Source of the DNA: Metabacillus sediminilitoris
GTDB taxonomy: Bacteria > Bacillota > Bacilli > Bacillales > Bacillaceae
Direction: 5' to 3'
Length of the DNA stretch: 64,000 nt
NCBI RefSeq assembly: GCF_009720625.1
Contig: NZ_CP046266.1
Span: 5,538,543 to 5,602,542 of the forward strand
A program made the position numbers and the translations under genes. Within the stretch, counting starts at the first letter, position 1; the number at the start of each line of letters is the position of its first letter. This document shows, piece by piece, positions 1-64,000 of the stretch. The notes under the pieces are model-generated. The model saw only the letters and a program-made list of their open reading frames with translations, was not told the origin of the DNA and did not search any database.

Positions 1-144
1 TTTTGGCTTGAAATTAATAATTTTAAATTGAAGGAGGATGGGGCTTAGAGTATTTTTTCAAAAGAGGCTTAATGAACTCAATGCTTAGAAAATTTATGCC
101 TTTTAAATACAAAAGTTATCTTATTAATTAATGATATTTTACAA

Positions 145-423
<279 letters not shown>

Positions 424-426
424 TAA

Positions 427-467
427 AAAGCAGTCATAACAGTTTAATTTATTATTATGACTGCTTT
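427..467. terminator. Bidirectional hairpin terminator
   Basis: Thirteen-base arms AAAGCAGTCATAA and TTATGACTGCTTT are separated by a short AT-rich loop. It lies between the ldh remnant and the 3' end of the sensor kinase gene and probably ends transcription of the kinase on the minus strand. Confidence 0.6.
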
Positions 468-534
468 AATCATTAACGAACAATTAAGAAAAACACATTT
501 ACTTTTGATATAGTAACCGAGACTTTTACAACAC

Positions 535-1749
535 TCATGAAATGGTTGCTGGAAAGCTAATAGAGATCATCGTTCCTTCACCTTGAGAGCTTTGAATATC
601 AATTTTCCCTTTATATTTCTCAGCTATATTAAAGCAAATCATCATACCTAATCCAGTCCCTTTGCTTTTTAAAGAATAAAATGGAGTACCAAGGGACTTT
701 ACTTCTGCCTCTGACATCCCATGTCCATAATCAACTACTTTAATCTCAACAAACTCTCCCTTTCTACTAGCAGTGACAATGACAGAATCACCAATTTTAG
801 AGGCCTCAATTGCGTTTTTAATAATGTTTATCAATAATTGTTTAAACTCTATATTGTTTGCAACAATATAACAATCCTCTACTACATTTAATTCAATTTT
901 ATTATCATGTAAAAGTCCATATGAATGGAGTAAATCTGTTACACTCTGAAGAACTTCCTTTACATTAACTGTTTCTGTTTCTGTCTCTTTATTTGGCTTT
1001 GCAATCGACAAAAATTGAGAAATCACCTGCTCAGCTGTATTCAATTCATCCACCATCAACGTAAAATGTCTTTTTGTTTCATCACTAAACGAAGTGTCCT
1101 TTTCGTATAACTGCAAAAATCCTTTTACAACTGTCAATGGATTTCTAATTTCATGTGCAACAGCAGCTGCAAGTTGTCCAGTAGTCTTCAAACGCTCTGT
1201 CTGCTGAATTTGCTCATAATATAATTGCTGTTTTTTTATTCGTCCTGACGACAAATAAAATATAAAATAGATAATTACTTGACTACCAATAAAGTTAATA
1301 ACATTTCCGATTAGATCCTGTTGAATATAAGGGTAGAGATATCCTTTGCCACTGAATACAATATAGCCGAATAAACCAATGATAGATACACTGTTTAATA
1401 GTAATGAAAAATAAAAGAGTTTTGAATCAAAAAACAAAATAGAAATGGCCGGAATAAAACATAGAAAAATAAAGGTAGACCATGTTTCTGGATATAATAA
1501 AAAAAGGGTATAAAAGTAGAATGACGCTACGATAATAATGATCATTCTAAAAACACGAGTTACATACTTTGGATAAAGCAATAAACACACAGATAGAATG
1601 AAAATAAGTGAACTGTGTAAGATATTACCTATCCTATCTTCACCAATATTCGGATTATCCATCAACAAACCAATAATCATAATAACTATGACAATTAGTA
1701 CTGTACTATAATATATTTTATTATCTAATTGAGTATAAAATCCCTTCAT
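535..1749 (-). CDS. Membrane sensor histidine kinase, sporulation-kinase type
   Basis: The 404-residue protein has about six hydrophobic membrane segments in its first 180 residues and no large extracellular domain, like Bacillus KinB-type kinases. The HisKA domain follows, with the phospho-acceptor histidine in AHEIRNPLTVVKGF (near residue 197). The HATPase domain has the N box (NIIKNAIEAS), G1 (DYGHGMSEAE) and G2 (GTGLGMM). It should autophosphorylate and pass phosphate to a response regulator; no regulator gene is adjacent, as is usual for phosphorelay kinases that feed Spo0F. The start has a good ribosome site (AAAAGGAG). The sporulation role is inferred from architecture only, and other orphan kinases share it. 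Confidence 0.85.
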   Translation of the reverse strand: MKGFYTQLDNKIYYSTVLIVIVIMIIGLLMDNPNIGEDRIGNILHSSLIFILSVCLLLYPKYVTRVFRMIIIIVASFYFYTLFLLYPETWSTFIFLCFIPAISILFFDSKLFYFSLLLNSVSIIGLFGYIVFSGKGYLYPYIQQDLIGNVINFIGSQVIIYFIFYLSSGRIKKQQLYYEQIQQTERLKTTGQLAAAVAHEIRNPLTVVKGFLQLYEKDTSFSDETKRHFTLMVDELNTAEQVISQFLSIAKPNKETETETVNVKEVLQSVTDLLHSYGLLHDNKIELNVVEDCYIVANNIEFKQLLINIIKNAIEASKIGDSVIVTASRKGEFVEIKVVDYGHGMSEAEVKSLGTPFYSLKSKGTGLGMMICFNIAEKYKGKIDIQSSQGEGTMISISFPATIS

Positions 1750-1957
1750 ACATACTCCTTTTATTTGATTTCAAAACCAAATAAGAAATAATAATATGGT
1801 TTAATTTGCCTTTACTTATATTAACATATAATTTTGCTATGAATTAGAATTTTGTCATGAAATCGGTAAGTGGCTGTTATTAAGAACTTAGCTAACGTTG
1901 CAATAATAATGGATAAAATTGATAAAATCACCCATTTTGTCACCATTTGACATGTAG

Positions 1958-1997
1958 AAAAAAGCACTAAAATCAAAATGATTTTAGTGCTTTTTTT
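1958..1997. terminator. Strong bidirectional terminator
   Basis: A 17-bp stem (AAAAAAGCACTAAAATC with its complement) and a five-base loop is followed by T runs in both directions. It lies upstream of the kinase and before the DUF5995 remnant, so the gene it originally served is not clear. Confidence 0.75.
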
Positions 1998-2098
1998 AAT
2001 GGATATTTTTTCCAACATCAACAAAAAGGTTCCATCCTGGAATAAGATTAGTACAGTACAATACTCATACCCAATTAAAGAACAGGTGTTAGAGGTAT

Positions 2099-2448
2099 AT
2101 GATGGGATTTGAATATAAACAATTGGATCAATTCCATTCAATGAAACAAGTGATTGATTTCATGGAGAAACGGCTTCAAGTTCTTCTGAAGTCTGGGGAT
2201 CATAGAGCAGTATTTCAACGAGACTACCTCTTGATGACGAAGGAGATGCAGCACGTCTATCTTCAGATTTTTTCCGGGATCCTGTTTGGATGGAACGTGT
2301 TTTAGTCAGTTTCGCTGGCTTTTACTTTAAAGCTATTGATAGCTATGAAAACGGAAGGCCGTGCCCACCAGCTTGGGAACTAGCCTTCCGTCTAGCAGAT
2401 GAAAAAAGTAGATTTGTTGTTCAAGATACAAAATCTAGTTTTGAATAA
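2099..2448 (+). pseudogene. DUF5995-family protein, frameshifted and truncated
   Basis: The first part encodes MMGFEYKQLDQFHSMKQVID and continues through GDHRAVFQRDYLLMTKEMQHV. After about position 2260 the family sequence continues in the next frame as SSDFFRDPVWMERVLVSF, then FYFKAIDSYENGRPCPPAWELAF. One frameshift therefore splits a DUF5995-like protein (GDxRAVF, FxDPxWxERLVVxFAxxYFxAL, PPAWxLAF). The protein then ends early at 2448 after FVVQDTKSSFE, well short of the usual length above 200 residues, and the stop overlaps the 3' end of the convergent helD gene. I read it as a decayed gene; a sequencing indel could explain the frameshift but not the missing C-terminal half. Confidence 0.7.
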
Positions 2449-4771
2449 AGCTTCCTGTTGCAGCATTGAGTAAAAAAGAGCTCGGTTTACCAATACTGTA
2501 AAGCTGCAGGTGGTGCATAGCCCGCGTGCAGGCTGTATAGAACAATCGGCGCAGACTCTCATTTCCATATACTTCAACTGATGCGTCATAAATAATAACT
2601 GCATCGAATTCAATCCCTTTGGCTAGATATGCCGGTATGATGACAACGCCTTGCTCGTATTCAATTGAACCGCTCTTCACGAGTTTCATTTCATCAATGC
2701 CTCTCAAAGCGTCATATGCAATTGAGCTTTCCGCAGCGGATTTGCAGATAACTGCAATCGTATTATACTGACGCCCCTTTAGTTCGGCGATTTTAGAAGT
2801 TATACAGTGATGCAGTTCGTCACGATTAGATACTTGCGTTAATACAGGCACCACACCATCACGCTCAAAAGCAGTTATCTGTTCACCACCACTGACGAGT
2901 CCACGTGTAAAATCTACAATTGGTTTAGTTGATCTGTAGCTGCGGGTTAAGTTTATCGTATGTGTTTCATCTGCTCCGTATAATCCTTTAAGTGTATGAA
3001 AATCAGCCATTTCACTGGCATGAGCGAATATTGCCTGGTTAAAGTCACCGAGCACCGTCATCCTTGCTGAAGGAAACAAGCGTTTCAAAAACTCGAATTG
3101 AAACGGAGAATAATCTTGTGCTTCGTCTACAAGAACGTGTTTAATTGAAACATTCGTCTGAAATCCCTGAATCAACTCTTTCAAAAGTAAAAACGGTGTA
3201 GCATCTTCGTAAAATAGTTTGCCTTCATCAAGCATTTTTACCGTTAACAGACAAATATCTTCCCACTTCTTGGGTCTGTTACCATCTATCCACATATTGA
3301 TCTGTAGTGGATTAGCAAACAGTTGCTTGTATATCCCTTTCATGTCTATGAAACGAAGCATTTTGATTGATTCGCGAAGCGGCTTCAACTTTTTCCGAAC
3401 GAGCATTCTGCTTAGCAATTTGCTCTCTCTCTCATAATCATCAAATGATTCTTCTGTATAGCCGTGTTTTTTCTGTAAATACGTATAGGCCTTTTGATAA
3501 TCATCTTTACTAAGCAACTCGATTTCTTCCTGTACCCATGGCTTTGTCAGTTCAACCTTTTCCGTTTCATCAATACGCTCATTTAGCCACTCTGTCAGCT
3601 TTTCTAACCTGTTGTAAAAGCGAAGTGAAGAATTGCTGCTATAAAATCTCTCCGTTATTTGTTTGGCGGTAACAATCGGTTTCCCTCTGAATTTCATTCC
3701 TTTAAATATCATCCCAGATGATTCCAGAGACTGTCTGTACGCCTTAATTATCTCAAAATAGCGGAGCGATGCCTTGAAACGGATATTTGCCGTCCTAGTC
3801 TGATAAGAAGGTTCATCCTTTGCAGTCAAAACATATTCCAATTGTCCATAAGTATCCTCAAGTTGAAATGAATCGCCTAACCGATGACTCAAATATTCCT
3901 GAAATGTCACCTGCTGCATATTTTCTTCGCCAAGCTCTGGCAACACTCTAGATACATAGCTGTTAAACATAGCGTTAGGCGAAAAAAGAATAATTTGATC
4001 GGCTTTTAGCCATTCTCGATACTTATAGAGCAAGTAAGCGATCCTCTGCAGGGCTGCCGATGTCTTTCCACTGCCAGCGGCGCCTTGAACAATAAGTAGA
4101 CGTCCTTTGTCATACCTGATAATTTGGTTTTGCTCCTGTTGTATGCTAGACACGATACTGTGTAAATGTTTGTCTGTCCCTTTTCCGAGCACATGCTGTA
4201 AAATCTCGTCTCCAATTGTAATACTTGTATCAAACATCGATTCAATGACTCCATCACGGATAATATATTGCCACTTTCGATCCAACACACCGCCAACTAC
4301 TCCTCCTGGTGTATCGTACTCAGCCGGACCTGGCGGATAATCATAATAGACGCTTGAAATTGGTGCTCGCCAGTCATAAATTAGGAAGTTCTCACCGCTT
4401 GCATCCGTTAGGGTGGAGACACCGATATAAAAACGTTCAACCTCGGATGTTCCTTCCTCAGTGAAGTCAATTCGGCCGAAATAGGGTATTTCCTGCATTC
4501 TTTGCAGAGTGGACAGCCGTTTGGAGGCTTGCTTATGACTACTTTGGCTTACAGACAATTCTTGGGCCTGTTGTCTCAAGCTTATAATCGTCTCGAGATA
4601 ATCATCGAAACTATCTGTATTAACCTTGACCTCATCCCAAAAGTTTTTGCGGATATTGACCACTTCTTTCCGATGCTGGTCAGTTTCTCCTTCCAACTTA
4701 CTGATCTGTTCTGTAATTGTTTCCAAAATGCTGTCTAAATGTTCTTGCTCCTGACGAAGTCCTTTGTCCAT
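2435..4771 (-). CDS. helD: HelD, RNA polymerase-recycling UvrD/Rep-family ATPase
   Basis: HelD is a superfamily 1 ATPase that binds stalled RNA polymerase and releases it from DNA. The protein is about 778 residues, matching Bacillus HelD. An N-terminal coiled-coil segment of about 90 residues is followed by a HelD-specific region (YIGVSTLTDASGENFLIYDW), then Walker A GAAGSGKT near residue 235, motif II VDEAQD near residue 555, and the C-terminal helicase motifs (NLTRSYRST, and AKGIEFDAVI near the end). The start chosen is the ATG at 4771, with GGAG eight bases upstream; a GTG three codons earlier overlaps that site. It stands alone, convergent with the DUF5995 remnant. Confidence 0.93.
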   Translation of the reverse strand: MDKGLRQEQEHLDSILETITEQISKLEGETDQHRKEVVNIRKNFWDEVKVNTDSFDDYLETIISLRQQAQELSVSQSSHKQASKRLSTLQRMQEIPYFGRIDFTEEGTSEVERFYIGVSTLTDASGENFLIYDWRAPISSVYYDYPPGPAEYDTPGGVVGGVLDRKWQYIIRDGVIESMFDTSITIGDEILQHVLGKGTDKHLHSIVSSIQQEQNQIIRYDKGRLLIVQGAAGSGKTSAALQRIAYLLYKYREWLKADQIILFSPNAMFNSYVSRVLPELGEENMQQVTFQEYLSHRLGDSFQLEDTYGQLEYVLTAKDEPSYQTRTANIRFKASLRYFEIIKAYRQSLESSGMIFKGMKFRGKPIVTAKQITERFYSSNSSLRFYNRLEKLTEWLNERIDETEKVELTKPWVQEEIELLSKDDYQKAYTYLQKKHGYTEESFDDYERESKLLSRMLVRKKLKPLRESIKMLRFIDMKGIYKQLFANPLQINMWIDGNRPKKWEDICLLTVKMLDEGKLFYEDATPFLLLKELIQGFQTNVSIKHVLVDEAQDYSPFQFEFLKRLFPSARMTVLGDFNQAIFAHASEMADFHTLKGLYGADETHTINLTRSYRSTKPIVDFTRGLVSGGEQITAFERDGVVPVLTQVSNRDELHHCITSKIAELKGRQYNTIAVICKSAAESSIAYDALRGIDEMKLVKSGSIEYEQGVVIIPAYLAKGIEFDAVIIYDASVEVYGNESLRRLFYTACTRAMHHLQLYSIGKPSSFLLNAATGSFIQN

Positions 4772-5311
4772 ATCATGCACTCCTTTAAAAAATTGAAAAT
4801 GAGGGTTGACTGAAGAGTGATTATGTTATAAAATTATAATAGGGATTATTATGACCTTAATGACGAAATTACATATGATCTATTTTAATCTACCACGTTT
4901 TTTTCGTTTAATCAATACGCTCTATCCTTCTTCTTTGTTTGGACCACAATTACAATAATCCTACTCAAAAGAAAATAACCCACTAAAAACGATCTCCAAA
5001 CAGACGATCATTTATAGTCAGGTTAGCTAAATTATTAATCGCTCTTACTCTATTAATTCCATGTATTGTTACAAATCCAAATGCAAAAGTAGTAGTCCCC
5101 CATCTCCAGAAATTTGTAAAAGACGATGGGTGTAATATGTATAAAAATATATTATTAGTAAGCAAAACCTCGAAGTTTAATTCCTTAACATTTGAGACCA
5201 TTCTAATTCTCAAAGAGTTTATAACATAATTCTCTTCTACAATTAAGATTATAATTCTTCCTACATTCTCTTTACCATTCACACCTTTTTATTCTTTATA
5301 TCAGATCATAT
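4772..5311. other. Intergenic region with one doubtful ORF
   Basis: This AT-rich stretch upstream of helD contains no recognisable RNA or repeat. The helD promoter is probably in the first 100 bases, where TATAAT-like sequences occur on the minus strand. One open frame (4983-5282) is listed separately with low confidence. Confidence 0.5.
4983..5282 (-). CDS. Doubtful 99-residue ORF
   Basis: The frame starts with ATG preceded by AAAAGGTG and encodes a protein ending in NNLANLTINDRLFGDRF. I do not recognise a family and see no signal peptide or clear domain. The composition (many Asn, Ile, Phe) is what AT-rich noncoding DNA also gives. It might be a small gene or the remains of one. Confidence 0.25.
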   Translation of the reverse strand: MNGKENVGRIIILIVEENYVINSLRIRMVSNVKELNFEVLLTNNIFLYILHPSSFTNFWRWGTTTFAFGFVTIHGINRVRAINNLANLTINDRLFGDRF

Positions 5312-5431
5312 CTATCTTGCTTTAAAAGAAGTAACTGTTTTGGATTTTTTAGCTGCATTTGCAAATTTTTTTATCAATTTTCTATCGATTCCCTCAAGAC
5401 TATTTTTCTTTTCTTTCTTTTTAGCATTCAT
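5312..5431 (-). CDS. 39-residue strongly basic peptide
   Basis: A short frame encodes a peptide that begins MNAKKKEKKNSLEGIDRKL and ends KKSKTVTSFKAR. About one third of its residues are Lys or Arg. A good ribosome site (GGAGAG, nine bases before the ATG) precedes it. I do not recognise the family; a nucleic-acid-binding or spore-coat-like small protein is possible, but function is unknown. It lies between two unrelated genes with its own upstream spacer, so it is probably monocistronic. Confidence 0.5.
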   Translation of the reverse strand: MNAKKKEKKNSLEGIDRKLIKKFANAAKKSKTVTSFKAR

Positions 5432-5571
5432 CTGTTCTCTCTCCTATCCTGCTTGGTCTTTTATTCCTATTAGTTTATACAAAAACTTACTGTTTTAAAC
5501 GTTCTACCACTTCTCTCTCTCGAATAGACTAGCAATATAACAAATTGATAGTTTAGAAAGAGGGATATATT

Positions 5572-6171
5572 GTGAGTAAAACCTATAGTAATCAAAATTT
5601 TTATACCATATATGAAGAAGAACTTAATGACCTAACCTATCATCCTACAGGACTTATTGACAGAATACTTCATCATATTTCTCGAAAGTTTTCTCCAACC
5701 ATTGACCTTAAATATACAATTGCAGTCCCTGTTTCCGATTTTCTCCGGGGAGAACTTTTTTGTGAGGATGTTTCTGAAGTGATTGAGAAACCATTTACAC
5801 AAACAAATTTAATCAGTATTCTTTTAGATGATTTTCTCTATCAAGCTAAGCATAGAAAATACCTTGATGACTTATATAGAGAATTACAGGCAGAGATTCC
5901 ACAACCTATCGAAATCTTCCATTACAGTGGAGACCATGAAATAGTACAAATGAATAATGGGATACAAAGAAAAAAGGAGATCGTCTGTACAATCAAGAGG
6001 AAAAAGGCACTAAGGCTTGAAATCATACTAAGTGATTTAGCCAACATATATCCAGAAATAACATTCAATGTAAATGATCTCATACAATCTATGTATAGTC
6101 GTTTTATTAAAAAATACAAAAATGGTACTTTAACAAATGAATTAGAAAACATCGTAAAAAGATTAGGTTAA
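5572..6171 (+). CDS. Conserved-looking hypothetical protein, 199 residues
   Basis: The frame starts with GTG, has the ribosome site AAAGAGGGA seven bases upstream, and is closed by a terminator at 6238-6271. The predicted protein is soluble, charged and mixed alpha/beta, with no signal peptide, membrane segment or motif I recognise. The end of the protein is lysine-rich (RFIKKYKNGT). Its codon use looks like the neighbours. It is probably a real gene because of its length, start signals and terminator; no function can be given. Confidence 0.7.
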   Translation: MSKTYSNQNFYTIYEEELNDLTYHPTGLIDRILHHISRKFSPTIDLKYTIAVPVSDFLRGELFCEDVSEVIEKPFTQTNLISILLDDFLYQAKHRKYLDDLYRELQAEIPQPIEIFHYSGDHEIVQMNNGIQRKKEIVCTIKRKKALRLEIILSDLANIYPEITFNVNDLIQSMYSRFIKKYKNGTLTNELENIVKRLG

Positions 6172-6237
6172 TTAGTTATGTATGTCCCTTTTAAGTTAGT
6201 AGAAAAAAGAGAACGATTACGTAAAAAAATAAAAAAC

Positions 6238-6271
6238 AGGGTTTCCGAAAAGAATCTACTTTGGAAACCCT
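6238..6271. terminator. Hairpin between convergent genes
   Basis: Nine-base arms AGGGTTTCC and GGAAACCCT flank a 16-base loop. It sits between the 3' ends of the 199-residue protein gene (plus) and the broken membrane protein gene (minus). Confidence 0.6.
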
Positions 6272-6286
6272 AGTTCCTTTAAAAAG

Positions 6287-7032
6287 CTACTTTTTTCTTT
6301 TTTTAATAACCATGAAAATAATAAATGCTGCAACCACTAATAATAGTAGCAAAGTATAAAAAATATATGTTGGATTTTTATTAATATCCTCAGGAATAAA
6401 ACTACTTGCAAGAGGTCCTAGTGAGATAAACAATGGTATTAAAATTGTATTCCATGTTTTGGTGTAAATGGCAGAAGCAATAAAAATAACTATACAAAAT
6501 ACGACAATCAGGTTATTTTGAAAAGGTTTGCTACATAAATAGACTCAAAACCTTGTTCTTTATACCAAAGTAAAGGAACAATACCTAATCCAGTAACGAA
6601 AAAACTTGTTCCGAACGTAAAAAGATACCCATTTTCATTGAAGAAATTTAGGTAATACTTTGAATAACAGCAAACTATATATCAACATTCCAAGGAATCC
6701 TGCTATGAATGCAATCCAGATCATACCTTTTGATAAGGAAAATTCCCCTGCAATTGCGGGTCCGATGCTAAAATAAGCAGCCAAAAGTAGAATCATTATA
6801 GGTACTAAGCCTGTAATTTGACGATAATCAGTTTTCTTGATTCACTGATACTCTTCATATATTGCTAGGACTTTCCCCAATAATTTTTGTGACATCCTTC
6901 CCCTCACTCTCAGCTTCTGCTAATTGGACTTCAAGCTCCTCCGTTATCTCATTATTCTTTATCATTTTTTCCTTTGGAGAATAAATATAGACGAAGTTCA
7001 ATCAAAAACTGTTCAGACTCCTTAGAAATCAT
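6287..7032 (-). pseudogene. PadR-partner membrane protein (HAAS/DUF1700-like), multiply frameshifted
   Basis: The gene starts at an ATG seven bases from the padR stop codon, with the strong ribosome site AGGGAGGTG, and begins MISKESEQFLIELRLYLFS. The next frame continues EITEELEVQLAEAESEGKDV and TKIIGESPSN, a typical HAAS (PadR-associated permease-prefix) domain. Further frames give membrane segments: MILLLAAYFSIGPAIAG, FLGMLIYSLLLFKVLPKFL, FVTGLGIVPLLWYKEQGFES and, at the end, YIFYTLLLLLVVAAFIIFMV followed by IKKRKK-stop. At least four frame changes are needed. In intact loci this protein is co-transcribed with, and controlled by, the PadR repressor. Confidence 0.75.
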
Positions 7033-7038
7033 ATTATT

Positions 7039-7368
7039 TCACACCTCCCTTTTATTTAACACATTGTTAACCGTGAAACTTAGCTGTCCCCAGCGTTTGA
7101 TAAATAGCTTTAGCTCTTCCTCTCCTTTTTCGGTTAATGAATAATACTTTCTTTTAGGTCCTGCAGTTGACTTCCTTAAAGTAGCACTAATTAATTTTTC
7201 TTTTTGCATTTGAAGTAATAAAGGAAAAATGATCTCCTCACTGAAAGAGTGAAATCCATATGACTCCAATCTTGCCGCTAATTCATAACCATAAATATCT
7301 CCATCTTTCATGATGGCTAAAAGGCATCCAGCTAAGATCCCTTTTAACATTTGAGTAGTATCTGCCAT
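7039..7368 (-). CDS. PadR-family transcriptional regulator
   Basis: This winged-helix repressor family usually senses phenolics, drugs or envelope stress. The protein has the PadR pattern LKGILAGCLLAIMKDGDIYGYELAARLE and a second conserved part GPKRKYYSLTEKGEEEL. I place the start at the ATG at 7368 (MADTTQMLKG), which fits family N-termini; an upstream TTG at 7401 and an ATG at 7386 are in frame but lie inside the putative operator or have a badly spaced ribosome site. The next gene in the operon is broken, so this regulator may have lost its main target. Confidence 0.85.
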   Translation of the reverse strand: MADTTQMLKGILAGCLLAIMKDGDIYGYELAARLESYGFHSFSEEIIFPLLLQMQKEKLISATLRKSTAGPKRKYYSLTEKGEEELKLFIKRWGQLSFTVNNVLNKREV

Positions 7369-7392
7369 AGCAATTACTCTTTTCATTACCTT

Positions 7393-7445
7393 GCAATACA
7401 AGATATATTTTTACTGTAAATTACACTATCTTGTATTGTAAGATA
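7393..7445. promoter_or_regulatory. Putative PadR operator (inverted repeats)
   Basis: The sequence TATCTTGTATTGTAAGATA at 7427-7445 has perfect six-base arms around a seven-base centre. The complement of its left part (CAATACAAGATA) recurs at 7394-7405. The two sites flank the likely padR promoter, so I infer autoregulation. Confidence 0.45.
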
Positions 7446-7721
7446 TTTTTTGAGAAATACTGGAAAGTAAAGTTTTGCAACTTATCCATATATGTCCCAA
7501 GCATTTATAGAACTGTTCCATTCGTTACAATTTAAACGAATAAACACTGCTAATTTCCTGATTACTGTTAAATGAGAAAGATTAAGGATAATTGAAAATT
7601 CAAGTGTTAACATTAAAATCATTTAACTCCCCTTTTTACAGTGACCATGTATTCCTAACGAAAACAACTACAAGTATTGAATCAGGAAAATTAATATAAC
7701 AAGATAATTTGAGTTTTATCC
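7446..7721. other. padR-ahpC intergenic region
   Basis: Between the divergent padR and ahpC transcripts I see no gene in this AT-rich stretch. A short open stretch exists but has no start signals. Confidence 0.4.
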
Positions 7722-7776
7722 TTGACAAAATAATAAAATTTATATAATAATAGTTACTGAATTAGAATTATTATAT
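7722..7776 (+). promoter_or_regulatory. ahpC promoter with PerR box
   Basis: A TTGACA -35 at 7722-7727 and TATAAT at 7743-7748 (spacing 15, slightly short) make a sigma-A promoter. Just downstream, TTAGAATTATTATAT at 7762-7776 matches the PerR consensus TTATAATNATTATAA at 13 of 15 positions. A PerR-Fe/Mn repressor bound there would block transcription start and be released by peroxide, as in B. subtilis ahpCF. Confidence 0.7.
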
Positions 7777-7777
7777 T

Positions 7778-7820
7778 TAACGAATAATAATTAAGAGAAA
7801 ATTATAGTTATTATTCGTTA
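7778..7820 (+). promoter_or_regulatory. 13-bp inverted repeat in ahpC leader
   Basis: TAACGAATAATAA (7778-7790) and its exact complement (7808-7820) are separated by 17 bases. It lies in the long untranslated leader, 70 bases upstream of the ahpC start. It could form a leader hairpin or be a second operator; no T run follows, so it is not a standard terminator. Confidence 0.5.
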
Positions 7821-7889
7821 TTTACCGTTTTGACTATATGTACAAAACGATTTTTATAAATTTTAAAACACACTAGGAGGAATTTTATT

Positions 7890-8453
7890 ATGTCTTTAAT
7901 CGGAAAAGAAGTACTACCATTCAAAGCACAAGCTTATCAAAACGGAGATTTTATCCAAGTTACAGATGAAAACTTTAAAGGAAAATGGAGTGTTGTTTGC
8001 TTCTATCCAGCAGACTTTACATTCGTTTGCCCTACTGAGCTTGAAGATCTTCAAAATCAATACGCAACTCTAAAAGACCTTGGTGTTGAAGTTTACTCTG
8101 TTTCAACAGATACTCATTTCACACATAAAGCATGGCATGATAACTCAGAAACAATTGGTAAAATTGAATACATTATGATTGGTGACCCTTCACAAAAAAT
8201 CTCTCGCAACTTCGATGTACTAAACGAAGAAGAAGGTCTTGCTGATCGCGGTACTTTCATCATTGATCCAGACGGTATTGTTCAAGCTGTTGAAATCAAT
8301 GCGGGCGGAATTGGCCGTGATGCAAGCACTATTGTTAACAAAATTAAAGCAGCACAATATGTACGTAACAATCCAGGTGAAGTTTGCCCAGCAAAATGGC
8401 AAGAAGGTTCTGCAACATTAAAGCCAAGCCTTGATCTTGTAGGGAAAATTTAA
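7890..8453 (+). CDS. ahpC: Alkyl hydroperoxide reductase AhpC (typical 2-Cys peroxiredoxin)
   Basis: AhpC reduces hydrogen peroxide and organic hydroperoxides in the cytoplasm and is recycled by AhpF. The 187-residue length is standard. The peroxidatic cysteine is Cys47 in FTFVCPTE, and the resolving cysteine is Cys166 in GEVCPAKW. The ribosome site AGGAGG precedes the ATG. ahpF follows after 14 bases, so both form one operon behind the PerR-type promoter. Confidence 0.97.
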
Positions 8454-8467
8454 GGAGTTCGAGATTA

Positions 8468-9997
8468 ATGATACTAGAAGCAGATATCAAAGCACAATTA
8501 GCCCAATATCTTGAACTGATGGAAGGTGATGTGCTTCTAAAAGTTAGCGCAGGATCCGATGATGTTTCTCGCGACATGCTGGCTCTAGTAGATGAACTAG
8601 CCACTATGTCTTCGAAAATTAAAGTTGAGAACACAGAATTACCAAAAACGCCCAGCTTTAGTGTGAATCGTATCGGCGAAGACACTGGGGTAACTTTTGC
8701 TGGTATCCCTCTTGGACATGAATTTACTTCATTAGTGCTGGCTTTACTGCAAGTGAGCGGAAGAGCTCCAAAGGTTGATCAGAAAGCCATTGATCAAATT
8801 AAAGGTATAAAAGGTGAATATCACTTTGAATCTTACATTAGCCTTAGCTGTCACAACTGCCCAGATGTTGTACAAGCACTGAACCTAATGAGTATTCTTA
8901 ACCCTGGCATTTCTCATACGATGATTGATGGTGCAGCGTTTAAGGATGAGGTTGAAAGCAAGGGCATCATGGCCGTACCAACGGTGTTCCTAAATGGAGA
9001 ATCATTCGGCAGCGGTCGTATGACACTTGAAGAAATCCTTGCTAAGGTCGGTACTGCTCCAGATGCATCAGAGTTTGCTGGCAAGGAACCATTTGATGTG
9101 CTTGTTGTTGGCGGCGGACCAGCCGGTGCTAGTGCGGCAGTCTATGCAGCACGCAAAGGCATTCGTACAGGCATTGTTGCTGAACGCTTTGGCGGTCAGA
9201 TTATGGACACGATGGGTATTGAGAACTTTATCAGTGTGAAATATACAGAAGGTCCTAAGCTCGCAGCAAGTCTTGAAGAACATGTGAAAGAGTACGACAT
9301 TGATGTCATGAATTTACAACGTGCCAAACGTCTAGAAAAGAATGACCTCATCGAACTTGAACTTGAAAATGGTGCGGTTCTAAAGAGTAAAACCGTCATC
9401 CTTTCAACTGGTGCTCGTTGGCGCAATGTTGGTGTACCAGGCGAAGCAGAGTTCAAGAACAAAGGTGTAGCATACTGTCCTCATTGTGACGGTCCTTTAT
9501 TTGCCGGAAAACACGTAGCCGTAATTGGCGGCGGTAATTCAGGTATTGAGGCGGCAATTGATCTCGCAGGTATTGTGAAGCATGTAACCGTTCTTGAATT
9601 TATGCCTGAGTTGAAAGCTGATGTTGTCCTTCAAGAGCGTCTTTACAGTCTTCCTAACGTAACTGTTCTGAAGAACGTTCAAACAAAGGAAATTACCGGA
9701 ACTGATAAAGTCAACGGTATTTCTTACATTGACCGCGAGACGGAAGAAGTTCACCACATTGAATTACAAGGTGTCTTCGTTCAGATTGGCCTTGTCCCTA
9801 ATACCGATTGGTTAGGTGAAACGGTTGAACGTACCCGTGTAGGTGAAATCGTAGTTGATAAGCATGGTGCAACAAATATCCCTGGCGTATTTGCTGCAGG
9901 CGACTGTACAGATAGCGCTTATAAGCAAATCATCATTTCAATGGGATCAGGTGCAACTGCAGCATTAGGCGCATTCGATTATCTGATCAGAAATTAA
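8468..9997 (+). CDS. ahpF: Alkyl hydroperoxide reductase subunit F (NADH:AhpC oxidoreductase)
   Basis: AhpF transfers electrons from NADH through FAD and two disulfides to AhpC. The 509-residue protein has the N-terminal tandem thioredoxin-fold domain with the CxxC in SCHNCPDV near residue 130, an FAD-binding motif [11 protein letters not shown] near residue 213, the second CxxC in YCPHCDGP near residue 337, and an NADH-binding [10 protein letters not shown] near residue 355. It is the second gene of the ahpCF operon. The two-hairpin repeat begins exactly at its stop codon. Confidence 0.97.
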
Positions 9998-10210
9998 TAA
10001 AGTGAGACTTCCATCAGTAGGGTTTTCATGATCCCCCACTGATGGTTAGCGAAACTTATCACGCATAAAACGCCACGTCCTTATGTCTTGCCTGATCTTT
10101 GAACATCCTGTCCTTCGTCGGATCTTTACGAGCAGTTATCTCCTACTTCTCTTCTTTGTTTCTCTCAAATCTTGAAGTGGAGTCTTACTGCCCGTTAAGA
10201 ATGGGATAAA
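9997..10210 (+). repeat. Two-hairpin intergenic repeat, copy 1 (long form)
   Basis: This 214-bp copy begins ATAAAGTGAGACTTCCATCA and ends GTTAAGAATGGGATAAA. It matches copy 2 at 10589-10745 except for about 57 extra bases in the middle. Hairpin 1 pairs CCATCAGT with ACTGATGG around a G-rich/C-rich stem; hairpin 2 pairs GCAGT and CTCC near 10130 with GGAG and ACTGC near 10180. Both copies are flanked by ATAAA. The dual hairpin and dispersal suggest a small non-autonomous mobile element or MITE. Confidence 0.7.
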
Positions 10211-10214
10211 ATTT

Positions 10215-10264
10215 AAGAAAGTCGCTTTTCTATCTTACTGATTGAAAGCGACTTTCTTTTTTCT
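10215..10264 (+). terminator. ahpCF terminator
   Basis: A 14-bp perfect stem (AAGAAAGTCGCTTT and its complement) is followed by a T-rich tract. It lies just behind repeat copy 1, so ahpCF transcripts probably read through the repeat and stop here. Confidence 0.8.
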
Positions 10265-10396
10265 TCCTTATGAAAGAATCATCGTGATATACACAAAAGC
10301 AAAGGAACATAACCTTGGAAAAGAACGATCACTCAGCAATATCTTACATTGACTAATTTTTATATTACCCTATAAAATCTATGTTTCCTTTATAAA

Positions 10397-11000
10397 TTAA
10401 TCCTCTTTATATTTTTCTTTCACCATATTGGAACCAATTGCTCCACCTATCATTAAAATTAAAGACCCAAAGTTCCAAAAAATAACCCGCCATATAAAGG
10501 GAAATCGAATGTAGTAAATTTATTTAGAAGTAGGATACCTATTTTTAGGATCAATAGAGCTACGCCTATTAAAATTAAAACATCAAAAATAAAGTGAGAC
10601 TTCCATCAGTGGGGGTTTTTTTCATCCCCCACTGATGGTTAGCGAAACTTATCGGATCTTTACGGGCAGTTATCTCCCACTTATCTTCTTTGTTTCTCTT
10701 GAATCTTGAAGTGGGAGTCCTACTGCCCGTTAAGAATGGGATAAATTTTAGTTTTGGATGTGCCAATTGTTTACCACCATTAATCACCTTCACTTTCAAC
10801 TCCTCATCACTCCTTAACAATTCTTCAATTGTTAGCTCAAAAAGGTCACTTAGTTTAATAATGATTTCTATACTCGGATAATTTTAACCGTTCTCCCACT
10901 TAGAAACTGACTGTCTACTAACAAAGAGCTTTTCTGCTAATTCTTCTTGAGACCACCCTTCATCCTTTCTCTCCTTTTTTAATTTGTTTGCAAATATCAT
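10397..11000 (-). pseudogene. XRE-family membrane regulator, disrupted by repeat and stop codon
   Basis: Reading from the ATG at 11000 gives a Cro/CI helix-turn-helix: LKKERKDEGWSQEELAEKL, then FVSRQSVSKWENG, an in-frame TAA where the family has Gln (NGQNYPSIE), then NYPSIEIIIKLSDLFEL and TIEELLRSDEELKVKV. After KQLAHPKLKF the coding sequence is interrupted by the repeat at 10589-10745. Beyond it the gene resumes with a membrane segment (FDVLILIGVALLILKIGILL), then has one more frameshift before MIGGAIGSNMVKEKYKED. So three lesions inactivate a gene for a DNA-binding protein with a membrane tail. Confidence 0.8.
10589..10745 (-). repeat. Two-hairpin repeat, copy 2 (short form), inserted in the XRE gene
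   Basis: The 157-bp copy has the same ends as copy 1. Hairpin 1 pairs CCATCAGTGGGGG with CCCCCACTGATGG; hairpin 2 pairs GGGCAGT and CTCCCACTT with AAGTGGGAG and ACTGCCC. It splits the XRE coding sequence between KLKF and FDVL, and ATAAA is present at both ends, which may be a target duplication. This shows that the element has moved. Its strand is arbitrary. Confidence 0.8.
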
Positions 11001-11349
11001 CTCATCAGACACCTTTCTGTAATCTATCATCCGTTATTGTTAAACCCCTATATAAAAAGTAAAGATAACTGTAGTTGTAATACACCGCAACCTAAGGTTC
11101 CCCTTGTCAAAAACCCTCGTTTAATCAGCATTTTAGGGCCATAAATTTTGTATAAAACAGAACTTCATACAAGTGTTTCATAATAGTATGGTTTATACAA
11201 TTTCATCTAAAAAATAATGTTTTTTCTAAAATAGGACACCTTATTAATAAAAATAGAACTGCAGCATTAAACTTATCATCTATCATTCTGGAGTTATTCC
11301 TTGAAAAATAAGCAACGTCTTTACATATGTGTTGAAGGGAGATTTGTCA
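11001..11349. other. Intergenic region, nothing recognised
   Basis: About 350 bases upstream of the 223-residue protein gene. I see no RNA gene, repeat or operator in it. The promoter of the downstream gene should be here but no convincing -35/-10 pair stands out. Confidence 0.4.
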
Positions 11350-12021
11350 GTGAAACTGTATCAAGTAAGAAAAGGACAATTTGTCTATTATAACAATGAG
11401 TTACATAAGATATATGGCGTAAAACCGATGTATAAACAATCTGTCCATCTTATAAGGCTTAGGGATTTAACACAGCATTTAACCAAAGCGGTCAGCGTGG
11501 AAAGGTACAAACCAAAGGATCTTGATAGCTTTGTTTTTAACCATAAGGTATATACGCTTAGAAATGATCGAAAAGCTGAAGCAGGAGATTATATATTAAT
11601 TAACAATCCCATGCCTGATTCCCTTGATACATATTCCTTAAATGAAATTGATCTAATTGAAACGGCTGATAACAAAGGTGTCATCACAAGTAATTCTCAC
11701 GGGATCAAGCATAATGAGTATTTATTAATGGTGCCTGGGCGTGCTAACGGCAGCACCCCTATCGATTATCAGGACATTGAAAAGGTTGATGAAGAGAGCT
11801 TGAAGGACTTGGATCCCCAAAATTTAGATCTACGTGCCAACGAAGTGCTGCCGTCATTAGGAGACGTCTATAAAAAGAAGGACAATCATGCATTTTTTGA
11901 AGCAATGGTGGTAGCAATTAAAGACCAAACTGTTTACCTTGGAGGCGGTATCGAGATAACAGCGGATGAGTTGATGATCAATGATAAGTGGGAGTTTCAA
12001 TATAACCTCCTTGATAAATAA
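11350..12021 (+). CDS. Hypothetical protein upstream of betaine transporter
   Basis: The 223-residue protein starts with GTG at 11350, nine bases after AAGGGAG; an upstream GTG at 11329 would overlap that site. It begins KLYQVRKGQFVYYNNELHKI and appears soluble and beta-rich, with no signal peptide or membrane segment. I do not recognise a domain. Repeated short beta patterns (GQFVYYNNELHKIYGV and GDYILINN) suggest small barrel folds. It lies 77 bases upstream of the BCCT transporter in the same direction, so a joint role in osmotic stress is possible but not shown. Confidence 0.7.
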   Translation: MKLYQVRKGQFVYYNNELHKIYGVKPMYKQSVHLIRLRDLTQHLTKAVSVERYKPKDLDSFVFNHKVYTLRNDRKAEAGDYILINNPMPDSLDTYSLNEIDLIETADNKGVITSNSHGIKHNEYLLMVPGRANGSTPIDYQDIEKVDEESLKDLDPQNLDLRANEVLPSLGDVYKKKDNHAFFEAMVVAIKDQTVYLGGGIEITADELMINDKWEFQYNLLDK

Positions 12022-12098
12022 TTTTTCTCTTGGGAGTTAACTTTTTGGACACATGAGAGCCTATTTTCACTTAAACTAAGCCTTACTAGGAGGTTTCT

Positions 12099-13631
12099 AT
12101 GGACAGTAAGAAAAATATGGGAAACAGTGTTTTTATCATATCATTATTACTTACTCTCATTTTTATTGTATGGGGAGTCTTTTTTACAGATAATCTCGCC
12201 AAAGTCACCAACACCATTTATAATGGTTCGATTGATTACCTTGGGTGGGTTTATCTTGGTGTCACCCTCTTCTTTGTCATCTTCTCCATTTATTTACTGT
12301 TCTCTAAATATGGTGATATTCGGCTAGGGAGGAAAACAGACAAGCCTGATTTTAACACCGCATCCTGGCTCGCCATGTTGTTTGGTGCTGGTATGGGAAT
12401 CGGTATTGTTTACTGGAGTGTCGCTGAACCGGTTACCCACTACACCACCCCACCTTATGGGGAACCATTTACGGTGGAGGCAGCCAATACAGCTATGAAA
12501 TATACATTTTTCCATTGGGGCCTCGACCCTTGGGCGATTTACACAGTTATTGGTTTAGCCCTTGCCTTTTTCCAATATAACAAAAGACTGCCTGCAGCCA
12601 TCAGTTCGGCATTCTATCCGATACTTGGCGATAGAATATACGGACCGATCGGAAAAACCATTGATGTATTATCAATCTTCGCAACTGTCTTTGGAATCGC
12701 AACATCTTTAGGCCTTGGCGCCATGCAGGTCACGGCCGGAATGCATGAAATCTTCGGAATTCCCAATGTGTTATTCGTCCAGTTGATTGTTATTGCTGTT
12801 GCAACAGTCCTTTTTATCATCTCAATCAATACAGGTTTAGAGAAAGGAATCCAATACTTATCAAATGCAGCCATGATTTTATCTTTTGCAATCATGCTAA
12901 TGATTTTGATTGTCGGACCAACCTTGACGATTATTAAGGTTCTTTTTAATACAACCGGGCTCTATATCAGTGATTTTATTCATATGAGTTTACGGTTAAC
13001 ACCATTCGGCAAAGGAGAATGGATTGCATCATGGACCTTATTTTATTGGGCATGGTGGATTGCATGGGCACCTTTTGTCGGTATGTTTATTGCCCGGGTT
13101 TCAAGAGGAAGAACAGTAAAGGAGTTTGTTATTGGAGTGTTAATTGTTCCTACTCTCGGAACATGTTTATGGATGTCCATATTTGGCGGTTCCGCGCTTG
13201 AAATTGTGCAAAACACTGGCAGCCGTGATTTGGCCATGTATATTACCAAAAACGTTTCATTATCTATCTTTACCTTCTTTGATTATCTTCCATTAAGTTC
13301 TCTGCTGAGTATTTTGGGGTTTGCTGTCGTAACTATTTATTATATAACTGTTGCCGATACAGCCACCTTCGTATTGGGAATGCTAAGTGAAGGCGGAACA
13401 TTAAATCCTTCAAATAAAATTAAAATGACATGGGGAATCATTCAATCTGCTTTAGCTGCTGTCTTGCTTTTAGCCGGTGGTCTGAACGTTTTGCAAACAG
13501 CATCCATCGCAGCCGCTCTTCCCTTTGCCATTATTATGATCGTCATGAGCTTCTCATTATTAAAAGGTTTAAAAAGTGAAGTCGAAGTACACAGGAGTAA
13601 TAAAAGAAATATGCACCATTCTAAAAGTTAA
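12099..13631 (+). CDS. BCCT-family glycine betaine transporter, OpuD-like
   Basis: This sodium-coupled transporter family imports glycine betaine or related compatible solutes under osmotic stress. The protein has 510 residues and 12 membrane segments, like Bacillus OpuD (512). Conserved family features are GMGIGIVYWSVAEPVTHY, the substrate-site tryptophan-rich stretch WTLFYWAWWIAWAPFVGMFI and the following RVSRGRTVKEFV. The C-terminal tail is short and basic. The ribosome site AGGAGG precedes the ATG. The exact substrate cannot be settled by sequence alone. Confidence 0.9.
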   Translation: MDSKKNMGNSVFIISLLLTLIFIVWGVFFTDNLAKVTNTIYNGSIDYLGWVYLGVTLFFVIFSIYLLFSKYGDIRLGRKTDKPDFNTASWLAMLFGAGMGIGIVYWSVAEPVTHYTTPPYGEPFTVEAANTAMKYTFFHWGLDPWAIYTVIGLALAFFQYNKRLPAAISSAFYPILGDRIYGPIGKTIDVLSIFATVFGIATSLGLGAMQVTAGMHEIFGIPNVLFVQLIVIAVATVLFIISINTGLEKGIQYLSNAAMILSFAIMLMILIVGPTLTIIKVLFNTTGLYISDFIHMSLRLTPFGKGEWIASWTLFYWAWWIAWAPFVGMFIARVSRGRTVKEFVIGVLIVPTLGTCLWMSIFGGSALEIVQNTGSRDLAMYITKNVSLSIFTFFDYLPLSSLLSILGFAVVTIYYITVADTATFVLGMLSEGGTLNPSNKIKMTWGIIQSALAAVLLLAGGLNVLQTASIAAALPFAIIMIVMSFSLLKGLKSEVEVHRSNKRNMHHSKS

Positions 13632-13641
13632 TAAAATGTGG

Positions 13642-13676
13642 AAATCTCCCTGAGTCTGTTCAGGGAGATTTTTTTG
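13642..13676 (+). terminator. Terminator of BCCT transporter gene
   Basis: A 12-bp perfect stem (AAATCTCCCTGA and its complement) with a six-base loop is followed by seven T residues. Confidence 0.9.
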
Positions 13677-13749
13677 TTTGAATGAATGGTTGCTTTTAAA
13701 GCTGAGGCTACTTTAAATTGCCTGCTTAATTTAATATGAAAAAGCCTCT

Positions 13750-13790
13750 AATTTTTGGTACGGTTCACCTTGATGTGTCTAATTAAGGTT
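13750..13790 (-). repeat. rlmH-type attachment site E (distal end of cassette array)
   Basis: Read in the rlmH direction, the site has AACCTTAATTA, ten bases, then GGTGAACCGTACCAAAA. It matches the end of rlmH (GAACCTTATCATAA) with several changes, and the AACCTnATTTA-like element lies at exactly the same distance as in sites B and D. It marks the far end of cassette V and of the array as far as I can trace it. Confidence 0.6.
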
Positions 13791-14231
13791 TGTAAGATAT
13801 ATTATCTCTGAATAGACACGCACTTGATTACGTCCTTCTCGTTTTGCAGAGTATAAAGCTTGATCTGCTTTATTTAAAAGCTGATAAAGGGTTTCCTCTG
13901 TCGCTTTCGTTGCCTCAGCCACTCCACTGCTTAAAGTAACAGAAATAACTCCCTCTGTCGTAATGAGAGGCCGCGCTTCAACATGTCTGCGCAGCTGATT
14001 AGCTAACTCTTCACCTTCTAAACCTGTCCTTCCCTTCAATGCAAGGACAAACTCCTCCCCACCATATCGTGTAAATAGCATGCCTTCCTTCAACTGAGTT
14101 TGGCAAACCTTTATTACATGCATTAGCAATTGATCACCATTATGATGGCCATAGGTATCATTCACTTTTTTAAAAAATTCAATATCAACCAAAATGACTG
14201 TAAATGGTATTGCATCATTTTTGCTGCAGCA
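13779..14231 (-). pseudogene. GGDEF (diguanylate cyclase) domain fragment
   Basis: The frame encodes a nearly complete GGDEF domain: DAIPFTVILVDIEFFKKVND, then TYGHHNGDQLL, and the active-site RYGGEEFVLAL, ending NKADQALYSAKREGRNQV. There is no start codon with a ribosome site and nothing recognisable upstream of residue SKNDAIPF, so the sensory and N-terminal part is lost. The stop codon lies inside the terminal element of attachment site E. It is probably the truncated end of a gene at the cassette boundary. Confidence 0.7.
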
Positions 14232-14377
14232 AACTCTTGCTCACATTTTTATGTTTTTATGTTTATCCTACGTCATCTTTAGATCATTTTCATCATTCTC
14301 ATAGCAAACGGAAACTCATTTAGATATAAAAGCCACCAATACAGGAGAGTTTCGTTTAATAAAATAAGGCGTATCTA

Positions 14378-15358
14378 TTATCTCTTAACTAATTCACCCA
14401 TGACCCAGTTGGTTCTCGCACCGTTCACTCCATTACTTGGGCACTGGCCGTAATTTCCAGTTAATTCAGCCATAATCGTTTCTGCAAGGGGTTGATGGAC
14501 GTGCTGAGGTCGTTCAAAACTCCATTGCTCTTTTCCACTAGTTGTCGTCAAAACAATGGGCTCATCTCCAAAAGTGGAAAAGGTAATTTTACCTTTACTG
14601 CCGACGATTTCATTCACATCCACATTTTCAAAAGCAGAAAAACACCACTTCCCTACGCCATGGATTCCAGATTCAAATCGATATGTACCTGTCACAATAT
14701 CTTCCGCACGATAATAGCCTGCTTGATTTGAAGCAAAACCTTGAGCTTCCTTAATAGGTCCCAGCAAAAAATCTAATATATCGAGCGTATGACTGGCTAA
14801 ATCAAAAAACAGTCCCCCTCCGGACACTTCAGGTTGTAGCCTCCACGGGAGACTTTTTGAATCCTTCACGTCTTCCGAAGCTTTTTGGTACTGTGTTGTT
14901 GATACGAAACGCACGTCACCGATCACTTTACTTTCCAACAAATCTTTTATTTTAACAAATCTAGGCTGTGCCCTTCGGTAGTAAGCAACATATAAAGGAA
15001 CGCGAGCTTCTTTGCAAGCAGCGATCATTTCATTGCATTCCACAAAATTAAGTGCCATTGGCTTTTCTACATAAACAGGTTTTCCTGCCTTGGCAACTTT
15101 AATAGTATATTCCTTATGTGAACCCGGCGGTGTCGCAATATAGACAGCATCAACATCTGGATCGTTAATAAGTGCGTCAGCATCATCATACCATTTTGGA
15201 ACATTATGTCTTTTTGCATAGTCTTTCGCAAGTTCACCGGTTCTCCGCATTACGGCAACCAACTCTGAATTTTCAACTTTTTGGAATGCTGGACCACTTT
15301 TCACTTCTGTTACATCACCGCACCCAATAATACCCCAACGAACTTTTTCAAATTTCAT
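14378..15358 (-). CDS. Gfo/Idh/MocA-family NAD(P)-dependent oxidoreductase
   Basis: The family oxidises or reduces sugars, inositols and related polyols. The N-terminal Rossmann motif is WGIIGCGDVTEVKSGPAF; the family catalytic-lysine motif is VYVEKPMALN near residue 95. The C-terminal half has the GGGLFFDLASHTLDIL segment typical of the substrate domain. At 326 residues it has normal length. It sits alone inside cassette V with no sugar operon nearby, so the substrate is unknown. Confidence 0.88.
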   Translation of the reverse strand: MKFEKVRWGIIGCGDVTEVKSGPAFQKVENSELVAVMRRTGELAKDYAKRHNVPKWYDDADALINDPDVDAVYIATPPGSHKEYTIKVAKAGKPVYVEKPMALNFVECNEMIAACKEARVPLYVAYYRRAQPRFVKIKDLLESKVIGDVRFVSTTQYQKASEDVKDSKSLPWRLQPEVSGGGLFFDLASHTLDILDFLLGPIKEAQGFASNQAGYYRAEDIVTGTYRFESGIHGVGKWCFSAFENVDVNEIVGSKGKITFSTFGDEPIVLTTTSGKEQWSFERPQHVHQPLAETIMAELTGNYGQCPSNGVNGARTNWVMGELVKR

Positions 15359-15846
15359 GAAAATCGTTCTCCTCCTCTTGTCTCAACTTATTTTTTTCTT
15401 GTTCTCTACTGTAGCATTATGTGTCTTGCTCTTACTATAAAACTTCTCTATTAGATGTGTCCATCCTATAGAGAATGTTACAGTATGACTCTTTTCTTGG
15501 TTCGGAGGTGAACTAATTGATATTTATAGTTTTTAGTGACTAGAAACTTAAAAACCATTTCTATTCAAATACTCATATATAATTCAACTTTTACTCTCTA
15601 GTACCTAAATAAATTTTCATCGAGCGGTAAATGTTTTTCAGCCTACCCCCAAAATCTCAGAATAACGATCTAAGATTTTGTTGATAGTCATTTTTTGTCG
15701 AAAGAATTTGCCTTTGTCCGCTGGAAATGACACATTTAGGATAACTTCTAGTTAACAATACTGTGAATTTATTTATTGTATAAAATTAATTTATTAAAAA
15801 TATTGTTATACATTTTTCGACACTACACCTATGGGGAGGAATCTAT
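15359..15846. other. Upstream region of the polysaccharide enzyme gene
   Basis: This 490-base AT-rich divergent spacer holds promoters for the oxidoreductase (left) and the large glycan enzyme (right). I see no repeat or RNA gene. The spacing is unusually long, which may mean regulated expression. Confidence 0.4.
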
Positions 15847-18800
15847 GTGAATCGAGTTTTTAGGTGGATTGTCAGATCCTTGTTTGCACCTGTCACTGGA
15901 AATGCAGGAGCAGTTGCGAGTACACTTGGTTTTTTTCTGGCCTTTTTACCCTTAGATAGTTTAAGAATTCCATTATTGCTTGCTTTTTCACTTTTGTTTC
16001 GTCTTAATATTATCGCCTTATTCCTTGGAACGTTGATTACGATTTTTATCCCTAATATTCGTGATTTACCCCTTCTGGATTTACTTGTATTGGAAGATTA
16101 CTGGCTATTTTCTGCCCTTAAGACTAAAATACAATCTTCACAAATCCTTGCATCAGGTGCCTTCGGAGGCCTAATTGGTCTAGTCTGTTATTTTTTCTTC
16201 CACTGGTTTTACAATTTAGGGCTGAAAAAAAAGGAACGAAGTCAAGAACATGTTTTTCTTGATCCTGCAAAAAGACGCTGGTCAATTATTAAACGAATGA
16301 GTGCAGGCTTTACTATTTTTATTGTTTTAGTATCGACTATTTTTATTGAAAGCCTTAATACTAATCCAGTATTTCCTGAGCTGCAATTGAATAAAAGTAC
16401 AGGAAAGAGCGGGATTGAGCCGATTCATACAAGTTTCAGTGAAGAAGAGATTGCTTCACAGGTTCAAAAGACAAATCTTTCCCCTCTTATTCAAAAAAAT
16501 ATGGGTTTATTGAACAAAAAACAAATGGAGACCAAACAAGAAGTTTATGGTTTTTACGTCAATTGGGATGAAAACAGCAAAACTTCTTTCAAAAAAAATA
16601 TAGATTCTATTACAACATTAGTGCCGGAATGGTTGCAGCTTACTCCTAACCTTACTCTTAAAGCCAGCACTGATCGCTCAATTGTTGCAGACGCAAAAGC
16701 GCATGATATAAAGATTCTTCCATTAGTTAATAATTTTATTAACAATAAATGGGATGGCGATATCCTGCATCGGTTATTTACTACCCCCGGCGCTGAAGAC
16801 CGTTTTATTAAAAATATGCTGGCTTATGTGAGAACCAATGACTTTGACGGGATTAATATAGATTTTGAAGATATCAATCCAAATGACAGAGATCATTTCA
16901 CCCGATTCATGGATAAAGTTTATAAAGCCTTTCATCAACATGAGCTTATGGTCACAGTGGATGTCCCGCCGAATAACAATAGTTTTGACTATGCCGCTTT
17001 AGCAAATAGCACAGACCGCATGATTGTCATGCTATATGACCAGCACCACTCCATGAGTAACCCTGGACCTGTAGCTCCAAATGATTGGGTAAAAGAGAGT
17101 TTAAACGAACTCAATATTCCTTCCGAAAAATTGATTGTGAGTTTAGGAAGCTACGGTTACGACTGGGAAGAAAACTCCAGCAAGCCCGCAGTTGACATGA
17201 CGTTTCGGGATATCTTGGAATTGGGCAGTGGAACCAATCTCAAAATCCATTGGAATAAGGAAACAGGAAACCCTTATTTACGATATAGAAAAAATGGAAA
17301 AAACCATATTGTTTGGTTTTTAGATGCTGCTACATTTTATAATCAAATGAAGTTGGCTATAGATAGCGACTCAAGAGGAATAGCGCTTTGGCGTCTCGGT
17401 TCTGAAGATCCTTCTATCTGGAATTACATTAACAAACCAGAGGATATCCTTAATCCATCCAATGCCCTTAAAACCGTGGCAAGTCCTGAATCTGGCCGCT
17501 ATACAGGTGCCGGGGAGATTTTAAAAGTTACTGCATCCGAAAAAGGCAAAAGAACGATTCAATTGGATTCAAATGGGATGGTACAAACTGAAACCTATAT
17601 TAAATTACCGAAGCCTTTTGAGATGACCCGGTATGGCAAATCTCAAAAGAAGGAAGTCGTCCTTTCCTTTGATGACGGTCCGGATCCAACCTATACACCA
17701 CAAATATTGGACATTTTGGAAAAGAATCATATTAAAGGAACCTTCTTTATTGTTGGAGAGAATGCTTTGATGCATCAAGAGATAGTTAAAAGGATACATC
17801 AGGAAGGCCATGAAATTGGCAGCCATACATTTACTCATCCTGATATTTCGTCCATCACGCCATCTCGTTTGAGAATGGAACTAAATGCAAATCAGCGTCT
17901 ATTTCAAGAAATAACAGGCTATACGATGACCCTTTTCCGCCCGCCTTATGTATCGGATACGGAACTGGGCAAAAAGAGCGAACAGGTGCCTATATTGCAA
18001 GCACAGGAAATGGGTTATACCCTGGTTGATAAATCGATTGACTCTGGCGATTGGCAAAAACGTTCCAGCACTGAAATTGTGAATCAGGTACTGGAGCAGC
18101 TGCCAGAAGGAAATGTGATTTTACTGCACGATGCTGGCGGTGACCGCTCCAACACTGTAAAGGCCTTGCCTATTATTATTAAAGAACTTAAAAAGCGGGG
18201 CTACACCTTTACCACCACTGCTGATCTAATTGGAAAAAGTGATAGTCAAATTATGCCCCCTGCTGTTCAGGACAGCCCTTATTCGGTCTATAACAAGGCT
18301 GTATTCAAGGTCATACAAGGCTGGCACTCAGGACTAAGCTTCCTGTTCTACTCAGCTATCCTTTTAGGAATCTTGCGACTGATTATCTTCATTTTCCTTT
18401 CTAGAAGACAGGTAAAAAGATATAAAGAGATCCAAGTCGACCCTAGCTTTACACCTTTTGTCAGTGTCGTTATTGCTGCCTATAACGAGGAAAAAGTAAT
18501 TTGTAAAACAGTTAATTCAATTTTATCCAGTGATTATCCAGCTTTTGAGATACTGATTATCGACGATGGATCAAAGGATGATACTGCTGTTATTATTCAA
18601 AAAATCTATGCAAACCATCCACTCGTCAGATTAATTAAAAAAGACAATGGTGGAAAATCTTCCGCTGTTAATCTTGGTTTTAAAGAAGCAAGAGGGGAAA
18701 TCGTGGTTGCTCTTGACGCGGATACACTCATCGCTGAAGATGCCATCTCATTGCTTGTTAACCATTTTAAAAATAAAAGTGTTGCAGCTGTTTCAGGTAA

Positions 18801-19551
18801 TGTAAAGGTCGGCAATAAGGGGAACCTTCTTACAAACTGGCAGCATATCGAATATGTGACAGGCTTTAACTTAGAGAGAAGGGCCTTTGCAGCTCTAAAT
18901 TGCATTACGGTTGTACCAGGTGCGATCGGCGCATGGAGAAAGACAGCGGTAGAAGAAGCTGGATACTTTAAAGAGGATACACTCGCAGAGGATACCGATA
19001 TCACTCTTACTCTTTTACGAAATGGGAAAAAGATTGAATTTGAAGAAAAGGCTTATGCCTTTACAGAAGTACCGGAAGATATTAAAAGTCTGGCAAAACA
19101 ACGTTACCGATGGGTTTATGGTACGTTACAATGCTTATGGAAACATCGTGAGGCTTTATTCAATAAAAAACATAACTCATTAGGATATATCGCCCTTCCA
19201 AACATGTGGCTTTTCCAATATATTTATCAAACAATATCTCCTCTTGCAGATTTATTGTTCATTATAGCCCTTTTTAACACACAGCCTGAAATTGCAGTTA
19301 TTGTGTTTATTCTATTTTACTTGCTGGATTTCTTTACTTCACTATATGCGTTTCGTTTGGAGAAAGAAAGTCCTAAACCACTACGTTCATTGTTTTTGCA
19401 ACGAATCTTGTACAAGCAGCTTATGACTTATGTGGTGATAAAATCCATCTTTTCGGCAATAAAGGGAGTAACCGTTGGTTGGAATAAACTAAAACGAAAA
19501 GGTAATGTAACTCAGGAAACCTCTATTGTGGAGGTTAAGGAAACTATCTAA
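15847..19551 (+). CDS. Trifunctional exopolysaccharide protein: DUF2062-like membrane domain, GH18, polysaccharide deacetylase and GT2 synthase
   Basis: A single 1,234-residue membrane protein joins activities that are separate in PgaABC/IcaADBC systems. Residues 1-175 hold a DUF2062-like membrane domain and another membrane segment. A GH18-type domain starts near residue 230, with the catalytic pattern DGINIDFE near 334. A CE4 deacetylase lies at about 600-800: SFDDGPDP, metal-binding HTFTH near 660, FRPPY and LLHD. A membrane segment at about 835-855 leads to a family 2 glycosyltransferase with IIDDGS (905), DAD (957), AEDTD (1048) and QRYRW (1085), then C-terminal membrane helices. I infer synthesis, export-side trimming and N-deacetylation of a beta-linked GlcNAc polymer. 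The start is GTG after GGGGAGGA. Confidence 0.9.
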   Translation: MNRVFRWIVRSLFAPVTGNAGAVASTLGFFLAFLPLDSLRIPLLLAFSLLFRLNIIALFLGTLITIFIPNIRDLPLLDLLVLEDYWLFSALKTKIQSSQILASGAFGGLIGLVCYFFFHWFYNLGLKKKERSQEHVFLDPAKRRWSIIKRMSAGFTIFIVLVSTIFIESLNTNPVFPELQLNKSTGKSGIEPIHTSFSEEEIASQVQKTNLSPLIQKNMGLLNKKQMETKQEVYGFYVNWDENSKTSFKKNIDSITTLVPEWLQLTPNLTLKASTDRSIVADAKAHDIKILPLVNNFINNKWDGDILHRLFTTPGAEDRFIKNMLAYVRTNDFDGINIDFEDINPNDRDHFTRFMDKVYKAFHQHELMVTVDVPPNNNSFDYAALANSTDRMIVMLYDQHHSMSNPGPVAPNDWVKESLNELNIPSEKLIVSLGSYGYDWEENSSKPAVDMTFRDILELGSGTNLKIHWNKETGNPYLRYRKNGKNHIVWFLDAATFYNQMKLAIDSDSRGIALWRLGSEDPSIWNYINKPEDILNPSNALKTVASPESGRYTGAGEILKVTASEKGKRTIQLDSNGMVQTETYIKLPKPFEMTRYGKSQKKEVVLSFDDGPDPTYTPQILDILEKNHIKGTFFIVGENALMHQEIVKRIHQEGHEIGSHTFTHPDISSITPSRLRMELNANQRLFQEITGYTMTLFRPPYVSDTELGKKSEQVPILQAQEMGYTLVDKSIDSGDWQKRSSTEIVNQVLEQLPEGNVILLHDAGGDRSNTVKALPIIIKELKKRGYTFTTTADLIGKSDSQIMPPAVQDSPYSVYNKAVFKVIQGWHSGLSFLFYSAILLGILRLIIFIFLSRRQVKRYKEIQVDPSFTPFVSVVIAAYNEEKVICKTVNSILSSDYPAFEILIIDDGSKDDTAVIIQKIYANHPLVRLIKKDNGGKSSAVNLGFKEARGEIVVALDADTLIAEDAISLLVNHFKNKSVAAVSGNVKVGNKGNLLTNWQHIEYVTGFNLERRAFAALNCITVVPGAIGAWRKTAVEEAGYFKEDTLAEDTDITLTLLRNGKKIEFEEKAYAFTEVPEDIKSLAKQRYRWVYGTLQCLWKHREALFNKKHNSLGYIALPNMWLFQYIYQTISPLADLLFIIALFNTQPEIAVIVFILFYLLDFFTSLYAFRLEKESPKPLRSLFLQRILYKQLMTYVVIKSIFSAIKGVTVGWNKLKRKGNVTQETSIVEVKETI

Positions 19552-19565
19552 TGGAAACTTCGCAC

Positions 19566-19597
19566 AGGTCTTTCCCATTTTGGGAAGGCCTTTTTTA
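19566..19597 (+). terminator. Terminator of the exopolysaccharide gene
   Basis: Arms AGGTCTTTCCCA and TGGGAAGGCCTT (one mismatch) are followed by six T residues. Confidence 0.8.
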
Positions 19598-19612
19598 TAT
19601 AATTTAGAACAG

Positions 19613-19645
19613 AAAAAGGATCACCTTCTTTTGGTGACCCTTTTT
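19613..19645 (-). terminator. Terminator of the Thr-rich protein gene
   Basis: Arms AAAAAGGATCACC and GGTGACCCTTTTT (one mismatch) form a stem followed by T residues on the minus strand, close to the convergent terminator of the exopolysaccharide gene. Confidence 0.7.
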
Positions 19646-19652
19646 GAATGAA

Positions 19653-20381
19653 TTACATTTCCTTTCCGTTGTTTCCCTTTTGTTCCAGATGACTCGCAGC
19701 CTTTTCTTGTGCGGCTGTAGAAACTTGTTGTCCACGGTTGACTGTTGTTGTGGTTGCAGTTGTTGAATTAGTTCCCTTCGGCGTGGGTGCAGTGGTTCTC
19801 GTTGGTGCTTTTGGGCTTGTCGTAGGCTTCGTTGGTGCTTCAGGCTTTGCGGCTGCATTTGTTGAACTAGTTTCCGTCGCTGTGGATGCAGTCGTTCTCG
19901 TTGCTGCTTTTGGGCTTGTCGCAGGTTTCGTTGTTGCCTCAGGCTTTGTGGTTCCACTTGTTGTTTTAGTTCCGGTCGCCGTGGATGCAGTCGTTTCTGT
20001 TGGTGCTTTTATACTTGTCACAGTTACCTTTTTTACAGCAGGATTTGTTGTAGTACTCTTGCTAATTTTTTCCGTATCCTGTTGAATGTCTGCTGTGGCA
20101 ATCTCACTCTTGTCTCTATTTTTAAAAGCCTCTTGGGAAGCAGGAATATCATGAGAAATTTTCGTTTGACCGTCTTTCACATTAGATGTTGGCGTTTGAT
20201 CTTTCACCGCTTTTTCTTCATGGTCAATTACATCCGCTTTTTTTTGGACTCCGGATATAATTAAAGCATTATCTTTTGTTAATCGTTTAGAAGATTCATC
20301 GACTAACAACGCGTTGGTGACAGAAAACGTAACAGATCCCGCTAATACCATAGCAAGGGCTCCCTTGGTTGGTTTGTTCAT
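19653..20381 (-). CDS. Secreted Thr/Ala/Pro-rich repeat protein
   Basis: A 242-residue protein with an N-terminal signal-like segment (MNKPTKGALAMVLAGSVTFS) and a low-complexity second half. From about residue 120 a 33-residue unit is repeated two to three times, with the pattern KPEATTKPATSPKAATRTTA; the DNA period is 99 bases (19795, 19894, 19993). Such Thr/Pro-rich stretches act as extended, often glycosylated stalks or wall-spanning linkers. No anchor motif (LPxTG, SLH, LysM) is visible. It is convergent with the exopolysaccharide gene in the same cassette, so a matrix or surface role is plausible. I do not recognise a named family. Confidence 0.75.
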   Translation of the reverse strand: MNKPTKGALAMVLAGSVTFSVTNALLVDESSKRLTKDNALIISGVQKKADVIDHEEKAVKDQTPTSNVKDGQTKISHDIPASQEAFKNRDKSEIATADIQQDTEKISKSTTTNPAVKKVTVTSIKAPTETTASTATGTKTTSGTTKPEATTKPATSPKAATRTTASTATETSSTNAAAKPEAPTKPTTSPKAPTRTTAPTPKGTNSTTATTTTVNRGQQVSTAAQEKAASHLEQKGNNGKEM

Positions 20382-20557
20382 ATAATTCCCCTTATGTTTT
20401 TAGTAATCGTATTAAAAGTATACGAACGAACCAAAATTTATTATGGGGGTATAAAAAATTGGGATTCTTTTTATTACCCATTCAACTAGTTCAGTTACCT
20501 GTATATATATTGAACTTCTTAAACTAAACATCTTTTATATCTACATTCAACTAAAAA

Positions 20558-20607
20558 AACCTCATTTACTTATGGTAAGGTTCTCCATAGTACATCTAAA
20601 TGAGGTT
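20558..20607 (-). repeat. rlmH-type attachment site D with terminal inverted repeat
   Basis: Read in the rlmH direction: AACCTCATTTA (20597-20607), ten bases, GGAGAACCTTACCATAAG (encoding GEPYHK), TAA, and TAAATGAGGTT (20558-20568). The two 11-base elements are perfect inverted repeats. This is the junction of cassettes IV and V. Confidence 0.75.
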
Positions 20608-20680
20608 AATAAACTTTGTATCCCTGTAAAAAAACTTATGGTTCTAGCTAGAAAATCGAAAAATGATGGTAAGCATTTCT

Positions 20681-21169
20681 TTAAGTCATGACCTTTTTAA
20701 AAGATCTTTCATGCTTAAGCAGCCATTCCTTCCTCCATAAACCACCTGCATAGCCGGTTAATTTTCCATTTGAACCGATAATTCGATGACAAGGAATCAC
20801 AATACTTAACTTGTTTTTACCATTTGCACTTCCGACTGCTCTGATGGCTTTTTCATTCCCAATCAAAACAGCAATATCCTTATATGATCCTGTTTTAGCG
20901 TAGGTTATTCTAGTTAAAGCGGTCCACACTGTTTTTTGAAAATTCGTACCCTCAAAGATATAGGGAAACGTAAATTCTTGACGTATACCTTTAAAATATT
21001 CATCAAGTTGGTCAAAACAATCCATTAATACCTTGGGAACTTCGTCCTGCATGACATTTTCTGTTTTATCCCGTTCAGAGAACATGATTGAACAGATGCC
21101 TTCATCTGTTCCCCATATTTCTATAACTCCAATCGGAGATTCGTATTCTAATTTATGTAGTTTACTCAT
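20681..21169 (-). CDS. ogt: O6-methylguanine-DNA methyltransferase
   Basis: This suicide enzyme transfers alkyl groups from O6-alkylguanine to its own cysteine. The active-site motif IVIPCHRIIGSNGKLTGYAG is complete. I choose the ATG at 21169 (MSKLHKLEYESP), preceded by GGAGGT, rather than an in-frame ATG ten codons upstream; its start then overlaps the end of alkA by eight bases. It is the last gene of the adaptive-response operon of cassette IV. Length (162 residues) is normal. Confidence 0.93.
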   Translation of the reverse strand: MSKLHKLEYESPIGVIEIWGTDEGICSIMFSERDKTENVMQDEVPKVLMDCFDQLDEYFKGIRQEFTFPYIFEGTNFQKTVWTALTRITYAKTGSYKDIAVLIGNEKAIRAVGSANGKNKLSIVIPCHRIIGSNGKLTGYAGGLWRKEWLLKHERSFKKVMT

Positions 21170-22079
21170 ATAAGGACCTCCATAGATAAAAGGTAGCATA
21201 TGCTTGCCAACCTTCCCAATTCATTGACATTTCTCTTATTTCCTCTATTGTCGGTTTTCGCTCAATCCCTAACTGAAGCATTAATGCATGATGAAGGCCG
21301 ACATCCGCTATTGGAAAAGCAGATGGATAGTGTAAACATTTCATCATCACATAATCTGCCGTCCATGCTCCTATACCTCTAATACTCATTAAAGATTTTT
21401 GAATATGTTGATAATCTTGTTTTTGAAGCAAAATTTCTTTTGACAATTCGCCACTTGTCATGGCTTTCGCGACGCCAATAATATATTCAGCCTTCCTAAC
21501 AGTAAATTGAAGTTTCCTTAAATCATCCACTTCTATGGATGCAATTTTTTTGAATTCAGGAAATAACCAGAACGTGTCTCCCTCGATAGTAAAACTTTCT
21601 CCGAATTGTTCAACGAAACGTTTCTTTAATGTATATGCAAATGTTAAATTGATTTGTTGTCCAATAATCGCCCAGGTCAGCGCTTCAAATAGATCTGGAA
21701 TACATATTATCCGTAAACCATAATATTTAGGGGCAATTTGTTTCAAAATCATATCTTTACTGGCTACTTCATAAAAATCCCCCAACGCTTGATCCAAATC
21801 AAACCATTCCCATATATAGGATACTACTTTTTCAAGAGTGCTTATAGATGGGGTACTCATTGGGAATTCAACTTGAATTGAATGTGAGGTGCTTCCTATT
21901 TTTAATAAAACCACTTCTCCGTTCACTTTTACCAGTTTATATAAATAACCATCTTTTATTAGATGCATTACTTCCTGCTCAGATCTACCTAAGAAAACTA
22001 AACACTCTTTAAAATTAAATTCGGGAGGCGGATAAATCTCAATAGATAAACCTTTATCGATCCATTTCATTTCTGTCAT
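21162..22079 (-). CDS. alkA: AlkA-type DNA-3-methyladenine glycosylase II
   Basis: This enzyme excises alkylated purines to start base-excision repair. The helix-hairpin-helix of the HhH-GPD superfamily is IRGIGAWTADYVMMKC, followed by the catalytic aspartate in FPIADVGLHHAL. The 305-residue length and the N-terminal AlkA-like beta domain fit. The gene overlaps adaA by four bases (ATGA), so the two are translationally coupled. Confidence 0.93.
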   Translation of the reverse strand: MTEMKWIDKGLSIEIYPPPEFNFKECLVFLGRSEQEVMHLIKDGYLYKLVKVNGEVVLLKIGSTSHSIQVEFPMSTPSISTLEKVVSYIWEWFDLDQALGDFYEVASKDMILKQIAPKYYGLRIICIPDLFEALTWAIIGQQINLTFAYTLKKRFVEQFGESFTIEGDTFWLFPEFKKIASIEVDDLRKLQFTVRKAEYIIGVAKAMTSGELSKEILLQKQDYQHIQKSLMSIRGIGAWTADYVMMKCLHYPSAFPIADVGLHHALMLQLGIERKPTIEEIREMSMNWEGWQAYATFYLWRSLYE

Positions 22080-22675
22080 TCCTTATTTAAGAGCGTTCGA
22101 TATTCACTTGGTGAGGAATTTTTTAAACGTCGAAACACCTTATAAAAATTTGAAGGACTTTGAAATCCGACCTCATAGCAAATCTCAAGGTTCGTTCGAT
22201 CTGTACTTGTAAGAAGATAAGCCGCTTTATCAACTCGTATTTTTTCCAAATAGGTACGAGGAGTTTCTGAAGTTTCTTGTTTAAATAACCTTTCAAGATA
22301 ATAAGAACTTACACCAACATGATTTGCAATATCCTGTAATTCAAGCTTTTGTTTATAATGATTTACTAAGAACGCAACGACATTTCTGACAAGTTCAATA
22401 TGTGGAGAATGATCAGATTCTGGTTGACATCTTTTGCAAGCACGAAAACCAGCTTTTTCAACTTCTTTGATATCATAGAAGAATTCTACATTTATTTTTT
22501 TCGGCTTTCTTGATCTACAGGAAGGACGGCAGTAAATTTTGGTTGTTTTCACTGCCGTAAAAAATAACCCATCATATTTACTATCACAAGCAATGATTTT
22601 CTCCCACATTTCTTCAAAAGAAAGATTGATATTAGCCCCCAATATACTCTCCGTCCTTTCTAGTTTAATCTTCAT
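22076..22675 (-). CDS. adaA: AdaA: methylphosphotriester-DNA alkyltransferase and AraC-type activator
   Basis: AdaA takes methyl groups from DNA phosphotriesters onto a zinc-bound cysteine and then activates the alkylation response. The N-terminal Ada domain has YDGLFFTAVKTTKIYCRPSC, then FRACKRCQPE, giving four zinc cysteines. The C-terminal AraC domain has LQDIANHVGVSSYYLERLFK and GFQSPSNFYKVFRR. The 199-residue length is that of the separate Bacillus AdaA. Overlap of 11 bases with the upstream gene places it in a four-gene operon. Confidence 0.93.
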   Translation of the reverse strand: MKIKLERTESILGANINLSFEEMWEKIIACDSKYDGLFFTAVKTTKIYCRPSCRSRKPKKINVEFFYDIKEVEKAGFRACKRCQPESDHSPHIELVRNVVAFLVNHYKQKLELQDIANHVGVSSYYLERLFKQETSETPRTYLEKIRVDKAAYLLTSTDRTNLEICYEVGFQSPSNFYKVFRRLKNSSPSEYRTLLNKE

Positions 22676-23435
22676 ATAAATGTGAAGTATCCTTAAACTC
22701 TACTAATCGCTCCGCATTCTTTTCCAAAAAAGCAATATAATGGTCAGATAGAGCATTTCCGAAACTAAAACGTTTAACACCTAATTCCCTAAGCTTATTA
22801 CAATTCGTTAGTCCAGGTAAAGATAATACATTAAGTGGTGCATTTACAATCATAGTGATTTTTCTTATCTCATCATGATCGATCAATCCAGGAACAAATA
22901 TTCCACTAGCTCCACTCTCCACATAGGACTTAGCTCGATCAATAGTCTCTAGTAATGGTTTATTGCTCTGTAAATAAGTGTCCGTTCTAGCGTTAATATA
23001 AAAATTTTTATAACCATTTTTATCTAGAGCCGATCTAATTTTTGATAAAAGGTTACAGTGCTCCAATATATCTCTTAACCCTTTTTGTTTTTTCAGTGAA
23101 TCCTCAATATTTATTCCAGCAACTCCAACATCTGCTGTTTTTAAAACATTGGTAACAATTTGTTCCGTGCCATCACCATAGCCTGCCTCAATATCTGCGG
23201 AGACAGGTATTTTCACATTTTCTGTAATTGTTTTGATGATTCCAAGATGTTTTTCAAAATCAATTAATTCACCATCAGCATATCCAAAAGAATTAGCAAT
23301 CCCCCAGCTCGTCGTGCCAATCGCTTTAAATCCCACTTTCTCGAGTGTTAAGGCGGATAGGATATCCCACGCATTTCCTAAAAATAAAACTTCCTTTGAC
23401 GTATGCAGCTCATTGAATTTCTGAATTTTATTCAT
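22665..23435 (-). CDS. Isocitrate lyase/PEP mutase-superfamily protein
   Basis: The 256-residue protein has the superfamily phosphate/metal site pattern VSADIEAGYGDG and a TIM-barrel layout (GTTSWGIANSFGYADGE, INARTDTYL, PGLTNCNKLRELGV). Members include PEP mutases, 2-methylisocitrate lyases and many uncharacterised carbon-carbon lyases. The Cys-containing KKCGH loop of true isocitrate lyases is absent, so it is more like the uncharacterised carboxyvinyl-type branch. It is the first gene of the adaA-alkA-ogt operon, overlapping adaA by 11 bases; this pairing is unusual and its repair role, if any, is unknown. Confidence 0.85.
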   Translation of the reverse strand: MNKIQKFNELHTSKEVLFLGNAWDILSALTLEKVGFKAIGTTSWGIANSFGYADGELIDFEKHLGIIKTITENVKIPVSADIEAGYGDGTEQIVTNVLKTADVGVAGINIEDSLKKQKGLRDILEHCNLLSKIRSALDKNGYKNFYINARTDTYLQSNKPLLETIDRAKSYVESGASGIFVPGLIDHDEIRKITMIVNAPLNVLSLPGLTNCNKLRELGVKRFSFGNALSDHYIAFLEKNAERLVEFKDTSHLYED

Positions 23436-23905
23436 TTTATTGCCTCCTAATGGTTGTTGGACTCATTTTAACAAGGAAGCTATCTTCTTTTCGTCCTCAT
23501 TCTTGCTCTTATGGTCTATGAAAATGAAAAAGAGAAATTTATTCAATTCCTCTTAAAAAAACTCATTTACTTATGATACGGTTCACCGTAAGAATACAAT
23601 GTACATAGTTAGTTTATAACAAAAAGTATTTATATCTATATAATCTCTTCCCCACCAATTAGTGTGGGCTCTTAGGTTTCCTGCTCTAACAAAATAAAAA
23701 AAATACTCCATTAATATTTATTAATATTCTTTTCGATGTGGTAAAATATTTTGCGTTAGGGAAACTTTTTTTTGATAGTAATGCATATAATGCAAATAGT
23801 CCAAAATCAAACATACAATTTTTTTTTGTACTTATTTTTTACCTAAGGCAAAAAAGTTTATATAAGAAAAAACAACCTAAATATTTAAAAGGGAGGAGTA
23901 GTCGA
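23436..23905. other. Spacer with attachment site C
   Basis: This divergent spacer holds promoters for the alkylation-repair operon (left) and the DoxX gene (right) together with attachment site C at 23559-23587. An upstream in-frame extension of the DoxX gene exists but has no ribosome site. Confidence 0.5.
23559..23587 (-). repeat. rlmH-type attachment site C
   Basis: In the rlmH direction the site reads GGTGAACCGTATCATAAG, TAA and TAAATGAGTTT, so it encodes GEPYHK-stop like rlmH. The 11-base element preceding site D is not seen before this copy. It is the rlmH-proximal end of cassette IV. Confidence 0.75.
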
Positions 23906-24442
23906 ATGGCAATTCAATCAAAAGTAAATAAAAAAAGATGGTTGTTTCCATCTCTTATTGTTTTAATGCGTATTCTCTTTGGAATTGGTTGGCTATTAGC
24001 TGGAGTAACCAAAATTTCCGAAAAATTATGGTTTAAAGAACCGGGGGTATTTCTGAATGAATATTTAATCAGTGCATTAGAGAAGCCAAATGTCACATTA
24101 TTTTATAAAGTTTTCATTGAAAACGTATTATTAGAATATGTGATGACTTTAAACTATGTCATTCCTATCGTTCAAATTATTCTTGGTGTACTTATTATAA
24201 TGGGATTACTTACTATACCATCAATCTTAATCTGTCTCTTTATGCACATTAACTTCATACTTTCTGGAAATATGAATTTAATGAGCCTTGTTCTTTATAC
24301 GAGTGCGTTTACATTAATCATTTTTAGAACGAAAATTTATCATTTAAGTCTTGATAAGTATTTTAATCTAGATTTATGTTTACAACCAATGAAAATAAAA
24401 GAGAAAACAACAACTCCATGCCACCTGAGAAAGAAATGCTGA
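23906..24442 (+). CDS. DoxX-family membrane protein
   Basis: The 178-residue protein has four membrane segments. Its first segment carries the DoxX pattern RILFGIGWLLAGVTKISEK, and the last segments include MGLLTIPSILICLFMHINFI. The start is the ATG at 23906 after GGGAGGA; a longer frame upstream has no such site. DoxX/DoxD-like proteins are linked to quinone-dependent sulfur or oxidative chemistry, but most are uncharacterised. It is the only larger gene of cassette III. Confidence 0.85.
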   Translation: MAIQSKVNKKRWLFPSLIVLMRILFGIGWLLAGVTKISEKLWFKEPGVFLNEYLISALEKPNVTLFYKVFIENVLLEYVMTLNYVIPIVQIILGVLIIMGLLTIPSILICLFMHINFILSGNMNLMSLVLYTSAFTLIIFRTKIYHLSLDKYFNLDLCLQPMKIKEKTTTPCHLRKKC

Positions 24443-24463
24443 GTAACACCTAATCTATTACCA

Positions 24464-24562
24464 TTAGTTAAATATGTCTATTAACATTAAAGTAATCCAA
24501 TACAGCAACCCAAGGATATTAAATAATACAAATAAATATAATAAAATTCTAGTAACCTTCAT
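24464..24562 (-). CDS. 32-residue single-span membrane peptide
   Basis: A short frame encodes a peptide beginning MKVTRILLYLFVLFNILGLL and ending ITLMLIDIFN. It is almost entirely one hydrophobic helix with a basic N-terminus. AAAGGAAG lies eight bases before the ATG, which supports translation. Its 3' end is convergent with the DoxX gene. It could be a membrane toxin of a type I system or a small regulatory peptide; I see no antisense RNA that would settle this. Confidence 0.5.
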   Translation of the reverse strand: MKVTRILLYLFVLFNILGLLYWITLMLIDIFN

Positions 24563-24646
24563 TGTCATTACTTCCTTTACTTATTGATGTTAATAGTGTT
24601 TCATAGCAATTATATTCTAAAATAACCTTAACATTACATTAAAGTA

Positions 24647-24693
24647 TATAATAAATTACCGTCACTAAAAATTAGTGACGGTAATTTATTATA
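24647..24693. terminator. Perfect 22-bp inverted repeat
   Basis: Twenty-two-base arms (core ACCGTCACTAA and TTAGTGACGGT) with a three-base loop. This is the strongest stem in the cassette region. It probably works as a bidirectional terminator at the end of cassette III. Confidence 0.75.
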
Positions 24694-24765
24694 CTTACAT
24701 CATTACGATTAATTACAATAAGAAAATTGAATAATTCTTTATTCTTTTCTTAAAGGAACTTTGTA

Positions 24766-24807
24766 CTACTTATGATACGGTTCACCGTATTTTATCTAAA
24801 TGAGGTT
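24766..24807 (-). repeat. rlmH-type attachment site B with terminal element
   Basis: In the rlmH direction: AACCTCATTTA, ten bases, GGTGAACCGTATCATAAG then TAG. The first element is at the same distance as in sites D and E. The stop codon is TAG and the following TAAATGAGG motif is missing. Confidence 0.75.
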
Positions 24808-24969
24808 TTTATTTTCTCATTTTTAAAAATAGCATAGTTGAAATGTCTCTTGATATAATCAATCATATGTGAAAAGTCTATACAGCTAAAGAACATTACT
24901 TGCAGCTTTAAAGAAAAGCCTATTCAAGATTTAATGTCCTTGCGTAGGCTTGTTTGCTTTTTGGAAAAA

Positions 24970-25012
24970 AACCTTATTTACTTATGATACGGTTCACCAT
25001 TTCATTCTATTT
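24970..25012 (-). repeat. rlmH-type attachment site A
   Basis: In the rlmH direction the copy reads GGTGAACCGTATCATAAG, TAA and TAAATAAGGTT (24970-24980), encoding GEPYHK-stop. Upstream, CCTCTTAAATAGA resembles the terminal element in a degenerate form. It is the distal end of cassette I. Confidence 0.75.
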
Positions 25013-25025
25013 AAGAGGCCGAAAT

Positions 25026-25322
25026 CTATAATTTTAATGGCTGCCCCTCAAATGCTTTAACCTCTAATGGTGCAGTCAAAAAGTCCTTTGCATTTGCTAC
25101 GAACTTGGTAAAGTGCTCGCTTGAGTTATGATTGGCAACAGCTTGCATATCCTGCCAAACTTCCACCATCGTAAATACATTTTCGCTTTCTGTATCTTTT
25201 TGAAGGCGATATGAAATATTTCCGTTTTCTTCTCTTGAGGCAGCAATTAACGGCTGAATTTCCTCTAGAAACAAATCCTGTTTCGCTGGATTTATATGGA
25301 ATGTTGCATGAATAATAATCAT
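25026..25322 (-). CDS. Antibiotic biosynthesis monooxygenase (ABM) domain protein, putative quinol monooxygenase
   Basis: A 98-residue single ABM domain (dimeric ferredoxin-like fold). The family pattern is IHATFHINPAKQDLFLEEIQ, then ENGNISYRLQKDTE and FTMVEVWQDMQAVANHNSSE with the conserved active-site histidine. Relatives such as YgiN/YdhR-type proteins oxidise quinols or protect against quinones. It follows the nitroreductase gene after 31 bases and forms a pair with it, which fits a quinone/electrophile detoxification operon. Confidence 0.88.
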   Translation of the reverse strand: MIIIHATFHINPAKQDLFLEEIQPLIAASREENGNISYRLQKDTESENVFTMVEVWQDMQAVANHNSSEHFTKFVANAKDFLTAPLEVKAFEGQPLKL

Positions 25323-25353
25323 CGAACGTCAATCCCTTCTTATTTACATTTCA

Positions 25354-26001
25354 TTACTTCCATTGCGCGACTTGATCAATAGGCAGACGAACTGATGGAT
25401 GTCCGTTATCTGCTGCTTTACCAATAGAGATTAACATAACCGGAACATAACGGTCTTTATCCAATCCAAATGCTTCTGCAATTTTGTCTTTTTCATATCC
25501 GCCGATTGGATTTGTATCGTATCCATAAGCGCGGGCAGCAAGCATGAACTGCATGGATACAAGTCCGCCATCCACTAAAACAACATCTTTCAAATCTTCA
25601 CGTGAAATCGTTTCAAAATAGCCTGAAAAGGAAGCATGAATTCCTTCTTTTACTTCTAAAGGCATAAATCCCTTCTCTACAGCTGCGCCGTAGATTTCTT
25701 CAAATTTCTCAAAATTATTCATATCACCAAAAACAGCAATAACTGCTGATGATGTTTCAACTTGAGTTTGGTTAAAACGTGCCAGTGGGGCAAGTGTTGC
25801 TTTTGCCTCAGGACTTTCAATCACAAGAAAGCGCCATGGCTGCATATTAACAGAAGAAGGAGCACGTGTTGCTAATGTAAGAATCTCTGTCATTTCTTCA
25901 TGGCTGATTTTTACGGACTTATCATAATTTTTAATGGAACGGCGTTCTGTCACAATTTTATTAAAATCATTCGTTATTTGTGCTGTAGTCATAGAAGTCA
26001 T
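25354..26001 (-). CDS. Nitroreductase-family NAD(P)H flavoprotein
   Basis: The 215-residue FMN enzyme has the family N-terminal VTERRSIKNYD (FMN phosphate contacts), RAPSSVNMQPWRFLVI, and C-terminal GGYEKDKIAEAFGL. It resembles Bacillus YdgI/YodC-type nitroreductases, which reduce nitroaromatics and quinones. AGAGGAG precedes the ATG by nine bases. It is divergent from a TetR gene and probably repressed by it through the inverted repeat at 26070-26105. Confidence 0.9.
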   Translation of the reverse strand: MTSMTTAQITNDFNKIVTERRSIKNYDKSVKISHEEMTEILTLATRAPSSVNMQPWRFLVIESPEAKATLAPLARFNQTQVETSSAVIAVFGDMNNFEKFEEIYGAAVEKGFMPLEVKEGIHASFSGYFETISREDLKDVVLVDGGLVSMQFMLAARAYGYDTNPIGGYEKDKIAEAFGLDKDRYVPVMLISIGKAADNGHPSVRLPIDQVAQWK

Positions 26002-26069
26002 TGTTATATTCTCCTCTTTTCGTTTTGATTATTGTTTATAATATTTGAGTTCTTTAAATACTTTCCATT

Positions 26070-26105
26070 CATTTTAGACAAAAATATTATAAAATGTCTA
26101 AAATG
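26070..26105. promoter_or_regulatory. Putative TetR operator over the nitroreductase promoter
   Basis: CATTTTAGACA and its perfect complement TGTCTAAAATG are separated by 14 bases. The centre contains a TATAAT-like -10 sequence on the minus strand, so a bound regulator would block transcription of the nitroreductase pair. It lies about 120 bases from the divergent TetR-family gene. Confidence 0.55.
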
Positions 26106-26226
26106 TTAACTACGTATAACCTTACTCCACTTTCTTTTAGTTGTAAACTGAAAAGAATTGGAATATCAAAATTTGAATGAACACCATTGGATTATGATAT
26201 AATTTCCTGATAAAGGGAGTGGTAGT

Positions 26227-26889
26227 TTGAGAAAAATTGCACCTGATGAAAGACAGATGATGAGAAAAGCCTATGTAAAAAAGTTAATCCATGTCGTTCG
26301 GACTCAAGGATTCCTTTCCCTTACCATTCAAGATATCGCAAAAACGATGAATTTAAGCCGGGCTTCCTTGTATAACTACTTTTCTTCGAAGGAAGACATT
26401 ATTATGGAGCTGACTAATCTCTGTATTGATTATATAAATGAAGCTGGTCAAACCATTTCCAATGAAGAGTTATCTTATCCACTTCGTTTCCAAAAAGTGT
26501 TTGAACAAGCTGTTTTTTCAGCTGTCTATGCTTCAGATATTTATTTGGCTGATTTAAAAACAAGCTGTAGGCATCTTTATGAAAAAAAGATGCAATCAAG
26601 AAAAGAACAACTTTCTGCCATTCATACCTTTTATCGAAATGGCATGAAAGCAGAAGTTTTTAATCAATTGAATCCCTCAATCTTAATTATTCAGGATGAA
26701 ACTGTACTAGGGAAATTGGTGAATACAGCCTTTTTAGTGGACGAGGAAATGTCATTGAAACAGGCTCTATTCGATTATTATGTGGCGAAGAAAACCCAGA
26801 TCCTAAAGCCCGAGTACTTGCAAAACACGGAGCATGAAGATATTAATGCAATGGTGGAAGGCATCCTCAAAAAACTGGCAGCCATCTAA
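26227..26889 (+). CDS. TetR-family transcriptional regulator
   Basis: The 220-residue protein has an N-terminal helix-turn-helix LTIQDIAKTMNLSRASLYNY followed by FSSKEDIIMEL, as in TetR repressors, and a variable ligand-binding C-terminal domain. The start is TTG with AAAGGGAG upstream. It is divergent from the nitroreductase-ABM pair, which it probably controls in response to a quinone or other electrophile. Confidence 0.9.
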   Translation: MRKIAPDERQMMRKAYVKKLIHVVRTQGFLSLTIQDIAKTMNLSRASLYNYFSSKEDIIMELTNLCIDYINEAGQTISNEELSYPLRFQKVFEQAVFSAVYASDIYLADLKTSCRHLYEKKMQSRKEQLSAIHTFYRNGMKAEVFNQLNPSILIIQDETVLGKLVNTAFLVDEEMSLKQALFDYYVAKKTQILKPEYLQNTEHEDINAMVEGILKKLAAI

Positions 26890-26900
26890 TGACTATAAAA

Positions 26901-26936
26901 AAGACTCTTACTCGCTGGTAAGAGTCTTTAGTATTT
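26901..26936 (+). terminator. Terminator of the TetR gene
   Basis: Eleven-base perfect arms AAGACTCTTAC and GTAAGAGTCTT with a T-rich tail. Confidence 0.85.
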
Positions 26937-27071
26937 TTTGTTGGCAACTATACGTTTTTAAACGAGCTTTATATTTTCTGTTGAATTCTGTTTAAAATGG
27001 TTGATAGTGTTTGATTTAAATTCTTTAATTCCTTCATGTCTAAGGACAGATTTTCTAGCAATTTTGATTGA

Positions 27072-27103
27072 AAAGAACTGTAGACAAATGCCTACAGTTC
27101 TTT
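27072..27103. terminator. Hairpin between TetR gene and rlmH
   Basis: Twelve-base arms AAAGAACTGTAG and CTACAGTTCTTT with an eight-base loop, 50 bases beyond the rlmH stop codon. It may end rlmH transcripts and lies inside cassette I near its rlmH-proximal end. Confidence 0.6.
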
Positions 27104-27146
27104 GTTTTTGACATCTTATTGCTTAAGGAATTAAAACTACTTTTAA

Positions 27147-27175
27147 AACCTCATTTACTTATGATAAGGTTCCCC
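27147..27175 (-). repeat. Primary attachment site in the 3' end of rlmH
   Basis: The last rlmH codons read GGGGAACCTTATCATAAG, TAA (GEPYHK-stop), followed by TAAATGAGGTT sharing the stop. This is the same rlmH segment in which staphylococcal SCC elements integrate (core TATCATAA). The other five sites are copies of it. Confidence 0.75.
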
Positions 27176-27634
27176 CCGATTAATCCGAAAAGCACGATAA
27201 ACCTGCTCTAATAAAATCAACCTCATCAACTGATGCGGAAATGTCATCTTCGAAAACGAAAGCGTATCATTTGCTCTCTTCATGACAGTTTTACTTAATC
27301 CAAGCGATCCGCCAATGACAAATGTTACTTTGCTTTTTCCGTATGTCGCGAGTTGATCGAGATCTTTTGCGAGTTGCTCTGATGATTTCATTTTACCTTC
27401 GATGGCAAGGGCAATGACATGTGTGTCATCGCTTATTTTACTGAGGATTCGCTCTCCCTCTTTTTCTTTCACTTGCTCCATTTCTGTTTCACTTAAGTTT
27501 TCTGGTGCCTTTTCGTCTGGCAGCTCAATGATGTCTAATTTTGCATAGATTGAAAGTCGTTTTAAGTATTCGTCAATTCCTTGCTTTAAATATTTTTCTT
27601 TCAGCTTACCAATTGTCACGATTGAGATGTTCAC
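27155..27634 (-). CDS. rlmH: RlmH, 23S rRNA pseudouridine-1915 N3-methyltransferase
   Basis: RlmH methylates pseudouridine 1915 in helix 69 of 23S rRNA on assembled 70S ribosomes, using S-adenosylmethionine and a SPOUT knot. The 159-residue protein begins [20 protein letters not shown], has the knot segment [10 protein letters not shown], and ends [13 protein letters not shown]. The start is GTG at 27634, matching known Bacillus RlmH; an upstream in-frame codon would add six unrelated residues. Its 3' end is the insertion site of the cassette array, and the insertion keeps the reading frame intact. Confidence 0.97.
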
Positions 27635-27667
27635 GCTTGTTCCCCATTTCAAAACGAAAGATAAAAG

Positions 27668-27963
27668 TTATACACATTTCCTTCGAAGTTATCCACAACC
27701 AAAGCCGAATATTAGTTCCCCACTATATATACAGCTGGGTTTTCACACATTTCACAAGTTGTGGATAACTTACTGTTTTTTTCTATTTTTTCGATTTCTG
27801 GTGCTAATTCTTTTTCATCCACATACATATCTATCGCTAATTCAATATGTTCTTCACAGCAAAGCATCTTCATTCCTCCTTTATCAACATGTGGATAATT
27901 GTTTTATATCTTTACTTTTTCCACATTCACAGGAAATAATGATCATTGTCTCGATTATCCACA
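27668..27963. promoter_or_regulatory. Cluster of five DnaA boxes around yyzF
   Basis: Five sites match TTATNCACA: TTATACACA at 27668-27676, TTATCCACA at 27689-27697 and 27955-27963, and the complement TGTGGATAA at 27760-27768 and 27890-27898. Three lie within or at the end of yyzF or directly beside it. oriC-proximal DnaA-box clusters are known in B. subtilis to bind DnaA away from the origin. Confidence 0.75.
27712..27867 (-). CDS. yyzF: YyzF, CxxH/CxxC small zinc-binding-type protein
   Basis: The 51-residue protein begins MLCCEEHIELAIDMYVDEKE and ends STTCEMCENPAVYIVGN. A CxxH motif near the N-terminus and a CxxC motif near the C-terminus match the small Bacillus CxxH/CxxC family found next to rlmH. 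The start is the ATG at 27867, seven bases after AGGAGG; an ATG two codons upstream is too close to it. Function is unknown; metal binding is inferred from the cysteines. Confidence 0.85.
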   Translation of the reverse strand: MLCCEEHIELAIDMYVDEKELAPEIEKIEKNSKLSTTCEMCENPAVYIVGN

Positions 27964-27976
27964 ACCCTTATTTTCC

Positions 27977-28006
27977 GCAAAAAAGGGAGCTGAAAATTAG
28001 CTCCCT
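27977..28006 (-). terminator. htrC terminator
   Basis: A stem with arms AGGGAGCT and AGCTCCCT overlaps the htrC stop codon and is followed by T residues on the minus strand. Confidence 0.75.
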
Positions 28007-29220
28007 AACAAGTTTTCTTCGCCTAATTTCATCTTACCTGTTTTCTTTTCTCCAGCTCGATAATACGTAAATTCCACCGTATCTCCTACTTCTTGCTTAT
28101 ATAATATTTTTCTTAGTTCAATAATGTCTTTGACCTCTTGACCGTCTAATTCAGTGATGACATCAAGTTCCTGTAGACCAGCTTGTGCTGCAGGTGATAC
28201 TGGATCAACACTCATGACGACGATCCCTGAAACAATGTCTTTTGGAAGCTTTAATGTTTGCTCAAGATGATAGCTCGAAACTTCATTTAACGATCTCATT
28301 CCTATACCCATATAAGGTCGTCTAACTTCACTATATTTTTCAAGGTCTTCAATGATCGGCAGGGCAAGATTTATTGGAATCGATAATCCTATTCCCTCAA
28401 CAGCAGATTCCGCAATTTTCATGGAATTAATCCCAATGACTTTGCCATCGATGTTTATTAACGCTCCGCCACTATTTCCCGGGTTAATGGCAGCATCTGT
28501 TTGCATTACTTCTGCATTCCAATCTACTTGTCCATCTCCATCTGAATCAATTGGGATTGCTCTTTCTGTTCCAGAAATAACCCCCTGTGTAACAGAACCT
28601 GAAAATTGTAATCCTAATGGATTTCCAATGGCTATAACTGGCTCACCAGGCTTTACCTTATCAGAATTCCCAAATTCAGCGACTTGTTCAATTTTCGCGC
28701 TGTCGACACGTAAAACTGCTAAATCTGTTAATTGATCACTTCCGAGTATTTCTGCGGGAACTCTTGTCCCATCACTTAAGCTAATTTCTACCTGTGACGC
28801 GCCGGCAATAACATGATGATTTGTTGCAACAAAAGCATTTTTTCCCTCTTTCTTATATACCACACCAGAACCGGTCCCAGCTTCACCTGTTTCATTCCAA
28901 AAGCCTGCTTCTTGAAGATTGACAACACCGACAACAGCATCTGAAACCTCATCAACAACCTCTGTTATGGCTGTATTTACATTAACAGATATATTTTTAG
29001 TTGGTCCGGTTGTGACTGCTGGATCATCTTCTTCTGTCTCCTCACCACTTAAATCCATGTCATATGGTAAAAAGTCTAAATTAGATAAAGTAGGGATTGC
29101 CACCAACATGAGAAATCCGCCGAAAATGGCTCCAATTAGTCCTGCTAAAAACCATCCACCTCTATTTCCCTTTTGTTTTTTCGTATTTTCGTTCTCATAA
29201 TCTTGATCATAATAGCCCAC
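27997..29220 (-). CDS. htrC: HtrC, membrane-anchored HtrA/DegP-like serine protease
   Basis: HtrA proteases degrade or refold damaged proteins at the cell surface. The 407-residue protein has one N-terminal membrane segment ([20 protein letters not shown]), a trypsin-like domain with triad His in [11 protein letters not shown], Asp in DLAVLRVD and Ser in [11 protein letters not shown], and one C-terminal PDZ domain ([22 protein letters not shown]). The gene is the usual last member downstream of the walRKHIJ cluster in Bacillus. Confidence 0.95.
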
Positions 29221-29367
29221 TACTTGTCACCATCCCTTTCCTTACTGCAACTTGAATAGTGTACTGTACATCTAACTATCATTATTCTCTTGACTATTAA
29301 AATTTAACCAGGCAGATCCCTTAGTCAAAAAACAAAGTTGAATACGATTTAACATTTCTATGTAGGT

Positions 29368-29400
29368 CTCTCAGCTGGCTTATTTTTAAGCAACTGAGAG
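29368..29400 (-). terminator. Hairpin after walJ
   Basis: Arms CTCTCAG and CTGAGAG extend through TTGCTTA and TAAGCCA with small mismatches. There is little T tail, so it may be an attenuator or RNA-processing hairpin between walJ and htrC. Confidence 0.45.
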
Positions 29401-29406
29401 TATTTA

Positions 29407-30201
29407 TTATATTGCGATCAGCGTTGTTGGGGTTGCTGGGTCTGTATCATACAAATCAAATTGCTCTCCTGTCATAAAGCCTTTGCTTGCTAATGTTTGC
29501 TGTACAGACATTCGTGCTAAATCCTTCATGTTGTTATCTTTACTCAAATGAGCCAAATAAATTCTCTTTGTTGCATCACCGATTACATCCATCATTGCCA
29601 TGGCCGCATCTTCATTCGAAACATGACCGACATCACTTAATATCCGTCGCTTTATACTCCATGGATAATGTCCCATTTGCAGCATGGAAACATCATGATT
29701 GCTTTCAAAAACAAATGCATCAGCATTACGGATTGTGCCCTTCATTTTGTCACTAACATAGCCGGTATCAGTAATTAAAGCAAGCTTTTTACCTTCATGA
29801 TGGAACACAAAAAACATTGGTTCAGCAGCATCATGGGAAACGCCAAAGGATTCGATATCCATTGAACCAAATGTTTTTACAGATCCAGTTTTGAAGACAA
29901 ATTTTTGCTCTGTTGCAACTTCTCCAATCAAACCGTTCATCGCCTGCCATGTCTTTTCATTCGCATAGATTGGCAGCTTATACTTTCTAGCTAGCACACC
30001 AAGCCCCTTGATATGATCACTATGTTCATGTGTAACAAAAATGCCGGATAGCTTTTTAATGTCTCTTCCTATTTGCTCAAATAGGTTCTGCATTTGCTTT
30101 CCACTTAATCCGGCATCAACTAAAAACGACTGATTATCAGATTCAACATAAATTGCATTCCCCGTACTGCCGCTTGCAAGAACACTAAACTGCAAGCCCA
30201 T
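29407..30201 (-). CDS. walJ: WalJ (YycJ), metallo-beta-lactamase-fold nuclease-type protein
   Basis: WalJ is a cytoplasmic MBL-fold protein linked to coordination of cell division with DNA replication. The zinc-site motif [12 protein letters not shown] is intact, with further ligands in [14 protein letters not shown] and LAHLSKDNN. The 264-residue length is standard. It is the fifth gene of the walRKHIJ operon, 23 bases after walI. Confidence 0.95.
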
Positions 30202-30224
30202 AACAATTCACTCCTCTTTTTCCC

Positions 30225-31043
30225 CTATTCTGTTAAAAGTAAAACATCACCTTCTAATGCATTAACATAATAATCTTCTCTTTCTTTTTGTTCATTTTCC
30301 ACAATAATATGCCAAATTGGTGCTAATATTTGTTGGTTTGTAAGTGGAATATGAGTATAAAATCCATATTCAATATCCTCTATTTTACTATTTGATTTCA
30401 AGAAATTTTTGTTGTATAACGCTTCAAGTGCTTTTAAAGGTGAGATAGCTGTTTCCTTTTCCTCAACCTCATTTATATCCTCAAGCATGGACTGTTCATA
30501 TGCAAAGATCTCTCTATCTTCATTTAAGTAAAAGATCACCATCGCAATATGATCCTCTTTCGATTGAAAGATATTTTGATTTTTATACTGTTGAATGCAA
30601 ATAATTGAATTTGTTTTTTCATCCGTATACCAGTAGTGATACAGTTCTCCACCAATGATATTTTCTCGTAAAAACTGATTGATTTTACTTTTTACATTTA
30701 CTTCTGGTAATGGAAACGGATCCTTTAACTCCATATTTAATGTTCGAAAAGAATCTATCGGAAGATTACTATTTGACACGACCATTGTTTGATTTTTAAG
30801 ATTGCTGATCTCCTCTAAAGTAAAGTCCTTACTTTTAGCCGTTATATAATAGCCTTTTCCAATATCCTGTGGAAGCTCGTTTTTATACTCAATACCTTCT
30901 GCGTCTAGCTTTTCTTCAATTGTTGCTTCCTGTATGACAGCATAATTTGATTCACCGCGTAATTGAAAATATTCATAGGCTAAATAAATATCCAGAATAA
31001 GAAATGCAAGAATAAAAATGGTCTTTGTTTTACTCCACTCCAT
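30225..31043 (-). CDS. walI: WalI (YycI), regulator of the WalK kinase
   Basis: WalI is a single-pass membrane protein that, with WalH, forms a complex with WalK and restrains it. The N-terminal helix is KTIFILAFLILDIYLAYEYF; the rest is an extracellular YycI domain. I choose the ATG at 31043 (MEWSKTKTIF), seven bases after GGAGGG; the ATG two codons before is too close. It overlaps walH by 14 bases. Confidence 0.93.
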   Translation of the reverse strand: MEWSKTKTIFILAFLILDIYLAYEYFQLRGESNYAVIQEATIEEKLDAEGIEYKNELPQDIGKGYYITAKSKDFTLEEISNLKNQTMVVSNSNLPIDSFRTLNMELKDPFPLPEVNVKSKINQFLRENIIGGELYHYWYTDEKTNSIICIQQYKNQNIFQSKEDHIAMVIFYLNEDREIFAYEQSMLEDINEVEEKETAISPLKALEALYNKNFLKSNSKIEDIEYGFYTHIPLTNQQILAPIWHIIVENEQKEREDYYVNALEGDVLLLTE

Positions 31044-32376
31044 TTTCATTCCCTCCAGACTGTTCTAGATCTTCATTTATTTTTAATAGCTGACCATTCT
31101 TCATTTGTATACACCAAATTGGAGATACCTTCACAAATTGTTGACTATCAGAGCTGCTAAGCTCGTACGCAATAAAAATGTTATGGATATTAGTTTCTTC
31201 AATTTGTTGATTATTCTTGATCAACTCAACGACCTGATATCCTGACATCAATGTGGTTGATTGGTTCGAAATGTTTGAGATAAGTTGATATGAAGGGCGG
31301 TCATAAATCGCAATTTCATTTTGCCCCCATCTTTGCTTAATCATTGTAGGCCCAAAAGAGTTTTCCTCTGAATTAATAACCGGGATTGACTGAATAGACA
31401 TAATAAATTCTATTTCTTGATCACTTTCATTCACATTAAATAATACATAGTTATCTGTCCATCCGCCATGATCATTTAAAAAAGATATGCTCTGATCAAT
31501 AAGCAGTCCGGCACGTACAGAATCCGTGTCTCTTAACGTTGGATTCACATATCTGACCATATGCTGATTTTGATAAATGTTAAGTTCTCTAATCCCATCT
31601 GTATATCTATTTCTTGAAACATTCTCATCTTGTTTGACAATTCGCGGGTTACTAAATAATGCATCTTTAAACTTTTCTCCGTCAATTGTTTCAGTGAAAT
31701 ATTCATAACTATCTAATATCACTTGATCATTTGGGAGCATAATGTCACTCCCTTGTCCGGTGTCATATGAAAAGTAAGACTGAAGCTCATCTCTTCTGTT
31801 GAAAATTTGTGCAACAAAATCCTTTGCTTCAATATCATTAACAGTCGTTTCTACCACTATCATTTTATCATATGAAACAAAAGAAACCTTTTGTTGGGCA
31901 TCATTAGTCGTCATGACATCTAAAAAGATACGGTCAAACGAAATATTTTCATTTGTATCAGAATCCCATTGCAGCATGGATTGAAATGTTGACATTGGGA
32001 TCTCATTATAGAATTTGAGCTCAATACTAGCATCATTATTCTCATCGGTCCATTTCTGAAACTCTTCCCTTGTCCGGAAGGGTGATTGACTTTTCACATT
32101 ACTAAACTCCCAGTTTTGCATTTCCTTCCAAAGTCCATTCGTAAATTTCCCGGCGATTGAACTGAAATGATTCTCTTGAGAATGAAGTAATAATTGATGT
32201 GGCTTTATAACCTCATACGTTTTTTTTGTTTCTTGATCGATCGGAATACTTTCAACAAGTGTTTGATTTTGAAAATACTCAAATGATGGTCGAAGAGTCC
32301 ACATATTCCAAGTGAAAAATAAACTAATCAAAATTAATACGGTCAAAGTGGCACTTTTAATCGCTTCTTTATTCAT
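31030..32376 (-). CDS. walH: WalH (YycH), regulator of the WalK kinase
   Basis: WalH acts with WalI on the outside of the membrane to control WalK activity. One N-terminal membrane segment (ATLTVLILISLFFTWNMWTL) precedes a three-domain extracellular part. The ATG at 32376 overlaps the walK stop as ATGA, the usual coupling. Length is about 448 residues, normal for the family. Confidence 0.93.
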   Translation of the reverse strand: MNKEAIKSATLTVLILISLFFTWNMWTLRPSFEYFQNQTLVESIPIDQETKKTYEVIKPHQLLLHSQENHFSSIAGKFTNGLWKEMQNWEFSNVKSQSPFRTREEFQKWTDENNDASIELKFYNEIPMSTFQSMLQWDSDTNENISFDRIFLDVMTTNDAQQKVSFVSYDKMIVVETTVNDIEAKDFVAQIFNRRDELQSYFSYDTGQGSDIMLPNDQVILDSYEYFTETIDGEKFKDALFSNPRIVKQDENVSRNRYTDGIRELNIYQNQHMVRYVNPTLRDTDSVRAGLLIDQSISFLNDHGGWTDNYVLFNVNESDQEIEFIMSIQSIPVINSEENSFGPTMIKQRWGQNEIAIYDRPSYQLISNISNQSTTLMSGYQVVELIKNNQQIEETNIHNIFIAYELSSSDSQQFVKVSPIWCIQMKNGQLLKINEDLEQSGGNENGVE

Positions 32377-34205
32377 TCCCACTCATCCTCTTGTTCCGGG
32401 TTGTAAGGTATTGTGAAAAACACCGTTGTACCTTGTCCTTCTACACTTTGTGCCCAAATATCACCGCCATGTGCTAAAATCATTTCTTTTGCAATGGCTA
32501 ACCCTAATCCTGTTCCCCCGAGCTTACGAGTTCGAGCTTTGTCAACACGGTAGAAACGATCAAAGATTTTATTGACACTTTCCTTAGGTATTCCAACACC
32601 TTCATCTTTAATACGTATTTGAATATCAGATGAAAGTTTATCAATCGTAAATGTTACTTTTCCACCTTCTGGCGAGTATTTCAAAGCATTTGAAATGATA
32701 TTATCTAATACTTGCGTAATTTTATCTGTATCTATTTCAACAAAAAGTGCTTCTTTAGGAATGTTCCTTACAAAGGAAACATGTTGTGATTTCGTCATTT
32801 CAAAGCGATCAATAATTTTATCGAAAAAAACGGTGAAATTAACAAAATCTTTATTAATACGATATTCGGTACGGTCAAGCTTAGATAATTGGAGCAAGTC
32901 ATTTACAAGCCTAATCATCCTTTCAGTTTCTGTTTGTGTTACATTCAGAAACTGTGGAGCAATCTCGTCATCCTTCCAAGCGCCATCAGCTAGAGCCTCT
33001 AAATAACTTCTCATTGTTGTTAATGGCGTACGAAGCTCATGTGAGACATTCGCAACAAATTCTCTTCTTTCTTGCTCAATTTTTTCTTGTTCTGTAATGT
33101 CATATAAGACAGCAATGACACCATCAATAAGTCCAGATTCTTTTTGAATCACTGAAAAACTAACTCGTAAAATAACCGGTCTTTCCTCAGTACCTGAATC
33201 TAGGATAAGGGATTCTTGCTCATCTAAAATACTCTCAAATGTATGAGTATCTTCTATATTTAATAATTTTGTGATTGAAATATTTGTTAGCGTTTCACGT
33301 GAAACATCTAACATCTCTAATGCTGGATTATTAATTAAGATAACTTGTCCATAACGATTTGTAGCGATAACTCCTTCAATCATGTGTGCGATGACAGAAG
33401 CGAGCTTTCGACGTTCCCCTTCTGTAGTAGCCTGGGCTTCATCTAGCTTATCTGTTAAGTAGTTAAATGTAACAGCCAATTGACCAATTTCATCTTCCCC
33501 ATACACTTTAACTTTTCGAGAAAAATTACCATTCGCTAATTCAATTGCCTGTTTTCTCATATCAGACATTGGCCTTGTGATTGTTCTGGCAATAAAAATA
33601 CCTAATGCTGCGGTTATAACCATTGATAGAATTGTTCCCGTAGCAAAAATTTTGTTAATAATTTGCATTTGGGCAAAGACTTCTTCCATTGAGGCAACAA
33701 TATAAATGGCCCCAATAGGTTTATCACTGAAATTATTCTCATTAATAGGAAGAGTCATAACACGGACTCTTTGACCAGAATCCTTATCAATAAAATAGTT
33801 ATCATAATTTAAACCAACCAATGCGCGAAGGACCATTTCTTCTGATGTTTTTTTACCAACTATATCTTGATTAATATCTGATGTTGCGATAACATTTTTG
33901 TTTTTATCAATAACTCGAACTTCAAGGATCTCATCTGTCACAAAATCTCTAATAATGGTTGTAATCTCTCCGGCAGGCGTTTTCCCGTCAGCATATTCCT
34001 TTGGATCTCTGGACATTTCCTGCTCAATATTATAAACAAGTAAACTTATTCGTTTTGATAAAGAATCTTCAAAATTACTTTTAAGTGAAGTCTCTAACTC
34101 CTTAACGAAATAAATTCCGATTATCTGCATAGCAATCAAAATAAGTAAGACGTAAATCATAACAAACTTAAATTGAATAGAGTGAAAAAAACGTACCTTT
34201 TTCAT
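32373..34205 (-). CDS. walK: WalK (YycG), essential cell-wall sensor histidine kinase
   Basis: WalK controls autolysin and wall-synthesis genes through WalR. The 610-residue protein has two membrane segments bracketing an extracellular PDC/Cache-like domain (residues about 30-185), then HAMP, PAS, HisKA with phospho-acceptor His389 in NVSHELRTPLTTMRSYLEAL, and HATPase with NIISNALKY, DEGVGI and GGTGLGLAIAKE. It follows walR after three bases. A parS-like site (33291-33306) lies inside the coding sequence in the part encoding DVSRETL. Confidence 0.97.
   Translation of the reverse strand: MKKVRFFHSIQFKFVMIYVLLILIAMQIIGIYFVKELETSLKSNFEDSLSKRISLLVYNIEQEMSRDPKEYADGKTPAGEITTIIRDFVTDEILEVRVIDKNKNVIATSDINQDIVGKKTSEEMVLRALVGLNYDNYFIDKDSGQRVRVMTLPINENNFSDKPIGAIYIVASMEEVFAQMQIINKIFATGTILSMVITAALGIFIARTITRPMSDMRKQAIELANGNFSRKVKVYGEDEIGQLAVTFNYLTDKLDEAQATTEGERRKLASVIAHMIEGVIATNRYGQVILINNPALEMLDVSRETLTNISITKLLNIEDTHTFESILDEQESLILDSGTEERPVILRVSFSVIQKESGLIDGVIAVLYDITEQEKIEQERREFVANVSHELRTPLTTMRSYLEALADGAWKDDEIAPQFLNVTQTETERMIRLVNDLLQLSKLDRTEYRINKDFVNFTVFFDKIIDRFEMTKSQHVSFVRNIPKEALFVEIDTDKITQVLDNIISNALKYSPEGGKVTFTIDKLSSDIQIRIKDEGVGIPKESVNKIFDRFYRVDKARTRKLGGTGLGLAIAKEMILAHGGDIWAQSVEGQGTTVFFTIPYNPEQEDEWE
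33291..33306. promoter_or_regulatory. parS site inside walK
   Basis: CGTTTCACGTGAAACA matches the parS consensus TGTTNCACGTGAAACA at 15 of 16 positions. Spo0J (ParB) binds such sites near oriC and nucleates chromosome segregation and SMC loading. Confidence 0.85.
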
Positions 34206-34208
34206 TTC

Positions 34209-34916
34209 TTACTCCTGATCAGAGTTACGTAAATAGTAGCCTACTCCGCGTCGTGTAACAATCCATGTAGGGTGACTTGGACTATCCTCTATTTTTTCTC
34301 TCAGTCGTCTCACCGTAACATCCACTGTTCGAACATCTCCAAAGTAATCATAGCCCCAGACTGTTTGCAGTAAATGTTCACGGGTCATAACCTGTCCAAT
34401 ATGTTGTGCTAAATAATGAAGAAGCTCAAACTCTCTATGTGTTAACTCAATTGTTTCTCCACGTTTTGATACTACATAAGCATCAGGATGGATGACAAGC
34501 GAACCAACCGTAATTTCATTTGTTGCTCCTTTTGTTTCACTATTTTCAATCGCCTGTTGACGGCGTAAATTAGCCTTAACTCGAGCTAGTAATTCCCGTG
34601 TGCTAAATGGTTTTGTTACATAATCATCAGCACCAAGCTCAAGACCTAAAACCTTATCGATTTCAGAATCCTTAGCTGTTAGCATAATGATGGGCATGTC
34701 ATACTTTTTACGTACCTCTCGACAAACCTCCATACCATCTTTATTCGGCAGCATAATATCTAATAATAGAAGGTCAGGATTAATTTCCTCAACCATTTCT
34801 AATGCTTGATTTCCATCATATGCACAGTAAACGGTATACCCTTCTTTTTTTAAGTTAAATTGCAAAATATCTGCAATCGGTTTTTCATCATCAACAACTA
34901 AAATCTTTTTTTCCAA
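34209..34916 (-). CDS. walR: WalR (YycF), essential OmpR-family response regulator
   Basis: WalR binds direct repeats upstream of peptidoglycan hydrolase genes. The receiver domain has the acidic pair in VVDDEKP, the phospho-acceptor Asp in [12 protein letters not shown] and the Lys in [11 protein letters not shown]. The C-terminal winged helix has [19 protein letters not shown] and [16 protein letters not shown]. At 235 residues it is typical. It is the first gene of the walRKHIJ operon. Confidence 0.97.
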
Positions 34917-35098
34917 TGTATTCGCCCCTTTAGGTTACGTGTATACTCTACTATTAAATGTAACATGTTCACAGATGAGATTCATCTTTTTAAAGTCATA
35001 TTCTTATCTATCATATAATAAATAAAATGACGTGTAATCACCTGTTAAAATATGGTATATACTTATGATCGTTTAATGTGCTGGAAAGCTTAAGAAAA

Positions 35099-35138
35099 AA
35101 AGAGTCTGACGCAAATTATTTATGTGCCAGACCCTTTC
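35099..35138 (-). terminator. Terminator of the M23 endopeptidase gene
   Basis: GGGTCTGGCAC pairs imperfectly with GCGTCAGACTC around a 14-base AT-rich loop; seven T residues follow on the minus strand. Confidence 0.65.
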
Positions 35139-35142
35139 TACC

Positions 35143-36591
35143 TTATTGTAAATAATCCCTTGGATTTTTCAAATTCCCGTTATCATATACTTCAAAATGC
35201 AGGTGTACTCCAGTTGAATTTCCCGTTGATCCCATAACCCCAAGCTTCTGACCTTTTGATACAACTTGTCCTACAGACACTGAAATAGAATCTAAGTGTG
35301 CATAGACTGTTTTTAATCCATTATTATGGTCAATAACTACCTTGTTTCCATATCCACCGTTAAAGCCAGCTGAAATGACTTCACCATTATCTGCTGCTTT
35401 AATTGTACGGTCACTTGGTCTAGCAATATCAATTCCCTTATGAAGCTTGCCCCAACGTTGGCCTAATTCACTAGATACATAGCCGCCAACTGCTGGCCAT
35501 GCTAATTCTCCAGTACCTCTTGAAGGGATAACCTTTGTACCTTTCACAATTACTTTTTTAACAGGTTCTTTTAGCATCTTTTCGTCTACTGTTTCACGTT
35601 TCACTTCTGAACCATTTTCTTCATAGATTAAGTAGTTAACTAGTTTTTCGCCACTTTTTCCTTCTTGTGTTGTTTTTTGTTCTCCCTTTAACATGGATCG
35701 GTCCTCTTTGATCTCTGTTTCAAATGAAATCGTTTCTTTTTTTGAAACTTCTTGTTTTACATTCACTTTTACAAAAGGCATCAAAACGGCAACATTTAAC
35801 ACATCACCAGGTTTAATTAATGAATCTTCTTCTAGTCCATTATTCAATTGTAATAATTGTTCCAATGATAAGTTATGTTTTGTTGCAATCTCACTTAGTA
35901 CATCCTGTTCCTGAACTTTATATTTCTTTTCCTTAAATGTCCCCTTTTTTAAGAGATTAACGCCTTCCTCAATCGTTAGAACTATGTCGGGTGACACTTT
36001 TTTTGAATTGAATGAAACCATCTCAGAAAATGTGACGTCCACTATTCGAGATTGTCCTTCTTGTAGTGGCTCTAAAGGCAGTTTAGCGACTTTTCTTGCT
36101 TCAAGCTCCTTTAGGACTTCTTCTGAAACGAATTGAAGCTTATATTTATTTAAAACTTCTTCCGCATCCTCTTTGCTTTTAAAATTAGCAACAGACTGAC
36201 CGTTTATGATTAATTCAGTAGCTTCAACCGCTACATCAAGTTCATTATCTAGTTTTTGTAGTGCTTCATCATTATTAGAAACTGGATGAAACATTTGCTC
36301 AGGGATGATTTCTATATCTTCAACCGTTAATTGCAAGTTTGGATAGTTTTGTTTTTGCTTCTCTACTTTTGAGTCAGCAAGCTTATCTATCAGCTGTTTA
36401 TTATCGACAGTTCCCATATAATCTCCATCATGGTAAATATGATAAACAGATGAAAAAGCTGTTTCTGCAGAAGCATTATCTACTCCAAAAGTAAATATAG
36501 CAGCTAATGCTGCACACATTGTTAGCTTTTTTATAAATGAAGCTCCGTTACGACCTTTATGATCTACTAATCTATTTGTACGCTTAAACAC
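35143..36591 (-). CDS. Secreted M23 endopeptidase with LysM and G5 domains
   Basis: A 482-residue exported murein hydrolase. It has an N-terminal membrane/signal segment (KLTMCAALAAIFTFGVDNASA), a LysM domain (KYKVQEQDVLSEIATKHNLS, LLQLNNGLEEDSLIKPGDVL), a G5 domain at about residues 280-350, and a C-terminal lysostaphin-type M23 domain with zinc ligands in GKLHKGIDIA and HLHFEVYDNG. It begins with GTG after AGGAGG. It lies just upstream of walR in chromosomal order and may be controlled by WalRK, but no WalR site was identified. Confidence 0.9.
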   Translation of the reverse strand: MFKRTNRLVDHKGRNGASFIKKLTMCAALAAIFTFGVDNASAETAFSSVYHIYHDGDYMGTVDNKQLIDKLADSKVEKQKQNYPNLQLTVEDIEIIPEQMFHPVSNNDEALQKLDNELDVAVEATELIINGQSVANFKSKEDAEEVLNKYKLQFVSEEVLKELEARKVAKLPLEPLQEGQSRIVDVTFSEMVSFNSKKVSPDIVLTIEEGVNLLKKGTFKEKKYKVQEQDVLSEIATKHNLSLEQLLQLNNGLEEDSLIKPGDVLNVAVLMPFVKVNVKQEVSKKETISFETEIKEDRSMLKGEQKTTQEGKSGEKLVNYLIYEENGSEVKRETVDEKMLKEPVKKVIVKGTKVIPSRGTGELAWPAVGGYVSSELGQRWGKLHKGIDIARPSDRTIKAADNGEVISAGFNGGYGNKVVIDHNNGLKTVYAHLDSISVSVGQVVSKGQKLGVMGSTGNSTGVHLHFEVYDNGNLKNPRDYLQ

Positions 36592-36812
36592 CAGTATTTC
36601 CTCCTAAAACTATCCTACAACGAACGTAGAAAACTTCTCTTAAATAGGGCATTGGTTCTAAATCGACAAAATTCTCATTCTACTCAACTCTACTAATTTA
36701 CCATACAATTTATCTATTCATTAAAAATGTAACAAACTGTAATACGATTGTAGTATTACATACATAATTTTCTTATGTTCCCTTTATTTTTCACTTTCGA
36801 GTAAAAAAAGAG

Positions 36813-36845
36813 AAAAAGCATGATTCATTTAGAATCATGCTTTTT
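36813..36845 (-). terminator. Terminator of the tRNA cluster
   Basis: Fourteen-base arms AAAAAGCATGATTC and its complement with a five-base loop lie immediately downstream of tRNA-Phe on the minus strand. Confidence 0.85.
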
Positions 36846-36849
36846 AAAG

Positions 36850-36922
36850 TGGCTCGGGACGGAATCGAACCGCCGACACATGGATTTTCAGTCCATTGCT
36901 CTACCGACTGAGCTACCGAGCC
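36850..36922 (-). tRNA. tRNA-Phe (GAA)
   Basis: The 73-base minus-strand sequence folds as a cloverleaf: acceptor GGCTCGG/CCGAGCC, D arm with AGCTCAGTCGGTAGAGC, anticodon loop CTGAAAATC giving GAA, and T loop GGTTCGATTCC. The CCA end is not encoded. Confidence 0.95.
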
Positions 36923-37027
36923 ATAATTTGTAAGTAGTTTACTTTAGGACCACTTTTTTGCTTTAAGTAATTTAGAACTGCATTTTATTTATGTTTTATG
37001 AATCGTTTCAACTTAGTCCATCGTCCT

Positions 37028-37105
37028 CATCTCAGGATGATTATTCGAGGAGCAGTTCGATGAGTACGCTGATGCTTTGCTTCGCAGCTTATGCGTTCGT
37101 GCTCT
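37028..37105. repeat. tRNA-cluster spacer repeat, copy 1
   Basis: About 78 bases, including GTACGCTGATGCTTTGCTTC followed by GCAGC, recur with scattered changes at 37460-37537. Both copies lie between or after tRNA genes and end in GTGCTCT, which resembles the end of a tRNA D arm. Confidence 0.65.
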
Positions 37106-37150
37106 GAATTAAATTCTATTATGTATTGATGATTTTACTTATAAAACAAA

Positions 37151-37227
37151 TGGCGGTCCGGACGGGACTCGAACCCGCGACCTCCTGCGTGACAGGCAGG
37201 CATTCTAACCAACTGAACTACCGGACC
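37151..37227 (-). tRNA. tRNA-Asp (GTC)
   Basis: The 77-base sequence on the minus strand begins GGTCCGGTAGTTCAGTTGG, has anticodon loop CTGTCACG (GTC), T loop GGTTCGAGTCC and an encoded CCA end. Confidence 0.95.
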
Positions 37228-37258
37228 ATTATTTAGAGATTTTATTAGTAGTCATAAG

Positions 37259-37330
37259 TGACCCGTACGGGATTCGAACCCGTGTTACCGCCGTGAAAGG
37301 GCGGTGTCTTAACCGCTTGACCAACGGGCC
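37259..37330 (-). tRNA. tRNA-Glu (TTC)
   Basis: Minus-strand cloverleaf beginning GGCCCGTTGGTCAAGCGG, anticodon loop CTTTCACG (TTC), T loop GGTTCGAATCC. No encoded CCA. Confidence 0.95.
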
Positions 37331-37350
37331 ATTTTAACATGGTAATAAAA

Positions 37351-37426
37351 TGGTGAGCCATGAAGGACTCGAACCTTCGACCCTCTGATTAAAAGTCAGA
37401 TGCTCTACCGACTGAGCTAATGGCTC
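37351..37426 (-). tRNA. tRNA-Lys (TTT)
   Basis: Minus-strand cloverleaf beginning GAGCCATTAGCTCAGTCGG, anticodon loop CTTTTAATC (TTT), T loop GGTTCGAGTCC and an encoded CCA end. It is the first intact tRNA of the operon Lys-Glu-Asp-Phe. Confidence 0.95.
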
Positions 37427-37459
37427 TTAGTTTGAAAACACTCTTAGTATGTATGCTCA

Positions 37460-37537
37460 AATCTCAGAAGGGCTATTCAAGAAGCAGCTCGATCTGTACG
37501 CTGATGTTTTGCTTCGCAGCTGATTCAACTGTGCTCT
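37460..37537. repeat. tRNA-cluster spacer repeat, copy 2
   Basis: This matches copy 1 at 37028-37105 (shared stretches GTACGCTGATG and TTTGCTTCGCAGCT). It continues directly into a tRNA 5' remnant. Confidence 0.65.
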
Positions 37538-37557
37538 ACCTACTGAGCTAATCGCTC
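37531..37557 (-). pseudogene. tRNA 5'-half remnant
   Basis: The minus strand reads GAGCGATTAGCTCAGTAGG then TAGAGCAC, which is a normal acceptor strand plus D arm close to tRNA-Lys. No anticodon or T arm follows; the spacer repeat takes their place. It is a truncated tRNA gene. Confidence 0.65.
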
Positions 37558-37723
37558 ATCTTCTAAATGAGTTATTTACACTACCCTTTTAACAGGACGT
37601 GATCTATCATATCACACCCTAAATAGATTAAACAACAATTTTTTTATTAATTTAATAGATTTTTTTCAAAAAAGAAAGAGAACCGGACTTTTCCGCTTCC
37701 CCTTCTTAGTTGGAAAACCATTA

Positions 37724-39010
37724 TTAGCTGTATACACTGCGGATAACATTCGTTTGTGTTCTATCTGGTCCAACAGAGAAGATAGATAATGGAATGCCTG
37801 TAAGCTGTGAAATACGCTCGATATAATGTCTAGCATTTTCCGGCAACTCATTTAATGTACGAACACCAGTAATATCTTCTGTCCAGCCTGGTAGTTCTTC
37901 ATATACTGGCTCGCATTCTGAAAGAACTTTTAAGCTAGCAGGATATTCATTAATTGTTTCACCTTTATATTTATAGGCAACACAAATTTTTAATGTTTCA
38001 ATTCCTGTTAAAACGTCAATTGAATTTAGGGACAGATCTGTTAATCCACTTACTCTTCTAGCATGGCGAACAACAACACTGTCAAACCAGCCAACACGAC
38101 GTGGACGGCCAGTCGTTGTACCATATTCACGACCAACTTCACGAATTTGATTACCAATTTCGTTTGTTAATTCTGTTGGAAATGGTCCATCACCAACGCG
38201 AGTTGTGTATGCTTTTGATACACCAACAACGTGGTCAATCTTTGTTGGGCCAACACCAGAACCTATTGTAACTCCACCAGCAACCGGGTTAGATGATGTG
38301 ACGAAAGGATATGTACCTTGATCAATATCAAGCATAACTCCTTGTGCACCTTCGAAAAGAACACGACGACCTTCATCTAGTGCATCATTTAAAACAACTG
38401 ATGTATCTACTACATATTGTTTGAACTGTTGTCCGTATTCGTAATATTCTTCTAAGATTTCTTCAACAGTAAAGCCTTCTACTTCATAAAACTTTTCAAG
38501 TAGGCGGTTTTTCTCTTTTAACGCATTAATAAGTTTTTCTTCGAACACATCACGTTCTAATAAATCAGAAATTCGGATTCCTACACGAGCGGCTTTATCC
38601 ATGTAAGCTGGTCCAATTCCTTTTTTCGTTGTACCAATTTTGTTTGCGCCTTTTCTCTCTTCTTCAACCTCATCCAATTTTAGATGATATGGTAAAATAA
38701 CATGCGCACGATTACTTATACGTAAATTATCTGTTGTAACTCCACGTTCATGTAAATAAGCAAGTTCTTGTACAAGTGCCTTTGGATCAACAACCATTCC
38801 GTTTCCAATTACACTAATTTTATCTTTATAAAAAATTCCAGATGGAATTAAGTGAAGTTTATATGTCTCTCCACCAAATTTAATTGTGTGACCTGCATTG
38901 TTTCCACCTTGATATCGAGCAATAACCTCTGCATTTTCAGAAAGGAAGTCTGTAATTTTCCCTTTTCCTTCATCTCCCCATTGAGTTCCAACAACTACTA
39001 CTGAAGACAT
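37724..39010 (-). CDS. purA: Adenylosuccinate synthetase
   Basis: PurA joins IMP and aspartate with GTP to make adenylosuccinate, the first step to AMP. The GTP/IMP site [18 protein letters not shown] is at the N-terminus, with [10 protein letters not shown] and later [14 protein letters not shown]. The start is the ATG at 39010 after GGAGGTG, giving 428 residues; an ATG three codons earlier is less well placed. Twin PurR boxes lie upstream, as in B. subtilis. Confidence 0.97.
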
Positions 39011-39082
39011 TCTGTGCACCTCCGTAATTTCGCACTAATCAAACATGTTTATTTTACCAATGACCTATTAGAAAGTCAATGT

Positions 39083-39127
39083 AAATACGAACATTTCAAA
39101 TTAAAAAAGATGTATTTGTTCGTATAT
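39083..39127 (-). promoter_or_regulatory. Twin PurR boxes upstream of purA
   Basis: AAATACGAACATT at 39083-39095 and the oppositely oriented TTTGTTCGTATAT at 39115-39127 each differ from the PurBox AWWWCCGAACWWT at one or two positions. With 14-base boxes the gap is 17 bases, the spacing known for PurR operators. PurR-mediated repression relieved by PRPP is inferred. Confidence 0.7.
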
Positions 39128-39555
39128 TTCAACATAATTAATAAAATACAACGTATCATCTGACTAGGATTATGAATTAATCCATTTTCACATACACTTA
39201 TTATTATCCCAAATCAGTTGGTTATATTTCAGGGGAAATAATTTTACTCTTACAATTTAAAATCCATCATACTTCTTCCTACTTATAGCTTCTCCATTTT
39301 TTCATAGAAATTCATGAAAAACTGATTACCCTTCATTCTGTCTTTAATCGAGCAGCTTATTGAGCATCAATCTTTTATATAGAAAATTTATTTTTGTTTT
39401 CAGAACTTATTTGAGTGAAATTTATTTTAGTAGAACGTACTATAAGTAATTTGTCCTCTACCCCTCCCAAAATGGATTTCTGGTTAGTTATAATCATTCC
39501 AACAACTTTAGAATAAGAATGAGTCATACCTTTATCAGTATGGCTACACTTTTCA

Positions 39556-39599
39556 TATAAAAAATAGCAGTACGAATTCTTGTGAGAATCACACTGCTA
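39556..39599 (-). terminator. dnaC terminator
   Basis: TAGCAGT and ACTGCTA arms continue into GATTC/GAATT with small mismatches, followed by T residues on the minus strand. Confidence 0.7.
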
Positions 39600-39678
39600 A
39601 TTGTCATGTTATTTATTGCATAAAAAAGAGAATAACATATGAATGCCATCCTCTTCCTAACTAACAAACAAGCACTTT

Positions 39679-41049
39679 TTAAGCACCAGCTGGAACGCCA
39701 GCATCATCAAAACGCCGTTCTAGGTTAACGAATTTATTGTATTCTTTCACAAAAGCCAATGATACGGTGCCTACAGGGCCATTACGTTGCTTAGCAATAA
39801 TGATTTCAATGATATTTTTATTCTCTGATTCCTTATCGTAGTAATCATCGCGGTATAAGAAGGCAACAATATCAGCATCTTGCTCAATACTCCCTGATTC
39901 ACGAATATCAGACATCATTGGGCGCTTATCTTGACGCTGCTCTACTCCACGAGATAGCTGTGATAATGCTATAACTGGGACTTTTAGTTCACGAGCTAAT
40001 TCTTTTAGTGTACGGGAAATTTCTGATACCTCTTGTTGACGGTTGTCACTACGACCGCTACCTTGGATTAATTGCAAGTAATCGATCAATACCATTCCAA
40101 GTCCACTTTCCTGCTTTAAGCGACGGCATTTGGCACGGATTTCACTCACACGGATACCTGGCGTATCATCGATATAAATCCCGGCATTTGAGAGACTCCC
40201 CATTGCCATAGTCAGCTTGCCCCAGTCTTCAGGTGTTAATGAACCTGTTCTAAGTCTTTGTGCATCAATATTACCCTCAGCACAAAGCATCCTCATTACA
40301 AGCTGGTCAGCACCCATCTCAAGACTAAAGATTGCGACGTTCTCATCTGTTTTGGTTGCGACGTTTTGTGCAATATTTAAGGCAAAGGCTGTTTTACCAA
40401 CTGATGGACGTGCAGCTACGATAATTAAATCATTCCGCTGAAAACCAGCTGTCATTTTATCAAGTTCAAGGAATCCTGTTGGGATACCTGTAACGTCCCC
40501 TTTACGGTCATGTAACAATTCAATGTTATCATATGTTTGAACAAGAACATCTTTAATGTTCTGAAAGGCGCCAGCATTTTTTCGCTGTGCTACCTCCATA
40601 ATCGTTTTTTCTGCCTCATTTAATAGAACTTCAACTTCATCTTCACGACTATAGCCATCCTGTGCTATTCCAGTAGCTGTGCGGATTAATCGGCGTAATA
40701 TTGATTTCTCTTCGACTATTTTTCCGTAATATTCAATATTAGCAGCTGTTGGTACAGAGTTCGCCAAGTCACTTAGGTAGGAAACTCCGCCTACTTCTTC
40801 TAATAGATTGGCATCAGCTAATTCAGATGTTACCGTAACTAAATCAACCGGTTCACCTTTATCTGATAACTCAAGCATTGCATTATAAATTTTTTGATGT
40901 GCTGCTCGATAAAAGTCTTCTGGGATTAATAACTCTGATGCTAATGTTAAGGAAGACGGTTGAAGGAAAATAGCACCCAATACGGCCTGCTCTGCTTCTA
41001 TATTTTGTGGTGGAATACGATCACCAAATAACTCGTTTATGATGACCAC
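39679..41049 (-). CDS. dnaC: Replicative DNA helicase DnaC (DnaB family)
   Basis: The hexameric helicase unwinds DNA at the replication fork; Bacillus calls it DnaC, E. coli DnaB. The N-terminal domain starts RIPPQNIEAEQAVLGAIFLQ. The RecA-like domain has Walker A ARPSVGKTAFALN, Walker B VLIDYLQLI and DIRESGSIEQDADIV. The sequence ends RRFDDAGVPAGA as in B. subtilis. The start is assigned to GTG at 41049, but its ribosome site (AAAGGA) is only two bases away, so the exact start is uncertain. Confidence 0.95.
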   Translation of the reverse strand: MVIINELFGDRIPPQNIEAEQAVLGAIFLQPSSLTLASELLIPEDFYRAAHQKIYNAMLELSDKGEPVDLVTVTSELADANLLEEVGGVSYLSDLANSVPTAANIEYYGKIVEEKSILRRLIRTATGIAQDGYSREDEVEVLLNEAEKTIMEVAQRKNAGAFQNIKDVLVQTYDNIELLHDRKGDVTGIPTGFLELDKMTAGFQRNDLIIVAARPSVGKTAFALNIAQNVATKTDENVAIFSLEMGADQLVMRMLCAEGNIDAQRLRTGSLTPEDWGKLTMAMGSLSNAGIYIDDTPGIRVSEIRAKCRRLKQESGLGMVLIDYLQLIQGSGRSDNRQQEVSEISRTLKELARELKVPVIALSQLSRGVEQRQDKRPMMSDIRESGSIEQDADIVAFLYRDDYYDKESENKNIIEIIIAKQRNGPVGTVSLAFVKEYNKFVNLERRFDDAGVPAGA

Positions 41050-41284
41050 CGTCCTTTTTTTAATAATTGCTAGTAAATTATCAATAAATCAATCTCTTAT
41101 AAGAATAGCATAAGCGCATTGTTCACCTGTCATACGAAAGGGACAGGCGCAAATAAGTTAGTACATAATTATTCTTAAATAGATCGTTCAATTAAAAACT
41201 CTTAGGTATTAAGCATAAAAAAAAAGTGGCTAAGCTTCAAGATAAATTTCACTCTTTCCACAAAACCACAACTTCTTCCAACAT

Positions 41285-41731
41285 TTACTGTTCAGTTACT
41301 TGCACTTTTACTGTTGCTGAAACTTCAGGATGAAGTCTTACAGGTACATTCGTAACTCCAAGCGAACGAATCCCATCAGGTAAATCAAGTTTACGTTTAT
41401 CGAGCTTAATGTTATGACTCTTTTTAAGTTCATCAGCAATTTGTTTGCTCGTAACTGAACCAAATAAACGTCCGCCTTCACCTGATTTAGCATGTAATTG
41501 AACCGTTATTGCTTCTAATTGCTTTTTAAGATTTTGCATTTGCTCTAATTCTTGAATTGCTTCCTGCTCTTGTTTTTTCTTTTGAGCATTTAAAGAACTT
41601 ACATTTGCACTGTTCGCTTCTACTGCAAGTCCTTGTTTAATTAGAAAATTATGTGCATATCCATCTGCAACATTTTTAACTTCTCCTTTTTTCCCTTTAC
41701 CTTTTACATCTTTTAGAAAGATTACTTTCAT
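41285..41731 (-). CDS. rplI: 50S ribosomal protein L9
   Basis: L9 binds 23S rRNA near the L1 stalk and helps keep the reading frame. The 148-residue protein begins [20 protein letters not shown], with the long central helix and the C-terminal domain ([17 protein letters not shown]). It overlaps the gdpP stop codon by four bases and is the last gene of the yybS-gdpP-rplI set. Confidence 0.97.
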
Positions 41732-43701
41732 GATTTTATTCCTCCTTCGAGATAATCCTCTATTGCTTCTTTTAATTTTTCTTCAGCTTCTATAAGCGTC
41801 AAATTTTCAAGCATTGTTGCCGCATTTGTTAAATGACCGCCGCCATCTAGAGCTTCCATAATTAATTGAACATTGATTTCCCCTAGTGACCTGGCGCTAA
41901 TTCCTATTTTATTACTATCACGCCTTGCAATCACAAATGAAGCAACAATCCCGTTCATTGTTAACAATGTATCTGCTGCTTGTGCAATGATTACCTGTTC
42001 AAAAAAAACATCATCTTCTGCAGTTGAGATCGCAATGCCCTCTTTATAAATATCAGCATGTTGAATAAGCTTTGCCCGTTTTACGTAAGTATCAATATCT
42101 TCCTTCATGAATTTCTGAACTAAAACCGTATCAGCGCCTTTTGCTCTTAAGTAAGAGGCGGCATCAAAGGTTCGTGATCCTGTACGTAGTGTAAAGCTTT
42201 TCGTATCAACAATGATACCTGCTAATAATGCTGTTGCTTCGATCATATTCATTTTTAAACGCTTTGGCTGATATTCTAATAACTCTGTGACTAGCTCTGC
42301 TGTAGATGACGCATATGGCTCCATATAAACGAGAATTGGATCCTTAATAAACTCTTCGCCACGTCTATGGTGATCAATGACAATCACATGTTCACTTCTT
42401 ATAAGCAGCCTTTCATCAATTACTAATGATGGTTTATGTGTATCAACAACAATGAGAAGTGTTTCATCCGTCATAATCTCTAACGCTTGGTCAGGGGTAA
42501 TAAATCTAGACCATAGTTCCGGGTGTTGTTTCACCTCAAGTAATAATTGTCCAACCCCTGAATCAAGTGTCGTTGGGTCGAGGATAATAAACCCTTCTTT
42601 TTCATTTGCATCTGATACTTTTAGTATACCTATGGCAGAACCGATTGCATCCATATCTGGAAATTTATGTCCCATAATCATCACTTTATCACTTTCGGAA
42701 ACAATTTCTTTTAGTGCATGTGAAATAACCCGTGCTCGTACTCTCGTTCGTTTTTCCATTGGATTTGTCTTGCCGCCAAAGAATTTGATCTTACCGTTTG
42801 TTTGTTTTATGGCAACCTGATCTCCGCCACGACCTAACGCCAAGTCAAGACCAGATTGAGCAAGATCGCCAAGCTCTTGTAATGAAGATACACCAGTCCC
42901 AATCCCTATACTTAAAGTTAACGATACATTATGCATTGTTGTCTTCTCTCGAACTTCATCTAAAATAGAGAATTTGGTTTTTTCTAATTTCAACAGAATA
43001 TTTTCATTTAACACACCGAGAAAGCGTTCCGAGGAAATTCTTTTTAAAAATACACCATAATCCTTTGCCCACTTGTTCAATAAAGCTGTTACCTCGCTAT
43101 TGATGGCACTTTTCGACTGATCGTCCATTCCTTGAGTAAGCTCATCATAATTATCTAAAAATATTAATGCAAGTACTGTTCGTTCATCTTCATATTGCTT
43201 TTCAATTTCAATTTGCTCTGTTACATCAAAGAAATATAATAGACGTTCATCTCGCTTAATAATGACTTTAAATTTCCGATCATGCAAGGTAATGGTTTCT
43301 GTGTCAACTTCTTGTTTGATTAATGGCACTAACGCATCTGCTACATCAAAGAGGGATCTCCCAACTAATGTGTCACCATCAAAACAAGATGTCAAAAATG
43401 GATTCGTCCATTCAATATGAAATTGATCATTAAAAAGCATGATACCGATGGGCATTTCCATTAATGCTTCTTCCCCGACCTTTTTTAGTCGATAAGAAAG
43501 CGTTGTAATGTAGTCCTCCATTTCTGTATGTAAGCTGGAAATAGCCTTTTGGAGAAAATAAAGGGCAATTCCTAAACAAATAGATATGACTAAACCAATT
43601 ATCCATTGAAAGAAGTATAAAAACAGTACAGCTATTACTGTTATGGCAATTAATGCATAAACAGAATAACGGATTAATGGCTTTTCATAAAAACTCGGCA
43701 T
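41728..43701 (-). CDS. gdpP: GdpP, membrane cyclic-di-AMP phosphodiesterase
   Basis: GdpP hydrolyses c-di-AMP. The 657-residue protein has two membrane segments in its first 60 residues, a degenerate PAS domain (about 85-150), a degenerate GGDEF domain (about 170-300), and a DHH-DHHA1 phosphodiesterase domain with [30 protein letters not shown] and the C-terminal GGGHLTNAA. Its position between yybS and rplI is the normal Bacillus order. Confidence 0.95.
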
Positions 43702-43740
43702 TCGTTTTCATCAACTCCTCTCAGGCAATAATTCACACTC

Positions 43741-44676
43741 TTACTTTTTAGTTATTTTACCACGTAGAGGGAAGCATAAATCAATTATACCTAAGATTCT
43801 AACAAGATAAAGTAATAATGGTATGAGCAGTGAAGCAATGACCATGATAATAGGTATTGCCTTTGACAGGCCTTTTATGTATGAATAGTAATAAATAAAC
43901 GAATAACCTTGAATAAGGATAAAGAACTGCAAAATAAAAAATAAATTAATCAACGCCATAAAGTAAAAGCTATCTTGGTCATGCTTTATCATCAGCAAGA
44001 TCGATACAATTAAATAATACCAAACGATACTTACCGGCAATTTCCACTCTCTAAATGGCTTTAATGGGGAAAGTCCAACCTTTAATCGCTTAAGTACTGG
44101 TACTGCAATAAGATGACTAAGAAGGGCAAATAGCATTCCAGTTGAAACAAACAATGTTGGTGTTAAAGTAGGGATTAACTTCATTCCTTCTTCAAACCCT
44201 TTAAATTGTTTATCAACATCAATTTTAGGGTCAATAGCCATCATCATTGATTTTGACTGCTCAATCGATTCTTTAAGGATACCGATTGAATCGTTAATAG
44301 GATCAATTTGAAAAAATACAATAACCCCTATGTAAGAAATGACTATACTTATTGTATATGCGATACTTCCACCTATTAAGGCTGCCATTGACTGATTTTT
44401 TTTATAAAAGTAGCCCATCGTTAATCCGCTGAACCCAAATGTGAAGGCGATCAAAATATTCGCTACTGAACCAAATAAAATCGACAGAATACTTGCCGCT
44501 ATTAACAACATAAAAGCCATTCCATGACCATGCCTTATTGTATAGATCATAAATGGTAATGGAAGCACAAAGAGTAAAATTGTGCCTATGAATGGTGCAT
44601 ATAAAGCAAAAAGCATAAAAACCAAGAATAATGCTAATAAAATGGCCCCTTCTGTTATAACATGAACACGCCTCAC
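43741..44676 (-). CDS. yybS: YybS, DUF2232 polytopic membrane protein
   Basis: The 311-residue protein has about eight membrane segments and the DUF2232 layout of Bacillus YybS. It starts with GTG after GAGGTGA. Its function is not established; it is consistently encoded just upstream of gdpP, which suggests a link to c-di-AMP or membrane physiology. Confidence 0.9.
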   Translation of the reverse strand: MRRVHVITEGAILLALFLVFMLFALYAPFIGTILLFVLPLPFMIYTIRHGHGMAFMLLIAASILSILFGSVANILIAFTFGFSGLTMGYFYKKNQSMAALIGGSIAYTISIVISYIGVIVFFQIDPINDSIGILKESIEQSKSMMMAIDPKIDVDKQFKGFEEGMKLIPTLTPTLFVSTGMLFALLSHLIAVPVLKRLKVGLSPLKPFREWKLPVSIVWYYLIVSILLMIKHDQDSFYFMALINLFFILQFFILIQGYSFIYYYSYIKGLSKAIPIIMVIASLLIPLLLYLVRILGIIDLCFPLRGKITKK

Positions 44677-44756
44677 TCTTTCACCTCATTTAAAGAGATT
44701 ATCTTTTTCATTTCACTAAATGTTCTCTAACGTAGTGACATTGATGAAAGCTATAT

Positions 44757-44795
44757 GAAAAAAGCACAGAAAGGATGTCATCCTTATCTGTGCTA
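44757..44795 (-). terminator. rpsF-ssbA-rpsR operon terminator
   Basis: AGCACAGATAAGGATG pairs with CATCCTTTCTGTGCT with one mismatch and short loop, followed by T residues on the minus strand. Confidence 0.9.
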
Positions 44796-44803
44796 ATCAA
44801 TTA

Positions 44804-45079
<276 letters not shown>

Positions 45080-45093
45080 TCATATATTTTAAC

Positions 45094-45603
45094 TTAAAAC
45101 GGTAAGTCATCATCAGATATATCAATAGGTTTCCCATCGTTTGCAAATGGATCATCATCAAAGCTTGTACGTCCTTGATTACGTTGATTCTGATCTGAAC
45201 CGAATGGGTTTTGATTACCAGAATTCCCTTGATACCCACCGGAATTATTATTGTTGAAGTTATTATTACCTCCGCCACTAGCACCTTTAGGTTCTAAGAA
45301 TTGAACACTTTCTGCAACAACCTCTGTTACATATACGCGTTTCCCGCTTTGGTCTTCATAACTACGTGATTGCAAACGACCGTCAACACCTGCCAAGCTA
45401 CCTTTTTTCAGGAAGTTTGCCACGTTTTCGGCTTGCTTACGCCAAATCACACAGTTGATAAAGTCAGCTTCTCTTTCACCTTGTTGGTTTGTAAACGCAC
45501 GGTTTACAGCTAAGGTAAATGTTGCAACAGCAACTCCACTTGGTGTGTAACGCAGATCCGGATCTTTTGTTAGTCTTCCGACTAATACTACTCGATTCAA
45601 CAT
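45094..45603 (-). CDS. ssbA: Single-stranded DNA-binding protein SsbA
   Basis: SsbA coats single-stranded DNA and recruits replication and repair proteins. The OB-fold domain spans residues 1-105 ([20 protein letters not shown]), then a Gly/Asn/Gln-rich linker and the acidic tail DISDDDLPF that binds partners. The start is the ATG at 45603 after AAAAAGGA; the GTG-like upstream extension is not supported. Length 169 residues matches B. subtilis. Confidence 0.97.
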
Positions 45604-45643
45604 CAGAACCATCCTTTTTGAAATATCTTATCTAACATTAAGA

Positions 45644-45937
45644 TTATTTGTCTTCTTTTTTAATAACGATGTGACGAATGATATCTTCGTTAATTTTAGC
45701 TAAGCGATCAAATTCTTGAACAGCTGCAGCTTCAGCGTTAACTTGAAGAAGCATATAGTAACCGTCACGGAAATCGTTGATTTCATAAGCTAGGCGACGT
45801 TTGCCCCACTCTTTTGCTTCTGCTACTTCCGCACCATTATCAGATAAAACATTGTTGAAACGCTCAACTAAAGCTTTCTTTGCTTCATCTTCAATATTTG
45901 GACGGATGATGTACATAACTTCATACTTTTTCATCAT
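45644..45937 (-). CDS. rpsF: 30S ribosomal protein S6
   Basis: S6 pairs with S18 in the 30S platform. The protein, 97 residues with the first of two adjacent ATG codons, has the family pattern [20 protein letters not shown] and [26 protein letters not shown] precedes it and is part of the leader hairpin at 45945-45981, so translation should be autogenously controlled by the S6:S18 complex. Confidence 0.97.
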
Positions 45938-45944
45938 CTTACAC

Positions 45945-45981
45945 CTCCTTTTGGTCTAAACGGCCCACAATGGGCAAGGAG
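45945..45981 (-). promoter_or_regulatory. S6:S18-binding leader of rpsF mRNA
   Basis: In the mRNA sense, CTCCTT pairs with AAGGAG of the ribosome site, enclosing a hairpin GCCCATTGTGGGC directly followed by CCG. This arrangement (CCG beside a short hairpin, outer stem over the Shine-Dalgarno) matches the known rpsF leader motif that imitates the 16S rRNA site for S6:S18. A TATAAT at 46011-46016 on the same strand is the likely promoter -10. Confidence 0.7.
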
Positions 45982-46027
45982 CAATTAAAATAAATTACTC
46001 ACAATTAGGTATTATACTAAAAAAAAA

Positions 46028-46172
46028 CGAAAAGCGCAAGCACCCGTTTAGCGACGTATGGACTGGAGCACTCCGTATGAGATAAAGGAAACGAAGAGCG
46101 TTAGCGATTCGATGTTGACTTAGCGTATAAGGAGTGTGAAGTACACTAGTCGCTGGGTGCTGGAGCTAGACA
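46028..46172. repeat. Bacillus dispersed palindromic repeat
   Basis: The unit runs from AAAAGCGCAAGCACCCGTTT to GTCGCTGGGTGCTGGAGCT; the ends pair over AGCACCCG/CGCTGGGTGCT with internal hairpins (for example CGAAGAGCGTTAGCGATTCG). I recall very similar extragenic units in many Bacillus genomes. It ends 12 bases from the predicted rpsF -10. Confidence 0.7.
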
Positions 46173-46213
46173 CAATACTAGGTTAAAATTTATATTATAT
46201 TTTACCTTTTAAT

Positions 46214-46230
46214 GCGCAAGCACCCGTTTA
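46214..46230. repeat. Partial second copy of the dispersed repeat
   Basis: GCGCAAGCACCCGTTTA repeats the left end of the unit at 46033-46050 exactly, then diverges before the ychF stop codon. Confidence 0.65.
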
Positions 46231-46253
46231 ACTTCGGATGCTGTAAATGCTGT

Positions 46254-47354
46254 TTAAACATTAAATCGGAAATGTATAACATCTCCATCTTGGACAATGT
46301 ATTCTTTACCTTCTAAACGAACTTTACCTGCTTCACGTGCTGCACCCATTGTCTTTGCAGCTAATAAATCATCATAAGAAACTGTTTCAGCTCGGATAAA
46401 TCCTCTTTCAAAATCCGTATGAATAATTCCAGCACATTGTGGTGCTTTCATACCTTTTTTGAAAGTCCATGCACGCACCTCTTGTTCACCAGCAGTGAAA
46501 TAAGTAGCCAATCCAAGGAGATGATAAGATGCTTTAATTAACTGATCTAATCCAGATTCTTCAATGCCAAGCTCTTCAAGGAACATTTCTTTTTCCTCGC
46601 CTTCAAGCTCAACAATTTCTGATTCAATTTTCGCACAGACAACGATAACTTCTGCATTTTCTCCAGCAGCAAATTCGCGAACCTGTTGGACATATTCATT
46701 GCCAGACGGATCTGCCACTTCGTCTTCACTAACATTTGCCACATAAAGAATCGGCTTGATTGTTAATAAATGTAATTGTTTAACATATTTTGTTTGCTCT
46801 TCTGTAAATTCGACTGCACGTGCAGGCTTTTCACTTTCAAAGGCATCTTTCAGTTTCACTAAAATTTCATGCTCAAATAAAGCTGTTTTATCTTTTTGCT
46901 TCGCAAGCTTTGCCACTCGGTCAATACGCTTATCAACTGTTTCCAAGTCAGCTAAAATCAACTCAAGATTAATCGTTTCAATATCAGAGATTGGGTCAAC
47001 TTTCCCAGATACATGTGTAATATTATCATCTGCGAAACAACGAACAACATGACAAATTGCATCTACTTGACGAATATGTGAAAGGAACTTATTTCCTAAG
47101 CCCTCACCTTTACTTGCTCCTTTAACAATTCCAGCGATATCCGTAAATTCAAACGCTGTTGGAACTGTTTTTTTAGGTTTTACAAGCTCTGTTAATTTTT
47201 GTAATCGCTCATCAGGTACTTCTACAATTCCTACGTTAGGATCAATTGTACAAAATGGATAGTTTGCTGATTCTGCACCAGCTTGTGTAATTGCATTAAA
47301 TAACGTTGATTTCCCAACGTTTGGAAGACCTACAATACCAGCAGTTAATGCCAT
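46254..47354 (-). CDS. ychF: YchF/OLA1-family ribosome-associated ATPase
   Basis: This Obg-family P-loop protein binds ATP rather than GTP and associates with ribosomes. Walker A is GLPNVGKST in [21 protein letters not shown]3 [19 protein letters not shown] carries the TGS-linked switch. The noncanonical NVSE replaces the NKxD of GTPases, and the C-terminal TGS domain ends [15 protein letters not shown]. The start follows AGGAGTGG. Confidence 0.96.
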
Positions 47355-47742
47355 ATTTCCACTCCTCTATCTTTATAGAAAGCTACTATACTTATCACCG
47401 CTTTTTTACTAAACCCAACATTTAGTTGCGATGGACGTTAGCTTTAAATAAGTTATTTGTTCGAAACTAGTCTATTTGTAATTAAATTTGGAAAGTATGA
47501 GTGAGTTAAGCGGGTTTCGGCCCCTTTCCTTCATACAAACAATTTTGTCCGAATTCTTACCAACCTTCAACAATTATAGATAGTAATGACTTAAAAAACA
47601 AGCAAGTCATACGAAATGCAAAAGCGCCTTATTTTACCTTATCCACGATGTGAACAAGGTTTATAGCTAAATACTAATAGATGGGTTAAAAATTTATCCT
47701 TCTAAATAAAAAAGAAGAACCATTTTTGGCTCTCCTTTGTAC
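47355..47742. other. ychF-yyaE spacer
   Basis: Apart from the yyaE terminator hairpin at 47714-47737, I see no gene, repeat or conserved RNA. It includes the ychF promoter. Confidence 0.4.
47714..47737 (-). terminator. yyaE terminator
   Basis: A short stem AGAGCC/GGTTCT with an A-rich loop is followed by a T-rich tract on the minus strand. Confidence 0.6.
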
Positions 47743-49755
47743 TTAGTTTTCATTTGTTTTCTCAATGTTGACTAAACAATCGAATAAAATACTGCCTTGA
47801 CCATTATCTGATTGATCATCAGGTGTAAGTAAATTAACCGAACCACCAAACTTATGCCATTGTCCTTCATCAACATTAATCGTTTTAGGATGGGCTCTTT
47901 TCATAATCTTCACTGTCCCAGACAGCCTTCCTCGATCATTATAAATTGTGACAGCTTCATTTTCTGCTAAATTTTTCTCTTTAGCGATATCTTCAGATAC
48001 TTCAATTCTAACCTTCTTTAAAGCATCGATAAGGAAATAGTGCTGAGAATGATTTGATCTTAAAGGATGTATGGACAATAGTTGGTATGGATATTTCTTT
48101 GCTAATGAAGGATTTGTCAAAACAGATTCTTTTGGCGGCAAGTACTGCGGCTTACCCTCATACCCTTTTTCAGTAGCAAATGCAGAAGTAAATTCAAATT
48201 TTCCACTAGGTGTTAAAAACTGTTTATTTTCCCATGGAACAAATTGAACTGGCAGAGCGATCCGCTTTTCTTCTTTAAGGCGTTCGAGAGTAATTCCATA
48301 TTGTGTTAAATGGGAAAGTCCCATTTCTAAAAACTGCGTTCGCGAAAAGTAAAATGCTTCTGCAAAACCTAATCGTTCTGCTAATTGAGTCCATATCCAT
48401 AAATCAGATTTTGCTTCTCCAGGCGGTTCAACAAGCTGTGCTCCATAATTCATCACATGATGATACATTGATGCATAATAAATATCTTCTTCTTCAAATA
48501 CTGTTGTCGTTGGAAGGACATAATTAGCTAATTCAGCAGTATCTGTTAAAAAGTGATCAACAACAACAAGTGTATCGACAGATTCAAATGCTTGCTTCAC
48601 CTTAGAAGAATTCGGGACCTGTGCAAGTGGATTCCCACAAGTAACAAAAATCATTTTAATCTCTGGATTTTTCGCCTCTAAAATCCCCTCAGCCTGGTTC
48701 ATCATTGAAAATTGTCTTGATGTCATTTGTAAATGCGGCAAAGAAAGAGCATCTACATTAAAACTTTTCCCGACCTGCAGATTTCCAAAATTGGCACCGC
48801 CACCTGGAATACCTATATTTCCGCTAATTGCAACGAGAGCATCAATTAATCGAATCGTATTTCCGCCATTCGCATACCTCTGCATACCAAGTCCTAAAAA
48901 GGTAGAGGTGGGTCCATTATGATAAATAGAAGCTAAATACTTTATCTCCTCTTCTGAGATCTCACACTTGGTCAGGATGTCATCCATATTTATCTGATTT
49001 AGTAATGATAAAAGATCTTGATAGCCTACTGTGTAGTTATCAATAAAATGTTGATCTTGTTTATGACTATTTATTATTTCCTTCATAATACCAATTGCTG
49101 CAAATCCATCCATTCCTGGCTTAACGGATATATAGCGATCAGCTATTTTAGCAGTAGCGTTATAAATAGGATCAATGACTGTTATACTTGTTCCTCTTTT
49201 TTTCGCCTCTTGTAAATAATGAAATAAGTGCATATTCGTTCTAGCGACATTTCTGCCCCAGATGACTATATGCTTACTATGAAAAATATCATCTGGTGCA
49301 TGGCTATTTGAGCTGCCAAAATCCCATGTTTGGGCTTCAATTCCAGACCCCCAGCAAATGCTGCCGACTAAATTTGTAATTCCGCCATAACAATTAAAAA
49401 ACCGTTTATCAAGATTTTTCAGCAGTCCATTATTCGCATAATCATGACTATGTAAGACAGAGGTCGTTCCAAAGTTTTTCTTAAGCTCTCTCATTTTGTC
49501 AGCAATTTCGTCGAGAGCCTGCTTCCAAGAAACTTCAATGAACTTACCATTCACTTTTTTTAACGGTGCTGTTAACCGTTCATTGGAATTTGTCTTTGTC
49601 TCAAGCATTCTTCCGCGGCCACAAATTTTCCCTTTGGTAATAGGATGCTCTTTATCACCATCAACTTTTATCACTTTCCCATCTTCAACAGTGACTTCGA
49701 AACCGCAACTATCCCAACAGTTTAACGAACAGGATGATTTAAATACTTGTTTCAT
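47743..49755 (-). CDS. yyaE: YyaE, molybdopterin oxidoreductase with N-terminal iron-sulfur cluster
   Basis: The 670-residue protein belongs to the DMSO-reductase/formate-dehydrogenase superfamily. The N-terminal cluster-binding cysteines are in CSLNCWDSCGFEV and GKICGRG; there is no twin-arginine signal, so it is cytoplasmic. Molybdopterin-guanine contacts include GRNVARTN and the C-terminal molydopterin-dinucleotide-binding domain (LSIHPLRSNHSQHY). Its substrate is unknown. The place beside ychF is the same as in B. subtilis. Confidence 0.92.
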   Translation of the reverse strand: MKQVFKSSCSLNCWDSCGFEVTVEDGKVIKVDGDKEHPITKGKICGRGRMLETKTNSNERLTAPLKKVNGKFIEVSWKQALDEIADKMRELKKNFGTTSVLHSHDYANNGLLKNLDKRFFNCYGGITNLVGSICWGSGIEAQTWDFGSSNSHAPDDIFHSKHIVIWGRNVARTNMHLFHYLQEAKKRGTSITVIDPIYNATAKIADRYISVKPGMDGFAAIGIMKEIINSHKQDQHFIDNYTVGYQDLLSLLNQINMDDILTKCEISEEEIKYLASIYHNGPTSTFLGLGMQRYANGGNTIRLIDALVAISGNIGIPGGGANFGNLQVGKSFNVDALSLPHLQMTSRQFSMMNQAEGILEAKNPEIKMIFVTCGNPLAQVPNSSKVKQAFESVDTLVVVDHFLTDTAELANYVLPTTTVFEEEDIYYASMYHHVMNYGAQLVEPPGEAKSDLWIWTQLAERLGFAEAFYFSRTQFLEMGLSHLTQYGITLERLKEEKRIALPVQFVPWENKQFLTPSGKFEFTSAFATEKGYEGKPQYLPPKESVLTNPSLAKKYPYQLLSIHPLRSNHSQHYFLIDALKKVRIEVSEDIAKEKNLAENEAVTIYNDRGRLSGTVKIMKRAHPKTINVDEGQWHKFGGSVNLLTPDDQSDNGQGSILFDCLVNIEKTNEN

Positions 49756-49771
49756 CTTTTATCCCCTCAGC

Positions 49772-49978
49772 CTATTCACTTGTTTCTTCGTGTTTAACAA
49801 GTATCTTTTTCATCTTGCGGGAAAATTCCTTGCGAGGGATTAACACACTATGGTCACATCCCTCACACTTAATTCTTATATCCATTCCCATACGGATAAT
49901 TTTCCAGCGGTTTGTTCCGCAAGGGTGTTGTTTTTTCATTTCAACAACATCATTTAAACCGTATTCCTTTTCAATCAT
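49772..49978 (-). CDS. yyzM: DUF951 small protein (YyzM-type)
   Basis: The 68-residue protein has the DUF951 pattern YGLNDVVEMKKQHPCGTNRW and KCEGCDHSVLIPRKEF, with one Cys in HPCG and a CxxC that may bind zinc. It is encoded between the MscS gene and yyaE with short spacers, probably in the same transcript. Function is unknown. Confidence 0.9.
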   Translation of the reverse strand: MIEKEYGLNDVVEMKKQHPCGTNRWKIIRMGMDIRIKCEGCDHSVLIPRKEFSRKMKKILVKHEETSE

Positions 49979-49994
49979 GTGTTAACCTCCACTC

Positions 49995-50864
49995 TTACCC
50001 AACTTGTTCTTTTCTGTTGTACATCACCATTTTTGGATATGGTATTTCAATTCCGTGTTCATCTAAACGCAGTTTAATATCTTTTCGCAGCAATCGTGAA
50101 ATTTTAAAATGACTCATTGGTTGTACTTCACAAACAACGCGTAAAATAACCTCTGATGCCGCTAAGTTTTGAATACCAAGTAATTCAGGAGGAGTAACAA
50201 TTTCCTCGTATTTATCTGCAACCTCGTTGAGTAATTCCTGGACGATACGTTCTGCTTCTGGTATATCTGTTTCATATGAGATACTAATATCAACAACAGC
50301 CATACTATTATGAATAGAGAAGTTCGTTACTTCAGTAATACTGCCATTTGGTAATATATGCAGCTCGCCTGTCCAATTTTTAATCTTTGTTGTCCTTAGA
50401 CCAATTTCTTCCACAGTCCCTTCGAAAGAAGCAACTCGTATATGGTCCCCTACAGAGAACTGATCTTCAAAAATAATGAAAAATCCTGTAATGATATCCT
50501 TCACCAAACTTTGTGCTCCAAACCCTACTGCAAGTCCTACGATTCCAGCACCTGCAAGCAATGCCCCCACATTAATGGTCATTGCCTCTAAAACCATAAC
50601 AATAGCTATAAAGTAGACGACGTACGTTAAGATATTTTCCAATAGCTTTGCAAGCGTATTTTCCCTTCTTTCTGAAATACGCAGAGGTGATTTTCCGCGG
50701 AAGAAAAAGATCTTCCCAATAGCAAGTTTACCAATTCGAATAAAGATTGTTGAAATAAACATAATCAAAAAGATTTTTAATAACCCTTGTCCTAAATTAA
50801 TCCATAATTCAACATTTGTGATGTACTCATAAGCTTGATTCCACATATCTTCAAGTATTTTCAA
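49995..50864 (-). CDS. Small-conductance mechanosensitive channel, MscS family
   Basis: MscS channels open on membrane tension and release solutes in osmotic downshock. The protein has three membrane helices and the pore helix GALLAGAGIVGLAVGFGAQS, followed by the beta domain (FEDQFSVGDHIRVASFEGTV). I choose the TTG at 50864 (KILEDMWNQ), six bases after AAGGTG; a GTG at 50873 is an alternative. Length about 290 residues is normal. Confidence 0.93.
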   Translation of the reverse strand: MKILEDMWNQAYEYITNVELWINLGQGLLKIFLIMFISTIFIRIGKLAIGKIFFFRGKSPLRISERRENTLAKLLENILTYVVYFIAIVMVLEAMTINVGALLAGAGIVGLAVGFGAQSLVKDIITGFFIIFEDQFSVGDHIRVASFEGTVEEIGLRTTKIKNWTGELHILPNGSITEVTNFSIHNSMAVVDISISYETDIPEAERIVQELLNEVADKYEEIVTPPELLGIQNLAASEVILRVVCEVQPMSHFKISRLLRKDIKLRLDEHGIEIPYPKMVMYNRKEQVG

Positions 50865-51039
50865 TCTTATCACCTTTTTCTAAATAACTGTTTTTTTTAT
50901 GTATCATACTATTTTCAAAACCTATTATACTCTATAAGTACCCCTAGTAAGCAGAAGAATACCTAATTGGAAATGGACTTTTATATCTTTCGTTTAAACG
51001 CGATAAAATAATACCGTATGGACTTTGTTCAAACAAAAA

Positions 51040-51106
51040 CAAGGCTGACTCAGGCAAATAATATCCTTTCATCCATTAAAAGGACATTTGTTAAGTCAGC
51101 CTTTTC
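51040..51106 (-). terminator. yyaD terminator
   Basis: AAGGCTGACT and AGTCAGCCTT arms enclose a second stem (TCCTTTT/AAAAGGA). It is followed by T residues on the minus strand and by the start of the next spacer. Confidence 0.8.
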
Positions 51107-51124
51107 ATGTATTTTATCAAGGAT

Positions 51125-52141
51125 TTACCGAGTTTTAAAGCGATCTAATAATGGAAAAAGCAGGATGGTCATAAGCAGATATAGATTAATCAATCCGTAA
51201 ATTGGGTATAAAATGGCAACAAGGTTTGCAAAGCCAAATCTTGTAAAGGGAATCATTAGTAAGATTAAGACGCATGCCATAAACCAAAATGGTAAGTTTG
51301 TCATGTGCTTGAATCTTGATGCTAGTCCAAATATTCCAGAAACCGCTGTCGTATATATGGCAAACCAAAGCATAATCGACATAAATAAGAATACCGCAAA
51401 TGGTGATCCATTTAAAATTGCAAACAATGGAATTTCATATTCAGTAAGATAATCTGCCATTTGCACCAATGATTCATTGTAAATAAAAGAAATCGCACCT
51501 AACAAAATACCGCTTCCTATACTAGCGACTTTTGCTTCTTTCAGGCTCTTTATTTCCTTGCCAATTGCGGATAGAACCGCAATTAAGGGTAAAATATTTA
51601 ACGATGTAAAGGTAAAGGCGGCCGGCCAATTATATTGCTTTGTCAAATCGACAACCCAAGAATGATGACTTGAGAAATTAAATGACAATAAAGCATAACA
51701 CAAACCTACGATTAGTAGTGGAATGATCACTGCATTAAGTCTAATAATTCCATTTGTATCACTAAAAAAGAGAAGCACGACTAGAACGGAAATAATGATG
51801 ATCCCTCCCCAATAAGGGACGGAAAATGCCTCAAGTGTAGCCCCACCACCTGCTAACATGACAACTGTTGTACTAAATAAATACAAGATAATTAAAACAT
51901 CATATACATATGAAAGTTTTTTGCCAATTAACCTCTCTAACACAGGGAAAAAATGATTCGATTTCTCTTCATAACTTATTTTCATAATGACATATACAGC
52001 TATAATAAAAATCACAGTGAAAATAGCAATAGCCAGTCCGCTTTCAAACCCAAAAAATTGCCATAATTCCCTACCTGATGCATAACCTGCTCCAATAATT
52101 GTACCTAAGATTAAAAACATCCATTTTAATCCTGAATTCAC
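51125..52141 (-). CDS. yyaD: YyaD/YkvI-type APC-superfamily membrane protein
   Basis: The 338-residue protein has about ten membrane segments and begins with FLILGTIIGAGYASGREL, the unwound first helix typical of APC-fold transporters. It has the same length as B. subtilis YyaD, a spore inner-membrane protein expressed in sporulation, and is in the same position next to yyaC. The substrate is unknown. Confidence 0.85.
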   Translation of the reverse strand: MNSGLKWMFLILGTIIGAGYASGRELWQFFGFESGLAIAIFTVIFIIAVYVIMKISYEEKSNHFFPVLERLIGKKLSYVYDVLIILYLFSTTVVMLAGGGATLEAFSVPYWGGIIIISVLVVLLFFSDTNGIIRLNAVIIPLLIVGLCYALLSFNFSSHHSWVVDLTKQYNWPAAFTFTSLNILPLIAVLSAIGKEIKSLKEAKVASIGSGILLGAISFIYNESLVQMADYLTEYEIPLFAILNGSPFAVFLFMSIMLWFAIYTTAVSGIFGLASRFKHMTNLPFWFMACVLILLMIPFTRFGFANLVAILYPIYGLINLYLLMTILLFPLLDRFKTR

Positions 52142-52240
52142 CTTTTCTCACCTCTTAAGGCTGTCCTAATTACAACATGCATGTATAGAAATACCCTTTC
52201 CTCCGTATACTGTTACTACTATGTTGTGGGAGTGAAATCT

Positions 52241-52867
52241 ATGAATCTAAAATCAGGACTTTTTCATTCATCTAAAATACAAGAACGAATTTATTATGAA
52301 GATGAACAAGCAATCCAGCACTTAGCAAATATGATTATTGAAAACATGCCAAAACTAAATATTAAACCAATTGTCATTGTATGCATTGGAACAGATCGTT
52401 CAACAGGAGATTGTTTAGGTCCTTTAATAGGTTTTAATATAAAAGATGAATTATCACACTTCCATGTATATGGTACGTTGAAAGATCCTGTACACGCAGT
52501 TAATTTAGAAGAAACAATGAAATTTATTAAAGAGAAACACCGTAATCCTTTTATTATTGCTATTGATGCATGCTTAGGGAGATTTAAAAGCGTCGGTTAT
52601 ATCCAAGTTGCTGAAGGAGCCATTAAGCCTGGTGCTGGTGTAAATAAGGAACTTCCTGCTGTAGGTAATATGCATATTACAGGAATCGTAAATGTTAGTG
52701 GTTTTATGGAGTTTTTAGTTTTACAGAATACTCGCCTGCACCTTGTTATGAATATGGCTACGATTATTTCAAAAGGAGTAATTGAAGCAGAAAAAAAATA
52801 TATAGAAAAACGACAATCCTTTCGAAAAGATTGGTTAAAGGATGACCAAGATTCTGCTATACACTAA
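52241..52867 (+). CDS. yyaC: YyaC, sporulation protein related to the Gpr spore protease
   Basis: The 208-residue protein carries the Gpr-related fold with KPIVIVCIGTDRSTGDCLGP and AIDACLGRFKSVGYIQV. In B. subtilis yyaC is expressed in the forespore. The ATG at 52241 (MNLKSGLFHS) has GGGAGTG upstream; an earlier ATG would add 20 unrelated residues. It is the only plus-strand gene in the core region right of rlmH, divergent from yyaD. Confidence 0.9.
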   Translation: MNLKSGLFHSSKIQERIYYEDEQAIQHLANMIIENMPKLNIKPIVIVCIGTDRSTGDCLGPLIGFNIKDELSHFHVYGTLKDPVHAVNLEETMKFIKEKHRNPFIIAIDACLGRFKSVGYIQVAEGAIKPGAGVNKELPAVGNMHITGIVNVSGFMEFLVLQNTRLHLVMNMATIISKGVIEAEKKYIEKRQSFRKDWLKDDQDSAIH

Positions 52868-52990
52868 GCTTTCATATAAAAACAATGCTCTAATTGAATG
52901 CGACTTTGCAAAAAGAGATTCATTGTGCACTAAGCCTTCAACCCTTTACAGATCTCTTATTCTCCCTTTAAAATTTTTAAAGAAAAATAA

Positions 52991-53016
52991 ATTCCATCCC
53001 TGATCAGGGATGGAAT
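52991..53016. terminator. Perfect palindrome between yyaC and the DUF554 gene
   Basis: ATTCCATCCCTGA and its exact complement meet without a loop; T residues follow on the minus strand. It terminates the two convergent genes. Confidence 0.8.
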
Positions 53017-53042
53017 AAGCGAGCTTACGTTTAAAGAACCAT

Positions 53043-53744
53043 TTAATAATGGTATTGCACTAGAACAATGATGGTAACAACGATGATACTTGGTAGTAAA
53101 TTGGCAACACGAATTTGTTTAATACCAAGCATGTTAATACCAATTCCAAAAATTAGTACTCCTCCTGTTGCAGTTAACTCAGCAATTAATAGCTCCAACA
53201 ATGAATCTGACAGAAATTGATGAATAACATTCGCAAATATTGCAATACCACCTTGGTATAAAAATACAGGTATTGCTGATAATAATACCCCGACTCCAAG
53301 TGTGCTTGCTAACACAATGCTCGTAAAGCCGTCAATCATTGATTTTGTTAAAAGAATAGCATGATCCTGCCTTAATCCACTATCAAGAGCACCCACGATA
53401 GCCATTGCACCAACGACGAAAATTAATGTTGCGGTAACAAAACCTTGTGTTATATTTCCGCTTTGAGACCGACCGAGTTTACGTTCAAGCATATGACCAA
53501 TTTGCTGTAAACCATCCTCTAGACGAAGTAACTCACCAATTACAGTACCTACTATCAAACTAATTATCACAATAAAAAAATTATCACTCGATAAGGCCAT
53601 ATCTAAACCAAGCACAACAACAGCAAGACCTATTGCAGACATGACTGTTTGTTTCATTTGCTCAGGTATTTTCCTAAGCAGTAAACCAATAATTGTACCT
53701 ATAATGATTCCTACTGCATTCACAGCACTTCCAAATAAAACCAA
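53043..53744 (-). CDS. DUF554 membrane protein (YdfK/YqgA type)
   Basis: The protein of about 233 residues has six to seven membrane segments and the DUF554 pattern GSAVNAVGIIIGTIIGLLL and ISLIVGTVIGELLRLEDGL. I place the start at TTG 53744, where homologues begin; the open frame extends 14 codons upstream without support. Its role is unknown. It is the first gene downstream of spo0J in direction of transcription. Confidence 0.85.
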   Translation of the reverse strand: MVLFGSAVNAVGIIIGTIIGLLLRKIPEQMKQTVMSAIGLAVVVLGLDMALSSDNFFIVIISLIVGTVIGELLRLEDGLQQIGHMLERKLGRSQSGNITQGFVTATLIFVVGAMAIVGALDSGLRQDHAILLTKSMIDGFTSIVLASTLGVGVLLSAIPVFLYQGGIAIFANVIHQFLSDSLLELLIAELTATGGVLIFGIGINMLGIKQIRVANLLPSIIVVTIIVLVQYHY

Positions 53745-53789
53745 TCCTCTTCCGCCTTTCTTTTCATGAAAAATTACGATTACCATTAT

Positions 53790-53820
53790 AAAAAGACTGA
53801 CTCCTTAAGAGCCAGTCCTG
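53790..53820 (-). terminator. spo0J terminator
   Basis: GACTGGCTC pairs with GGAGTCAGTC (one bulge) around TTAA, followed by T residues on the minus strand. Confidence 0.75.
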
Positions 53821-53838
53821 TAGGAAAAAATATCTTCG

Positions 53839-54693
53839 TTAAGAAGATTGTTGTGCATTCAGTAATTCTAAAATGCGTTCAAGATCCTCCTGAGAGAAGA
53901 ATTCAATTTCAATTTTCCCTTTTTTCTTTTGTTTTTTTATCGTAACGGATGTACCAAAATACTCCTGTAAATAGGTTTCTCGTTCTTTTAGAAAAACATC
54001 TTTTTCCGGCTTATTCTTTTTCGTTTCACGTGAAACTTTATCATTTAACTGTTGAACAATTAATTCCACTTGTCGGACATTTAACTGTTCACGAATAATT
54101 TTTTCGACAAGTGGCTTCAGATGATCTTTTTTCTTTAATCCAAGCAGAGTACGACCATGTCCCATTGATAAATGACCTTCTGTAATAAGCTGCTGGATCT
54201 GTTTTGGTAAAGTTAATAGTCTAATATGGTTGGCAATATGGGGCCTACTTTTACCTAAACGCTTTGCTAACGCTTCTTGGGTAAAGTTAAGTTTCTCCAT
54301 TAACGTCTGATAAGCCTGAGCTTCTTCAATTGGGTTAAGGTCCTCACGTTGTAAATTCTCTAAAAGGGCTAATTCCATCATTTGCTGTTCTGTTAATTCT
54401 CTAGTTACAGCTGGTATGACCGTTAACTTTGCCTCTTTAGCTGCACGAAATCGCCGTTCTCCAACAACAATTTCATATCCCTTTATACTTTTCCGAACAA
54501 TAATTGGTTGTAAAATGCCATGTTGTAAAATAGATTCTTTCAGTTCATTAATTGCTTCCTGTTCAAAGGTTTTCCGAGGTTGATAGGGGTTCGGGCGAAT
54601 ATCGTTTATATTAATCTCTTGAACCGTTTCCTCCTGCCCTGCCTCTATGTTTGAGAATAAAGCATTAATTCCTTTTCCTAAACCTCTAGCCAT
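53839..54693 (-). CDS. spo0J: Spo0J (ParB), chromosome-partitioning CTPase clamp
   Basis: Spo0J binds parS sites, loads as a CTP-dependent clamp and recruits SMC; with Soj it controls initiation of replication and sporulation. The 284-residue protein begins ARGLGKGINALFSNIE, with IRPNPYQPRKTF, the CTP-binding VVGERRFRAA and the helix-turn-helix TQEALAKRLGKSRPHIANHI. It overlaps soj by eight bases. A parS site lies inside the gene. Confidence 0.97.
   Translation of the reverse strand: MARGLGKGINALFSNIEAGQEETVQEININDIRPNPYQPRKTFEQEAINELKESILQHGILQPIIVRKSIKGYEIVVGERRFRAAKEAKLTVIPAVTRELTEQQMMELALLENLQREDLNPIEEAQAYQTLMEKLNFTQEALAKRLGKSRPHIANHIRLLTLPKQIQQLITEGHLSMGHGRTLLGLKKKDHLKPLVEKIIREQLNVRQVELIVQQLNDKVSRETKKNKPEKDVFLKERETYLQEYFGTSVTIKKQKKKGKIEIEFFSQEDLERILELLNAQQSS
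54022..54037. promoter_or_regulatory. parS site inside spo0J
   Basis: CGTTTCACGTGAAACT matches TGTTNCACGTGAAACA at 14 of 16 positions and keeps the perfect GTTTCACGTGAAAC core. B. subtilis also has a parS within spo0J. Confidence 0.85.
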
Positions 54694-55447
54694 TTACAAC
54701 CACTTCCTTTGCCAATTCTAAATAAACTTCCGCGCCTCTAGACCTTGGATCGTAAATAATAATTGGTTGACCATGACTTGGTGCTTCACTTAAACGGATA
54801 TTTCTCGGAATAATCGTATGATAAACCTTATCCTGAAAATATTTCTTTACTTCGTCAATGACTTGAATCCCTAAGTTTGTTCTAGCATCTAACATCGTTA
54901 ATAGAACTCCCTCAATCATTAACTCCGTATTCAAATGTTTCTGTACAAGACGAACTGTACTTAATAGCTGGCTTAGCCCTTCTAATGCATAGTACTCGCA
55001 TTGTACAGGTATCAATACGGCATCAGATGCAGTTAATGCATTGATTGTCAGTAAGCCTAATGATGGCGGACAATCAATAATCATATAATCATAATGATGT
55101 TTAACGGTTTCTAATGCCCTCTTTAGTCTGACTTCACGAGAAATGGTCGGCACAAGCTCTATCTCTGCACCTGCTAACTGAATCGTTGCAGGAATAATAT
55201 CTAAATTTTCGACAGCAGTAGGCTTAATGACTTCCTTTACATCAACATCATCGACTAAAATATCATATATGCAATGTTCCACATCTGCCTTTTCAATACC
55301 TATACCGCTTGTTGCATTACCTTGTGGGTCAACATCGACGAGAAGCACCCGTTTACCGATGTATGCTAAGCAAGCACCTAAATTTACAGATGTCGTCGTT
55401 TTTCCAACTCCACCTTTTTGGTTTGCAATTGCAATGATTTTCCCCAC
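54686..55447 (-). CDS. soj: Soj (ParA), chromosome-partitioning ATPase
   Basis: Soj is a Walker-type ATPase that acts on DnaA and on Spo0J-parS complexes. The deviant Walker A is KGGVGKTTTSVNLG in IIAIANQKGGVGKTT, with VDVDPQGNATSG and IIDCPPSLGLLT. I choose GTG at 55447 (MGKIIAIANQ), five bases after AGGTGG, giving 253 residues as in B. subtilis. It is the first gene of the soj-spo0J pair. Confidence 0.97.
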   Translation of the reverse strand: MGKIIAIANQKGGVGKTTTSVNLGACLAYIGKRVLLVDVDPQGNATSGIGIEKADVEHCIYDILVDDVDVKEVIKPTAVENLDIIPATIQLAGAEIELVPTISREVRLKRALETVKHHYDYMIIDCPPSLGLLTINALTASDAVLIPVQCEYYALEGLSQLLSTVRLVQKHLNTELMIEGVLLTMLDARTNLGIQVIDEVKKYFQDKVYHTIIPRNIRLSEAPSHGQPIIIYDPRSRGAEVYLELAKEVVVNG

Positions 55448-55793
55448 GATGCCACCTGCTTTCATTAATAAAAACTCTATTACTACTAGAATTGATTATG
55501 GAAAATAATCATAATAAAATATTTCTGTTCTTATCATTTTTTATTTTATCATGAAAAAGTATAGAAAAGATTTACTTTTTTATGATTTCTACTATTTAGT
55601 CGAATTTAGGGAAATTCGATTTACAAATTGATATTTTCTATTATTAATGGGCAGGAATAAACATTTTTAAATAGGAAAAAGGCCTGACACATTATGTCAG
55701 GCCCTCTCTCATTCTACTATATTCTGAATATCGTATAAATCCAGTATGAAATCAATCTATATAAGTAAAAGTATATAAAATAAACATTACCTA
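55448..55793. other. soj-noc spacer
   Basis: Holds the noc terminator, the soj promoter region and a small inverted repeat TCGAATTT/GAAATTCGA near 55600. No gene is visible. Confidence 0.5.
55673..55703 (-). terminator. noc terminator
   Basis: GGCCTGACA and TGTCAGGCC pair perfectly around CATTA, followed by T residues on the minus strand. Confidence 0.9.
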
Positions 55794-56669
55794 TTATTTA
55801 GGTATTTTTATCGTAAGTTGAATATATTCATCAAATTCTTCTTCTTCTGTATTTAGCTTAACACCGCTGTCTTCTACCATTGATAAGGATTGACGAATTG
55901 TATTCATTGCAATTCGAGTATCCCTACTAAATGCTTTTCGTTTAGGTTTCGGTTTCACAATATCTTTATCCAAGAGCCTAACAACTCGATCTTCTGTTTG
56001 TTTAACATTTAGTTGTTTTTCAATAATCTCTTCTAATAATTTTAGTTGTAGCTCATGGTTTTTTAGTGGAATTAGTGCTCGTGCATGTCGCTCTGTTATT
56101 TCTTTCTTGAGCAAGGCATCCTGTACCTCTTGTGGGAGTTTTAATAAGCGCAGCTTGTTCGCTATTGTTGATTGCCCTTTTCCAAGACGCTGAGCTAAAG
56201 CTTCCTGTGTAAGATTATGCAATTCAAGAAGTCTTGAATATGCAACAGCTTCTTCAATTGATGTTAACTCTTCTCTCTGGAGATTTTCGATGAGAGCAAC
56301 ACTTGCTGTTTCCGTATCATTAAAATCCTTAACAATTGCAGGTATATCATCCCAACCTAAAGTTTGTACAGCTCGCCAACGTCTTTCACCAGCAATAATC
56401 TCAAATTGCCCATCAATTTCGCGAACAACTATAGGTTGAATAATCCCGTGAGTACGAATGGTTAGCGCTAATTCTTCTATTTTCTCATTAGAAAAAACGG
56501 TTCGGGGTTGAAAGCGATTAGGAACAATATCCTTTATGAGGATTTTTTTGACCTCTTCTTTATGATCTTCTTCTATTTCTACTTTTTCCTGCGCTTCTTC
56601 CATATTAAATTGCTGCTCTGTTACTTCTTTTTCTCCCAAACCGAAAAACCGAGAAAATGGATGCTTCAT
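55794..56669 (-). CDS. noc: Noc, nucleoid occlusion protein
   Basis: Noc is a ParB paralogue that binds its own sites, spreads with CTP and keeps FtsZ rings off the nucleoid through an N-terminal membrane-targeting helix. The protein (291 residues) starts [16 protein letters not shown], the amphipathic membrane anchor, then has [22 protein letters not shown] and [20 protein letters not shown]. The order rsmG-noc-soj-spo0J is the Bacillus order. Confidence 0.96.
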
Positions 56670-56757
56670 GTACTTACACCACCTTTAAAAACTACCAATT
56701 ATATTATTCTCTGTCAGTTTAATTATTTCCTGCAATATTCATAAATGTTCAAGTAAA

Positions 56758-56773
56758 TGTTTCATGTGAAACA
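56758..56773. promoter_or_regulatory. parS-like site between rsmG and noc
   Basis: TGTTTCATGTGAAACA differs from parS only by T for C in the centre (CATG instead of CACG), a 15 of 16 match. The flanks extend the inverted repeat to AAATGTTTCA and TGAAACATTT. It lies just after the rsmG stop codon. Confidence 0.6.
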
Positions 56774-56774
56774 T

Positions 56775-57497
56775 TTACTCAATCGGAAGCTTATTTGGAG
56801 TCCCCGGTTTTCTAGGATACTTTTTCGGTGTCCCCTTTATCTTTTCGATCACTAAAATTGTCCGTTCACTATTTTCCAAGGGTAATTCAAATGAGTGAAT
56901 ATGTTGAACTTTCCCGCCTAGTATTTGAAGGGCTTTCTCACCAGCATCCAGCTCCTCTTTTGCCGCTGCTGCTTTCATGGCTATAAAGTAGCCATCCTTT
57001 TTTACTAGTGGTATACATAATTCACTTAATACAGAAAGCCTTGCTACAGCTCTAGCAGTGACAACATCAAATGATTCTCGATGTTCCTGTTTTTGACCAA
57101 AAGTCTCAGCACGGTCATGGAATAATTGAACATGTTGTAAACCTAATTCTTTCGTAAGATGTGATAAGAAATTAATTCTCTTTTGTAATGAGTCTACGAT
57201 TGAAACTCGTAAATGTGGAAAACAAATGTTTATTGGTATACTTGGAAAACCTGCACCTGCTCCAACATCACAAATAGAAAGAGGTTTTGAAAAATCAAAA
57301 TAAAATGCAGCCGATATAGAATCATAAAAGTGCTTTAAGTAAACTTCTTTTTGTTCTGTTATCGACGTTAAATTCATTTTTCCGTTCCATTCTACTAGCA
57401 AATTGAAATATAAATCAAATTGATCCATTTGCTGCTGAGAAAGGATAATTCCTTTATCTGCAAGACTTGACTGAAATAATGCTTTATCCATATTCAA
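56775..57497 (-). CDS. rsmG: 16S rRNA (guanine-527 N7)-methyltransferase RsmG
   Basis: RsmG methylates G527 in the 530 loop of 16S rRNA. The Rossmann SAM site is [14 protein letters not shown], and the region after it has [16 protein letters not shown] and VTARAVARL. The 240-residue length is normal. It follows mnmG by 11 bases in the mnmE-mnmG-rsmG operon. Confidence 0.96.
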
Positions 57498-57508
57498 AAC
57501 CTTTCTAT

Positions 57509-59398
57509 TTATTGATTTGAAACCCGCGCAATTTTTCCCTGCTCGAGATATACCAATAGAATCGATATGTCAGCAGGATTTACCCCTGAGATACGAGATG
57601 CTTGCGCAACTGATAATGGTCTAACATTTTTTAATTTTTGACGTGCTTCATTTGCTAAACCATGTATTGCATCATAATCAATATTTTCTGGAATTTTTTT
57701 GTTTTCCATTTTCTTTAATTTCTCAACTTGCTGTAATGACTTCTCAATATAACCTTCATACTTAATTTGAATTTCGATTTGTTCTGCAACTTCAGGGTCA
57801 ATTTCTTCTTCTGAAGGTATCAGTTGTTGAATATGTTCATACTTCATTTCAGGACGCTTTAATAGGTCAGAAGACCTAATACCATCTTTAAGCTCACTAC
57901 CGCCTACTGAAACAATTAAATTTTGAGTTTCTTGGTTTGGCTTAATAATAATCGTATTTAAACGTTCTTTTTCTTGCTCAATTGCATGTTTTTTATTCAT
58001 GAATTTCTCAAAGCGTTCTTCAGAAATTAATCCTAATTTTTTTCCTTTTTCTGTTAAACGTAAGTCAGCATTATCATGTCTTAATAACAACCGATATTCT
58101 GCTCTTGATGTTAATAAACGATATGGTTCACTTGTACCTTTCGTCACTAAATCATCGATAAGAACACCAATATAAGCGTCTGCCCTACTTAAAATGACTT
58201 CTTCTTTTCCAAGTGCTTTTTGTGCAGCATTAATACCTGCCATTAATCCTTGGCCAGCCGCCTCCTCATATCCTGATGTACCGTTAATTTGCCCTGCTGT
58301 AAATAATGATGGAATGTTTTTTGTTTCTAGCGTTGGCCATAATTGAGTTGGGACAATTGCATCATATTCAATCGCATAACCTGCTCTCATCATTTGAACC
58401 TTTTCAAGACCAGGTATTGTTTTTAGCATTTGTTGCTGAACATCCTCTGGTAAGCTAGTTGAAAGCCCCTGAACATAAACCTCTTGTGTGTTTCTGCCTT
58501 CAGGTTCTAAAAAGATTTGATGTCGAGGTTTATCATTAAAACGAACAACTTTATCTTCAATAGAAGGGCAATAACGCGGGCCAGTCCCCTTTATCATGCC
58601 TGAATACATCGGTGAGCGATGTAGATTATTGTCAATAATTTTATGTGTGTCTTCACTTGTATATGTTAACCAGCATGGAAGCTGATCTGTAATATATTTC
58701 GTTGTTTCGAAAGAAAATGCTCGTGGTACTTCATCACCTGGTTGTATTTCTGTTTTGCTGTAATCAATGGAATGACTATTAACACGAGGTGGTGTACCTG
58801 TTTTGAATCTGACTAAATCAAATCCTAATTCTTGTAAATGCTCAGATAATTTAATAGAAGGCTGTTGGTTGTTCGGACCGCTTGAATATTTAAGTTCTCC
58901 TAAGATGATTTCTCCTCTTAGGAAAGTACCTGTTGTTAGAACAACAGCTTTTGCAGAATATACAGCACCTGTTTGAGTCACAACACCTTTACAAATTCCG
59001 TCCTCCACAATTAATTTATCAACCATTCCTTGAAGTAATGTTAAATTTTTCTCATTTTCTAATGTTTTTTTCATTTCATGCTGATATGCAAATTTATCAG
59101 CTTGTGCACGTAACGCTCTAACAGCCGGTCCCTTACCTGTATTTAACATCCTCATTTGAATATGTGTTTTATCTATATTTCTTCCCATTTCTCCGCCAAG
59201 GGCATCGATTTCCCGAACAACGATCCCTTTTGCGGGTCCGCCTACTGACGGATTACAGGGCATAAACGCCACCATGTCTAAATTAATAGTAATGACAAGT
59301 GTTTTTGCTCCCATTCTCGCGGAAGCAAGTGCAGATTCACATCCGGCATGGCCTGCACCAACTACGATTACATCGTAATCTCCAGCATGATAAGACAT
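57509..59398 (-). CDS. mnmG: MnmG (GidA), tRNA uridine-34 carboxymethylaminomethyl enzyme, FAD subunit
   Basis: MnmG and MnmE install cmnm5 on U34 of tRNAs. The FAD site is [20 protein letters not shown] at the N-terminus, with [14 protein letters not shown] and active cysteines in [13 protein letters not shown] choose the ATG at 59398 ([10 protein letters not shown]), which follows AGGAGG; a longer frame starts 13 codons earlier without such support. Length is 629 residues. Confidence 0.96.
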
Positions 59399-59473
59399 GT
59401 ATAAACCTCCTATTTTTTTCATTAATCTGTGTTTCATCAGTTAAGCTTCGCAAAGCCTCTTATCGAACCGAAT

Positions 59474-60859
59474 CTATTTCCCTAAACAGAATTGTGAAAA
59501 TAATTGATCAATTAAGCTTTCATGAACAGCGTCACCAATTATTTCACCAAGCTGTTCCCAGCATCGTGTTAAATCAATTTGAACAATATCAATAGGAACT
59601 CCTGCTTCAATACCTGTTAATGCATCATTAATAGAAGTTTGGGCAGCTGTTAATAAGGCAATATGACGGGAATTTGATACATATGTTAAATCACCGCTTT
59701 GTACATTCCCTTGAAAAAATAATGTACTAATCGCTTCTTCTAATTCGTCAATCCCTTTTTCCTCTAATAAGGAGGTTGTCACAACAGGTCTACCAGCCGC
59801 TTGTTCCTTCACTTTTTCCAGATCAATCCGTTGTTCAAGATCTGTTTTATTAACAATGACAATTAAATCCATACCTTTTACAGCTTCAAAAAGTTGAAGA
59901 TCCTCATGTGATAACTCTTCATGGTAATTAAGGACAAGAAGGATTAAATCGGCTTCTTTTAACACCTTTCTTGATCGTTCGACACCAATTCGTTCGACTA
60001 TATCCTCAGTTTCCCGAATACCTGCTGTATCAACTAAACGCAGAGGAACTCCTCTTACATTTACATATTCCTCGATTACATCCCTTGTTGTACCTGGAAT
60101 ATCGGTAACTATCGCTTTATTTTCATGAACAAGGCTATTTAGTAACGATGATTTTCCAACATTCGGCCTGCCGATAATGACTGTTGCCAGGCCCTCACGT
60201 AAGATTTTCCCTTGTTGTGAAGTTTGAAGGAGTTTATTTAGTTCATTTTTCACAAAAGTAGCTTTTTCAATTAGCATCGTATGAGTCATTTCCTCGACAT
60301 CATCATATTCAGGGTAATCAATATTAACCTCAACGTGTGCTAAAGTCTCGAGAATTTCTTGTCGAAGCTTTTGAACAAGCTTTGATAATCTTCCTTCCAT
60401 TTGCCCCAACGCAACATTCATTGCTCGATCTGTTTTTGCACGAATTAAATCCATTACTGCCTCTGCTTGCGATAAATCAATACGTCCATTTAGAAAAGCA
60501 CGTTTCGTAAACTCACCTGGTTCCGCAAGTCGTGCACCATTTTGTATCGTTAATTGTAATACTCGATTAACAGTTACTAAACCACCGTGACAATTTATTT
60601 CAACAACATGTTCTCTCGTAAATGTTTTTGGTCCCCTCATCAATGAAACCATGACTTCCTCAACGACGTTCCCAGTCGCTGGATCAATAATATGACCGTA
60701 ATGGATCGTATGGGAGTCAACTTGTGTTAGCCTTTTATCAGTAGGTGCTTTAAAAAGCTTGTCCGCAATCTCGATTGCTTCCTCTCCACTTAATCTTACG
60801 ATTGCAATTGCTCCTTCTCCTAAAGGCGTAGATATGGCTGCTATTGTGTCTAACTCCAT
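59474..60859 (-). CDS. mnmE: MnmE (TrmE), tRNA-modifying GTPase
   Basis: MnmE is a dimeric, potassium-activated GTPase that works with MnmG. The N-terminal formyl-THF domain begins [20 protein letters not shown]; the G domain has [20 protein letters not shown] and NKTD; the C-terminus ends in the catalytic CLGK. The ATG at 60859 ([10 protein letters not shown]) has AGAGGTGAT upstream. It is the first gene of the operon with mnmG and rsmG. Confidence 0.96.
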
Positions 60860-60984
60860 TTTTACGATCACCTCTCTTTTTTAACATTAATCTATATATT
60901 AAGTATTTTCCTTCTTACCATACGTATTATCAAATTTTTAAGATAACATATTTCACTTCTATAAGAAAGTAAAACAATCCTTAG

Positions 60985-61041
60985 TTATCCACAACACATT
61001 CTTCCCCACTTTAATCCTCTACTTATTTTAACTTATCCACA
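60985..61041. promoter_or_regulatory. Two DnaA boxes between mnmE and jag
   Basis: TTATCCACA occurs at 60985-60993 and 61033-61041, both perfect. This spacer is close to oriC, and DnaA is known to bind this intergenic region in B. subtilis as far as I recall. Confidence 0.65.
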
Positions 61042-61132
61042 TGTTAATAACAATATTTGCTCACTAAAGTATATTCATCTTCCTTTTTTGATTTATAGAA
61101 AATTTCAACTTCTTGATCAGTATTTCTCCATA

Positions 61133-61166
61133 AAAAAAGACCAACTCTATTTCGAGTCGGTCTTTC
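61133..61166 (-). terminator. jag terminator
   Basis: AAAGACCGACTC and GAGTTGGTCTTT pair with one G-T mismatch; T residues follow on the minus strand. The stem overlaps the jag stop codon. Confidence 0.85.
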
Positions 61167-61782
61167 GTTTTGGTGAAATAACCAAATGTCGATTTGGTTC
61201 TTCTCCAACAGAATAGGTTTTTAGTTCAGTAAATTTCGATAAAGCAGCATGAATAATTTTCCGTTCATATGACGGCATTGGTTCTAAAGAAATATTCTTT
61301 GAGGTCCGAATAGCTTGTTTAGCAAGTCGTTCCGCTAACTGGTTTAACGTATCTTTTCTTCGACTGCGATAATTTTCTGCATCAACGACAATTTGTATAT
61401 AATACTTTGAGTAACGATTTGCAACTAATTGTGTTAAATACTGCAGAGAATTTAACGTTTGTCCTCTTTTTCCAATTAAAACTGCCAGCTTGTCCCCTGT
61501 TAGTTGAAACGTAACAATTTTCCCAGACCGATTGACGTTAATTTGAGCATCAATCCCCATTTTCTCCATTACGTTTGAAAGAAAATTTTGAGCCTCTTTT
61601 ACTGGATCATGAATAAGAGTTACTTTAACAGTTGCCGATCTTTTCCCGAAAATCCCAAAAATACCTTTTCTGCCTTCATCGACTACGATGATTTCTACTT
61701 CTTCTCTATCTGCTTTTAATTTTTTTAGTGCTTCTTCGACTGCTTCATTGACAGTAAGTCCATTAGCAGTTACCTCATTCAC
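61147..61782 (-). CDS. jag: Jag/KhpB, SpoIIIJ-associated RNA-binding protein
   Basis: Jag (KhpB) has an N-terminal Jag domain ([18 protein letters not shown]), a KH domain with [17 protein letters not shown] and an R3H domain ([18 protein letters not shown]). It binds RNA and affects cell elongation and division. It begins with GTG after GGGGGA and overlaps spoIIIJ by four bases. Confidence 0.95.
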
Positions 61783-62546
61783 TTCTTATTTCCCCCATCT
61801 TTTACTCCCTTAAGTTCAGGTCCTTTTACAAAGTATGTTTGAATGATCATGAATAAGTTACCGACTACCCAGTACAATGACAGTGCTGCAGGGAAACTAA
61901 TTGCAAAGACGACAATCATGATTGGCATCAACCAAAGCATCATGGCCATTTGCGGATTTTGATTTGCCGTTCCAGCCATCATCATCTTTTGTTGGATGAA
62001 TGTTGTTATCCCTGCAACGATTGGCAAGATAAAGAATGGATCTCTTTCTCCTAGATCAAACCATAAAAAGGTATGTTCAGCAATTGCTTCCGTTCTCATA
62101 ATCGCATGATAAAAACCAATTAAGATTGGCATTTGAATAATTAATGGAAAACAACCTGCAAGAGGGTTAACACCGTGCTTTTGGAATAAAGCCATTGTCT
62201 CCTGCTGAAGTTTTTGCTGTGTTTGTTGATCTTTTGAACTATATTTTTCTCTTAGTTTAGCCATTTCCGGCTGTAATGCTTGCATGGCTTTTGAACTTTT
62301 TGTTTGTTTAAGCATTAATGGTAATAATACTAAACGAATGATAATTGTAACCAGAATAATGGATACTCCATAATTATCACCGGTTATTTCAGCAAAGTAT
62401 GTAATTAATTGCGATAATGGATAGACGATATACGAATTCCAGAATCCTTCGCTTTCATCTGTAATCGGTACATTAACCTCTGTACACCCAGTTAAAAGGG
62501 TTAAAATACTTAATAACCCTGTTATTAAAAGTATGCGCCTCTTCAA
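61779..62546 (-). CDS. spoIIIJ: SpoIIIJ, YidC/Oxa1-type membrane insertase lipoprotein
   Basis: SpoIIIJ inserts membrane proteins and is needed for forespore sigma-G activation. The start is TTG 62546 ([12 protein letters not shown]) after AGGAGG. A lipobox LLTGC follows the signal peptide. The core has five membrane segments with [19 protein letters not shown] and the family signature region [20 protein letters not shown]. Length about 255 residues. Confidence 0.95.
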
Positions 62547-62695
62547 ACCTTTTTTCCTCCTAATCAATAATAGATACATTCAGTACGTTAAAAGATAGAA
62601 AAAGTTTCACACAATAATCATCTTACCATTTTTATTATGTATTTTCTTTTATATACAAAAGATTTCATTAACATAATTTCTACATTTTTCTACAT

Positions 62696-63040
62696 TTATT
62701 TAGATTTGTATAATTTCGCCTTGCGAAATAAGTGATTTAAACTACTTTTCACTTCATGATAATTCATTTCAGCAGCAGGCTTTCTTGCAATTATAATAAA
62801 CTCTTTACCGCTTACAATTCGATGCTTTTCTTCTAAAAATACTTGTCGAATTAAGCGCTTAACACGATTTCTTGTAACAGCATTGCCTATTTTCTTGCTG
62901 ACAGATAATCCAATTCGGAATTCTCGTTCTTCAGGATCTTGCAAAATATAAAGAACAAATTGTCTATTTGCGATTGATTTCCCTAGTTTAAAAACTTTTT
63001 GAAAATCTTCATTTTTTTTAATTCTATATTTCCTTCTCAT
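62696..63040 (-). CDS. rnpA: Ribonuclease P protein component
   Basis: RnpA supports the catalytic RNA that cleaves tRNA 5' leaders. The protein has 114 residues with [20 protein letters not shown] and the signature [20 protein letters not shown]. The start follows GGAGTG. It is the second gene after rpmH as in all Bacillus. Confidence 0.96.
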
Positions 63041-63289
63041 ATTGTTTCACTCCGGTATGTTTTGCTTCCTGTTTAGAACCTGATAAAACGCATGGTTATC
63101 CAGCTTAGGCACCTTCCCCACATGATCGTCGCTTGGTTAAGGTTGCCTGAGCATTGTGTTCCTTATCATTCAGCAAAATTCTCACCATCATTATGTCTAA
63201 AACAAAAATGCTTTAAACAAATTTCGATCTTCTCGAGCAATTATCGCTTTTATACTTCTTTTTAATAGATATGGTGATTTTCCATTTCT

Positions 63290-63319
63290 GAAAAAAAAAA
63301 CCACTGATTTTTCAGTGGC
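63290..63319 (-). terminator. rpmH terminator-like hairpin
   Basis: CCACTGA and TCAGTGG pair around TTTT and are followed by nine T residues on the minus strand, directly behind rpmH. Confidence 0.85.
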
Positions 63320-63454
63320 CTATGCTGATAATACTTTTCTTCCTCTGCGACGACGGCGAGCAAGAACTTTACGTCCATTAGCTGTGCTCATACGGCTACG
63401 GAAACCATGAACTTTACTACGTTTACGTTTATTTGGTTGATAAGTACGTTTCAT
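63320..63454 (-). CDS. rpmH: 50S ribosomal protein L34
   Basis: The 44-residue protein begins [20 protein letters not shown] and ends [13 protein letters not shown], the full L34 sequence. It is very basic and lies in the peptide-exit region of the 50S subunit. It starts after GGGAGGTG, and its position next to the origin is universal in Bacillaceae. Confidence 0.98.
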
Positions 63455-63683
63455 ATATGACACCTCCCTGAGGAATAACAGTTAAAGACAGTCTTATTAA
63501 TTATAGTTACCAACTATATAAATTGTCAACCACCCTTGTACTTTTAATTTTAATACTCTGGCTGGTCCAAGCTGATCCATAACGAAACTTCTTCATCTCC
63601 TAGTTGCAACCTTTCGTTTTCTCAAACTATTTTCATCAGCCGCTGGATGTTTTACATGATTCGTTCTTGTATAGCTTTCTTCT

Positions 63684-63947
63684 TGTGGATAAGATTTCGA
63701 CACCATTCTTCAATATCCACATTGGTTATCGACAGGTTTTTCACATCCTAGCCTCTTGTGGACAATTTTCCTCAACAATCGATTAGTTATGTGGATAAGT
63801 TTGTAAAAAGCGTTGCATCTCTAGTTTTATTCTGATATTATATTTGTGTTTTCACTCTTAATATCGAATGTGTAAAATCCCATTATCCACAGTCTGTGGA
63901 TAACATGTGGAAAGTTTATAAACAGCTTGTGTAAATTGTTGTCCACA
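63684..63947. other. oriC (rpmH-dnaA part): DnaA-box cluster
   Basis: Boxes matching TTATNCACA or its complement lie at 63684-63692, 63790-63798, 63883-63891 and 63895-63903; near matches are TTATCGACA at 63726-63734, TGTGGACAA at 63757-63765 and TTGTCCACA at 63939-63947. This is the upstream part of the bipartite Bacillus origin (before dnaA). dnaA should start to the right, outside the window, on the plus strand. Confidence 0.9.
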
Positions 63948-64000
63948 ATTAATGAGATTTGTCGAAAAGACGCTTTATTACTATATTATATATTTATACA

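Follow-up and report, generated by a model that had tools for sequence, protein, structure and literature searches.

Integrons hold small gene cassettes in tandem at a fixed site, and their recombinase is not encoded in the cassettes. Among the systems closest to the locus described here is the staphylococcal SCC, which, in the passages of PMC3637587 and PMC10061031 available to us, has the same target at the 3' end of rlmH, the same rlmH-end repeats and terminal inverted repeats, and the same tandem arrangement, and includes ccr-less remnants and composites. The Enterococcus cassette chromosome likewise shares the rlmH target, dyad att sites of ~50 bp and a conserved TATCATAA; its elements are defined by ccrAB, with fewer than five att matches per genome, and the word Bacillus is absent from the accessible text of that paper (PMC6222049). 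SCC-like islands with large serine recombinases (LSRs) have also been described in several Bacillota, among them Bacillus, Listeria, and Planococcus, and mostly occupy the same site behind rlmH; these islands were selected for primase and recombinase genes, and some are composites of tandemly inserted islands (PMC10061031). The available passages of PMC10061031 contain no minimal recombinase-free cassettes, crossover position, or end classes.

We analyzed the final 64 kb of the single-contig 5.60-Mb genome of Metabacillus sediminilitoris (the window), in which rlmH is followed by a series of segments separated by copies of its own 3' end. Among named relatives, Metabacillus malikii and M. halosaccharovorans have the rlmH most similar to that of the window.

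Site anatomy and segments of the array

The features of the array, in window coordinates and in order from rlmH, are as follows.

27155..27634, minus strand: rlmH (ORF, 159 aa), present in 21/21 Metabacillus genomes
27155-27172: first recombination core of the array, formed by the five terminal codons of rlmH plus its stop (EPYHK-stop)
24996..27172, minus strand: segment 1, 2177 bp, with ABM monooxygenase, nitroreductase, and TetR regulator
24978..25021, minus strand: site 2, core 24978-24995, left arm 24996-25021 (GCCTCTTAAATAG type)
24784..24995, minus strand: mini-cassette, 212 bp, matched class A ends, terminal complementarity 12/14, no ORF of at least 70 aa
24766..24809, minus strand: site 3, core 24766-24783, left arm AAAACCTCATTTAGAT...ACGGT at 24784-24809
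23585..24783, minus strand: DoxX-like cassette, 1199 bp, class C ends (TACAAAGTT ... AACTATGTAC)
23738..24442, plus strand: DoxX-like membrane protein gene (ORF)
23567..23610, minus strand: site 4, core 23567-23584, left arm 23585-23610
20584..23584, minus strand: DNA-repair cassette, 3001 bp, with PEP mutase family, Ada/AraC, AlkA-like glycosylase, and Ogt-type methyltransferase genes
20566..20609, minus strand: site 5, core 20566-20583, left arm TTAACCTCATTTAGAT...ATGGA at 20584-20609
13767..20583, minus strand: segment 5, 6817 bp, flanked by one good and one decayed site
13749..13792, minus strand: site 6, decayed core 13749-13766, class A-like left arm
12099..13631, plus strand: BCCT-like transporter gene (family read off the sequence), chromosomal flank of the array

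With up to three mismatches, GAACCTTATCATAAGTAA matches the window five times, always on the minus strand, at 27155 (the rlmH end), 24978, 24766, 23567, and 20566; the chance expectation is 0.09 against these five, rlmH copy included, and 0/100 shuffles reached five. A decayed copy with its core at 13749-13766 (GAACCGTACCAAAAATTA) scored 31 with a site matrix that reached at most 11.7 on the reverse strand of the stretches taken from 21 Metabacillus genomes; since forward sites served to train the matrix, the strand contrast is the sole independent part of this comparison. Reverse-strand scores of 19.4 and 26.8 elsewhere (L193, L195) correspond to the mirror half of a forward dyad. These data confirm the rlmH-tail repeats that an earlier note on this DNA had reported downstream of the gene. 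Across the whole 5.60-Mb genome, GAACCKTAYCATAAGTAA has four exact matches, all in this region and including rlmH, and eight with up to two mismatches (five in this region and three elsewhere), against five for a backward control. One copy at 206113, with one mismatch, was treated as chance because no site was called there (L198).

The copies at 24766 and 20566 also possess a left arm, AACCTCATTTAGAT, and the site is therefore a dyad of ~50 bp, more than an 18-bp repeat. The upstream AACCTCATTTAGAT mirrors the downstream AAATGAGGTT, with the dyad centered on the GA of ACGGT-GA-ACCGT, and the class A junction takes the form AACCTCATTTAGATnnnnnnACGGT-GA-ACCGTATCATAAGTAAATGAGGTT. Further end types pair TAGAGGCAAAAA with TTTTTTGCCTCTT, TGATGGTAAA with TTTACCAT, and ACAAAGT with AACTATGT. 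The repeats behind rlmH are best read as recombination sites. That they are instead conserved terminators or regulatory elements is barely conceivable: the arm is T-rich, and the predicted fold of the 212-bp unit plus the core that follows it is better than that of shuffled sequences (z -2.65; 3/200 as good), but the exact core is confined to this region of the genome, window positions 13000-28000 give no Rfam match at the gathering threshold, and neighbors are swapped precisely at the site. The neighbor swap, together with the breakpoint and shared-element identity data given below, already contradicts a terminator function.

Three of the five segments are clean units, namely the 212-bp, DoxX-like, and DNA-repair units. 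Segment 1 (27172-24996) looks chimeric or composite because it starts with a class A end and finishes with a mismatched class B end; an 82% nucleotide match over 1872 bp lies on contig 138 of another Metabacillus genome (G004), with no site in evidence there. The genes of segment 5 (ORF 19653-20381, a 1234-aa gene, Gfo/Idh, and GGDEF) occur behind rlmH in congeners such as G005, where they stand away from intact sites, and the segment is therefore mostly genus backbone and no clean cassette. The earlier note had read the array as five serially inserted elements; with segment 1 chimeric in appearance and segment 5 mostly backbone, that reading is not supported as it was worded.

Relatives of the DoxX-like unit with sites at both ends are found in G001, in the first position, and in Alkalihalobacillus deserti (L060), and another in G017 has a decayed 5' site; close copies are present in 3/21 Metabacillus genomes, all behind rlmH. 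A Pfam search with the window protein (23738..24442) gave no match, and a relative (L111:16315-16854) reached 21.6 bits against Pfam DoxX, under the cut-off of 23.6. The DNA-repair unit is bounded by sites in G000 and in G001 too, and in G012 a site marks its end. Of the 21 Metabacillus genomes, 8 have a close AlkA gene, and the seven that could be placed all lie on the rlmH side, 2.5-77 kb away; in several congeners the repair genes have a backbone location and intact sites are absent. Given this proximity to rlmH, in several cases without intact sites, the unit may have arisen when a cassette captured an operon of the backbone, or it may be a cassette of long standing. The best nucleotide matches of the window's DoxX-like and repair cassettes are only 73-78%, so that proof of recent transfer rests on relatives.

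Other observations concern the distal part of the array. ORF 19653-20381 contains three 99-bp direct repeats (window 19748-20044). The 1234-aa ORF (window 15847-19551) appears by reading to combine glycosidase-like, polysaccharide deacetylase, and glycosyltransferase parts, and DNA homologous to it stands behind rlmH in G005 and G011. A protein 91% identical to the BCCT-like transporter also follows the last site in G012. The family names BCCT, AhpC/AhpF, and glycosyltransferase fusion were assigned by reading, not by search.

Spread of the site and transfer of cassettes

We sampled 99 loci, comprising 21 Metabacillus genomes (one per species, 15-78 kb behind rlmH) and 78 others (up to 10 kb). 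A further directional site was present behind rlmH at 38/99 loci (14/21 Metabacillus and 24/78 others). The search for the core across Bacillaceae that the earlier note had asked for found the pattern GARCCKTAYCAYAARTRR in 80/80 family genomes, with at least two matches in 34/80; some second matches are away from rlmH, and the reversed pattern matched once in all. Sites bounded 74 units in total (L010 and L011 being dropped as duplicates of G009 and G005), of which 66 lack an LSR, defined as no LSR profile match above 150 bits, and eight carry one; because the flank of 78 loci was at most 10 kb, large recombinase-bearing elements are under-counted and the tally is biased to small units. Another 13 loci with an LSR at rlmH and no second site in the scanned stretch fall outside these eight. 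The LSR-free units have a median of 2.7 kb and range from 212 bp to 16.8 kb, and two of the 66 (L024, L045) hold an LSR fragment below 150 bits.

The ends of a unit belong together: terminal complementarity within units averaged 9.31/14, against 7.92 (sd 0.20) in shuffled pairings, a value reached in 0/400. With every core read in its own frame, that of G003 included, EPYHK-stop is encoded at 99/99 rlmH-adjacent sites and 47/74 internal sites, as expected if selection acts on the first copy only. In the rlmH of G003 (L130:18506-19027), the G run that precedes the core is shorter by one G, and the gene reads past the normal end; the missing G may be a sequencing error. The idea that distal sites are older and more decayed was rejected (19 vs 19 pairs, Wilcoxon p 0.30), and the insertion in age order implied by the earlier note is consequently not upheld.

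Core sites were also noted away from rlmH. In L180, L181, L188, and L193 they are preceded by a short rlmH-like half site, and these are probably secondary insertion sites; in L182, L183, L184, L187, and L194 a cassette-type left arm lies upstream. In three cases, L190, L193, and L195, the locus contains the genuine rlmH of the genome concerned.

Pfam annotation of 40 proteins chosen from the 115 listed cassette proteins revealed a general adaptive mix. The 40 include radical SAM/SPASM proteins; ABC, FecCD, and periplasmic-binding transport parts; a sulfotransferase; a histidine kinase; diguanylate cyclases; a DDAH-like enzyme; a transglutaminase; an APH-family kinase; and the defense-like GmrSD, Schlafen AlbA_2, and Roc-COR. 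Across arrays, 125 ORFs run with rlmH and 81 against it. One cassette gene (L111:8958-9473) encodes a Cass2 domain, which the Pfam entry presents as an effector-binding protein associated with integrons.

Turning to movement between genomes, six element pairs across distant hosts are 92-99% identical at the nucleotide level within the element and 68-77% in rlmH: Bacillus sp. PAMC26568 (L012) with Paenisporosarcina (L076), G003 with Terrilactibacillus (L072), G014 with Alkalihalobacterium (L040), G016 with Fictibacillus (L059), G001 with G004, and G001 with L012. A seventh pair, G007/G009, is uninformative for the breakpoint. In five of the six, identity starts at the G of the central GA (GAACC); in G003/L072 it starts within the G run just before GA, and upstream of the run 46/55 positions agree. 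The change of identity at GA implies that each cassette brings along its own version of the five final codons of rlmH, stop included. Two pairs, G003/L072 and G014/L040, bear recombinases. Two matches are recombinase-free with unrelated neighbors on both sides, one within the genus (G001 1067-2406 with G004 3665-5006) and one between genera (G001 6901-9307 with L012 1877-4360); judged by these alignments, the two recombinase-free units have moved whole between genomes. Junctions are exact at the sites, and cassettes are missing or otherwise placed in relatives, the point on which the earlier note had proposed a test.

Homologous recombination after DNA uptake, with the ~50-bp sites serving as homology, might shuffle segments in the same manner, since the sites are repeated and near-identical, and it would be in keeping with the failure to find a Ccr-like recombinase in this genome. 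We regard it as improbable: crossovers would scatter across the conserved core, whereas the breakpoint is the G of the central GA in 5/6 informative pairs and lies in the adjoining G run in the sixth, and different end classes accompany different recombinase clades.

Recombinases and proposed mobilization in trans

An LSR search of the window array found none. The genome encodes a single LSR, a PF07508 protein at 4.07 Mb, which is weakly Ccr-like (CcrB 67 bits, CcrC 73 bits), and the genome search found no Ccr-like recombinase. The earlier description of the array as recombinase-free is thus borne out. Relatives carry Ccr-like LSRs at the same rlmH site. CcrB was the best NCBIfam model for 3/3 of the relatives' enzymes tested, the class A enzyme of G008 scoring 408 bits across 519 residues and the class B pair of G003 scoring 383 and 144 bits, all far under the 900 bits required for an equivalog. 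When 25 LSRs (above 250 bits and 1200 nt) were placed in a tree, the enzymes of classes A, D, E, and F and the larger class B enzyme formed separate clades, each with 100/100 support, and the smaller second class B enzymes another group (99/99); element end and recombinase are inherited together, so this agreement is expected and is no proof of recognition. The end of G019 was labeled F by a script rule, an artefact, as its end sequence differs and G019 groups with E in the tree.

Several side observations were made on these enzymes. In L130:16800-18566 and its relatives (G014, L040, L072, and G019), the recombinase is convergent with the adjoining rlmH, and its last codons cross the att core into rlmH on the opposite strand; integration would therefore change the C-terminus of the enzyme. 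The region C1:4745000-4795000 of G016 (L184, L185, L199) contains several LSR frames, some above 1000 aa with two recombinase-domain matches, as well as two core sites, far from rlmH. For the class A recombinase on plasmids, the sole records under E 1e-100 were two staphylococcal plasmids at 42% identity, and two site-pattern scans of viral contigs for phage carriage gave 0 matches.

Insertion of the array cassettes behind rlmH by Ccr-type LSRs is, in our assessment, likely, and the SCC-type site-specific insertion at the rlmH end proposed by the earlier note agrees with the precise junctions in relatives. As the best reading of the locus, we propose SCC-like cassettes that would be mobilized in trans. 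Short cassettes stand in tandem behind rlmH; each opens with its own copy of the five terminal rlmH codons and the stop, and the crossover likely falls at the central GA of the site. Ccr-type LSRs on related elements at the same site would move them, with class A and class C recombinases predicted to recognize those recombinase-free cassettes that share their end class, and movement would proceed via excised circles. As no Ccr-like recombinase was found in its genome, the window array would stay immobile until a new Ccr element arrives. This proposal draws on sequence comparison, namely the dyad sites, the identity break at GA, the two shared recombinase-free units, and the recombinase clades per end class. 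In the part of PMC3783163 available, CcrA/CcrB are cited as able to join attP with attP, a reaction that would suit reshuffling inside an array.

A less likely explanation is that the cassettes are Ccr elements after deletion of the recombinase, and that units lacking a recombinase are never mobile in their own right. The rlmH site does hold truncated recombinases in some loci (G006, L035, and L045, with a fragment in L024), chimeric ends such as those of segment 1 resemble deletions between elements, and the available part of PMC3637587 describes such remnants in staphylococci. Against this, the same recombinase-free unit is bounded by sites at both ends in two genomes with unrelated neighbors (G001/G004 and G001/L012), end pairs match within units, and no recombinase remnant was found in the window, except that the tail of one LSR, at its overlap with rlmH, gave a match.

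Relation to SCC and integrons

The window array inserts at the 3' end of rlmH with a regenerated tail, and direct and inverted repeats mark its element ends, segment 1 excepted. It has no ccr gene of its own and is for that reason no SCC member. The array is SCC-like in target and site anatomy and integron-like in use. Compared with SCC as presented in the passages cited above, the arrays here occur in several Bacillaceae genera, with units of 212 bp to a few kb that often hold one gene or operon; their cargo is general metabolic and regulatory, intact recombinase-free units recur across genomes, and there are several end classes with separate recombinase clades.

The likeness to integrons lies in small tandem cassettes, a fixed site, and a mover encoded outside the cassettes. 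The differences are a predicted serine rather than tyrosine recombinase (no tyrosine recombinase was found among ten array proteins scanned against Pfam), an att site inside a housekeeping gene, genes in both orientations, and, in the window array, no adjoining recombinase. Nor does the junction fit an attC-type site as generally defined: the junctions are dyads with their breakpoint at the GA of GAACC.

We found no description of small recombinase-free rlmH arrays in Bacillaceae, in a search that left most subscription papers and the preprint server outside. The earlier note's suggestion that such arrays were undescribed holds to this extent, for small recombinase-free Bacillaceae arrays in the literature searched; it fails for recombinase-bearing, partly tandem rlmH islands outside staphylococci, which the available passages of PMC10061031 show to be published.

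More broadly, it is an evenly balanced possibility that an integron-like platform for capturing genes, working by SCC chemistry, is common to the Bacillaceae; in it the rlmH end would be a universal socket, genes and operons would circulate across genera and families as recombinase-free, tail-carrying cassettes, and roaming Ccr enzymes of several end specificities would move them in trans and then leave. The arrays suggest that SCC is a specialized branch of a broader Gram-positive cassette system, for which they supply the exact site and breakpoint together with a proposed recombinase-to-end code. They make testable the question of whether a once-visiting recombinase can mobilize a whole array of unrelated genes, and they offer a simple annotation rule for spotting acquired single genes behind rlmH.
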